Shown here piece by piece: positions 1 through 64,000 of a stretch of 64,000 nucleotides of DNA (positions are counted from its first letter, which is position 1; the number at the start of each line of letters is the position of its first letter). Source of the stretch: Tetragonia tetragonoides (taxonomy: Eukaryota > Streptophyta > Magnoliopsida > Caryophyllales > Aizoaceae); the NCBI GenBank assembly GCA_038025085.1, contig CM076141.1, positions 17,362,001-17,426,000 of the forward strand, read 5' to 3'. Under the pieces are notes generated by a model, which did no database searches, had not been told where the DNA came from, and saw nothing but the letters and a program-made list of their open reading frames with translations. Made by a program: the position numbers and the translations under genes.

Positions 1-3000
1 CAATATTGTACAATGATACCTCCACTCTGGTGCTTGGAGATTGGGGAGTATTATGGTTTTGAACTCTTTGTGGGCTTCTTGAATGAGACCAAACAGGTGA
101 TCGCCGATAAGCAGGCAAGAAAGAACCATATATACCATATTTTGCCCCTAAAATAATATAGTCACAAATCATGATATCAGGATAGGAATCCCATCAAATT
201 AGCCTGTTAAATTATGACATCTAGCAGTGGGTCATATACTGGTACTGACTTACCCAAATTCTCAGCTGAAACCACACCTTCAAAGTCTTTCTGATAATGT
301 CCCAGTACATTTTGAAGTTTCTCATCCTTGAAAAAACATAAATTTGTCATGAATCATTGAATGGATCATTTCAAACACCAAACTATATGACAAACTTGAT
401 TGCAGCATCATAGCAAGAGCAGCAGCGGTACAGGCACAGTGTATATGATATATGTATGACTCACATAAGAGGAAGCAAATAGTTGCTAAATTCTCTACCA
501 TTACAGATATTTAATGTTGCAGGAAGCGTAAGACTTCATACTACTTCCTTTCACTACTCACTTTTTACGACTGTTGCGGACTTGAATAATTCACCTGCTA
601 AAAGAAGTTTTAAAAACACGGCTATTACCACAACCTGCAGCCAGAACAATCCCCAAAAAGAGGGGGGGGGGGATGAAAAAAAATGCCTAATACATAAGGT
701 AGTTTGCATACCAAAGTAAATGTCCCGGAAAGAGTTTATTGGCCTCTCCTCTTATGACATTTGTAGTTTGTACTATAGGCTTGAGGATTATGACCATTAT
801 CCTCAGGAATACTATCTTCCATCCTAAAATGAACTAATGCACATAAATAGACACCCCCAATCAAGCATTAAGTTTGATGTAGTGACTGGCTAAAAGAACA
901 GTATTGGTTCAAATTACAAGAATAATTCACATGTATGATGATATTGCACTTCAGAAAAGGAGACCAGCCATTTTCTCAAATTACTTTACAAGGAAATCTT
1001 TCGGATATTTTAAACAATCTTCTGTAGAATTGACAAATGTACATGGAAAGACTGTATCAATACTAAAATAACTGTATATCTAAATGAGAAACGCAACTTT
1101 CTAAATTCCTCTGTGAAAGAAAGCATCTATATCATTATCAGGTCAATTTATCAGCTCAACACTTCTATGTCTCTGTGGAAATGACCGGTCATTTCTCTAC
1201 ACTATCTCATTCTAACGCAACACATCTGCTTCCTTCACTTGGGTTGCAGATTCATCTGCAAGTATCGACCCCCTTCCTTCCATTGATTTGTGCTTCCTCT
1301 AGGTGTCAAGTAGGTTGATTTCATGAAGCAGGCGTGGCATACGAACAAATATAAAAAAAAAATTGATTTTACAATGCTATTATAAGACTTTGACACAGAT
1401 TCAAGTCAGTCAAGGAAGCTCAGCAGAAATTGTTGACGAGACAATGGCAAAAACACGCTATCTAAAGTCATGTAGACACTACCCGCTAAAAAGTGATTCT
1501 TTGATAGATTATGAAATAAAATCACTAATAGGATGCCAAGGGAGTGTCACCCATGTGACCTGTTCAAAAGAGATTTTAAGTGGAGATGGAAAAATAGCTC
1601 ATTCACGTAGGACTTGTAGCATCTCTTACTTCACGTGCTCTTTCAAATGCGAAAATTGCACGTCAGTCAGAGATCCTATCATGACGAAGTGTGAATAGGC
1701 AAGGGGTGACACTGTTCTCTAAACCAACTAATTGCAATGCGCCAGTTCTTTTATATCTTTACTACTCCCTGGTAATACTGTAACAGAGAAAATACTAGAA
1801 CCTGCCATGGAGATGTTTTCTACAGAGTGCTGTATCAGGATTAATTTCCAGGAGTTTCTAGTTTATTATTTAAATCATGGAGATAGAAATAAGTCCATCC
1901 TTGCTACAGAATTCCTGTAGATTATCCTTGATGTGGTTGATCTAGAGAACAAAAGGTAGTATAGCTAGGTGAAATTATAGAAGCAAACAATCCACCTTCA
2001 TTTGGCTGAAGACCCTCAAGCGAACAGAGCCTTCCTGGCAAGATGTTTTGGACATGGATTGAGGAATATACTATTGAAAGCATATAGTGTCAACTGGCAA
2101 GATGGGCGTGATGATGGAGAGACTACTTTCTCTAGGTCCAAGTCCCTTGATTGTTAAAATGAATGAAAAAACAAAGGATTGAAATTGAAACTTGGGTCAG
2201 CTAGCAAAGCAGGGTAGGTTAATAGCATATTCCAGGGGGGAGAGAAAAAAGTTCTGTTAAACCATGTCAAGGATTTCCCTCGTATCCAGGAGTACAGAAC
2301 AAAATCAGGTTCTGTTACTAATGGGGCTCTCTCGTTGGTAGATAGAAGAATAAAGATAAAGTTCGATTGGATAAGTGTGTATTGTCCTCAGTACCATTAA
2401 TCAGAATTTGCAGCAGGATTTGGTTTCAAAATGATAGTAAAAATCCTGAGTTTAAATAAAGCTTCCTTTAGTACCTAACTTAGTAACACGAAAGATATAG
2501 TAAGAAATGATTAGCAGGACAATGTGAAGGGAAGCAGATTGAAGTAAATTAAGCAAGTTGCAGCTGGATATGGACATCAGATTGAGGAGCAATAAAACTT
2601 GAAATGCCCACGAATTATTCAAAAAGCATGAAGCCACCCATAAAATTTAAGAAAAGAAAACGCTGGCTTCCTCAATTTCCAGGAAGTTTGCTTTAATCTT
2701 AATCTTATAAACCTATCATGGCCTAGTTAAATAAACCACAATCACCAAACCCTAACTTTTTCTAATGTAGTAACATCTATTCCGCATAACTCTTTACATT
2801 GCTTCCTACATATAAGGATTATGACATTAAAACAGTCTTCATTTTCTCCATCACCTACGCCCATTCTTTCAGTCAAGTATTGTAGTTCAAAGTAAAGTTG
2901 AATTTCAGTCAAGAAACCAATGTTTTCACCCCTTGAATCTCAAACCAAGGAATGTACTCAGAATTGAGCACTCTATAGAAGACCCCAAACCTATAAGTCT

Positions 3001-3573
3001 ACTGAATCCACCAGCAATGTGCACAACACTTCTCCAACTTAAACCACACTATTGAAATTCATATCCCCACACCCAATTTAGAACTTCAAACAAAACTACC
3101 CCATGCCCCAATTACATTTTATCACAACAACCATGTATCACTTCTTTGGCTAGCTCATATGAACTTATAGACACCTAGGTATTGCAAAACATTGCCAAAA
3201 GAACAACACCAAGCTCAAATGAATTAAATTGCAGCTTTTAAATGTTAGCTATAGAGTACCCCTGATCTGGAACATTTTATACCAGTCAACCTATAGAGCA
3301 GAACACAGATAACTAAAAACACAAGTTACAAACTCAAATAACCCATAAAAGGGAAATCAAATTAAAACCCAATATAAGAATTTGCCTTACTAGGTAAGAG
3401 AGAGCAACATCTGGGTCAATGCTTGTATCACCTTCATCCTGGTAAGAGCAAGCTTCACCTTCCTCCAGCTCAGTTTCATCCATATCTCTAAAATTATTAT
3501 TTTTATTATTATTATTACTCCTAAATCTTTGGTCTAACCCTTTTCTTCCATCTCTGCTCCCCAAAGATATCAT
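1..3573 (-). CDS. CW-type zinc finger family protein, 5' part (exons 1-3, partial)
   Basis: Three coding exons read from right to left: 3573-3391, 326-254 and 147-1, continuing off the left edge. Donors are GTAAGG at 3390 and GTAAGT at 253; acceptors are CAAG before 326 and TTTTAG before 147, and the phases join correctly. The start is the ATG at 3573 (MISLGSRDGRKG...). Exon 1 has an Asn-rich stretch and then the acidic motif ELEEGEACSYQDEGD; exons 2 and 3 give DEKLQNVLGHYQKDFEG and GAKYGIYGSFLPAYRRSPVW. This N-terminal signature is typical of plant CW-type zinc finger proteins, nuclear proteins whose CW domain reads methylated histone H3K4. The CW domain itself is outside the window, so the function is inferred from the N-terminus alone. 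Intron 1 is about 3.06 kb, long for a plant gene. Confidence 0.85.
327..3390 (-). other. Intron 1 of the CW-type zinc finger gene
   Basis: About 3 kb of AT-rich sequence between exon 2 (254-326) and exon 1 (3391-3573). Short open frames on both strands look random. I recognise no exon, tandem repeat or terminal-repeat element in it. Confidence 0.7.
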
Positions 3574-4506
3574 TTTTTTTTCAAAATTTTCGATTCAACC
3601 CCCAATAAAAACCCCACAACTCTCTTCACCATAAACACAGAAATTCTCTTCTACCCATTTTGGAGCTCCAAAAATCAGTAAAATCCGTCAAAGATTTCAA
3701 CCTAACAGATCAAGATCAAAAGCTTAATTTGAAAGCCAACCTCAATTGCAATAAACACAAAAACCTCAATCATTGAAAAAGACAGACCCAAAAAAAAAAT
3801 TAAATGAATAAATTGGATTTGGAGGACTGTTAGTTATAACAATCCTAAAATAAAATTGGTGGACTTTTATGAAAAAAAGCTGTTAGCTTGTGGATCGTGG
3901 AATTACGATCTGTGAAGCTGGGAATTGATTAGCAGGAAGAACTACGGTTTTTGGTGTAAAGCAGCCGCGTTTTCTTTTCTCTCTCTGTATTGTTTTTTTC
4001 TTTTTCCTTTTTTTTTTTTTTTTTTTTGTTGTTGCCCCACTTATTTAGATGTTATGTTTGTAATTTACTACTGTCATTATTTTATTGTGTAAGAGAGCAG
4101 AGGGATTTATTGAGGGATCCAACTAGATAATAATAAAGGGGTAAAAAAAATTTCGGGTGTCAGAATAATTTCGTGTTTAGTTGATTTTCTTTTTCTTTTA
4201 CAGTACTTGATTTATTTTTTTTGCTCATCTTCTTTTACAGTACTTGATAGAAAGAGTAATTTGGAGATTTTATGAGGTATGTTACTGTATTTGTACTTCT
4301 ATGTATTTGTACTTCTATAAAATGTTCGTGCAACACTTACAGTATTTTGCATTTTTGCTGACTTGCCACATATCTAGGTAATTTTTTCTTTAGATATGTC
4401 TATTGTCTAGGTTAACTAAAAAGGAAATATTACCTTTACCAAAAAAAAAAAGGAAATATTACCTCACTCGAAAGAAAAAAGAAAAAAGGAAAATATTGTC
4501 AATTAT
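3574..4506 (-). promoter_or_regulatory. 5' UTR and promoter region of the CW-type zinc finger gene
   Basis: Upstream of the ATG at 3573 on the minus strand. The first 250 bp or so are A/C-rich on the plus strand, as in a leader. A pyrimidine-rich tract and a long T run (about 3960-4030) follow. No core promoter element could be fixed. A short A-rich duplication (AGGAAATATTACCT...) is at about 4422-4470. Confidence 0.35.
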
Positions 4507-4522
4507 ATTACTCATACAATCT

Positions 4523-4696
4523 ACCTAAGAGGTGATTGGCTCATTGGTAAACAATTTGTATATTAGGTCATTGGTTCAAGACTCCTAAGGAGCACCTACA
4601 CGAATTATTTCATGAAATACACGAGCCCATGTGTTAGGAGGTGCCTTTTAACCATGTCCAAAGAGGAAGAAAGTTCTTATTTGCCAAACCAAAAAT
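4523..4696 (+). mobile_element. tRNA-derived SINE with target duplication
   Basis: About 174 bp flanked by near-identical 16-bp direct repeats, ATTACTCATACAATCT at 4507-4522 and the same with one change at 4697-4712. Inside are a pol III A-box-like stretch (TTGGCTCATTGGTAAAC) and a B-box-like stretch (GGTTCAAGACTCC) at tRNA-like spacing. No long A tail is seen. The match of duplication and internal promoter supports a SINE of a different family from those at 22122 and 35610. Confidence 0.65.
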
Positions 4697-5048
4697 ATTA
4701 CTCGTACAATCTTTCAAAGTTTACCTTTTACGAATTACAATCTTATCTTTTTGCACAATAAAATACAATTTATTTAGGAAAAATTAGTGAAAATAACACC
4801 AAGTCTCAATGGGTTGCAATTAATAACACGAACTTTCATCAGTTGCGAACTTGCGATATTAGCACAAACTTATTTTTTTAGAATAACTAAATAATGTCAC
4901 TCTTACCTCCGGCCAATAATTTTCGACGATAGCGTGACTAGATAGGTAATTTATTGATATGTAAAAGGAAAATTAAATTCTTTATTCATTCATGATGTTA
5001 CACTGTCAAACGGAAATTATCGGAGATAAAGTTGGTGCTATTTAATTG

Positions 5049-5049
<1 letters not shown>

Positions 5050-5123
<74 letters not shown>
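5050..5123. repeat. (AT)n microsatellite
   Basis: About 37 uninterrupted AT units. Confidence 0.97.
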
Positions 5124-5124
<1 letters not shown>

Positions 5125-5830
5125 GGTCCCGTTAACAGGTTACCTGGTAATTGAGTTACGAGTTGATAACTTGTTAAGATAACAAATATAAATAGATAAT
5201 TGTTTATTTTGGTAATTGAGTAATCCTTTTTCTTTTTAATAGTAATTAAAAACTTTAATTACGTTATGCAAAGTAGAAACTCAATCAACACATACATATT
5301 TTCCAAAATTAGTTCAAGGCTCTACCGGCCACCACCACCAACCACCGGCCACCACCGTCAACTACGTACTTATTCAAAACAAAATAGAAAATGAAACATT
5401 TCAGATCTGTAACTTAGTTGCTCCACCATCTCCACAAAGACACCCAATTTCGGCGACAACGTTGTTATGTCGTCGGAGATCACATCCCGCCAGTGAAGCT
5501 GCCGAAATATGAAGAAGACCCTTAGAAGATTGGGGGATATTTAAGGAATGAGTAAACCCTAAAGAATAAATTAGTTAACAGATCTTCGGCATGAACATGG
5601 CAGATGTTCACTCTCCCTCCCTGTCTCTTTCTCTCTCCTCTATGTAAAATGGGTCAAACAAATTAATGGGGTGGGGAACATGGTGGTAGAGTTACGCTAA
5701 TTGTGAAGTTAGAAAGAAAAGTGCATTTGGTATGGATTTTATTTCCTAACGTATAATCAATAGATGGTAATCAAATTACAAAATCACCCTTCTTAACAAG
5801 TTACCCGGGGTAATTCGTTAACATAACCCA
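5124..5830. repeat. Possible inner inverted-repeat element
   Basis: CGTTAACAGGTTACCTGGTA near 5130 and, in reverse complement, GTTAACGAATTACCCCGGGT near 5800-5820 form degenerate inverted ends; both sides also share AACTTGTTAAG. Between them is GC-richer sequence with a (CCACCA)-like stretch at 5325-5360. No open frame of note. Confidence 0.35.
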
Positions 5831-6514
5831 ATGCATGAATCCACATTAATACTTATTGCTCTCCAAAGGTAAATGTGCATGTATCTTGCAAATACATTTT
5901 TCTTAAATTTTTATAATGATACATGCATATAATAATAATTATACTAATAAATAATAATAATAATTATAAAAATTATTTTTCTATTAATACTTATTTTTGT
6001 GCGAATGCACGCATGCTTTAACAATAGAGCTCAATATCTTCAAGTCAAAGTGTACATCGTTACTATTTCAATTCTTGCATTATTTGTTCTATGGTTATAT
6101 ATATAACAGAGATGATAAGTGTATTAGTTTTCATTGACAGATATACATGATTGTTAACTAATTGAACGTAATTCCAATGCATTCACTTGATAATTGGTTA
6201 CGGTATGCTCTTTTGGAATTGGATATTGCACTAAAAAGTGGTAATAGTGGTGGTGGTGGTCTTTTGGACACTGGATACTGGGGTAAATGTCACAAAAATA
6301 ATAAACAAGTTTGGCTATACAAACTAGATTAATATCATGATTAATGAATGAGATATTGTATGTTTTGGTTATTGTGCCCTAAACTTAATGCAAAATTGTA
6401 GGTTTGTATCATATTAAGGGAGAGGTTCATAGAAGAGAATTTTCGTATCCAGATGATATGACATATGCGAAATTTTTCTTGAAAATTTATACCGATAAAA
6501 CTATTTTATTTAAT

Positions 6515-6554
6515 ATTAACATATAAATCGTGCATCGCACGGGAATGTAACTAG
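6515..6554 (+). mobile_element. Helitron-like 3' terminus
   Basis: ATCGTGCATCGCACGGG followed by CTAG (6551-6554) and a T. A short GC hairpin (GTGCATCGCAC) some 10 bases before a terminal CTAG is the classic 3' end of plant Helitrons, which insert between A and T. No matching 5' TC end was located, so the element's extent is unknown. Confidence 0.5.
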
Positions 6555-6642
6555 TTCGTGTCAAAATCGCAAGTGGCCAAAGTTCATGTTATTAATCACA
6601 ACCCATTAAAAGTTGGTGTTATTTAACCAATTTTTCCTTTTA

Positions 6643-7749
6643 TTTATGGAGCTTCTATCCTCACTTTTCCATACCCTAATAACATGTTAACCCTCCCCCT
6701 TTTAAAATTAAGTTATTGCTTGACCATTTTGTCGTCTAATTAATTTAAGGCGTAGATAATGTTTGAAATAATTCCTTTATTGGAATATCTATATCAATTT
6801 TTCCATCTTTATTTACCATTTGCTATCCTATAACATTACGTTTTACTACTTTTTTTTTTTTTTATTGGTGAACATGTCACTTGATGTTTTTACTTGTGAT
6901 AATTGGTTTTTTTCCACGTCCCTTTTGACAGTTCTTTAATTTTATTTTTTTAAGAGTCATATAAAGATCTATAAATAAAAATAAGGAGGCCAAATTTATT
7001 TATCCAAACTTCTCTGTTAAAACTCAAATCATCAAAACAATGTCAAAATTGCATCCATTGAAATAGCTCATAGTTCAAGCTTTTCATAAAATAAAAGACA
7101 AAATAAAAAGGAAGAGAACTCGGGGACATTAATACATGATATACCGAGGTACTCAATCCGTTCATTTGTTCACAAATCTCCTCAACATATATTAGTGGAA
7201 CAAAAAAGAAAGAATACCAGCACACTACTAGTATCTTTACTCTTTACTCAATCCTATAGTTTTGATGATCTCATCACCTACATTAATATTTTAAACAAAA
7301 CATTGCCTGCTTTTTTACTAGTGTTTATTTATTTTTATATTAGTTACTTCATTAATTAGTAAATTCAATGTGTTACACAAAATCTTCAAACTCACACTAT
7401 GGCATTTTAAGACGAATGTGAAGTGGATTATCTGTTGCTAGTCTAAGACTCAGTCACAAACTCACAATCCAACAACTCAGAAGAACACAAATTCACCAAA
7501 AAAATTAACACCATATAGCAGGTAAACACAACTTTAAATGTTTAGAAAAATACATGGGTTTAAATTTTGATGACCCAAAACATCTAGTATAATCAAATAT
7601 TTGAGTTCATTAAACAAACTAAGAAATTATATATTTTTTTTATGAGAAAAAAAACATCTACATTGCAAATAAAGAAATTGCAAACGTTAGGGAATATTCT
7701 CCAAAAAAAACATCAAATAACATAGTTGTGATTCAAGGTGCATGCACAT
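6643..7749. other. Intergenic, no feature recognised
   Basis: AT-rich sequence with short homopolymer runs; no exon-like, terminal-repeat or tandem structure seen. Confidence 0.6.
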
Positions 7750-9680
7750 GAGTGAGTTAGCAACTTTCAGGTGGATTGTGCTTCTAGAAGGCTCGCCCAT
7801 TTGCTGACTTTTCGTGGGGCCTCTTCAATGATCGAGTTTCCAATTCTGTATAAATAGCTTATTGAGAGAGCCTGTGAGCTGCCATGGTGAGTCACTATAT
7901 TGAATCTGCTCATCGTCAGTGGGATGTGTCCAAAACCCGCATATTTTGGCAATACCTATGCATGATCTTCATGTTGAGGATTCATGGTTTTGGTCACCTA
8001 CCGCTCATGATGAGTATATTGTCAAGTTAATGCTCTTACAACAAGGTTTCCCCCCTTTGGCCCCTCACTATTACTACACAAAAACTTAGCTTTTGTGGCA
8101 ATTAATTTGGTGGCAATAAATATTTTGCCACAATGTAAAAAACATAAGTGGCAAAATGAAAACCACCATAAATTGGTGGCATCTTTGTGGCAAATTACAA
8201 ATATGTCACAAATTATTTATAATCTGCCTGATAACTGGCAAGGCTTTGATGATCGGTGTGGGAGAAATAATCTATTAACATAAAGGCAATGTATATACAA
8301 TGCAATGAGCTCACACGATAATAACAAAGAGAATCAGAGTGTAATTGTGTGGGATTTGGAAATTATTTTTTAGTCTCAAAACTTTGAAGAAATCTTAACT
8401 GCACGATTTAACCGGCCTTCACACGTGTTTTATATCTATAAAGTGGATTGCGGCATTGACACTAGCAAGTAGGTGCATTGGCTTCTTGTTCAGTAATAAC
8501 TTGGAATACTAGAATTACCTTTTCACATCTGGGTAGACTTACTTTTGTCATTATTCAATTCCGAGGAATTGTCCCACATTGACGAACCTGGAAACATTTA
8601 GCTTCCACCTTTCTATATAACTGGAATATATGACTTTGATTGACAGATTAAGTCTTTACTTGATGGCCCAATTAAGGCTATCTTTTAAGGGTAATCAAAG
8701 CTTTTATCAAATCCGCATGGTTTAGTTGAGTTAAAACATTGATTAAACGCTTAACATGTTGCTCCAAAATTATTAGCGTTTAGAGTATTAATTTGCCACT
8801 AATAATTTTTGTAGTCAATTGCAATTTGCCACAATAAAAATTGTGGCTAAATTGCCACTATAAAATTTGTGGCCAAGATAAAATTTGTGGCCAAGATAAA
8901 ATTTGCACAATTGCCCTTGTGGCAAAATACTTTTTGCCACAAAAGAGCACATATATAGTGGCAAATATGAAAATTGCCACAAAAAGCTATTGTGTTACAC
9001 TACTTGTGGCAACCTTGTGGCAAATTTTCATTTTGACATAAAAGTTTCTTGTGACAATTTTTTGCTTTATTGTGGAAAAAACAAATGCCACTAATCTTGT
9101 TATTTCTTGTAGTGTATGTTTGAACATCCTCCCTAAATAAAAAAAAAATCCTTTGGAAAATTCCTAATAATTATCTTGTTATCGTGGTCAATTTTCGAAG
9201 CAAATCTCAATTAAAGGTATTTGTCCATCCTGTGATAATCATGAGAAATCAACGACTCATCTATTTCGCGGGTGCTTCCTTATTCGACGTGTTTGGAGAA
9301 CTAGTCAATTAGGATTTAATGTGGATGCCAATATTTCAGTTTCTCTAATTTCTTAGATAAAGGGAACAAATACATTTCTTGTGCGCCAAACCAATTCTCA
9401 AGCATCAAGGGTGGCTTATTGTATTTCAACTTTCCCTATTTCAACTTGCAAGTGGAGTGTGCTTCTTGCCTTGAGGCTCTCAAATGGGTTATTCAACGCC
9501 AATTTACCTACATTGAGGTTTGTGGACGGATTCAAAATAGTTTTTATTTATTCAAATTTGGGTTCTTTAAATCCTCATTCGAAAGTTAAAGGTATCTTAT
9601 GCAAAATTTTGCGTTATGCTAAGCAGTTCAGACACCGCCAAATAGGTAAGTTTAACTCATGTCTTTGAAGCGAAGTTAGC
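7750..9680 (+). pseudogene. LINE (L1-like) ORF2 relic split by a CACTA element
   Basis: Decayed C-terminal half of a non-LTR retrotransposon polyprotein. At 7977-8055 the plus strand reads EDSWFWSPTAHDEYIVK, like the linker after the reverse transcriptase of plant LINEs. Beyond the CACTA insertion (8072-9114), 9130-9310 reads LWKIPN and then, after a frame change, GICPSCDNHEKSTTHLFRGC, a zinc-binding zf-RVT motif with CxxC and HxxxxC. The stretch 9450-9640 (EALKWVIQRQFTYIEV and on) resembles the end of the RNase H domain. Several stops and frame changes show it is dead. No A tail or target duplication was found. Confidence 0.55.
8072..9114. mobile_element. Non-autonomous CACTA (En/Spm) element, 1043 bp
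   Basis: The right end is TTTCTTGTAGTG and the left end is TACTACACAAAAAC, i.e. CACTACA with the first base changed. Both are flanked by the 3-bp target duplication TAT (8069-8071 and 9115-9117). Subterminal copies of TGCCAC/GTGGCA in both orientations crowd 8085-8215 and 8790-9095, as expected for transposase-binding repeats of this superfamily. The interior (8230-8760) has no coding capacity. Confidence 0.85.
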
Positions 9681-9742
9681 CGGAATCAACCTCCCTTTTT
9701 TCAAGTAGGTTGTATTCTCCATTGTAAAAATAATAATAATTT

Positions 9743-9880
9743 ACTACTCCCTCCGTTTCACCAAGATGTTTACATTGTTATATGCATAGAGTTTTAAGCA
9801 ATTTAAAAGTGCACAACAGTTTCGATCTTGCCCTTGCTTTTTTGGCCTTTTATTCTCTCTCTCCCCTCAACCCAACCATA
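9743..9880. repeat. Lone Stowaway-like end
   Basis: ACTCCCTCCGTTTCACCAAG at 9746 is a Stowaway-type terminus. No partner end in the expected orientation was seen within a few hundred bases, so this is a truncated MITE. Confidence 0.4.
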
Positions 9881-10220
9881 AGGAATTATTCTACGAGTCC
9901 AGCTACATCCAACAGTGTGTGGGTGAACAGAACACCCACACAATGTTGGGCCCACAATATTTCATTTGCCACGGATGTATCCATACCAACGGGAGGGTTA
10001 TTTTTTAACAAGGTAGCTGCTGGACAACATAAAGTTAATAAATATCTATAATGCTTTTTCTTTAGAAGCGTTATAGATGTTTCTCACGCACATAATTATA
10101 ACATTTTTATTTAGAAGCGTTGTCTTTCACACACTTCTGCTAATTAAGAAAAAGCCAAAATACTTGAAAAGCACATTTGCAGTTTTGCACTTCACGCACA
10201 AACATGGCTTCAACCCCCAA

Positions 10221-11447
10221 TTGGTTCCTCCTTTGGTAATTAATATTATTAAAGGAATTCCGATCCCATCTACGGATACTCCGGATCATTTCTGTTGGGG
10301 CCTCGCTAGAAATGACAATTTAACCATTAAATTAACCACTTGGTTATGCCATGGACTAAAAAAAGAAGACACCAACAATTGGCCACATGAATGGATATGG
10401 AAGACTAATATCGTCCCTAAATTACAAATTTTCTTATGGCAATTCTTTTATGATGGACTACCCAACCGCACGAATCTCGTTAAACGAGGCATTAATATAG
10501 ATGATATTTGTCCACTTTGTTCTCAAGATCAAGAACATATCTTTCATATGTTCTCTAACTGCCCATTTGTTAAAGAGATCTGGCAGGAAGCCTTTCTTCT
10601 TAACTGGATCCCGCTTAAGGATCCCAGCTTGCATATTTTTGAATGGTGGGATCACTTGAAAACACTCAACATGACTGAAGAAGTTCACAAGAGTATATAT
10701 TTGATATGGTACATCTGGAAAACTAGGAATGAACTTGTTTTCAAAACCTACCACCCAATGTCCGTCTCACGATTCTAAAAGCACAAAGAGCCTATCAAGA
10801 ATGGATAATCAGACATGATTTAGACTCAGCATATAGCACATACCGCAACCCACTCACTGATCAAATGACTGGATCCCATCACTCTTCGCCAATATTAGTA
10901 GCTTGGGAACCACCTCCACCAACCTTTGTTAAACTTAATTTTGATGGCGCCAAAAATGATTCTGGATCAGGAGCAGGTTATGTACTCCGTGATCAGACTG
11001 GTAAACTATTAAGAGCTGGTAGTTATTTTTTAGGCAATGCCTCTGTACTAGTTGCTGAAGCCACAACACTCAAAAATGGATTACATCAAGCCATTTCATT
11101 AGGATATTCAAACATAGTTATAAAGGGCGATAATAAAGTCGTCATTCAGGCTATTCTAGGCAAATGTCAAATTTCTTAGCTTATTTTTCGCCTCATAATG
11201 GACATTCGTTTGCTTATCCAACATACACTACAATATCGTATCCAATACCAATATCGTGAAGCGAATCGAGCAACAGACTGGATGGCCAAATTTGACAGTT
11301 CAAACCACGACAATTTCACGTGGGATAATTACCCAACTATGAAATTTAGAAATATCATTTTTTCTGATGCGATGGGAGTAACCCTCGAGAGGAGGGCCTT
11401 CTAATCGCCTATCTCCTTACCTTTAAAACAAAAAAATAAAAATAAAA
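10221..11447 (+). mobile_element. 5'-truncated L1-type LINE with 17-bp target duplication
   Basis: Flanked by perfect copies of ATGGCTTCAACCCCCAA at 10204-10220 and 11448-11464, with an A-rich tail just before the right copy. The insert encodes the C-terminal part of ORF2. First comes a zf-RVT zinc-binding motif (ICPLCSQDQEHIFH, C near residue 155 of the first open frame). Then, in another frame, comes an RNase H domain (10910-11180; FDGAKNDSGSGAGYVLRD, AEA, GDNK) and its last helix (ATDWMAKF). The frame changes near 10770, and there is a stop at 11177. It is a dead, 5'-truncated copy, as is normal for target-primed reverse transcription. Confidence 0.88.
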
Positions 11448-12997
11448 ATGGCTTCAACCCCCAAATCACAAACCCTAACTCCTCACCTTCCCATTTTCGT
11501 TCATCAGAAACCACTACCACCCCCAAATTCTCTCTCATGTCATCCTCTCCGCCCGTAAAATCTCTCTCCTCATGTCTTATTCTTAAACAAAAACGGGAGC
11601 GAGATTGCAGCGAATTAGGCGAGATTTTCAGTATATTGGATGAGATTGTCAGCAATTGAACTTCAAGAAAAATTAAAAAAAAAAGGAGCAAACTCAAATG
11701 GAAAAGGTTTCTATGGTGGTCCTTGCTCTGTTTGTCAGTTCCAACCCGCCAGTGTTCTGAATTTGGTATGTGCTCTGAGTTCTTTGTATTTTAATTAGTT
11801 TGTCTCTACTTATCTTGGTTTGTTGCAAATTGTCCAAATGATAGTTAGGGTTAATAAAATTGTAATTAGCGCTTGTTTGGTACCTCATATTCTGGAATTG
11901 AGATCGGGTTGGAGGGTTTCGGCATATGCTGCTAGTTGCGAATCCAACACCGTTGAAAACAACAAGCTGTATAGTCATAGCTTTCCTCATGGTGTTCTCA
12001 AGGAAGATGGGTATGTTTTAATCACCCTCTTTGATTACAAAAGATGATTGTATTAATGAGTTTTGTCAATGGTGCCTGAAATTGTACTTGTTACAGTTGC
12101 TTTATTTCTCAATTTTAGCTGCATTGGTGGTATCTGGGTTTGTTTGATTTCTATTGCAGAGTATCCAAATTTGATTACTTGTTTAAACCATTTATAAGCA
12201 AAGGGTTATGGGTACTCCCACTTATAGGAGGTATTTTAATGTATTGGGTTGTAGGTTGGAGGCTTGGAGCTTGATGTTATATGATAATTTCCTTTTTCAC
12301 GGTATCACACTAATGAAAGGTGACATGGGATTTGAATTTTGTAATTGTGGTAATGGACCTAAGGGGAAAGAGGGTAAACAACATGGATGATTAGCCTGTT
12401 TTTAGATAATAGGAGTATAACATTATTGATTTTCACTGGAATTATGTGCAAATTTGAGTGTTAACCACATGTCAACCAAATATCCAATGGTACAACCAAC
12501 TCAGCAACTATGATAGAATATAGATGGACAGAGGAGACTAAATTCTGTGGAGTAGACTTTTTAGTGTGGGACATCATACAACAAAACAAATTGTCAGTAA
12601 AATCAACTAAGAAAGCACTGTGTTTTGGAAAATACTTCAAGGCTCTTGCAGAAGCTTTTGAATGAATCTTGGCTCATTGATTTATTGCTAAAGTGCAAGT
12701 AGGAGGTTGGCATGGCTCTGCTAAGTGCTAATTGGGAGAATCTTTAACTTGTCATGCGTATTTTTCTGTATATACCCTTGTTTGAGCTGTATAGTCCACA
12801 AAACAAATTAAGTTAAGTGAGTCTGTTATCCTTCTAAATTGTTGTCCATCTAGAGCTAACAAAAATTCTGAGTTATATGTTAATCTTATGTTCACTGTGT
12901 GATTCAGTCTTCAACGGGGAAGGCTTATGTGGGTTGTATTATATTCCACCAATATCTAGCTAGATTCACAGGGCTAGGTGGAAAGCAACAATGGCCT

Positions 12998-13038
<41 letters not shown>

Positions 13039-13082
13039 GTTCATTCTATTAATATACATGATGTACTTCAATGATTTTACAG
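11448..13082 (+). other. Host-like sequence inside the CACTA-like element
   Basis: Starts with ATGGCTTCAACCCCCAAATC, which could be an authentic start codon (MASTPKSQTLTPHLPIFVHQ), in frame until a TAA near 11558. Further on is a Cys-bearing exon-like stretch at 11711-11767 (FYGGPCSVCQFQP, then GTATGT). A T run lies at 12999-13032. I do not recognise the product; it may be a captured leader and first exons. Confidence 0.35.
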
Positions 13083-13203
13083 GATGAGTGGTTCAAAACA
13101 GATTATAAGCCTCGTGTTTTTGATGACATAAAAGCTTGGATGATGTAGATGCTGTTTTCCAGGACTCAAAGGCAAGTTTACGTGATACTATGGACCATAG
13201 AAG
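13083..13203 (+). pseudogene. CIPK-like kinase exon fragment
   Basis: Preceded by TTTTACAG and followed by GTAAGTG, so it looks like a spliced exon. It reads DEWFKTDYKPRVFDD and, after a one-base frame change, LDDVDAVFQDSK. This order resembles the end of the kinase domain and the junction to the regulatory region in CBL-interacting protein kinases. The frameshift and isolation make it a fragment, probably captured by the surrounding CACTA-like element. The match is short, so another kinase family is possible. Confidence 0.45.
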
Positions 13204-13849
13204 TAAGTGTTGGTTCTGAATTTCAAGTTTGCTGTGCTACTTAGTTGTTTGTTGGGTCTGCAATTGTTTTTGGTTGACATAATTATGAGATTGAAGCCAC
13301 GTTTAATTTGTTCTGCTATGTGCGTTTCCATGGCCAAACTAACATCAAATTTGTCTGTACGCAGTATTTTCCGAAGTACTTTGGGGTGCCTCGTTCTCAC
13401 GATAAAATATAGATGAGGTTAGAAGTGAGTGGGCAAAACATGTCGGCGTTAATGTTTAGTTGAGGTGCTTCTTTCTCGATATTTAAGTATGTTAGAAGGT
13501 AGTGAGACAAAATTTATGGATTAAATGGTGAATTTGTTGTGGGTTTTTCTTTTTTTTTTGAATGATGGATTAGTAATTTGGTCATATGTAAGTTGGAATT
13601 GAATATTTTTGTGTATATGTCGACTTTGGAATTATTTTGGAAATGAATGGCGAATTATTTTTGAACTATGTCAAATGACAGGTTTTTTTTGGGTTGATGT
13701 TGTGTGTGTGCTAGCTAATAGTTATTTGTTGGTTATTAGTGCACGCAATGTAAGGTTGGTTCCAAGATACAGTGTAGGACACTAGCTGCAACAATTGAAG
13801 CCAGAAAAAAAAGAAAAAAAAAGGACCAACTGTAACGGGTTTATTTTAG
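13204..13849. other. Non-coding part of the CACTA-like element
   Basis: AT- and T-rich sequence with no recognised exon, between the CIPK-like fragment and the GCGTTAT repeats. Confidence 0.5.
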
Positions 13850-14114
13850 AATGTTATTGCTTGCACCTCTCTTATAACGTTTTCCCAAAATAAGCGTTAT
13901 AGTTGGCAGGACAATAATAGCGGTTTTGCAAAAAAGCGTTATTAGAGGCGCAAAAACAATAACGGCCGCCCCAATAAGCGTTATTAAACGGGATGGAACT
14001 ATAACACTTATAAGCGTTATTATTGCCCTCCTCCAAACAATAACACCCGCCTATATAACGCTTAAAAGCGTTATAGTTCCAGAACCGATATTATAGCCCA
14101 AATCTGATGTAGTG
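13850..14114. repeat. Subterminal GCGTTAT/ATAACGC repeats and CACTA-like terminus
   Basis: About ten copies of AAGCGTTAT, ATAACGC or close variants in both orientations, ending at GATGTAGTG. Some form perfect short palindromes (ATAACGCTTAAAAGCGTTAT at 14055). Confidence 0.75.
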
Positions 14115-14579
14115 CAATATACCTCCCAAAAAAAAAAAAAAGAGCAAAATTGCCCCTTTTTCTTCTCTCTCCTCTTTCCCATGTCCTCTCTCTCCTCCTC
14201 TCTCCTTTCCAATTCCCATCACTGTACTTCCCCTCCATGTCACTGAAATTGGGTTTAACAAGACAATCAAATTGTGGAAATGCAAATTTGGGTTTGGAAA
14301 AGAGGTGGAGAAAGCCTTGCGATTTGTGAAATTGGGCTTAATTATAGGTGCTAATTCCAATTATTGACTGGAGAGAGAGAGTGTTGAAAAATGAAGATGG
14401 TGGTCTGATGAATGAGCAATTGTGAAACGGCGAATATTCCACGGACATGCAGTTATTCTCTTCATCACCTCTTATCACCATCCACACCGCCGGTACGTTC
14501 TCTTACACCCATTTGCCCCCAATTTGCCCAAATTTGATTTTGAAAAAATAGAGAGGAGAGAGGAGAGAGGAGAGAGGAG

Positions 14580-14672
14580 CTAGGTTGCACGGATATCGAT
14601 ACGGATACGGGTACGAATACGGGTGCGGGATACTGCAATTCTAAATTTCCTGGGATACGGGTACGACAAAAA
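14580..14672. repeat. ACGGGTACGG-type degenerate repeat
   Basis: Repeated GATACGGGTACG units, like the ends of the hAT-type element at 63227-63984; probably one end of a related element. Confidence 0.45.
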
Positions 14673-14678
14673 TATAAT

Positions 14679-14946
14679 ACTCCCTCCGTTTCACAATATA
14701 AGTCATACTTTGACTTTGATTTTGTTTCACAATATAAGTCACTTTACAGTTTTCAATGGGTATTTAATGCTATTTTTCGTACTTTACCCTCCCTTTTTCA
14801 TATCATTTACTTATTTTTTCTCACCAATATTGCATTTAATGATTAAAGATACTTTAGTAATTTTACCATCTATTTCTCTTGAATTCACAATTTCTTAATC
14901 TATGTGCAAAGTCAAAAAATGACTTACAATATGAAACGGAGGGAGT
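14679..14946. mobile_element. Stowaway MITE
   Basis: About 268 bp, with ends ACTCCCTCCGTTTCACAATA and, inverted, ACTCCCTCCGTTTCATATTG, flanked by TA. The terminal repeat extends further: AAGTCATACTTTGACTTTG on the left, CAAAGTCAAAAAATGACTT on the right. Typical Tc1/mariner-derived MITE. Confidence 0.88.
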
Positions 14947-15370
14947 ATAAAACAATATAACAACTTAAAAAAAAAAAAGAAAAAAAAGAATGTTAAGTAC
15001 AATTCAATTTCTTACCTTTATGACATTGTTAATATCTATATACTATTCTCCATTAAGAATACAAGATCAGAGATGAAAAACGCGTGAGTAAGTTGATGAC
15101 TATTTTTTTTTGAGTGAAAAGTTGATGACTAATTAGTTGATGGTATGTATGTGTGGAAGATAGAGAGAGTTGGCGAACCGACTAGTTGCTCCGGTAGGCG
15201 TAAGCCTTCAAATAAGAAAAAGATGGAGGCTATGATGAGAAAGAAATATCATTTCTTTTGGGTTGCATAAGGATATATCTAAAGAAATACTTAATCTTTG
15301 TTGCAAAAAAATATAATTAATTGAAAGTGTTTGCTGATTTGGCGTATCTTTAAAGTATCCACCGTGAAGA

Positions 15371-15665
15371 GGAGAGAGAGAGAGGAGAGCCAACGTATAA
15401 CACAGGAGAGAGAGGACAGCGGTATTGTCTTGGCTCTTTGACTGTATAGCTCACAAGTATAATACATGTACGGCAATTTAAAAGATGGTGGGACCCAAGC
15501 TGTACGGATGTTCTATTCACCCATAATAGTGTTGGAGAATAGAACACCCACACATCGTGGGTCCCACCGTCTTTTAAATTGCCATACATATATTATACTT
15601 GTCAGCTATACGGTCAAAGAGCGAAGACAATACCGTTGTCCTCACTCTCCTGTGTTATACGTTTG

Positions 15666-15690
<25 letters not shown>
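15371..15690. repeat. Long, nearly perfect inverted repeat (hairpin)
   Basis: The left arm 15371-15518 and right arm 15537-15690 are reverse complements over about 150 bp at roughly 90% identity, with an 18-bp loop. Both arms contain ACGTATAACACAGGAGAG and GGCAATTTAAAAGA-type blocks and end outward in GA/CT microsatellite. The two strands therefore encode almost the same short peptide, a sign of the palindrome and not of a gene. It could be a foldback MITE or a source of hairpin small RNA. Confidence 0.9.
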
Positions 15691-15703
<13 letters not shown>

Positions 15704-17488
15704 CACCTCTCTCACCAACCAAGCCCACTGGCCAATTATTACCATCCCCAGCAGCACTGCCCAGCCCCGCATCTCGCATCTCCTTCCCATACAACCAATT
15801 CTCCTGATCTCTCTCTTCAATCCGCGAAGCTCGATTCATCACCACCACCATCCCCCACGCCCACCACAATCTCAGCGCCCTTCTTTGAAAAATCTCACTC
15901 TCCTTCATCTTAATTTTCCGGTATATATCTCTCTTTGGATTTTTCATTATTGCATTTTGTTTTTTGTTATCCTCTTAATTATATTTTGTTTTTGATTCTT
16001 TCAATTCAGGATATGAGAGTGAAGATATCTCTTTGAATGAAGTCTATGCTGATCTGAAGGTAATAATGGATTTTTTTTCCTTTTTACATGCTATATATTG
16101 AATTGATATGAGAATGTGAGAGCTGGTTTTTCTCTATTCAATTAGTTTATGTATTTTTTGATTTGAGCTAGGTATATGGCTACCAATTTTCGGCTGAGCC
16201 TGTTCTGTTGCCCCCTCAATTTGGGTAAAATAAAATAGTTAAATCTTCTGAATGTTGGCTTGTAAATGGCTGGTATGGTTGATTTTTGAACATAACTGAA
16301 ATTTGGCTATTGTCAAACTTCAAATTAGGGTTTGTCATTGAACGAATTTAATTTCATGCATGAATTTTGTTTAATTTTTGGTCTCAGTTTCAGTGAATTA
16401 AGTTGCTATTGCCTCTTGAGAAATGTATCTCATGAATATGAATTCAGTGAACAGGGTTTGATGAAAATTCAGACCCATCAATTCCTTAAGCAAGAACATA
16501 TGGGGTTAGCGTGTAAAAGTCACGTAATGAACAAGCCAACCAAATTCTTCTCTTGTTCTTGGCTCCCTAATGCAACCCTTTGTACATGGATTGGACAGGG
16601 AATCAAACGTTGCTTGATTTGATATGAAAAATTGATCAGTATATTGTTGATGTTGCTCTCGAATTGTGAGTATTGGAAAGAAGGGCTTGACTTCTTGTAT
16701 GTTTTCTGTAAATGTGTTAAGGTGTTGTTTTACTCAGATATGAGATGCTTAATTCACTAAGAACATGGTGTTCAGTTTTCTGATCAAGCTGCTTAGTAGA
16801 ATGTGTCTTGGAAGTTGTTTGATTTACTAGGCAATTGTATACCATTTTGGCCACAACCATTTTGCTATTGTCTTGGAATTTCTTACAGTAGGTAAGAATT
16901 TTTTTCCAATTTTTTTATTTGCCCAATTCAATGCCTAATATGTTGAGTTTGTAAGTGTATGATTGGTTTTGATAAAGTCATTGGCCCGTTGGTTTCTAGA
17001 CTCAATTGGCACAGTGGACTTGATTTCAACTTGATTAGTGTTGTTTGATGGTTTTGGGGTATCATCTCTAACTAAATTCTGATTTTATTGTGCATTTAAA
17101 ATTTTCTGTTGAAATTCGCATGATGATTACTGAAGCTTTTGTATGAAAATTTTCAACATTAATAGCTTTTAGCCATGTCTCACACTGTGAGCCGAGTCTG
17201 AGTAACATAGTACTGGGAACGTTTTGATACCTGCAAACCCTTTCAGATGGATCAACACTTGTATGATATACATATGATGGATCAACGCTACAGGGCGTGT
17301 TTTGGTGAGCCAAATTCACCGTCTTATGGTACTGCAAATGCTTCCAATGGTTCTTTCTTTAGGGCTTTTGATTGATGTAAATCAGACTCGGTTATTAGTG
17401 TTTATCGGTCATGCGATTGTTGGAAATTGATCTTGGTTATTCTGTTATGAGCAGCTTTTGACTGTGGGTGCTCTAGTTTTCAGCTGTT
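15691..17488. other. Exon-like and non-coding sequence of uncertain origin
   Basis: C-rich leader-like stretch at 15700-15900, then a possible small exon at 16010-16060 (ends in CAG / begins GTAATAA) and another at 17247-17340 (MDQHLYDIHMMDQRYRACFG). None matches a family I know. The neighbouring VIT/vWA fragment suggests the block holds shuffled gene pieces. Confidence 0.3.
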
Positions 17489-17765
17489 TTATTCAAATCC
17501 AAAGCCAATGCCCAGGCTCCTCAATGGAATTAACTTCCTACTGCTGACCATCTTCTGCAGACCAGTTTTGCTATATGCCTCTTTCCCTTGTATCATAACA
17601 GAATCCATTGCTTGATCTCCAGAATCTGTTTGGACCAGGACCATGTGAGTATACTCTGATGGAAACCCCGTATGCATGCTAATCTCTGCAACTTGCTTCT
17701 CAACTTCCTTGAATCCCGCTAACCGTGCTTTTGCTGTGAGTATATCAATCTCTCTTTGTGCAAAT
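17489..17765 (-). pseudogene. VIT/vWA (inter-alpha-trypsin inhibitor heavy-chain-like) gene fragment
   Basis: The minus strand is open for about 90 residues: EIDILTAKARLAG, then EVEKQVAEISMHTGFPSEYT, HMVLVQTDSGD and, near the end, LRSLGIGFG before a stop. This order (DxLTAxAW..., TGxPSEYTxMVLLETD, LGSLGxGFGN) is that of the region after the vWA domain in plant inter-alpha-trypsin-inhibitor heavy-chain-like proteins. Only one exon's worth is present, with no neighbouring exons recognised, so it is a fragment. Whether a transposon brought it here cannot be told. Confidence 0.6.
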
Positions 17766-18542
17766 ACCTTGTCTAGTCATTATCATCCCTTTTGTAAGTA
17801 TATAATGAATATTGGAGCAGAGAGCAGATTTGCTTTCGAAGAGGAGAACCAAGGGTGGTGTTTTCTTGATTGGCTATACTGTATTTAGAAATTTCTCTCT
17901 TGGAAAACATGTATAAGATCGTCAAGCAGCCAAAGAACTTTTCTATGCACTTCAGGTATCTGTAATTTTTGTTTCGACCTTTCCCTTTGTTTTTTAGGAG
18001 TTTGAGTACCTTGTGAACCAGAACATTAGGTGCATTTTAGAGATCATTTGAGCTAATCTTTTTTCTTAATTTAATTCAACCATGAACCTTTGTCTGGATG
18101 CTTCTCCCTTGTCTTGTTTGGATGTGGCCCCTCTAATTTTATGTGCACATCCATTGTCTTCCTTTATTCTCAGGGTCATGCTATTCATTGCTTTCCATTT
18201 TGCTCATATCAACTCTTTTATTGAATCTCTCTGTTCGAGTAGTGGTATAGTTACTATTTATCATGATGCTTTCTTTCTCTAACCCTTATGCTCATTCTTT
18301 ATTTCCTTCTTTGTTGCATGCACTCTTGCAGTCAAAAAACAAAAAAAAAAAAAAACTAGAGCACATCTGGACCTCCCGAGACCCCTCCCTAGGCTGGATA
18401 CTTACTTGGTTGTTGTTGTGTTGCTCTGTTGTGCTTTCTATACGATTAAATTTGGAGTTGTAATATTACGGTATAATAACAATATTTTCTCTCCAAAAGT
18501 CCTAGCATTTGTTACATATATAGTAGAGTATTAGTTATTCGA
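17766..18542. other. Intergenic, no feature recognised
   Basis: T-rich sequence with short open frames only. Confidence 0.5.
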
Positions 18543-18615
18543 AGCCTATTAGCTCAGACGGTAGAGCAATTGTGCTACTGCACAAAAGACGTGGGTTCAA
18601 ATCCTACATAGGCTG
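18543..18615 (+). pseudogene. tRNA-like sequence
   Basis: A 72-nt cloverleaf-like sequence. It has a perfect 7-bp acceptor stem (AGCCTAT/ATAGGCT), a D arm GCTC...GAGC with A-box TAGCTCAGACGGTAGAGC, and a T arm GTGGGTTCAAATCCTAC with a B box. The anticodon arm pairs only with a 6-nt loop (TTGTG-CTACTG-CACAA), so no sound anticodon can be read and the isotype is unclear. A partial copy of the same sequence lies inverted at 23358-23420, so it may be a repeat or SINE head and not a working tRNA gene. Confidence 0.5.
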
Positions 18616-18678
18616 CTTATATTATAAAAAAAATTAAAAAATTGTTGCTGGAAATCCTTAAAAATCATAATCATAATA

Positions 18679-19880
18679 TCTATATATTAGAGGCATTTTC
18701 TGACAGCTTTGGACGCGTCCACCTAAGCGAACCTTTTTTTTTAAAAAAATAACAATAATAAATCATAAATATAATTTAGGAAACAGAGAATATTAGAGTT
18801 ATGGCAGTAAATCATTGAAGATAATGGAACATTAAGCAATATAACTTTTGTTTCAGGTTTCAAAAATTCAAATTTCTTACATCAATGAAAAGAGCGCGAA
18901 ACGCACTTTAAAACAAGATCCATTTTTAAAAAGTTCAATTAAGTTCACTCTAAGATATTTACAATAAAGTTAAGTTATGATTAGGAAACTTAAGAAAAAA
19001 ATTCTTAAAATAGGAAATAGGAAACTTAGGAGATACTTTATAATTGGCAATTATCCATTCTCACGTTCTAATATTGAAAGAAGCAAGAAAGGGTTGTTAT
19101 ATATGATAAAAGAAAAAACAACGACAAAAACAAGCAAACAAAAAACGAAAATGAAACCCACAGCGACAACGACAACGACAACGAATAGGACAGGGAGTTG
19201 GTATGAGGGGTTTAGGGCAAAAACTTTGGAAGGCAATACAGAATCCCCCTAGATTTAAGCACTAGGAACTAGGAAGTCAATAACATGGGAGGAATATTTT
19301 ATCAAAGCAGAAGGAATGTATTAAAACAAGTCAGTAATCTAGAAATTCTAATATCAAAGGGAGGGGATGACAAGTTAGGCTCTTTTAAGCTTATATAGAT
19401 AACTCTATATATTAGAGGTATTTTCTGATATTATTGGACGTGTCCACCTAAGGGAATCTTTTTTAAAGAAAATAATAATAATAAATCATAAAGGGGGAAT
19501 TCCAAAATTATAAGAATGGCAAATTTGAATTTTTTTTTTTATTAGGGATGTGGTATAGTTTTAAAAGGAGTGTAGTATTAATGCCAACTTATCATAAATA
19601 GAAATTAGGAAAGAGAGAATATTAGAGTTATGGCAGTACATCATTGAAGACAATGAAACATTAAGGGCGTTATAACTTTTGTTTCAGGTTTCAAAATTCA
19701 AATATCTTACACCAATGAGAAGAACACGAAACGCACTTTAAAACAAGACTCATTTTAGCATATATCTTATGCATTGAAATTTTACAAGAGCATATGGAGC
19801 GTCAATCAATCATAATCATAATCATAAAATCTAGAGGCATTTTTTGACAGCATAGAATGCGTACACCTAAACGAGTTCTT
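18679..19880 (+). repeat. Tandemly repeated segment starting TC(TATATAT)TAGAGG
   Basis: Copy a at about 18679-18935, copy b at 19404-19757, and a short third at 19830-19880. Shared blocks are TTAGAGGCATTTTCTGACAG, ACGCGTCCACCTAAG-like and GAATATTAGAGTTATGGCAG, ending in CGAAACGCACTTTAAAACAAG. Copy b has about 100 bp of extra sequence near 19490-19600. The TC start recalls Helitron 5' ends, but no CTRR end with a hairpin was found. A further fragment is near 20222-20290. Confidence 0.65.
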
Positions 19881-20286
19881 TGAAGCTATGTCACCTCAGA
19901 GATCCTTTTTAATTGGCTAAAATATGGCAACTAATACGAAGTAAAAGATGGATATCTTTTGGTGTCCACTAAATGGAAAACTTAACAATTAACAGTACTC
20001 CCGCTTATTGCTCAGGCATTATACGGTATATGCGTTGTAGATCCTTGAGCAAGTGGTATAGAATATGCAGCCATATTTCGATAATCCCTTGATGACCATT
20101 TGCATTTGTGATTAACTATCATGATTACTATACGTGTCACATTTTTTTTTAAAAAAATTTCGTTTACTTATGCTAATGAGTTAATCTTTGAGATAAGCCC
20201 AAAAGAATCTAGGTGCAAACTAATAATAGTAATACCATATATAGAAGTTATGAAAGAGAGAATATTAGAGTTACAGTAGTAAATCA

Positions 20287-20290
<4 letters not shown>

Positions 20291-20370
<80 letters not shown>
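20291..20370. repeat. Compound (AT)n(GA)n microsatellite
   Basis: (AT) at 20291-20317 followed by (GA) at 20319-20370. Confidence 0.97.
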
Positions 20371-20376
<6 letters not shown>

Positions 20377-20462
20377 CGGTTTGTATTTTAAGAGGGGTTA
20401 TATATAGAGAGAGACAGTTTATACTGTTTGTATTTTAAGAGGGGTTTGTATAGGAGCCTTCA

Positions 20463-20464
<2 letters not shown>

Positions 20465-20537
<73 letters not shown>
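20465..20537. repeat. (TA)n microsatellite
   Basis: About 36 TA units. Confidence 0.97.
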
Positions 20538-20540
<3 letters not shown>

Positions 20541-20642
20541 CTAATAAATTGTTATAAAAATAAAATATTCAAAGTCAAATATATTTGATTTGAGCCTAAT
20601 ATGAAGACCCTCTTCGTTATATGTTCATTCGACCATGATTTA

Positions 20643-20846
20643 GGCCCTGTTCTCGTCAACGGAATGATGCGGGACAGTGAGAAATGGAACGGAAATTGCA
20701 GCGCGGGACGGAATGGAATAATAAATATAACTTGTGTGGTACGGAACAGAACGGAAATTACGGTGCGGTGCAGAACGAAACGGAAATTGCAGCGCGGTGT
20801 GGAACGGAACGGAATGCAACATAGAAACGACGAAAAGAACAGGTCC
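20643..20846. mobile_element. PIF/Harbinger (Tourist-like) MITE
   Basis: 204 bp with ends GGCCCTGTTCTCGTC and, inverted, GGACCTGTTCTTTTCGTC, flanked by TTA target duplications (20640-20642, 20847-20849). The interior is built of repeated ACGGAAATTGCAGCGCGG-like units. Confidence 0.75.
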
Positions 20847-21164
20847 TTAGTCAAAATTAGGAGAGTACTTAGTTAAGAAAATGTACTTTAGTTGTTTATA
20901 AAAGAACAACTTTCTCATTTTACTAAGTGTACAATTTTACTATTTTTTACTGATTAAACGTGAAGACCATATCTAAAGAGGTTATTTATTACTGATTAAA
21001 CTTTAGCTAGATCGAATGAGCTGAAACAAATAGGCCAAATACCACCAAGAGGTCAATCTTGAATCTTCGCCCTGAACAAGGAGATTATCGTGAGGTCATG
21101 TTGAAAAGCTTTAAATGTCAGTCGAGACCCAAGAGGTTAATGCCACAAATTGCATGAGTTAGAC

Positions 21165-22420
21165 GTCATTACAGAATTCTCACAACAATTACATATTATT
21201 GTTACATGACTTGGGTATTTGGTGCGAAATCTGTACGCCATTGTTTGAAAAATGGAGTACCTCAATGGGATTTATTAAAGTCATATATAGGAAAAATTAA
21301 TACGGCATGAGGATTATATATACCGTTATGTTATATATATCATTATGAAAATTGTTTTTTTATTATGTGGTCTAAGGGCACATCGTATGATTCGTTGAAT
21401 ACATGGATCTGCATTAGTAAGAGGGAGAAAGCAATATTTGCCATATTAAAAATATAAACAACACATTAATAAACATCACCAATTACCATCTTACCCTTTA
21501 CTATGTTTTGCTTTAATTAGGCTATACAATTTAATAAATGAAAAAAAATAGCAAAAAATTCATCCACAAGCCACATTATTTGCCTACACTATCCACCACC
21601 AACACCTCGATCCACTAGGCTTTAGATTAGAGCTGATCATGGATGGTAGGGCCAGGCTGCAATTTGGACGGGTATGGACAAGGTTTTTTTGAAAAATAAT
21701 TTATTTAATGAGGGAGCTTAGCCCGATCCGTTTAAATAAATGGGTGGACAAGGACAACACAAAATGACCTGCCCAGCCTGACCCCTTTTGGAAATAAAAC
21801 TTTTAGAGAAAATATTAGAAATCACATGAAAAGAAAACTTTTAAAGAAAATCACAAATCGCACGGTTTAAACATTATTGTAGAGCTCTCACAACAATATA
21901 AATGAATTTGTTACATGACTTGGGTGTTTCTTGCGAAATCTATGAGTCATTGTTTGAGAAATGGAATAGCACATTGGCATTTATATGCATGTCTTATATT
22001 TCACACTAACGAATAATATTGTAATTGGAAAAACAAATATGGTGTTCTGATTATATATACCGTTATATGTTGTAAATTTGTATTGTTATCAAGAAGAGGT
22101 TTTTTTTTTTTTTTTTTTTTTATAACTAAGATGGGTTGGTGTAGTGGTTCAACATTTCATCTCTTAAACAAGTGGTCGGGGGTTCGAATCCCAACTCTTG
22201 CGAATGGAACAAATCCCTTGGCCAGCCCCCTACCACTTAGTGTGCTGACAATTAGGGCGATATGATTAATCACTATGGTCGACGGTGGATATCCTTGGCA
22301 AAGACCAAAAAAAATCAAGAAGAGTTTTTCTTTTATGTTCATTAAGGGCACATTTAAGAATCATTATAAATAAATATGCATTTAAAAGAGGGGGAAAGCA
22401 TCTTACCATTTTTTTTGTCC
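21165..22420 (+). repeat. Direct duplication, second copy carrying a SINE
   Basis: Copy 1 at about 21165-21450 and copy 2 at about 21880-22420 share TGTTACATGACTTGGGT, GAAATCTRTRMGYCATTGTTTGA, ATTATATATACCGTTATGT and AAGGGCACAT in the same order. Copy 2 holds a SINE at 22122-22313; copy 1 lacks it. Divergence is considerable, so the duplication is old. Confidence 0.65.
22122..22313 (+). mobile_element. tRNA-derived SINE (same family as 35610-35800)
   Basis: About 190 bp with A-box GGTTGGTGTAGTGGTTC, B-box GGGGTTCGAATCCC and a short A tail. It is flanked by ATCAAGAAGAG at 22088-22098 and 22314-22324, the target duplication; a T run follows the left copy. Confidence 0.85.
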
Positions 22421-22429
22421 TATATATAT

Positions 22430-23160
22430 GATAAATAAATATAAGCAAGTCAGACCAACTAACAGAAAAAGGGGTCACTTTTTAGCAATGTTGGGGTGAC
22501 TTATGCTGAGTAGTGACCTTTTTACTTCATTAAAAAGTGACCCTCGTCTCACCAAAAGTTACAGAAAGACCGTCTTACAAAAGTTTTTGTGTGTATATAA
22601 TACTAGTAATTAATATAAATAAATTGCACTGATAAAGATAAAAAATAACTGTATAGCCTAGTAATTATGATTCAAAGTTATAGCTTGGACACTGAGTACC
22701 AACCAAATATAAATAAGACACAAAAAATCGTATGAGGCAGCCTCAGGTTGGGGCCATTCAACAAGCATGACATCATACTTGGTTATAAAGATGACCTCAC
22801 CTTGAGGTCGCCTCATAAGAAACTTATTGTATAGGAGTATAATTTAGTGATATGATAATATCTATACTGTTATAAATAACATTTACAAATATACTAGTAA
22901 TATATATTTACTTGGAGCCTCCAATTTGATTTATAATGGTACAAATAATACAAAATCAACACAGTGTTGTCTTATAACGATATAAATACTAAATAATCTG
23001 TATTTATTTTCGCAATGTGTATTAGTATTTAAGACATATTTTCACTTATTTCATTTTGAAATCTTTGTGTGGAGCCTGCACTAATTATAATTAACTTAAG
23101 TTGATCCTAATGCTGCCTTACCGCAAAGAGATGCTAATAAAAATATAACCCCAATGAGAC
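22430..23160. other. Intergenic, no feature recognised
   Basis: AT-rich; no exon, terminal repeat or tandem array seen. Confidence 0.55.
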
Positions 23161-23179
23161 TTACAAAAAAGATCATTCA

Positions 23180-23420
23180 TGTTGGTTGAAAACCCCAATA
23201 GGCATTGGTCTTCAACCGGAATAGGCGTTGATTATTGAACTGATGCCAAAGAGTTTATACACGTCGGTCCTTTAAGACAACCGACGCCTATTCCAAGCAT
23301 AGACATCGGTTGTTTTAAAAGACCGACGCCTACTCTTTTCAAGAATCGACGACCATTTGTTTTAACCCACATCTTTTGTGCAATAGCATATTTGCTCTAC
23401 CATCTGAGCTAATAGGCTTC
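23180..23420 (-). repeat. CACTA-type subterminal repeat relic joined to a tRNA-like fragment
   Basis: Repeated ACCGACGCCTATTCC / ATCGGTTGTTTTAAAAGACC units at 23220-23340 resemble the ACGTCGGTT subterminal repeats of the element at 49909-54517. On the minus strand 23420-23358 reads GAAGCCTATTAGCTCAGATG and on to GTGGGTT, the first three quarters of the tRNA-like sequence seen at 18543. Confidence 0.5.
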
Positions 23421-23658
23421 AAAAACAAAAACTATGTAATATATACCGAGATTTTTGGAAGGCAAATATCATTATACCATACTGACTGGAATTACACATA
23501 CGTTCTGTGACAAATTTTACAACTGCACATTTAATCTGGTCTGCATAGATTCGATCAACATTCTGTCAATGTCATCCTCCTCCGTCTCAGTAGGAACTGG
23601 TGGTGATATATGGGGACAATTGCGCAGCAACATTCTGAGTATCTAGATCATTGGTTAT

Positions 23659-23843
23659 CTATTGTCTAGATGGGGTTGAAACAACACATCGTTCAAAGTA
23701 TGCAAGGCTGGTTATGACATAAGCATTCTGATTATCGCCTTCAGTATGTAATACAAGGCCACCACAAGTCTCTTCCATAGTTCTGTTATCATCACTTTTC
23801 CACTCTTCTTCTACAAAAGGAGCCCATAATGCTCCTCATTTCT
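23659..23843 (-). pseudogene. NAC-domain gene remnant, distal part
   Basis: On the minus strand, directly beyond the Copia target site, the frame reads APFVEEEWKSDD... to a stop at 23659-23661. Joined to 29505-29555 (VYKNGVGPRNEEHYG) it gives the end of a NAC domain (subdomain E, VxKxGxGPxNxxxYGAPFxEEEW). One base is missing between HYG and APF, a frameshift. The Copia element is inserted between the two parts. The upstream NAC subdomains were not found nearby. Confidence 0.55.
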
Positions 23844-24639
23844 TGTTGGAGTATCCCTCCTACATGGAGGAAGAACCCAATTAATTTGGGATATATTTGC
23901 TTACCATATGGGTTATCCATATGATGTTTAAGTGAAGGGCAATTTCGTATATTCACTCACAAGTGGCTTCCCTTATAAGCCAAAAGGTTAGAAGGGCTGA
24001 GTGCAAGAGAGAGAAAGCCTAGACACTCAAAAATTCAGGAGAAAAGTCTAGAAGAGAAGAGGAGAGAGAGAAGAGGAGCCACCCACGAATTTTGGTGCTG
24101 GCAGCCCAGAAATCCGCCCCGATCGACGACCAAACGAACTCCGATCGTCGCGAGATTTTAGCACGTTGTTCCTGACATCCCCCTCTTCAAATCCAACGGT
24201 CAGAATTTCATTTGGAGCTCTCTAACTCAGTTTTCTAAATTCAGCTCTTATTTTATACGAAATTGTATTTCCACTCTTTTTGGGTGATGATTTGGGAGAC
24301 TTGTTGTGCCAAGGTTGATCCTTGATGATTGTGAATACCTCTAGTTGATCTAGGGAAGAACTATTGTTGTACCCACTTGTTAATTTGTTGATTAGTGGAG
24401 GTTTTGGCACCGTTTGTTAACGGTCCCGTGGTTTTTTCCCCACATCGGGGTTTCCACGTAAATCCTTGCGTCTCCTTGTTTATTTACTGTTTTTGGGCTG
24501 ATTTATAGTTCCATTTGCTGCTGTCATTTTGGTTCAATATTGTTTGGTTGCTTGAATTGGTTATTGCTCATCTTTGCATCACAACCGGGGAAAAAGTCTT
24601 TGTTGCTTCCGCTTGTGTATTTGTGTGCTTTCCCCAACA
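23844..24639 (+). repeat. 5' LTR of the Copia element
   Basis: 796 bp, TG...CA ends, apparently identical to the 3' LTR. It should hold the promoter; no TATA box was fixed with certainty. Confidence 0.96.
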
Positions 24640-24642
24640 TAG

Positions 24643-24654
24643 TGGTATCAGAGC
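24643..24654 (+). promoter_or_regulatory. Primer binding site (initiator tRNA-Met)
   Basis: TGGTATCAGAGC three bases after the 5' LTR, complementary to the 3' end of initiator methionine tRNA, the usual primer of Copia elements. Confidence 0.95.
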
Positions 24655-24681
24655 TTTGGTTAGAGTCATTGTGAATTTGTT

Positions 24682-27600
24682 GTGTTGTTAAAGATGGATG
24701 AAAAATCTGGTGTGCACGGAATGATTAGTTTGAATTCTGGAAATTACTCCGTGTGGAAAACTAAAATGGAGGATATCCTTTATGTGAAGGATTTGTATGA
24801 ACCAATTTTAAATGCAACCATACCAACTGGTGTTGTTGAAAGTGAGTGGAAAATATTGAACCGTAAAGCCGTTGGAACAATTAGACAATTTGTTGATATG
24901 AGTGTCCTCCAACATATTGCCAATGACACGAATGCTTATACTCTTTGGAAGAAACTTGAGACCATGTATGAAAGGAAGAATGCCTTGAGTAAAGCGTCAT
25001 TGATTAGAAAACTTGTGAAACTGGAATATAAAGATGGTGATAGCATAGTAGTTCACTTGAATGAATTTCAAAGTTTGATTAACAAGTTGTCTGCAATGAA
25101 GATGAATTTAGATGATGAGCTGCAGGCATTGCTACTACTTTGCTCATTGCCAGAAAGTTGGGACACTCTATTTGTATCACTTAGCAACTCCGCACCAGAG
25201 GGCACGCTGACAATGGAAATTGTCAAAGCTAGTTTGTTGAATGAAGAAACTAGAAGGAAGGAAATGAGTTCCTCCACACAACCAGAGGCTAATGTGACAC
25301 AAGAATCAAGCAGGGGAAGAAGTAAGACTCGATATCCCCAGCATAGAGACAAGTCCAGGGGGAGATCAAAATCAAAGGGTAAGATCATTTGCCACTATTG
25401 TGATAAGCCAGGCCACATTCAAAAACATTGCAGGAAAATGAAGAGAGACAAGTCCAGAGAAAGGAAAGAAAAGGGTGAGACATTCGGGCAACAACAAGAA
25501 GAGAAAGATAACAACACCACTGCAATTGCAACAAGTGATGAATTATTTTTTATTGGTGACCATTGCCTAAATCTAGATAGTGATGATTGTACTTGGGTGA
25601 TTGACACGGGTGCTTCGTTTCATCTAACCTCGCACCAAGATTACTTCTCATCTTACACCAGCGGTGACTTTGGCTATGTAAAGATGGGGAATGATGGCTC
25701 ATCCAAGATTGTAGGCATGGGTACAGTGTGTTTGGAGACATCCACAGGTTGCAGTTTGGTGTTGAGAGATGTCCGACATGTTCCAGACATTCGGCTGAAT
25801 TTGATATCTCCTGGGTTGCTCGATGATGCTGGTTACTCCAGCAACTTTGGTGGTGGAAAGTGCAAGCTTATCAAAGGAAGTTTGATTGTGGCTCGTGGGA
25901 GCAAGCAGAGATCCTTGTATGTGATGCAAGCTAAGTTGTGCAAAGGAGAAGTACACGCAGTTGATGATTCCTCCAGCGAGTTATGGCACAAGAGACTTGG
26001 TCACATGAGTGAAAGAGGTATGCAAATGCTTGCTAAGAAGCAACTCCTTCCTGATGTTCAAGGTATGTCCTTGAAACCCTGTGTTGATTGTTTAGCTGGA
26101 AAACAACATAGGGCAGCATTTCATACTCGTCCCCCATCTAGAAGAAAACATGCATTAGATCTTGTTCACACTGATGTATGTTCTATGGATACTAAGTCAC
26201 ATAGCGGTGCACTTTATTTTGTTACTTTTATTGATGATTATTCTAGAAAACTGTGGGCTTTTGTGTTGAAAACCAAAGACCAGGTACTACAGTTTTTCAA
26301 GCAGTTCCAGGCCAGAGTTGAGAGAGAAACAGGCCGGAAGCTCAAGTGTGTTAGAGCTGACAATGGTGGAGAGTACAGGGGTCCATTTGAAGAGTATTGC
26401 AAAGTACAGGGCATCAGGCTTGAGAAGACAGTTCCCAAGACACCTCAGCTGAATGGACTTGCAGAGAGAATGAACAGAACAATTGAAGAAAGAATTCGAT
26501 GTATGCTCTCTCATGCGAAGCTGCCTAGGATTTTTTGGGCCGAGGCAATGTTTACAGCAGTGTACCTCATCAACCGGTCACCTTCAGTTCCTCTTAATGG
26601 AGATGTTCCGCAGAGAGTATGGACTGGTAAAGAGGTATCATTCAGCCACCTGAGAGTCTTTGGGTGCCTTGCATATGTTCATATTCCCAGAGATGAGAGG
26701 TCCAAGCTTGATAGCAAGACAAAGCCATGCATCTTCCTAGGGTACTCAGAGGATGAGTTTGGGTACAGATTGTGGAATCCAGTTAGCAGGAAAGTGATTA
26801 GAAGCAGAGATGTAGTGTTCTTTGAAGACAAAACCTTTGCAGATTGTGAGAAGAAGAAACAACCAGAGCCTTCTCCTAGTGACAGCGCCAACTCAGATCC
26901 AATATTTCCTGAAGTAACTCCTAGAGTTCAAGGGGGAGAACAACAGGAAGATGGCAATGATGATCATAACAGTGATGATGGTGATGATGTTCAGCCACCA
27001 CCAGATCATACACATGAAGAAGAACCCCATGTACAACCAGAACCACAGTTGAGAAGATCCACCAGAGAGAGACAGCCTACCTCTAAATATCCAGCAGATG
27101 AGTATGTGTTGATGACCGACGGGGGAGAACCTGAAAGCTACGAGGAGGCTATGTCACATGAGCACTGCAAGGAGTGGTATAATGCCATGCAAGATGAGAT
27201 GAAATCCTTGCATGAGAACCACACATATGACTTAGTGGAGTTGTCTAAGGGCAAGAGAGCACTCAAGAACAAATGGGTGTACAGACTGAAAACTGGAGAA
27301 GATGGTTCACCACCTAGGTACAAGGCACGTTTGGTGGTGAAAGGCTCAGGTCAAAAGAAAGGCATAGACTTTGAAGAGATTTTCTCTCCAGTTGTAAAGA
27401 TGTCTTCTGTTAGAGTTGTTCTTGGCTTAGCTGCTAGCATGGATTTGGAGTTGGAACAACTTGATGTGAAGACTGCTTTCCTCCATGGTGACTTAGAGGA
27501 GGAAATCTACATGGAGCAACCAGAAGGTTTCCAAGAGAAGGGAAGTGAGAAGCTTGTATGCCGTTTGAAAAAGAGTTTATATGGCTTGAAACAAGCACCT

Positions 27601-28692
27601 CGACAATGGTACAAGAAGTTTGAGTCTTTCATGAAAGACCACAGTTTCCACAAGACACATGCAGATTCATGTGTGTTTGTGAAGCATTACGCCGGAGGTG
27701 ATTTTCTCATTCTCTTACTTTATGTGGATGACATGTTGATTGTTGGACAGGATAAGGAGAAGATTGCCAACCTGAAGAGTGCCTTGAGCAAGTCCTTTGC
27801 AATGAAGGACCTTGGCCCTGCAAAGCAAATTTTGGGCATGCGTATCTCTCGTGATAGGAAGAACAAGAAGATATGGCTATCACAAGAGAGTTACATCCAG
27901 AAGCTGCTAGAGAGGTTCAAGATGGACAAAGCTAAACCCGTGAGCTCGCCACTTGCAGGTCACATGAAGCTAAGCTCCAGCCAGTGTCCTACAAGTGAGA
28001 ATGACAAGAAAGAGATGATGACGGTGCCTTATGCATCCGCCGTGGGGAGTTTGATGTATGCCATGGTATGCACTAGGCCAGACATTGCACATGCCATTGG
28101 GGTTGTTAGCAGGTTCATGTCTAATCCTGGTAAGGAGCATTGGGCAGCAGTAAAGTGGATCATGCGGTATCTCAGAGGTACTTCTAGAGTGTGTTTATGC
28201 TTTGGTCCCGGACAACCTGTGTTAGATGGCTACACAGATGCTGATTTGTCGGGTGATATTGATGCTAGTAAGTCTACCTCCAGATACTTGATGACAATTG
28301 CAGGGGGAGCTGTTTCATGGCAATCAAAATTGCAAAAGTGTGTTGCTCTGTCTACCACAGAATCTGAGTATATGGCAGCGGTTGAAGCTGGCAAGGAGTT
28401 TATTTGGATGAGAGATTTTCTAGAGGAGTTGGGTTTGAAACAAGACAAGTACCCTCTTTATTGTGATAGTCAAAGTGCCATCCACCTTGCCAAGAATGCA
28501 GCCTACCATTCCCGAACCAAACACATACGGAGGAGGTATCATTGGATTCGAGAAGCGGTAGAAGACAAGTCATTTGAGCTTGTGAAGATTCACACCGATC
28601 TCAACGGATCGGACATGTTGACGAAGGCCTTGCCTAAGGAGAAACTTCTTGTTTGTAGAAAGATTGCGGGCTTGGTCGAGCCCCCCATGTAG
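24682..28692 (+). CDS. Copia gag-pol polyprotein, intact
   Basis: Single open frame of 1336 residues, with ATG 28 bp after the primer binding site (a second Met follows at residue 5). In order: gag of the UBN2/DUF4219 type (about 1-230); CCHC knuckle CHYCDKPGHIQKHC (about 236-249); aspartic protease DTGAS (about 308); GAG-pre-integrase LWHKRLGHMS (about 433); integrase with Asp in HTDV (about 495), Asp in ADNGGEY (about 558) and Glu in GLAERMN (about 594), i.e. the DD35E spacing; reverse transcriptase with KTAFLHGDL and catalytic YVDDM (about 1013); RNase H with TDADLSGD, STTESEY and DSQSAIHL. No internal stop or frameshift and all catalytic motifs present, so it may be functional. In some Copia elements gag is made in excess by splicing or recoding; no such signal was seen. 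Confidence 0.97.
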   Translation: MLLKMDEKSGVHGMISLNSGNYSVWKTKMEDILYVKDLYEPILNATIPTGVVESEWKILNRKAVGTIRQFVDMSVLQHIANDTNAYTLWKKLETMYERKNALSKASLIRKLVKLEYKDGDSIVVHLNEFQSLINKLSAMKMNLDDELQALLLLCSLPESWDTLFVSLSNSAPEGTLTMEIVKASLLNEETRRKEMSSSTQPEANVTQESSRGRSKTRYPQHRDKSRGRSKSKGKIICHYCDKPGHIQKHCRKMKRDKSRERKEKGETFGQQQEEKDNNTTAIATSDELFFIGDHCLNLDSDDCTWVIDTGASFHLTSHQDYFSSYTSGDFGYVKMGNDGSSKIVGMGTVCLETSTGCSLVLRDVRHVPDIRLNLISPGLLDDAGYSSNFGGGKCKLIKGSLIVARGSKQRSLYVMQAKLCKGEVHAVDDSSSELWHKRLGHMSERGMQMLAKKQLLPDVQGMSLKPCVDCLAGKQHRAAFHTRPPSRRKHALDLVHTDVCSMDTKSHSGALYFVTFIDDYSRKLWAFVLKTKDQVLQFFKQFQARVERETGRKLKCVRADNGGEYRGPFEEYCKVQGIRLEKTVPKTPQLNGLAERMNRTIEERIRCMLSHAKLPRIFWAEAMFTAVYLINRSPSVPLNGDVPQRVWTGKEVSFSHLRVFGCLAYVHIPRDERSKLDSKTKPCIFLGYSEDEFGYRLWNPVSRKVIRSRDVVFFEDKTFADCEKKKQPEPSPSDSANSDPIFPEVTPRVQGGEQQEDGNDDHNSDDGDDVQPPPDHTHEEEPHVQPEPQLRRSTRERQPTSKYPADEYVLMTDGGEPESYEEAMSHEHCKEWYNAMQDEMKSLHENHTYDLVELSKGKRALKNKWVYRLKTGEDGSPPRYKARLVVKGSGQKKGIDFEEIFSPVVKMSSVRVVLGLAASMDLELEQLDVKTAFLHGDLEEEIYMEQPEGFQEKGSEKLVCRLKKSLYGLKQAPRQWYKKFESFMKDHSFHKTHADSCVFVKHYAGGDFLILLLYVDDMLIVGQDKEKIANLKSALSKSFAMKDLGPAKQILGMRISRDRKNKKIWLSQESYIQKLLERFKMDKAKPVSSPLAGHMKLSSSQCPTSENDKKEMMTVPYASAVGSLMYAMVCTRPDIAHAIGVVSRFMSNPGKEHWAAVKWIMRYLRGTSRVCLCFGPGQPVLDGYTDADLSGDIDASKSTSRYLMTIAGGAVSWQSKLQKCVALSTTESEYMAAVEAGKEFIWMRDFLEELGLKQDKYPLYCDSQSAIHLAKNAAYHSRTKHIRRRYHWIREAVEDKSFELVKIHTDLNGSDMLTKALPKEKLLVCRKIAGLVEPPM

Positions 28693-28708
28693 GAGTGAGG
28701 GGGAGATT
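28693..28708 (+). promoter_or_regulatory. Polypurine tract
   Basis: GAGTGAGGGGGAGATT directly before the 3' LTR; primes plus-strand synthesis in LTR retrotransposons. Confidence 0.9.
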
Positions 28709-29504
28709 TGTTGGAGTATCCCTCCTACATGGAGGAAGAACCCAATTAATTTGGGATATATTTGCTTACCATATGGGTTATCCATATGATGTTTAAGTGA
28801 AGGGCAATTTCGTATATTCACTCACAAGTGGCTTCCCTTATAAGCCAAAAGGTTAGAAGGGCTGAGTGCAAGAGAGAGAAAGCCTAGACACTCAAAAATT
28901 CAGGAGAAAAGTCTAGAAGAGAAGAGGAGAGAGAGAAGAGGAGCCACCCACGAATTTTGGTGCTGGCAGCCCAGAAATCCGCCCCGATCGACGACCAAAC
29001 GAACTCCGATCGTCGCGAGATTTTAGCACGTTGTTCCTGACATCCCCCTCTTCAAATCCAACGGTCAGAATTTCATTTGGAGCTCTCTAACTCAGTTTTC
29101 TAAATTCAGCTCTTATTTTATACGAAATTGTATTTCCACTCTTTTTGGGTGATGATTTGGGAGACTTGTTGTGCCAAGGTTGATCCTTGATGATTGTGAA
29201 TACCTCTAGTTGATCTAGGGAAGAACTATTGTTGTACCCACTTGTTAATTTGTTGATTAGTGGAGGTTTTGGCACCGTTTGTTAACGGTCCCGTGGTTTT
29301 TTCCCCACATCGGGGTTTCCACGTAAATCCTTGCGTCTCCTTGTTTATTTACTGTTTTTGGGCTGATTTATAGTTCCATTTGCTGCTGTCATTTTGGTTC
29401 AATATTGTTTGGTTGCTTGAATTGGTTATTGCTCATCTTTGCATCACAACCGGGGAAAAAGTCTTTGTTGCTTCCGCTTGTGTATTTGTGTGCTTTCCCC
29501 AACA
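28709..29504 (+). repeat. 3' LTR of the Copia element
   Basis: 796 bp, apparently identical to 23844-24639. Confidence 0.96.
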
Positions 29505-29555
29505 TTTCTCGGCCCTACACCATTCTTATAAACCATACAAACAAAAGGCAGCAAT
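29505..29555 (-). pseudogene. NAC-domain gene remnant, proximal part
   Basis: The minus strand reads LPFVCMVYKNGVGPR and joins, across the Copia element, to NEEHYG at 23843 and below. See the entry at 23659-23843. Confidence 0.5.
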
Positions 29556-29614
29556 TTTTAATGCTTAGGTACAAACAGACACAATTCAGAAAAAATCCAG
29601 TAATTTGACTGATG

Positions 29615-29835
29615 TTGTCGGCTTCCGGCTACTGCAACAACAGATGGTGGCTGTTGTAACATGCAACAAATACAGCGGCTAGTGGCTGATGTAACATGCA
29701 GCAGTAACAACGGCTGCTGTCTGCTATAACAGCGGCTGCTGGCTGCTATAACTGCATTAACAACGACTGCTGGCTGCTGTAACAGAAGTAACAGCGGCTG
29801 CTTGCTGCTGTGTTGCATTCTAGCAGTAGATGCGA
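29615..29835. repeat. CTGCTGGCTGCTATAACAG-type minisatellite
   Basis: Degenerate tandem units built around GCGGCTGCTGGCTGCT and TAACA. Open on the minus strand as a low-complexity peptide, which I do not take as a gene. Confidence 0.8.
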
Positions 29836-29879
29836 GCACATGGAAAAGGGGAGCAAAATGCAATTAGAATGCAACATCA

Positions 29880-31660
29880 TATCCAAACCTAAGCATTAAA
29901 CGTCAAATATGCTACGCTGTATAACCAAAACCATAAAATCTTCAAACAATTGATTACAATGAAAACGGATAGCTTGAAGAAACAAAAACAAAAAAAACAA
30001 AACTAGAAAACTAAATTCCTCACCTCATACCGGAACTACTGGAACAACTAAGAGAACTAGAAGACATCAATGGAGAAGCCAGAAGCAAACCTGAGAAGGC
30101 AATAGACAAACAAGGAATTCAGAAGAAACATAAAAGGAGCAAACCTGAGAACGCAATACCCCACATTGAAAATCTTGGAGAAGAGTCTCTAATGTACTGA
30201 ATCATTCGATAGCAAAAGCATGTACATGTTTCAACTTAGTGTTGATAAAATGTGACATTTTTCTTGTTGTTTTAATTGAATGTGATCCTGTTCACCTTGG
30301 GTTTATATCTGTAAACTGAGAAGGGGTGTATTGGCTTTTGAATTGAGACTGGAGAAATGTAGTGGTATCTCAAGCCATAGTTCATCTCCTTTGTTTAGTA
30401 GGACGTCAGCATTGCCTAGTGATAAAGTATGATGTATGATCTATCTAAGCTTTGAAAAAAATTTCGCTACCTTTCACAGCTCTCAGACACGGAGGCGTTA
30501 CATAAGATGACTTTAATTTATTATTTTCTAATTAAATACACCGTTTGTACTAGAACTGTTATTAAAACTTGGCTGAAAATATAATCTGGCGTAGTGCTAG
30601 TGATTGAATCAACTAAATTCCTCCTCTCATCAATTATAACACAAACCAAGTTCCGAGAAATCAATCAAACCCTCATCAATTATAACACAGACCTAAATTC
30701 CCAGAAATCAATCAAACCCAGAAACTACAATACTACAAGATACTTAACTAACATATCAAAGTCAATAGCTTTGATGAGACTATGGTGAATGGTCTCCAAC
30801 AATTCAACCCAAATGCCAAGAACAACAATTGAACGACAAAAAAAAAACCCCACAAATCAAAATCAACCAGCCAAGTCACCAACTTTGATAAATTTACAAA
30901 ACACTAGCAACAAGATAGCATCCCAACTGAATCCACTAACTCACATTCTCATCAATTACAAACACAGACCAAAATTTCATTCAGAAATCAATCAATCAAA
31001 ATTCCGTTCAGGCCAAAGAAAACAATTAACTGTTAAGAGACCAACCTTTTCATTGGTGATTTTGATATCCACAAATTACATTCAACTCTCAAACCACTAA
31101 CCAAAACCAAAAATACAAATCAAGTCTCAAAATAACCAAAAATATAACACAACAACATAGATAACTGGTTTTTCTTTATAAAATAAAACTAAAAAAGAAA
31201 AAAAAAAAACTAGGGAAGAGTAAGATATACAAGACAGGGATAAGCAGTGCAAGACATTTGTAAGTCTCTTACATGTAGCAAAGATGCCTATTGCATCTTT
31301 GATCAACTAAGAACAAGATACAACAGTTCTACACTTCTACAGACAAGGTAACAACAATGTTTACATTAACATAGTGAATGTTTAATCAACAAATATCTCA
31401 AACAAATCCGAACTTGTTATTTAAAGGAAACGAATTGAAATAAAGCATGTGATTGTAACAATTTACCCTCTTTCACTCCGCTTTCTTGAGGTGAGTTGAA
31501 CAACTGCATTCTATAACCCAGATTCTCAAGCCAAAATAAATCTCAAATGTCCAATTCTGCTGAATTTTTGGCTAAAAAAACCTATAATTGACCACAATTG
31601 TAATCTAAGAAAAATAACTCAAGCCAAATCTACTACTACTCTGAAGCAAACAAAATGTAA
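29880..31660. other. Intergenic, one small tandem repeat
   Basis: A/C-rich sequence. Two tandem copies of a 46-bp unit (TCATCAATTATAACACA to GAAATCAATCAAACCC) at about 30629-30721, and a diverged third near 30949-31000. No gene recognised. Confidence 0.55.
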
Positions 31661-31662
31661 GT

Positions 31663-32229
31663 TATAACTATTTTTTCAAAATCAAATTTGGGCAAATTGG
31701 GGGCAGATGGGTGTAAGAGGACGTACCGGCGGTGTGGATGGAGATAAGCGGTGATGAAGAGAATAACTGCATGTCCGTGGAATATTCGCCGTCTCGTTTC
31801 ACAATTGCTCATCCATCAGACCCACCATCTTCATTTTTCAACACTTTCTCTCTCCAGTCAATAATTGGAATTAGCACCTATAATTAAGCCCAATTTCACA
31901 AATCGCAAGGCTTTCTCCACCTCTTTTCCAAACCCAAATTTGCATTTCCACAATTGGATTGTATTGTTAAACCCAATTTCAGTGACATGGAGGGGAAGTA
32001 CAGTGATGGGAATTGGAAAGGAGAGAGGAGGAGAGAGAGGACATGGGAAAGAGGAGAGAGAAGAAAAAGGGGCAATTTTGCTGGGTTTTTTTTTTTTTTT
32101 GTTTGTTTTTTTGGGAGGTATAATGTCTACTATTTCTCTCCTCGCCTAATATAACCCCGTTGGTATGGATACATCTGTGGCAAATAAAATACTGTGTTTA
32201 CCCACACAGTGTTGGACGTAGCTGGACTC
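31663..32229 (+). repeat. Dispersed repeat 'R', copy 2, uninterrupted
   Basis: Homologue, in opposite orientation, of 14562-14118 joined to 10005-9885. High identity through 31663-32114 (e.g. GGGCAAATTGGGGGCA), weaker to 32229. Serves as the empty site for the CACTA-like element of copy 1. Confidence 0.8.
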
Positions 32230-33175
32230 AACATTCAACCATCATCTTCTTCAGTCCACTTTCATTGTTTTTTTACCTTTTTTGCTCAAATAAAAAGTTT
32301 AAAGTAATTATTTCTCAAACTCAGCCCCAAACTATTCCAAAAAAGGAGAGAGAAAGAGGAATTTTTTTTGAAGAAATTCAGAGACCACCGTCCTCCACCC
32401 ACGCACAACTCCGACCAAAACATCCGAAATTCATCGGCAACATCAAAACAATCTTTTTTTTTCGGGATTTACACTCACTACCTCTTCTCAAAAAGATCTC
32501 AGAGGTGAGAGGACAGAGAGAGGGCTGAGAGGAGAGAGATTGGTAAAGAGAGAGAAAACCCATTATTTTATTCAGACGAAAAAAATCCAGACAAGGATAA
32601 GATTTCAGTCATGAAGAGCAACGAAGTGCTCCACCGATCGTGTTGGTGGTGATGTTGCTGTACACTCACTGTACCATGCATAATTGGGAAAATGGGGATT
32701 TGCAGCTTTAGTTTAGTACTAGCGTTTTGACCCATACGGTGTACGGTGTTAACTAAGACCATGTTATTTTCGTCGTCACCATACTAAATTATATTCCAGT
32801 GAATTGAACCAAAAATATTCATTTTAAACATTAATTCGGTTTGTGATTCATAGTTTCAACTAAAAACGTAAACAAATTAATAACTCCCTTTTTCATATTT
32901 TGGTTAGTGAATGGATCTCTGAGTTAATCAAATCGAATTTAGTATAATCGTCAAAATTCTTTTTCTAAATTTCTTCTCATTTTTTTCTAAATGGCACTCC
33001 TAAAAATCTTTCCATGTATAACAACACAATTTGAATGAAATAATAGAATAGAAATAGAAGAATAAGATACAAAATCACACATTTAATTAGCTATGATAAT
33101 TATAGATGAGAAAAACTACGCAATAATATATTATTTTTTTTGGAATAAGAAATTTTTTATTAATTAAATCTTGAA
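32230..33175. other. Intergenic, no feature recognised
   Basis: GA-rich leader-like stretch (32340-32560) then AT-rich sequence. No gene assigned. Confidence 0.5.
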
Positions 33176-33676
33176 AGAATACAAAGAGGATAGAAAAACT
33201 ATCCAATAATATTATGTTATATATTTTTAATACTGGTAAAAAAAAAAAAGCTGCAAGATAGACTTACAAAATCGTGTCTTTGGAATTCTTTTTCGTTTTA
33301 TAAGTTAACTTCTTAGCTTTTGAATAGTTGAAAATTTCATTTTTGGTGCAAAAACCATAGGGTTTCTCGAGTTTATTTATTTATTTATTTGAAGAATATA
33401 AACAACAATCATGTTTTTGTCGGGCGATATATTGTTTTCTTCTAAATATTTTTTAGCAAAGAAATATTTTTTATTAATTACCAAAAATATCAATAATACA
33501 AATGTCCATGGATCCTTACATTCTACCCGTACCCAGAACTGAACAATGGAAGTTACATCCATAATCATATTTTCTCTTTTCTATATTATCTCCAATACAT
33601 CCTCCATAACCCAACATCCCATAGTTAGCCATTTGAAGATCCATCCCATAGTATTAACTTCCACCCATGTTTCAGG

Positions 33677-34213
33677 TAGAGCTGTCAAAAGTTGACACGA
33701 CAAGACAACACGACACGAACCAAACGAATGTGGCGGGTTAGTGTTGAGAGGTTTCGACCCGTTTAATTAAATGGGTCAACACGAGTAACACGTTTGGTTA
33801 AATGGGTTAGGTTAAGGTTGAAATTTTCGACACGAAAGTAACCTGCTTCCGACCCGTTTAATTAAAATTGTCAAAATTAAGTTCAAATAATTTGTTATAA
33901 GTAAATAATGTAATATAATCTCAACTACTTTGAGCATTTTAATAATTTTAGGGTATAGAATGTATACTATATATGGTTAGGACTCTTAAGTTTAGGTAAA
34001 ATTTTCTAATTTTTTCATGCTTTAATTAGTTCAGAAAATAAGTAATTAAGATAAATGGGTTAACAAGTCATTAGCGGGTAACACGATTAATAACAGGTCA
34101 AGGATTTCCGACACGATTAATAAATGGGTTAGGTTTGTGTCAAGAGATTCTCGACCCGTTTAACCTTGACACGAACACGAATACGACACGACCCGACCTA
34201 TTTGACAGCTCTA
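33677..34213. mobile_element. hAT-type MITE 1
   Basis: 537 bp with terminal inverted repeats TAGAGCTGTCAAA / TTTGACAGCTCTA and an 8-bp target duplication GTTTCAGG (33669-33676, 34214-34221). Subterminal GACACGACACGA and CGACCCGTTTAA repeats. No coding capacity. Confidence 0.9.
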
Positions 34214-34254
34214 GTTTCAGGAGTAGGAAGTCAGTTTGTTTGAGAAGTTTTTGC

Positions 34255-34930
34255 TAGGGGTGAGCAGAAATTCCGGGTACCCAGTACCGGAACCGAAATT
34301 GGTTAGGAACAGGTGGTTCCGAAACCGGAACCGGTCTAACCAATTCCAATTCCGATTCCCAAAAATAGGAACCGGTACCAACCAATTCCAATTCCAATTC
34401 CTGACTTTTGGGAATCGGAACCAGTTGGGTACCCAGTGTAAAAAAATTAAATGACTTTTTTCCTTTGTTAGAAATAAAGAACGGTGATTTTCTAGTAAGT
34501 TTAGCAGTTTAAAAGTTTCCATTTGTAATTTTAATATTTTTAATGATTGTATGTGTAATATTAACAATTAAATGATTGTATACGTTATTTAAATTTTGAT
34601 TTACAATGTTAAGTATTTTGATGGTAGTATTTGATTTTATGTTTGCGGTACTTTTGGAAACTAATATTTATTAGTGTAATATTTTTATTGGTGTTTTTTA
34701 TTATTAAGATATACATATATTTGATTTAAAAAATAAGAAAAATTGGATTTAATGTGGACTTGGGTACCCAGGAACCGGTGGGTACCCGGTGGATCCAATT
34801 CTAATTCCTAAGATTTAGGAACCGGTGCAACCAATTTCAATTCCAATTCCTACAAATTAGGAACCGGTGGATCCAATTCCAATTCCGGATAGTGCAATAC
34901 CCGGTGGGTACCCGGTTGCACTCACCCCTT
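34255..34930. mobile_element. hAT-type MITE 2
   Basis: 676 bp with ends TAGGGGTGAGCA and, inverted, AAGGGGTGAGTGCA, and an 8-bp target duplication GTTTTTGC (34247-34254, 34931-34938). Rich in GGTACCCGG/GGAACCGGT and AATTCCAATTCC tandem motifs near both ends. No coding capacity. Confidence 0.9.
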
Positions 34931-34985
34931 GTTTTTGCATTGCCGAGTGACCAACCCATTTTTTTTTTTTTTTATTTCTTTTAAT

Positions 34986-35072
34986 GACACATGGTCAAAC
35001 TCATGAGAAATTGACACATGGCCAAACTCATGAGAAGTTGACACATGACCAAACTCATGAGAAGTTGACACA
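34986..35072. repeat. 27-bp minisatellite in duplication unit A
   Basis: About three units of GACACATGRCCAAACTCATG plus AGAARTT; unit B has about two and a half (35866-35930). Confidence 0.85.
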
Positions 35073-35609
35073 TGACTAATCTATTTTCTCTCTCCGGCAG
35101 CTTCTTTAGCATTAGTAGAAAAAATACAAAGAGGAGAGAAAAACTATCCAATAATATTACGTTATATATTTTTAACACTGGTAAAAAAAAAGCTGCAAGG
35201 TAGACTTACAAAATCGTGCCTTTGAAATCCTTCTTCGTTTAATAAGTTAACTTCTTAGCTTTTGAATAGTTGAAAATTTCATTTTTTGGTGCAAATACCA
35301 TAGGGTTTCTCGAGTTATTGATTTATTTATTTGAAGAATATAAACAACAATCATGTTTTTGTCGGGCGATATATTATTTTCTTTTAAATATTTTTTAACA
35401 AAGAAATAATTTTTTATTAATTACCAAAAATATCAATAATACAAAGGTCCATGGATCCTTACCTTCTACCCGTACCCAGAACTAAACAATGCAGGTTACA
35501 TCCATAATCATATTTTCTCTTTTCTATATTATCTCCAATACATCCTCCATAACCCAGCATCCCATAGTTTGCCATTTGAAGATCCATCCCATAGTATTAA
35601 CTTCCACCC

Positions 35610-35800
35610 TAATCAAGATGGGTTGGTGTAGTGGTTCAGCACTTCACCCCTTAAACAAGTGGTTGGGGGTCGAATCCCAACTCTTACGAATGGAAAAAAT
35701 CCCTTGGCCAGCCCCCTACCGCTTAGTGCGCTGACAGTTGAGGCGAGAGGATTAGTCACTGTGGTCGACAGTGGATACCCTTGGCAAAGACAAAAAAAAA
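35610..35800 (+). mobile_element. tRNA-derived SINE in duplication unit B
   Basis: Same family as 22122-22313: GGTTGGTGTAGTGGTTCAGC, a B box interrupted by one base loss, and an A tail. Target duplication CTTCCACCC at 35601-35609 and 35801-35809; unit A has a single CTTCCACCC at the same place. Confidence 0.92.
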
Positions 35801-35969
35801 CTTCCACCCATGTTTAGGAGTAGGAAGTCAGTTTGTTTGAGAATTTTTTTTTTATTTCTTTTAATGACACATGGTCAAACTCATGAGATATTGACACATG
35901 ACCAAACTCATGAGAAGTTGACATATGGCTAATTTATTTTCTCTCTCCAACAGCTTCTTTAGTATTAGT

Positions 35970-36491
35970 ATATAGATAGATAGATATAGATAGATAGATA
36001 TGAGCACAAGAGAGAAAAGGGAGGAGAAAGAGGGAAAGAAGGTGGTTAGGGAAAAATAAGGGCATTAAAGACATTTGAGTACTTAAAAGTTACTAAATAA
36101 AGAATCGTAAATATCAACATGAAATATACCAAAAAGAAAAGTGTAAACATTTTCATAAAACAGAGGAAGTACTTTATATTTTTTTTGTGCTCGTTAGAGG
36201 GAGTACTTTATATAGCAGCTGTCTCATAGCAACAAAACTAAAAAATATTGCAACCTAGTTATAACACATCATCTTCATCAACAAAAAAGGGGCGAAGACC
36301 CAGCACTAGACACTTTAAACAGGTTGGTCTGCCTGAATTATTCCCGAGGCTAAAATGAATACACAGCTAGACACTTACAGAGTGGTCTGCCCCTAGGGGA
36401 ATTATTCTCGATGCTAAAATGAATACACATTGGCTCCATTTAATGCTTTTAATAAATGGCTTCTAATTATAAGGGGAAGAAAAGCTATGAA
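35970..36491. other. PEX6 3' flank with a short tandem duplication
   Basis: (GATA)n-like stretch at 35975-36000, a Stowaway-like end near 36160-36175, and two tandem copies of a block of about 65 bp at 36303-36430 (shared CTAGACACTT, GGTCTGCC and GCTAAAATGAATACACA). The PEX6 3' UTR should lie here; no clear poly(A) signal was fixed. Confidence 0.5.
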
Positions 36492-47599
<11,108 letters not shown>

Positions 47600-48119
47600 G
47601 AGAGAGAAATGGGTGATTTAATTTGAGCAAGATTTTTACTTTTTTTTTTTTATATATTTTGATGAGAAAGTAATGTATAGCGGGAAATAATTGATGGGAG
47701 GTTAATATGTTATATAAGCGTTTTGGTGTTACCAACTTTTTTTTTTTTTGCTCGTTTGGTGTTACCAACTTTTTTTTTTTTTGCTCGTTTGGTGTTACCA
47801 ACTTACCAGTTACCATGATGCAAATATTTGATGAGTACAGGCTAGAGCTCCTAACTTGAGAATTGAGATGGTGATTTGGTTGGTCAATTCACAGTCAAAT
47901 CAGTCATTGAATCAAATGTGCGCTTGCGCTTCTGCCTTCTAGTGTCCTAGATTGCTCCTAGACTCCCAGTCAACTTAAGGGGTGGTAAAGACTAAAGAGT
48001 ATAGATCTGAACCGAAAAATCGACCGAACCAAAAAATCAACCCAAACGACGAAAAAAAAAGAAGAAAAAAAAAACCCAAAACTGAATCGATTTTTGCAGT
48101 GTTTTTACCGTAAAACTAA
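47600..48119. promoter_or_regulatory. PEX6 upstream region with T-rich minisatellite
   Basis: Upstream of the PEX6 start on the minus strand. Contains two full copies and part of a third of a unit of about 35 bp (TTTGGTGTTACCAACTT, T run, GCTCG) at 47722-47805. No certain core promoter. Beyond 47820 nothing is recognised. Confidence 0.5.
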
Positions 48120-48159
48120 AAGACATGTTCGGAATGAGGGTAATGCATAACCATCAATT

Positions 48160-49638
48160 ATGGAGAGCGAAAAAGAAAGAAGCAAAGGGCGCTCCGTTGA
48201 GAAGACCGACCAACTTCGCCGGTCAAACAAAAAATTCAAACGGAGAAACCCAGAGCCTCCTTGGGATCCCAGGGATGCGACGGAGGCAATGTCTCAGCAT
48301 ACTAGAGATTCAGAAATCTCTCCGCCAACACAAAGCACGTCCTACATGGACAAGGTGCAAGGGAACGCAAATACAGGGGGTATTTTCTCAAATTTTCACA
48401 ATCCTTCCTTTGTGCTTGATCAAGAAGACGAGGATGTCTCTGATGACGATCAACCACCAGAGAATGAGGATCCTCGATGCCCTACAATCTTGCTAACACG
48501 TGAGCAGAAGCAAAGGTTGAGACGCCCTTGGAAAAACAGTCTCATCATCAAGATGTTTGATAAAAACATAAGTTATGCTCAATTGATGAATAAGCTAAAA
48601 ATCAAATGGGCATTGAAAGGTGAACTCAGACTCATTGACATTGGATTCAGGTATTATATTGCAAAGTTTTCCAATATGGAAGATCAACACCATGTTCTCA
48701 CGCAAGGGCCTTGGATGGTTGGTAATCACTACTTAACTATTAGGAAATGGGTTCATGACTTTGTTCCTGATGACAAACCTATGCGCCATCTTACTGCGTG
48801 GATTCGCATTCCCCACCTCTTAGTGGAATACTTTGATGCTGGTTTCCTTCACCTTATTGGTTCCAAGGTGGGCGAAGTACTGAGAATTGACAAAACAACG
48901 ACAAGCGTTGAGCGTGGAAAATACACGAGACTAAGCGTCGAGGTGGATCTAGCTAAGCCTTCAATCTCTAAATTCTGCCTACATGGTAGAATATGGATCA
49001 TTCAATACGAAGGATTACACCAAATTTGCTTTAAATGTGGCACTGTTGGCCACAAGGGAGACAATTGCAATTTGTTCTATGATCCTACTAATAATGCTAC
49101 ACAGGGCACTGGTAACAGCAGTGATAACATCACAAGTACAAACTTGGTATCAAAGGCTACAGAACAATCAGTACAGAAATGTCCTGAAGAGGATGAAGAT
49201 TATGGTGTCTGGATGATAGCCAAAAACCCAGTTCGGAATCGGGGTAACAAGCAGGCGAACATATCAAACCCGAATAACAACCAAAATGGATCGGGTAAGC
49301 AATACACGGAGCCTGGTTCGAGTAACAGATCTGATGTTCAAAATCTTGGGTCAAGATTTGAGGCGCTAGACGTGGAAAATATTGATCAAAATGAGGCAGG
49401 TAATCCTGTAAATCAGGAAAATCCTCTTGATTCTGCTCCCATTGGAGAACAAGCTGTCAATAATATTGATATAGCTAATAAATTAGTCAGTAAGCAAAAA
49501 GAGGTTTTCTCCTTTGGAAATTCCTCTTCAAAAAAATCTCCAGTTAAGGCAAAAAAAAAAAAACAGCTACTTCCATGCAGAATAATAATAAAAAAAAAAA
49601 CCCCAAAGGAGGCGGAAAGAGGATCAATTAACCTCTAA
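48160..49638 (+). pseudogene. LINE ORF1 (DUF4283 + CCHC zinc knuckle), 3' end frameshifted
   Basis: 492 codons open from MESEKERSKGRSVEK. A basic N-terminus is followed by a DUF4283 domain at about 115-260 (GPWMVGNHYLTIRKW, TAWIRIPHLLVEYF) and a zf-CCHC_4 knuckle CFKCGTVGHKGDNC at about 290-303. It is an RNA-binding chaperone-like protein of plant LINEs. The frame ends after two long A runs (49550-49600), but another frame stays open to the CACTA insertion at 49908 (NPKQFWKESQESSRRRS... HNLPNPPGL). So an indel in an A run has cut off the C-terminus. Confidence 0.85.
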
Positions 49639-50200
49639 GAATCCTAAGCAATTTTGGAAAGAATCTCAAGAGTCCTCTCGACGCAGGAGTTTAGGAAACA
49701 AGCAGCTTGACACCTCTAAAGTTGCTAATTCTTCCAATAGGGTAAATCAGGCTCAAGAAAAAGGAACAAACAGAACAAAAACACAAGAGAAGCCTAAAGA
49801 CACAGGAACTCACCCTGCATCCTCCAGTACGTCAGGTTTGCAATCCAATGGCGTACCTCAACCCTCTCCGTCCTCCAACATCCACAATTTGCCAAATCCC
49901 CCCGGACTCACTACTACGGAAATAGGATACAACATCGGTTTTTATACCGACGTTCTAGAGGGGTGACGTAATAGGGGTATACCTACAACGTCGGTTTTTT
50001 ACGAAGGAACGACGTGAAAGAGTAGGTTACGACGTTGGTTTTTTTCTAAAAAATCGACGTGAAAAGGTCAGGTACGACGTCGGTTTTTTCAAACAACCGA
50101 TGTCAAAAGCCTAAGTACAACGTCGGTTTTTTATGTAAAACCGACGTCAAATGTGTAGTTTTCTTAAAAGTACGTGGGTTTCAACAAAACCGACGTGAAA

Positions 50201-51485
50201 GGGGTTAATTTTTAAAAAAAAAATAAAATAAAATAAAACTGCTCCAAAAGTACTAGCCTGTACATCCTCCAAAATGCATATCAATATTCATCTACTATTC
50301 ACCACCAAACTTACATGTATTTGATATATGTATAATAGGAAAAATAACCACAAAATAAAAAAGTTCTTACTCTAAATGGTATCTAATTAACACATTTAAT
50401 TTGCTCTCCATCTTTTCCCATGATCAGTTCAGCAAGGAATTTTGATTGTCTGTACATCAGCTTATTATAGCCCAAGCCTTGTCACCCAACAAACACTTTG
50501 AGCTAATTTCCGTTCACACAATATAACAACACTTGCCCAGATTCCAGAACCTTGATAAGTTTTAATTCCAGCAGTAGCTATGCTACACCACAGCACAATA
50601 GAGACGCTAATCAGCATAAGTCGAAGAGGAGAAAGACAGAAGTCCCTGCATCAGTAGATAGTTATCAAAACCAATAAGTATGTCAAATGTGTGACTTGTG
50701 AGAATATAGAAAATGCATATTAAGACTATTAAAGAGCATTTTATCAACCTTCCGCATTTTGTTTAGGCTGCATACAAGAGAGACGCGTTCTAATGGTCAT
50801 TTTGATCTGCTCAGCTAGCTTCCTGGGTTTGCATTGTTTGCCCTCAATACGCCATTCTGTTCCTAGCTACCTGACATTATAACTCTTCTTGGAATGGGCC
50901 CAAAAATGACCTTTCGAGCTCACCAGTAGCAACATTTAAACTCCCTTCTTCTGGTATTTAGCCCACAAAAATCAGTACATTGACCACAAGATGCATACGA
51001 AGCTAGGAGATCTTGGATATCATCTTACAATGAAAATAAAAGATAACAGAACAAGGCTGGGACTTTACACATATTCTGCATTTTGAGGACTGAGCCAAAA
51101 GATAAGAGTATAAGAGTGAGTACCCCACGCACTAGTTATCACCAGGAAAAAGGTTCATTCACAGTAAGATTATAATTCTCATAGACCTTATTTATCAAAA
51201 AAAAAAGAAGCTCTCTGAGATCTTCAACTCCAGAAAGATAGTGATTGAATCAAGCAACATTAACTTACACCGTAATGTCAAGGGCTTAATCTCTCCAATT
51301 TCCCACCATTCCCTCTTTTCCCAGTCTTATATAACAGGTAGTCAATTATTATATTTGCTTCTACATTCTAGGACAATCTCAGCCACAGCACACAACATTA
51401 CGCAGTAATATTCTAGAGACATGTCACCATATAAGTTGATAAAAAGTCGAACCAGAAGCCAAACTCAGGTGCAGATGCAATATAC
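50201..51485. other. CACTA interior, unassigned
   Basis: Possible exon piece on the minus strand near 50765-50840 (KPRKLAEQIKMTIRTRL), otherwise intron-like AT-rich sequence. No family recognised. Confidence 0.35.
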
Positions 51486-51599
51486 CTTTCAAGAACTTGA
51501 TATGGATCCAGAACAAGCTTAAGTTTTCCATCATTCCATATGGAATACCGAACATTGGGGAAAAGTCTAAGTAATAGAAGCTTTGGAACCTGTCAAAAT
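51486..51599 (-). pseudogene. DUF616 (MUCI70-like glycosyltransferase) exon fragment
   Basis: 114 nt bounded by GACAG on the acceptor side and GTATAT on the donor side. It reads VPKLLLLRLFPNVRYSIW followed by DGKLKLVLDPYQVLER, which fits the conserved core of plant DUF616 proteins, a group of putative Golgi glycosyltransferases. The reading frame is intact. Adjacent DUF616 exons were not found, so this is an isolated exon inside the CACTA-like element. Confidence 0.75.
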
Positions 51600-51979
51600 A
51601 AGAAATGAATTTGAAAGATCAACAATATCAGTCTTGCTCAACCTTTAACTGCCTTAATTACAGCCTCTTCCTCAAACATTTAACTTTGACCCAAAATATC
51701 TCATCAACCTAATTCTAGCAGTATATGAGCAAACTTTTCCTAGCATTTCAGAAAGCAAATAAAGTTGTTGGTTCAGTTATATAAATGTTTCTCTTCGGAA
51801 AAAAATCGAATCCATACATAACAACAAATGTAACTGATTACCACCAACAGCAGACCCCATGCAATTTGAGGTGGACTCAATTCTGCCAGTTATATGATCA
51901 ATAAGGTCCACTTGCACCTGTATAAGTCATGAAGCATTTAATGAACCTGAAAAGCGCAATGCAAGACTCCTTAACCAAA

Positions 51980-53214
51980 CAAGGAAGCCCCATTTCACCA
52001 AAAATTCTTCAAAGTCTATCACATGCAAAGCTCTGAAGAAAGCTCTAATTGCTACATTAGCAGCAAACACAAACTCTAGCTCTGAAGAAATAACCCTGTC
52101 AGAGGCAGTTGAGAACTTCTACACCTGCATCAATGAGAAGAACCTACAGCAAATAGGGGTTTTCATCTCCAACGAGTGTATTCCTGAGGACTCGGCTTTC
52201 CCCTATGATTTCCAAGGGAAGCAGGTCCGGAGCCTGTTGTTTTTCGACCGTTAGGTCAATCCTCAAAAACCTTCCAGTATCGAAACGTATTCCTTAACTA
52301 TGTACTGTATTTTCCTGCAGGAAGTCATGAGTTTCTTCAGCCAACTTGCTGAATCCATGGGTAAAAATGCTCAGTTCAGGACAGGGCATGTTTGTGAAGG
52401 AGATGAGCTCACAGCTTCTGTGCACTGGCACTTGGGTATTTGCCTTTACAAAAACAATCTACTGCCTTGACATATATAAGACATGCATATATCTGAATTT
52501 TATGAACTAAAGTCGAGCTCAAATACCAGAGTGGAAGCAGGACCAAATCCCATTCTCTAGAGGCTGCAGCATTTTCCAGTTCTCTAAACAAGGAGATAAA
52601 CTTGTAATACGGTAATAGCATACAAAATCAGATTAATCACTATCCTGAGTCATCATCATATTGGCCACAGAGAAGTTACTAATTGAAAATTAAATGCAGG
52701 AAAGCTCAAATCATAACAGAATCCCCGATTAAACCAGGAAAATTAGCTACGGTAAACAATTTACCTCCTTCCCGCAAAAACATCATTCCAACATCCTTAA
52801 GCGTAATGTGTGCTTTGGTTTCTGGAATAAATTCTTCAACAGGCTTTGCTGAAGATAGTATCATCAATATTTGACGACTACCCGAAGGTTGCAAAATGTA
52901 AGCAAATCTCTCATTTCCCTAAGCTCTTTTGATGATATTAACATCGATCATGTTCTATAGCAGCGATAAATTAACAAAACCTGAGAAACATTGCAGGGTC
53001 CCTACAGAGTCCACACATCATTTTAAAAGCAGTGATGTATATCTACAACATATTTGTGGCACCTATTATAAACCCAATCCTTGCATTTTACATCAACTCA
53101 TGGAAATTCATTGCTCGATTACATGGATACCCAATAAGCATTCTGCAAGGCGTTACAAAGCTTCTTAATCAAAACTCTTCTAGGGATGATCCCGACACCT
53201 CGACCTCAGAATGA
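51980..53214 (+). pseudogene. NTF2/SnoaL-like family gene carried by the CACTA-like element
   Basis: Five exons with matching splice sites and phases: about 51980-52224, 52321-52435, 52530-52611, 52700-52751 and 52997-53214 (stop TGA). They read EAVENFYTCINEKNLQQIG, CIPEDSAFPYDFQGKQ, EVMSFFSQLAESMGKNAQF, ASVHWHLG, EWKQDQIPFSRGCSIFQF, RKAQIITESPIKPGKLA and LQSPHIILKAVMYIYNIFVA. This is the pattern of plastid-type NTF2-fold proteins of plants (ketosteroid-isomerase-like cone plus C-terminal hydrophobic tail). The N-terminus is basic and Ser/Thr-rich like a transit peptide, but no start codon in frame was found, and the piece expected between 52751 and 52997 (LTLLKxxTSLFDxxP in relatives) is missing. 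It is thus nearly complete but probably defective. Confidence 0.75.
52765..52918 (-). pseudogene. Unassigned host-like exon, antisense in the NTF2-like gene
   Basis: Bounded by CTTAG and GTAAAT on the minus strand, it is open as GNERFAYILQPSGSRQILMI, then LSSAKPVEEFIPETKAHITL and KDVGMMFLREG. The composition is that of a folded protein, and both splice borders are good. I do not recognise the family. It lies in an intron-like gap of the plus-strand NTF2-like gene. Confidence 0.45.
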
Positions 53215-53250
53215 GGTCTTTGGGTTACTGGCTGCAACACAGTCAGTCAG

Positions 53251-53485
53251 TCAGGCATCGTTGCTATCACGTCTCAACCACGAGTCCAACAACGAGAAGG
53301 CAACGAACGGTCCCAAAACAGGAGGGAGCAGAGGAGGCCTGCTGAAAGCCACAATGGGTTCAGCATCCTTCTCATCTATTATTGTTCTTCTTCCCTTACT
53401 ACTCTCTTCATTGGCCGGTTTTTTCGGCTCCAAAGAGGGCACAATACCACCTATTGTAGATACATACAACAATTCTTCAGTAATA
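53251..53485 (-). pseudogene. Unassigned host-like terminal exon, antisense
   Basis: After GTTACAG on the minus strand it reads ITEELLYVSTIGGIVPSLEP, a charged linker and AEPIVAFSRPPLLPPVLGP to a stop at 53251. The Pro-rich tail looks like a real C-terminus. The family is not recognised. It lies tail-to-tail with the NTF2-like stop at 53214, 36 bp away. Confidence 0.4.
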
Positions 53486-53499
53486 CTGTAACAGTTAAA

Positions 53500-54294
53500 A
53501 CTGACAAAAGGAAACATCACAGACTCGCATTTAATTCATGTTATATAGTATATAATCTTACCCCAATGAAATCCATTAAAACACCAGCAAAAGCCCTATT
53601 TTCCAAAATCACATATTTCTCAAAACCCTAGCAAATCTCACAAACCCAATTCACAGTACAAAACGTAAAACACGAAACATCCACAACAAAAACAAACAAA
53701 TTAACCTAAACTTCTACGATTATACCTTAATCTGGGTTTCATGAGTCTTTAGCGAGAATTTTGAGTTTCTGAGCTCAGTCTCTTTCGTATTCCCCATCCA
53801 CTGTCTTCCTTACTTCCATTAAAATGGAGACATAGAAACTTTGGAGTCAATTTCGTGGGTCTTGAAGCAACTAATCGCAAACACAAAGATCTGGGTGGTT
53901 TAGGGTTTTCGGATTCGACCCGCTAAATTCCGTCTAGTCTTCCATGCTTCAAGCCAACTTCAAATAACGAAGAACCCTAGCTTTGGGCGACTAGTTTTTC
54001 AGATCTAGGCATCTTTTAGAGTTTAATCCAAGGATTTGTGTGGTTTTATACCAGCAGCAGCAACTGCGTCAATGGCAGCGACGAGGTGGCTAAAGGATTA
54101 GGGATATGTCACCCATGATGGCATGATGAGAGAGAAAGGGGAGAGAGGGTGAATCCCCAGTGAGAGGAGAGAGCGAGCGAGAGAGAAGGTGAGGGACTGA
54201 GATCTGAGGCGGCGAATTAAGGGTGAATCCTCAGCATATTTACACATTTGTCCTTTGTTTATTTATTTTACACGGCTTATCACATCAGTTTCAC
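53500..54294 (-). other. Leader-like sequence of the captured minus-strand piece
   Basis: A/C-rich then TCTC-rich when read on the minus strand, like a plant promoter and 5' leader. No open frame of note. Could be the upstream part of one captured gene. Confidence 0.3.
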
Positions 54295-54519
54295 CAAAAA
54301 ACGACTTCAAACCCGATAAAATACCAAGTCAGTTTTGTTTTGTAACCGACGTTGGATCTGTAATCCTAATTGACACAGTATACCACGTCCGTTTTTCAAA
54401 AAAATTGACGTGGTAGTTTTTTCCCTAATTTAAAAGTATGCCACCGCTTACTTACCACGTCGGTTTTTTACGGACCGACGTTGTATGTGCGACGTTATTG
54501 CTCCTTATTGTAGTAGTCT

Positions 54520-57500
54520 TGTGTTCGCGGAAGCCCAGATGGAAGAACCGGTAATGGGGATAGGCTCCCTGATGGCACACGGGATGGAGGTGAGGATATG
54601 CTCGTATCTCCCTCCAGTGTTGTTGTTCACACCCACGCTACCTCTGGATGTAGCGAGAGTACTACGCATTCTGCGTGATTTGTCCTTTGCGACCTCCTCT
54701 TTAATGGACGTTGGTTTTATGGATAGTACACCACAAGTACAATTGTCTCCGATTAGCTTCATGGTTTGGAACGTTCAAGGGGCGGGGAGTTGTAACTTTC
54801 TCGCCACGCTAAAAGAACTTATCCGAATTAACAATCCTACTGTACTGGCTCTTGTTGAGACCCATATCAGTGGAGCGCGTGCGAGTGAAGTTTGTGATCG
54901 TATTGGATACTCGGGTTGTGCCTGTGTTGAAGCTGAAGGTTTTAGGGGGGGAATATGGCTCCTATGGAAAACGGAAGAGGTCACAGTCCGCTCTGTAACT
55001 AATCACCCCAACATCTTACAATTGAGATTGAACGAGCAGTAGGTGAACCATGGTTCTTCTCCGCAGTGTACGCTAGCCCTGACACCACTACACGAGAAGA
55101 ATTATGGGAGAGCCTAAGAGATGTGGCTGATAACTTGCACAGGCCATGGCTTTTAGCCTGGTGACTTTAATGAAATACGAAACCCAGATGAAAAGATGGG
55201 GGGTTCAGATAATGTAGCTCGTAGATGTGCTCGCTTCAATAATTGGATCAACGAAATGGGACTAGTAGACCTCGGTTTTGCTAGACCACGTTTCACTTGG
55301 TCAAGAGGGAATGAGCCAAGCACGAGGGTTGCAGCACTCCTTGACTGAGCCCTCTGTAATTCCCAGTGGCGCGAGGAGTTCCAGGAAGCTTCAGTTCGCC
55401 ATCATGTAAAGCATCAGTCTGATCATTGTACCCTTCTAATTAATCCCAGTGGATTTGCCCCACTGTTATCTGTTCAGAGACCCTTTAGGTTCCAGGCAGC
55501 TTGGATTATGCATGAGATATTTGAGGAATTCATGGCTGCAAACTGGGATTCGACACAAGATTTGCTCACTTCATTAAGGGATTTTACAGAGAAATTGCAG
55601 GACTGGAACAAAAAATGTGTTTGGATTTTTGTTTAGACAGGGAAGTAATCTCTTTGCTCGTCTAGCAGGTATTCAGCGTGCTCTAGCCAGGGGAGGAAGG
55701 AGACACTTGATAAAGTTAGAGCAAGCACTTCACCGACGTCTGGATATCATAATTAATCAGATTGATGTGTTTTGGTATCAAAAAGCAAGAATAAATGCTA
55801 TCAGAGACGGAGACAAAATACGAGGTATTTCCACCTACAAACGATCATACATCGTCGTAGAAATCATATTGATGTTCTCCAAAATGCTGAGGGTGAATGG
55901 GTTTTGGATCCTGCAGAAGTTAAGGACATGGTTCGGAATTTTTTTAGACGTCTATTCTCCACTGAACAACATGAAAGACGTGAACATACAATGCCCATTG
56001 ACAAGTTTCCCATGCCGCATACTGATCAACGGTCTCGCATTCAGCAGGTTTTTACAGGAGCGGAAGTTCGTAAAGCGGTATTTGATGTCTCCTTTTAAAG
56101 CCCCTGGCCCGGATGGGTATCAAGCCCTTTTTACCAGCAAAACTGGACTCGAATTGGACCCAAGGCAGTTGAGTTTGCTCTTGATATTCTCAATGGCAGA
56201 ACGTTTCCTGAAGAGGTAAATGAAACATTATTGGTTTTGATCCCGAAAGTTGAAAACCCACAGCAGGTGACTCAATTAAGGCCAATTGGACTCTGTAATG
56301 TTTCATATAAAATGGTGACGAAAGCGATTGTTAATCGGCTAAAGATAGTGTTACCTCATCTTATCAGCCCGAATCAATGCAGCTTCGTTCCGGGGCGACA
56401 AATTACAGACAATGTGGTAATAGTACAGGAGATGGTGCATTCCTTTCGTCACAAACAAGGAGCTAAGGGCAGTATGATAGTGAAAATAGATCTAGAAAAA
56501 GCCTTTGATAGGCTGGATTGGGGGTTTATTCATGAAACACTACTCGAGGCGCGCCTCCCTCAAGGCTTTATTGACGTGATCATGACCTGCATTTCAACGT
56601 GCAACAGACCCATTTAATCCTTCTCGTGGAGTTAGACAAGGAGACCCACTCTCCCCGTATATCTTTGTCCTATGTATGGAACGACTTGCACATTTGATAG
56701 TTGAGGCTGTTGAAAATAGCGCATGGAAGCCTGTACGAACGAGTCGCAATGGACCTCCTATTACTCATCTTTTCTTCGCTGATGATCTAATGCTTTTCGC
56801 TGAAGCCTCGGTGGAACAAATGCAAGTAATCAAAACCTGTCTTGATACGTTTTGTGCTAATTCAGGTCAGAAAGTTAGCTTTGCCAAGTCAAGTGTTTTC
56901 TTCAATGCCAATGTCCCAAACCAAGCTGCACATGATATATCTCAAGTGGGCAATATCCCTGTTTGTGATAATTTGGGAAAATACGTAGGAATGCCTACCA
57001 TTAATGGCAGGGTACCCCGTGATACGTTTAGCCACATTCTCGACTAGGTCTACAAGCGATTATCAGGATGGAAAGCAAAGACGTTATCTTTGGCAGGGAG
57101 AATTATACTTGCACAATCCACACTCAATGCCCTGCCATCTTATGCTATGCAATCTGCATATCTCCCACGGAGCGTATGTGACGAGGTAGATAAGTGTTGT
57201 CGCAGATTTGTCCAGGGTGATTATAATGAAAGGCGTAAAATCCAAAATGTGGCATGGCAAGATATCACTCGACCAAAGTCTGCAGGAGGGCTAGGCATCC
57301 ATTCAATGCGACAAGCAAATGCAGCCTCAATGTCAAAACTAGGATGGCGTCTCCTCAATGAGCCTGAGAGCCTTTGGTCTCGTGTGGTTCGTTCTAAATA
57401 CTGTAAAGGTCGTTGCGACCTTGACATGTTCCAGCCAAAAGCCGACTCCTCTAATGCTTGGCGTGGGATCACTACAAAGTAAAAACAGTGAGGTCCTCCT

Positions 57501-58834
57501 AGCAGGGACGAGAATGAACATTGGTAATGGCCTGAATACATTATTTTGGTCACACAGGTGGGTAGATGATGACCCATTGATCAGCTCAGCCGCACGACAA
57601 ATCTCAGACGAAGAAATGAATATGACAGTATACAATTATTGGGATTTTTCGCAAGGATGGCTATGGGATAAGTTTTGTGATGCTCTGCCTCAGTATATTT
57701 TAGCAAAATTGCTTCCATGGAAGTGGGTAACAATCCGGATATGCAGGATAGCTTTACTTGGGGACCTTCAAGCTCAGGTAATTTCACATTCAATTCAGCT
57801 TTCTCAATCATACGCAAGGAAGATGGGGATATGTTGATGCAAAATGGAAGCTAGCTTGGAGCTTGCAAACGTCCCAGCGTATCAGAGTTTTCATTTGGTT
57901 GCTTCTGCATGATCGCCTTATGACTAATCTTAACAGATACAGAAGGAGGATTGCTAATGATCCCTTTTGTATTTGTTGTGAGGGTAAGGTGGAAGATGTT
58001 GATCACTTGTTTCGCGATTGCCCCCATGTGTCTGCTATTTGGGATTCTTTTGTTCCAACACCTAACAAGCTGGTATTTGAAGAGCAAAATATACAGGACT
58101 GGCTACTAGAGAACTTGACAGCAAAGAATCGTCCCTTTGCTAATAAGTGGCCGGAAACATTTGCAACTTGTTTATGGTGGATTTGGCGCTGGAGAAATAG
58201 CCGTTGTTCTGGCAAAACAGAGAGCAATCCCAGTGACAAGTATGATTTCTTATCTCGAGCAATAATCTCCACAGCGGCAGCCATGGAGGTAGACAAGAAT
58301 TTGCAAGGTGCAAATAAGAAACGAAGAATTGAAGCTCAAATTGGATGGAAACTTCCTGATAGTGGATGGCTTAAAATAAATACTGATGGGGCAGCTAAAT
58401 CTAATCCGGGTTTGGCTGCTGGAAGTGGTATTGCTCGCTTTGAATCAGGTGATTTCTCTTTTGGTTTTGCAATCAACTTGGGAGTGTGTACCTCGCTTTA
58501 AGGGTCTTAGTATAGCATGGGATAAAGGATTTAAGAAAGTGTGCATTGAAACTGACTTAGAAGTGGCGATTCTCCTCCTTAACAATCCTGTGAGCATGAA
58601 TAATCCAAACAGGGGAGTTATTGAGAAAGGTCGGGAGCTGCTAAAACGACAATGGCATAATCGTATGGTGCATACTTATCGAGAAGGAAACCGCTCTGCG
58701 GATTGGTTCGCAAACTATGGCATTCAACTCCCGCTTGGACTCCATATTTTTGATACTCCACCTACTGGTGTCATCTACATCCTCCAGGATGATGTGTTGG
58801 GAATTTCTTTTTCTAGAATGGTTATTATGTAATG
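54520..58834 (+). pseudogene. LINE ORF2 (endonuclease-reverse transcriptase-RNase H), broken
   Basis: Resumes after the CACTA element. Endonuclease from 54762 (FMVWNVQGAGS, ALVETHISG, then NEIRNPDEKMGG and TWSRGNEPSTRVAALLD). Reverse transcriptase 55617-57030: KAPGPDG, LIPKVENPQQ, the catalytic Asp in KIDLEKAFDRLDW and RQGDPLSP, with FADD at 56779-56790. Zinc-binding zf-RVT near 57960-58040 (FCICCEGKVEDVDHLFRDC). RNase H at 58370-58730 (INTDGAAKSNPG, ETDLE, RSADWFANY). Several frameshifts and stops (TGA at 55346-55348, TAG at 57045-57047) inactivate it. Catalytic motifs are still readable, so decay is moderate. Confidence 0.92.
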
Positions 58835-59175
58835 GGCTATTAGCCCTCTTTGGCACCAAAAAAAAAAAATGAGGGTAATGCATGAATGAAGTAATGCAAA
58901 AGATTTAAGAGTATAATAGGAGATGCTGTTAATTGTAGTGTTAGATTATAACTTATAAGTGGTGGAGGATAATACTTTCCCCATTTGGGATAATAGTTAA
59001 CAACCCTTCCGCTAAATTAACAATTCTCCTAGGCCCTAACCCCTCCTTTCCCCCTATTTTTCTCCTTAATGCATTAAGGGACTTATAATTAACCACCTTT
59101 ATCTTTCTATTTTACCCTTTAATTTGCTCTATTACTCCTTAATACATTACCTTCATTTCAAGCAACATGCCCTAA

Positions 59176-60031
59176 GTACGATAATTTATTGTTATGGTGT
59201 TTGGATAAAGTGGAATTCTTACTTTATCGGTTTGTCATAGTAAGGATATTCTGTCCCATTTCGTATGCGAAAATTTTCAAGTGTTACTATGACATTGCTG
59301 AAATGTGTAATCGGAGAAATTACAAGTTTACAACCAACAGAAATATTGTATTCCCATCTTACTTTAATTTTTTCCCCCATATATTCGAAAACTATCCTTA
59401 TTATTACCTTAACACTAGAAATTCACAAGTCAAAGATACTTTGAGGATCACAAATCATTTCGCCCCTTTTCTCATTTCTTGCATGAGCTTCCATTTGCAG
59501 GAAGGCAATTCACAAGTCAGAGGAACTTGACGATAACGTTTAGCATGACAGAAGCGGAATTTTGAAAACAACTGCATCTTGCATATACAAGCATTCAGAT
59601 AATGGCAATTCAAGAAGTATGGCTGTTCAACACTTCAACCGATTGCACATGGATGTTCCCCATCCTCAGCGAGACATACAATACCGTTCTTCAACTCCAC
59701 CTAGTCAAAAGCCTATAAACATCATCAACTGTTGGTAACATTTGAACTTATGCAGAATTATTATGACACCAAAAATAAAACCAGAGCAGAACTTTATATA
59801 AAAGTATTAAAGCCAATATATACACAACATTATCATTACAGAAGCAAGTATAGCATGAGGTTCACACTCCAACATGCAAAATCCTTGTTTAAATTCTTGC
59901 AACTCCCTTAACCCAACCCTTGTTACCACCACGACAACGAGAAAATGTATAGACATGACATGCAAATCTCTTAGATATAACATCATTTTGCTCTCTTGAC
60001 TCTGATAACTAATCCAGTGAAAGTCACAATA
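59176..60031. other. Intergenic and 3' flank of the GRAM gene
   Basis: AT-rich. The segment about 59800-60031 should be the 3' UTR of the GRAM gene on the minus strand. Nothing else recognised. Confidence 0.5.
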
Positions 60032-61980
60032 CTATATGTTGTCCCCTGGCTGTGAATTGTATGTACGCCGCCTCAGATTTGACTCTGGTGTGGGCTGCTG
60101 CAGAAAGATCTTTGTTGGGTCATTTGGATCAACATATCTGCAGAAAACATGATCCAACTTTATCAATATATTGTCAATTCTTACACTTGTTGAGAGTTTC
60201 AAATGAGAAACCTCCTCAGAATACAAATATATAATATCTGCAGAATTCACATGTTTGGTATATCATTGTGGAGAACAGTCAGATTACTATACATTAACAC
60301 GGGTTTCATTTGTTTGGTTTCCCACTTCGGAGTCTTTACTGGAAAGATGTCAAACGATTTCCTCAAAAAGGGTTAGTTTAGAAAGTAATACCAAGGCTGG
60401 GTTAGAAAGTATTTCCCATGAGGGTGTCCACATAGGCTTGGGATTTCACGAGCCATGTTTTTTTCTTCGGTCCAGAACTAAAGTCGCCATCATGAATAGC
60501 GACTTTTATGGAGCAAAGTCGCTAATGTGGACAGCGACTTCCACGAAGGAAAGTCGCTAACGCCAATAGCGACTTTCTTATGCGCTCTCTTCCACGCCCT
60601 CTGCGCTGTTTGTTGAATCAGATAAAGTCGCTAGCACGGCTAGCGTCTTTGTATCACGTAAGTCGCTGTCGTGGACAGCGACTTCTGTAAAGGAAAGTCC
60701 CTGTCCTTTATAGCGATTTACGTCTGTGTGACGGAAAAAAATAATATTGAGACTCGTGAACTCCCAAGCCTACGTGGACACCCTCATGGAAAATACTTTT
60801 TAACCCAGCCTAGTATTACTTTCTAAAATAGTCTCTTTTCAGGAAATCGTTCAAAAATGTCATCAAAATAATTGTTTCCCATTTAACTTCCTCACCTTTT
60901 CACACTGCTTGCATTATTCTTTAAGGTAAAAGCTGGAAGAATAGATTAGGTAAAATTTAACATAGAGCCTTCTGTTTTCATTGTTTTCCCTCCCTTTTCT
61001 GTAGTTTCTCAAACGTCTTCTGTTCTACACATCAATGCTAGTGCGGTAGTGCCTAAGTTACCATAGTTTTGTACTATAATCACCACAAGCTTAAAATTGA
61101 AAAAAGTACTTACGCATGTCTCATCATTTCATCCACAGGGGTTTGTGCTGCACGTAATGGATCAACTCGAGGCTCTGAGACAGGTGCAAACTGTTGATTA
61201 TATTGCCTCACAGAATTTATTAAGTTGAAGAACAATGGGATAAAGGTACCACAGCCACCCTCCTTGAACAAAATTTTGAAAGAGTGGGCCGAGTACAGAG
61301 CCCTATTCTCAGTCTCGGGAACAACCTGCAAGAGGCAAATATATAAGGTATGGGCCCAAAAGAGAGTGTGAATATCTACTATGATGAGATACCCACCGGC
61401 TGCACAAGCCCTGAGATATTGTTGCAATGAAATATTGGCTGATTGAACTTCTCGTCATGGACATGCAACTGCAGATACACAGAGTGTAGATCAGCATGAG
61501 GCACCGGCACGTTTGGTAAAAAGTGAAACATACAAGATTTTACATCCACTTTCCTCTATAGTAATATTTGATCATTTTACTCTTAGGTTTTACCAAACAG
61601 TCACATCACTGTATCATCAGACACTTCACCAGAGGACAACTGACCAAGAGAGGAACCAATTGTCATGGTGTATGTGCGATAAATGTTTTTGGGGGGTGGT
61701 GTGGTGATGGGGAGAGGATGAAAAGAAAATGTGAAAAACAATTTGATTCTTTAGAGGACAGATTATAGTTTCCTGGAGTACAGGATATATATATTGCATC
61801 ATCAAAACTAATTGCATTTTGGCTGAAGTGGAAGCAGAGAATGCATATGAATATTAAGCACAAAGGTTACATACCAGGGGCATATCAAATGCGAAAAAGT
61901 TCCCAACAGGCTTACTCGCAACAAACACCATACGGATATTTGACAAGTAGATTACCCCTTTGGCTTTAGCTTTTCCGCTC
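60032..61980 (-). CDS. GRAM-domain, WBP2-like (UPF0664-type) protein, 3' four exons
   Basis: Exons 61980-61875, 61468-61397, 61325-61114 and 60137-60032 (TAG at 60034-60032), all with GT-AG borders and matching phases, giving about 165 residues. They read KGVIYLSNIRMVFVASKPVG (GRAM core), EKFNQPIFHCNNISG, FKILFKEGGCGTFIPLF, RVDPLRAAQTPVDEMMRHA and YVDPNDPTKIFLQQP. This is the conserved plant protein related to WW-domain-binding protein 2; its molecular role in plants is not established, and the GRAM/PH-like fold suggests membrane lipid binding. The first exon(s), expected to start MALNPQL-like, were not found up to 64000, so the gene is incomplete in this window or has a long first intron containing the hAT-type element at 63227. 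Confidence 0.92.
60346..60864. mobile_element. Long-TIR MITE (Mutator-like?) in the last GRAM intron
   Basis: The left arm 60346-60460 and right arm 60755-60864 are inverted copies at about 85-90% identity (AACGATTTCCT, TAGAAAGTAATAC, CATGAGGGTGTCCAC, TAGGCTTGGGA). Between them are repeated AAGTCGCTA / TAGCGACTT palindromic units. No coding capacity. Target duplication not resolved. Confidence 0.82.
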
Positions 61981-63218
61981 CTGGAAGCCATAAGCACAAT
62001 AGGAGTCAAAAGAAAAGTACAATATGTACCATACAGAACACATTACTTTTCTTTTAGATAAGACATACAAAACCCATCATACAACAATTTTAATCAATGC
62101 AGAGGCAACGGCAAATTAAGTAATTGCAAAATTAAAAGACATTATAATGATAGAAGGGAGAAACACAATGCAGAGGAAAGATGTCGAAGAAGAAAGGCAT
62201 AAGCTCAATGAAGAAACCGAGGTAGCAAAAACACCACACCTCTAAAGACACTTGACTCACACCTTGCACAATCAATTATTGTATTGTTTTACACATTTCG
62301 AATTTTGACTTCAAGTGTACTCTATTAAAGCTTAGTTTTTTTCCCATCATATCTATTTTTTTGTTTTTCCACATCATCATATCAATTTTACTTGAAAGAG
62401 TTTGATTACATGTGCCCCTTATCGCATGTGAACTGGCCAACCTAAACATTAGATTGAGCTAGAGTTGCGACAATCCCATCCCTTTTCGCTCCCACCTCCC
62501 ATGTCCTAAGAGGCTAGGAGCTTGAAGTTTCTGCTTATAGTAATTCAATACAACTTAATTTTGAGAAGCTGAGTATTTACTGATCAACCATCAGTATTGC
62601 TGAAACATTGGATTTTTCTGCCATTCTTACACCAAATTCCTCTATCTAAGATTCTGTAATAGCACATTCCCTCCTCCTAATATCTTCACCATCCATAGAG
62701 AGAGAACTTCCTAAGTTCCAGTCCAGTTTTGATCAAAACAAACTTATCTGAAAAGAACTTTAGCTTCATCCTTGAAGAAGTTACATCCTTTACTCTTTTA
62801 GATAGAGCTACAACACTCTTACTTTCAACATCTGATAACTTTTTCAGAACTTATTTTCTTTTAGCAACTGCTGCAGAACTCCGTCTCAGCCAAATGATAA
62901 TTAAGCTTAGAACTCTAGTTTCTTATATATATTATGTATAGTGTAGCACATTTACCCAAATGGTCAAACTGAGCCTTTAGCTCCATGGGATACTGGCAGA
63001 AATATGTGTATAGTTTTGTTAGATAGAATGCTTCACTTCACCACCGTAGAGCATATCCACTGCTCTGTTTCTCTCATAGTTTGGGTCCTACAAGTGAAAC
63101 TACCAGCTAGTAAATCTATCCCTAAGAGCAAAGCTCCAAGTGAAATAAGATCAGTGTGAGCATCAAGTAAAGCAGAGCTCATCACCAAGCATCTGTTATT
63201 TCATTAATGGCCAATGGC
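61981..63218. other. Intron or upstream region of the GRAM gene
   Basis: AT-rich sequence in which I could not find the first GRAM exon or any other gene. Lies between exon 61875-61980 and the hAT-type element. Confidence 0.5.
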
Positions 63219-63226
63219 CCAATGTA

Positions 63227-63984
63227 CTATGTTACCAGGACTCGGGTACGGGTGTCGGGTATGGGTACGTGTCCAAGTGTCGGATATGTTATCTTTCGAA
63301 ATTTGAGGACACGGGGACGCTGTCCTAAATTAGGGACACGGGTGCGGGGACCCTGTCCTAAAGTTGGACACGGGTGCGGGGGTACGGCATTTTTATTATA
63401 TATATATTAGAGATTGTATTTTTAAAATTAATTCTTTTATTTATAAGTTAAAACTGCTGTAAATACAGAGGTTGCGTTTTGAAAACTACTGTAAGTTAAA
63501 ATACGTTTAATTTGATGTGTTCTCTTTATAAAATGAAGCCCATTAAAACTTTGGGCCCAATTTGAACAAAGCCACTACAGTACACGTGATAATATATCAG
63601 CCTCATAAGGTAAAACCCTACTTCATAAAAGCCGCACTTACGCAGGAGAGAGAAAGAGAAGAGTTGTTGAGCAAACCAAAATGGCGGAGGAGCTTATGAC
63701 GCACAGGAGCACACTCATCTGCTGTTTCAGTCTCTCTCCTCTCTTGTTTCCTCATACCCTCTCTTGTTTCCTCACTCTCTCTCCTCTTTCCTTCGATCTA
63801 GGTTCAATTTATCTAATTTTTTCCCCCAAAGTCTCTCTCATCCTCTTTCTTCTCTGTGAAAATGGCCATGAACGTACCGCCGTGTCGTACTGAAAATTGG
63901 CGTGTCAGACGCGGATTTTGTACCGGTACCCATGTCGTGTCGACACGACACGGGTACGATGACCTAAACTGCCGAGTAACGTAG
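63227..63984. mobile_element. hAT-type element with ACGGGTACGG-rich ends
   Basis: 758 bp; ends CTATGTTACC and, inverted, CTACGTTACT, flanked by the 8-bp duplication CCAATGTA (63219-63226, 63985-63992). Both ends are rich in GGACACGGGTGCGGG or ACACGACACGGGTACG units. The interior has a leader-like stretch and an ATG in good context (CAAAATGGCGGAGGAGC at 63677), open for 70 codons with no recognised product. Confidence 0.82.
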
Positions 63985-64000
63985 CCAATGTATCTGTTTT

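Follow-up and report, generated by a model that had tools for sequence, protein, structure and literature searches.

We asked why exons of plant host genes occur inside a LINE in the genome of Tetragonia tetragonoides, within the window (the whole 64-kb stretch of DNA that was analysed). We consider that the segment is, with high probability, a non-autonomous CACTA-type transposon (Pack-CACTA) that acquired sequence from three or more host genes before it was inserted in an older LINE. An earlier note on this DNA had proposed a gene-capturing element of this kind. Its main claim, a CACTA-like element in a LINE with gene pieces, was borne out, but some of its exon-like stretches and its right terminus were not. 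The coordinates are collected in Table 1.

Table 1. Positions in the window of the host LINE, the inserted element and the gene pieces.
Feature	Positions	Strand	Remarks
LINE target-site duplication AATGAGGGTAATGCAT, left copy	48133..48148	.	16-bp exact match to 58868-58883
Host LINE (plant L1-like)	48149..58867	+	Pfam matches, size
LINE target-site duplication AATGAGGGTAATGCAT, right copy	58868..58883	.	overlaps end of poly-A tract
CACTA-like element, inserted	49909..54517	.	4609 bp; ends, subterminal repeats; without detected transposase domain
Left terminus CACTACTAC	49909..49917	+	
Left subterminal repeats, ACGTCGGTTTTT type	49932..50196	both orientations	9 copies, at most 2 mismatches
TOD1/MUCI70 (DUF616) glycosyltransferase gene, one exon	51486..51589	-	splice borders on both sides
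Exon-like stretch, splice-like borders	51842..51917	-	unsupported
SnoaL/NTF2-like exon 1, 5' truncated	51970..52224	+	
SnoaL/NTF2-like exon 2	52321..52435	+	
SnoaL/NTF2-like exon 3	52530..52611	+	
SnoaL/NTF2-like exon 4	52700..52751	+	
SnoaL/NTF2-like exon 5	52843..52897	+	
SnoaL/NTF2-like last exon	52997..53214	+	stop TGA 53212-53214
Third gene, last coding exon with stop	53251..53450	-	relative of Chenopodium quinoa LOC110719563
Leader-like, CT-rich stretch; possible intron	53500..54240	-	read from sequence only
Right subterminal repeats, ACGTCGGTTTTT type	54296..54468	both orientations	4 copies, at most 2 mismatches
Right terminus GTAGTAGT (inverted repeat of ACTACTAC)	54510..54517	-	then C, where G expected

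The LINE measures 6110 bp when the insert is subtracted. On the 5' side of the insert it carries DUF4283 and a sub-threshold zinc knuckle, and on the 3' side RVT_1, zf-RVT and a sub-threshold endonuclease match (all from Pfam); its RVT_1 is broken across two frames, and the LINE is dead. Rfam gave no match in 46000-60000. The nesting that had been proposed was confirmed, as the 4.6-kb insert lies between intact 16-bp target duplications of the LINE. When 49908 is joined to 54520, a single open LINE frame of 279 codons results, but the frame also stays open in 53 of the 160 joins tried and is therefore weak evidence. Because the gene pieces are located inside a LINE with an intact target duplication, they do not occupy an ordinary gene position. 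The intact exons of the SnoaL/NTF2-like piece would suit host genes in their native place, flanked by transposon-like ends that arose by chance or came from a nearby element. Considering this nesting, and that three unrelated genes in two orientations are each found only in part, we regard such an arrangement as highly improbable. The nesting also gives a clear order of events, in which the LINE came first and the gene-carrying element later.

CACTA elements have CACTA...TAGTG inverted termini and a 3-bp target-site duplication, hAT or Mutator elements duplicate 8-9 bp of their target, and in Pack-MULEs the target-site duplication is 8-11 bp and the terminal inverted repeats are long. The 9-mer at the left end of the present element is unique in the window with both strands counted. 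The right end reads ...GTAGTAGTC and not ...TAGTG, and 8 of its 9 bases are inverted relative to the left end; the terminal inverted repeat is exact across 8 bp only. The CACTA-like ends described earlier are present as inverted ACTACTAC termini at both sides, but the right one is without the final G of CACTA termini. The best local alignment between the two end regions scored 33; this score was reached by 1 of 494 random pairs, and we therefore consider the similarity past the terminal 8 bp to be modest. Next to termini in which 8 or 9 of the 9 bases were inverted, we found no exact target duplication 2-12 bp long. The junctions carry ACT at the left and CT at the right, which fits an ACT duplication and a small deletion: if ACT was duplicated on insertion and GA was lost afterwards, the right junction would read as observed, and the empty site of the LINE before insertion is predicted to be GGACTTGTG. 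The right end without the terminal G and the want of an exact target duplication count against the CACTA reading.

The subterminal repeats that had been noticed earlier proved to be real, as ACGTCGGTT-type repeats are clustered at both ends in direct and inverted orientation, above simulated counts. All 7 exact occurrences of ACGTCGGTT or its complement in the window fall within the two ends of the element. When up to 2 mismatches are allowed, ACGTCGGTTTTT occurs 20 times in the window, of which 13 are in these ends, and five Markov-simulated 64-kb sequences gave 6, 4, 6, 6 and 4 matches under the same limit. These repeats bear on whether the genes are carried by a cut-and-paste element outside the CACTA superfamily (Mutator/Pack-MULE, hAT or PIF), a reading to which the right terminus other than TAGTG and the unreadable target duplication would lend themselves. 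The left end is CACTACTAC, however, and direct and inverted subterminal repeats of 10-20 bp are a mark of CACTA elements in the part of PMC8978399 that deals with them. The search for exact duplications beside the termini covered 8-9 bp as well and found none, and an inverted repeat exact for just 8 bp likewise does not fit a Pack-MULE. Accordingly, we consider another superfamily unlikely.

The Pack-CACTA would be non-autonomous. Pfam, run on 25 of the 84 element frames of at least 30 aa, found no transposase domain, and the other 59 are each of 63 aa or less. The window contains no second copy of the element, only 27-bp matches at 15680-15706 and 23302-23328. An 18-base left-end pattern had no match in viral contigs, an unsuited collection. 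Former internal ends left no trace, since matches between ends and interior were just 10-11 bp long with E of 0.17 or worse.

Between these ends, homology identified host sequence from three plant genes, and exon-intron structure was seen for all three pieces. The most complete is the near-complete NTF2-like gene of the earlier note, which was recovered on the plus strand as six exons through the stop codon, with the start missing. Counted from 51970, which was chosen within a frame open from 51898, the piece encodes 258 residues with no stop and no frameshift, and GT and AG are present at all exon borders. Its six-exon frame aligns with homologues to near the C-terminus, and its product and a Saponaria protein were 57% identical across 245 aligned columns. 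In Pfam, the joined frame passed for SnoaL_2 and not for NTF2, while the exon 1-2 pieces taken singly gave sub-threshold matches to unrelated families. At 28 otherwise invariant columns the product has 2 breaks, and 16 other plant proteins have 0-2. The frame shows no clear decay, which counts against the main reading.

We considered whether this copy is a working gene, that is, whether the element transposed a SnoaL/NTF2-like gene in almost complete form and supplied a new first exon or promoter, giving an expressed, chimeric gene under selection. The six exons with their GT/AG borders, the 258 uninterrupted codons and conserved columns retained about as in other plants are in line with this. 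However, the frame open from 51898 holds no ATG and the first part of the protein is absent, so that this protein could be obtained only via a chimeric transcript, and equal intactness is expected after a recent capture. On balance, we think it improbable that the copy functions in this way.

The DUF616 exon on the minus strand, also expected from the earlier note, matched PF04765 (E=1.1e-14). All 35 homologues returned contain PF04765, and identity to plant proteins reached 91%. Two near-invariant residues are altered in the piece, one identical in 35 of 35 homologues and the other in 34 of 35, and these changes point to a loss of constraint. The third gene piece encodes a product with 70% identity to the quinoa protein over 64 residues (E=2.3e-19); it is convergent with the SnoaL/NTF2-like piece, and their stop codons are 36 bp apart. 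When seven proteins, five of them MUCI70, were compared with 46501-60000, no additional MUCI70 or third-gene exon was found in the element at E<0.1; the next-best MUCI70 match inside it had E=0.21 among matches considered at E<5.

Of the other minus-strand exon-like stretches proposed along with DUF616, the one assigned to the third gene was upheld by its quinoa match, but two were not. A candidate exon at 52765-52877 overlaps SnoaL/NTF2-like exon 5 and was rejected because the plus strand there belongs to a six-exon, homologue-matching frame; it is best read as an antisense by-product of that piece. The stretch at 51842-51917 had no Pfam or NCBIfam match and a single PDB match (E=0.18). It was part of 63 residues scored together with the MUCI70 exon, where 35 of 35 matches were PF04765 proteins, and it was set aside as a captured exon for want of a convincing relative. 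A coding-looking stretch at 50747-50866 on the minus strand found no support. The CT-rich stretch is perhaps the captured 5' end of some gene.

Gene capture by a CACTA-like element is thus sustained by pieces of three plant genes that are unrelated to each other, retain introns and lie in both orientations between CACTA-like ends in a LINE. Because introns are kept, capture would have occurred at the DNA level, possibly through repair or fusion of adjacent insertions. The captured pieces would be copies of genes still present elsewhere and are probably passengers for the most part, and the element may be mobilised, through its termini and subterminal repeats, by a CACTA transposase supplied from another place in the genome.

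Gene-carrying transposons are well established in plants. Pack-CACTA or Pack-TYPE elements occur in Arabidopsis, rice and maize according to the relevant passages of PMC8903248, and the capture paper is Catoni 2019, as relayed in parts of PMC8903248 and PMC13317346. The section of PMC1947982 on Tgm-Express1, which is a CACTA element found in the wp allele of soybean F3H, describes an element of the same type and similar size (5.7 kb, 4.6 kb here) that also carries exons and introns of unrelated host genes (five there, at least three here). On that account, Tgm-Express1 is located within an intron of an expressed gene, with chimeric transcripts as the result, whereas the present element lies in a broken LINE and, unlike Tgm-Express1, has one captured gene that is almost complete. 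Within Caryophyllales, captured gene fragments have been reported for Chenopodium CACTA elements, which, as far as the account in PMC8978399 extends, share CACTA-like ends, 10-20-bp subterminal repeats and captured gene sequence with the present element. The captures given there, namely 80 bp of AP2 and two pieces of Neprosin, are short, whereas those here include a near-complete gene; the capturing elements there carry transposase domains, whereas none was detected here; and the quinoa terminus CACTAGTAG differs from the left terminus of this element. Our literature search found no paper joining Pack-TYPE elements and Caryophyllales.

In summary, this element adds a well-preserved multi-gene capture from the order Caryophyllales, for which the examples in the account of PMC8978399 are short fragments. 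Its near-complete SnoaL/NTF2-like gene would lend itself well to the question of whether expression or silencing is the fate of captured genes.

We consider the insert at 49909-54517 a CACTA-like element, as proposed in the earlier note; its left end and subterminal repeats agree with this reading, and its right end does so only partly. At the right terminus, 8 bases repeat CACTACTAC in inverted form, and the next base is C instead of the expected G. A scan for exact duplications of 2-12 bp flanking termini that have 8 or more of 9 bases inverted gave none. The flanks read ACT at the left and CT at the right, as a 3-bp duplication of ACT would leave them if 2 bp (GA) had since been lost where the element meets its right flank. 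Allowing at most 2 mismatches, the two end stretches of about 300 and 230 bp together contain 13 copies of ACGTCGGTTTTT, in both orientations, and the remainder of the window 7; simulated sequence held 4-6 copies per 64 kb (n=5 simulations). The two end regions aligned locally with a score of 33, which was equalled or exceeded by 1 of 494 random pairs. No transposase domain was found in the 25 reading frames searched, which include every frame longer than 63 residues among the 84 that have 30 residues or more.

The claimed nesting in a LINE is confirmed by the LINE domains on both sides of the element, a poly-A tract at the LINE 3' end and a 16-bp target-site duplication. The LINE measures 6110 bp once the insert is subtracted. 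When the flanks were joined (49908 to 54520), a single open frame of 279 codons spanned the insertion site; because 53 out of 160 joins tested near the element ends preserve an open frame, we regard this result as agreement and not as proof. This LINE copy is broken, since its RVT_1 domain is divided between two frames. A minus-strand AAA-ATPase gene (37500-47617; AAA domain E=2.1e-06, lid domain below cut-off), presumably encoding the peroxisome factor PEX6, judging by resemblance, has the LINE and the element nested in it on its upstream side, 534 bp from its likely ATG.

Features of the element and its host LINE (window positions)
Feature	Position	Strand	Evidence
Left terminus CACTACTAC	starts 49909		
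Gene piece 1, SnoaL/NTF2-like, exons	51970-52224, 52321-52435, 52530-52611, 52700-52751, 52843-52897, 52997-53214	+	
Gene piece 2, one exon, TOD1/MUCI70 (DUF616) glycosyltransferase gene	51486-51589	-	PF04765, E=1.1e-14
Gene piece 3, last coding exon of a third gene	53251-53450	-	homology to quinoa LOC110719563
LINE DUF4283	5' of insert		E=2.3e-25
LINE endonuclease match, sub-threshold	immediately 3' of insert		19.4 bits, cut-off 24.5
LINE RVT_1 and zf-RVT	farther 3' of insert		domain matches
LINE target-site duplication AATGAGGGTAATGCAT	48133-48148 and 58868-58883		16 bp

The plus-strand gene piece, previously read as a near-complete NTF2-like gene, consists of six spliced exons with GT and AG at all exon borders and plant homologues, and its frame of 258 residues runs uninterrupted to a stop. 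The first three introns were picked by eye; of 24 site combinations for the final two, 2 left the frame open, and the one fitting the homologues was taken. Through exon 4 the frame matches SnoaL_2 (E=2.8e-07) and scores 19.8 bits against the NTF2 family, below the cut-off of 21, whereas exon 1 and exon 2, when their frames were searched singly, matched only unrelated families, all below threshold. Among 124 candidate homologues 21 passed E 1e-3 (20 bearing plant names, one nameless), the closest being a Saponaria officinalis protein (57% over 245 columns). By alignment the copy begins some 35-40 residues into the protein, and the part that it lacks is poorly conserved; there is no ATG in its open frame from 51898. 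Counting for each sequence the columns that are invariant in all the others, the copy breaks 2 of 28 and its homologues 0 to 2 of 26-28 (16 of the 21 used, P0015 and P0018-P0021 being omitted as partial or divergent). It thus appears without clear decay, as would be expected equally of a gene captured recently or of one that is being retained.

The predicted DUF616 exon was likewise recovered, and 35 of 41 candidate homologues passed, all 35 with PF04765. The element copy has L for H of 34/35 homologues and N for I of 35/35, which points to relaxed constraint on this sequence. No further MUCI70 exon was detected in the element at E <0.1 with five proteins (quinoa, beet, Gypsophila, Silene, Opuntia).

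Two other minus-strand exon-like stretches had been suggested without clear positions, and one such stretch, piece 3, is confirmed: it shares 70% identity over 64 residues with the C-terminal part of the 147-residue quinoa protein, the only one of nine candidates to pass, and an AG acceptor coincides with the exon start. At 51842-51917 the borders resemble splice sites, yet no convincing relative was found. The stretch at 52765-52877 shares sequence with exon 5 of piece 1 on the opposite strand and was dropped as a separate exon, being best read as an antisense by-product. The earlier "at least two, probably more" host genes becomes at least three by homology. A gap of 36 bp separates the facing stop codons of pieces 1 and 3, so that, if these genes are not neighbours naturally, one capture should join the other within it. 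Upstream of piece 3, a CT-rich, leader-like minus-strand stretch (about 53500-54240) may be the captured 5' end of a gene. Also on the minus strand, 40 residues at 50747-50866 resemble coding sequence; they have no match in Pfam, NCBIfam or PDB and may represent a fourth captured piece.

Elsewhere in the window, a different cluster of ACGTCGG-type short repeats (23180-23360; at 23261, 23303 and 23318), within which a 27-bp match to the element's left end falls, may be what is left of a further CACTA-like end. At 23843-29505, two 798-bp direct repeats, 100% identical, flank an unbroken 1342-residue gag-pol-like frame; this resembles a young Ty1/copia-like retrotransposon, the family being named by reading the sequence, which looks recently inserted and is possibly still active. 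A tRNA-like stretch (18516-18601) has an inverted copy about 4.8 kb off (23360-23444; 86 bp, 84% identity), and the pair is possibly tRNA-derived. The segments 15368-15688 and 60353-60851 match their own reverse complements (88% over 322 and 71% over 511 columns) and are perhaps foldback elements.

Chenopodium CACTA elements with short captured fragments have already been published (PMC8978399); the gene-carrying element is of a known type, and this example itself is new. Saponaria and quinoa, which supply the best relative of piece 1 and of piece 3 respectively, both belong to Caryophyllales. The retained termini and subterminal repeats would provide the cis needs of CACTA elements, with transposase presumably supplied in trans from elsewhere. 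Because introns are kept, capture probably occurred at the DNA level. In the fusion model, outlined in PMC8903248, neighbouring insertions are mobilised as one unit; this route could leave former internal ends inside the element, and although none was seen there, the element is nonetheless compatible with the model. The captured pieces are most likely passengers. Based on the precedent of Tgm-Express1, for which PMC1947982 reports chimeric transcripts formed by splicing, it is possible that they are spliced into chimeric transcripts here as well.
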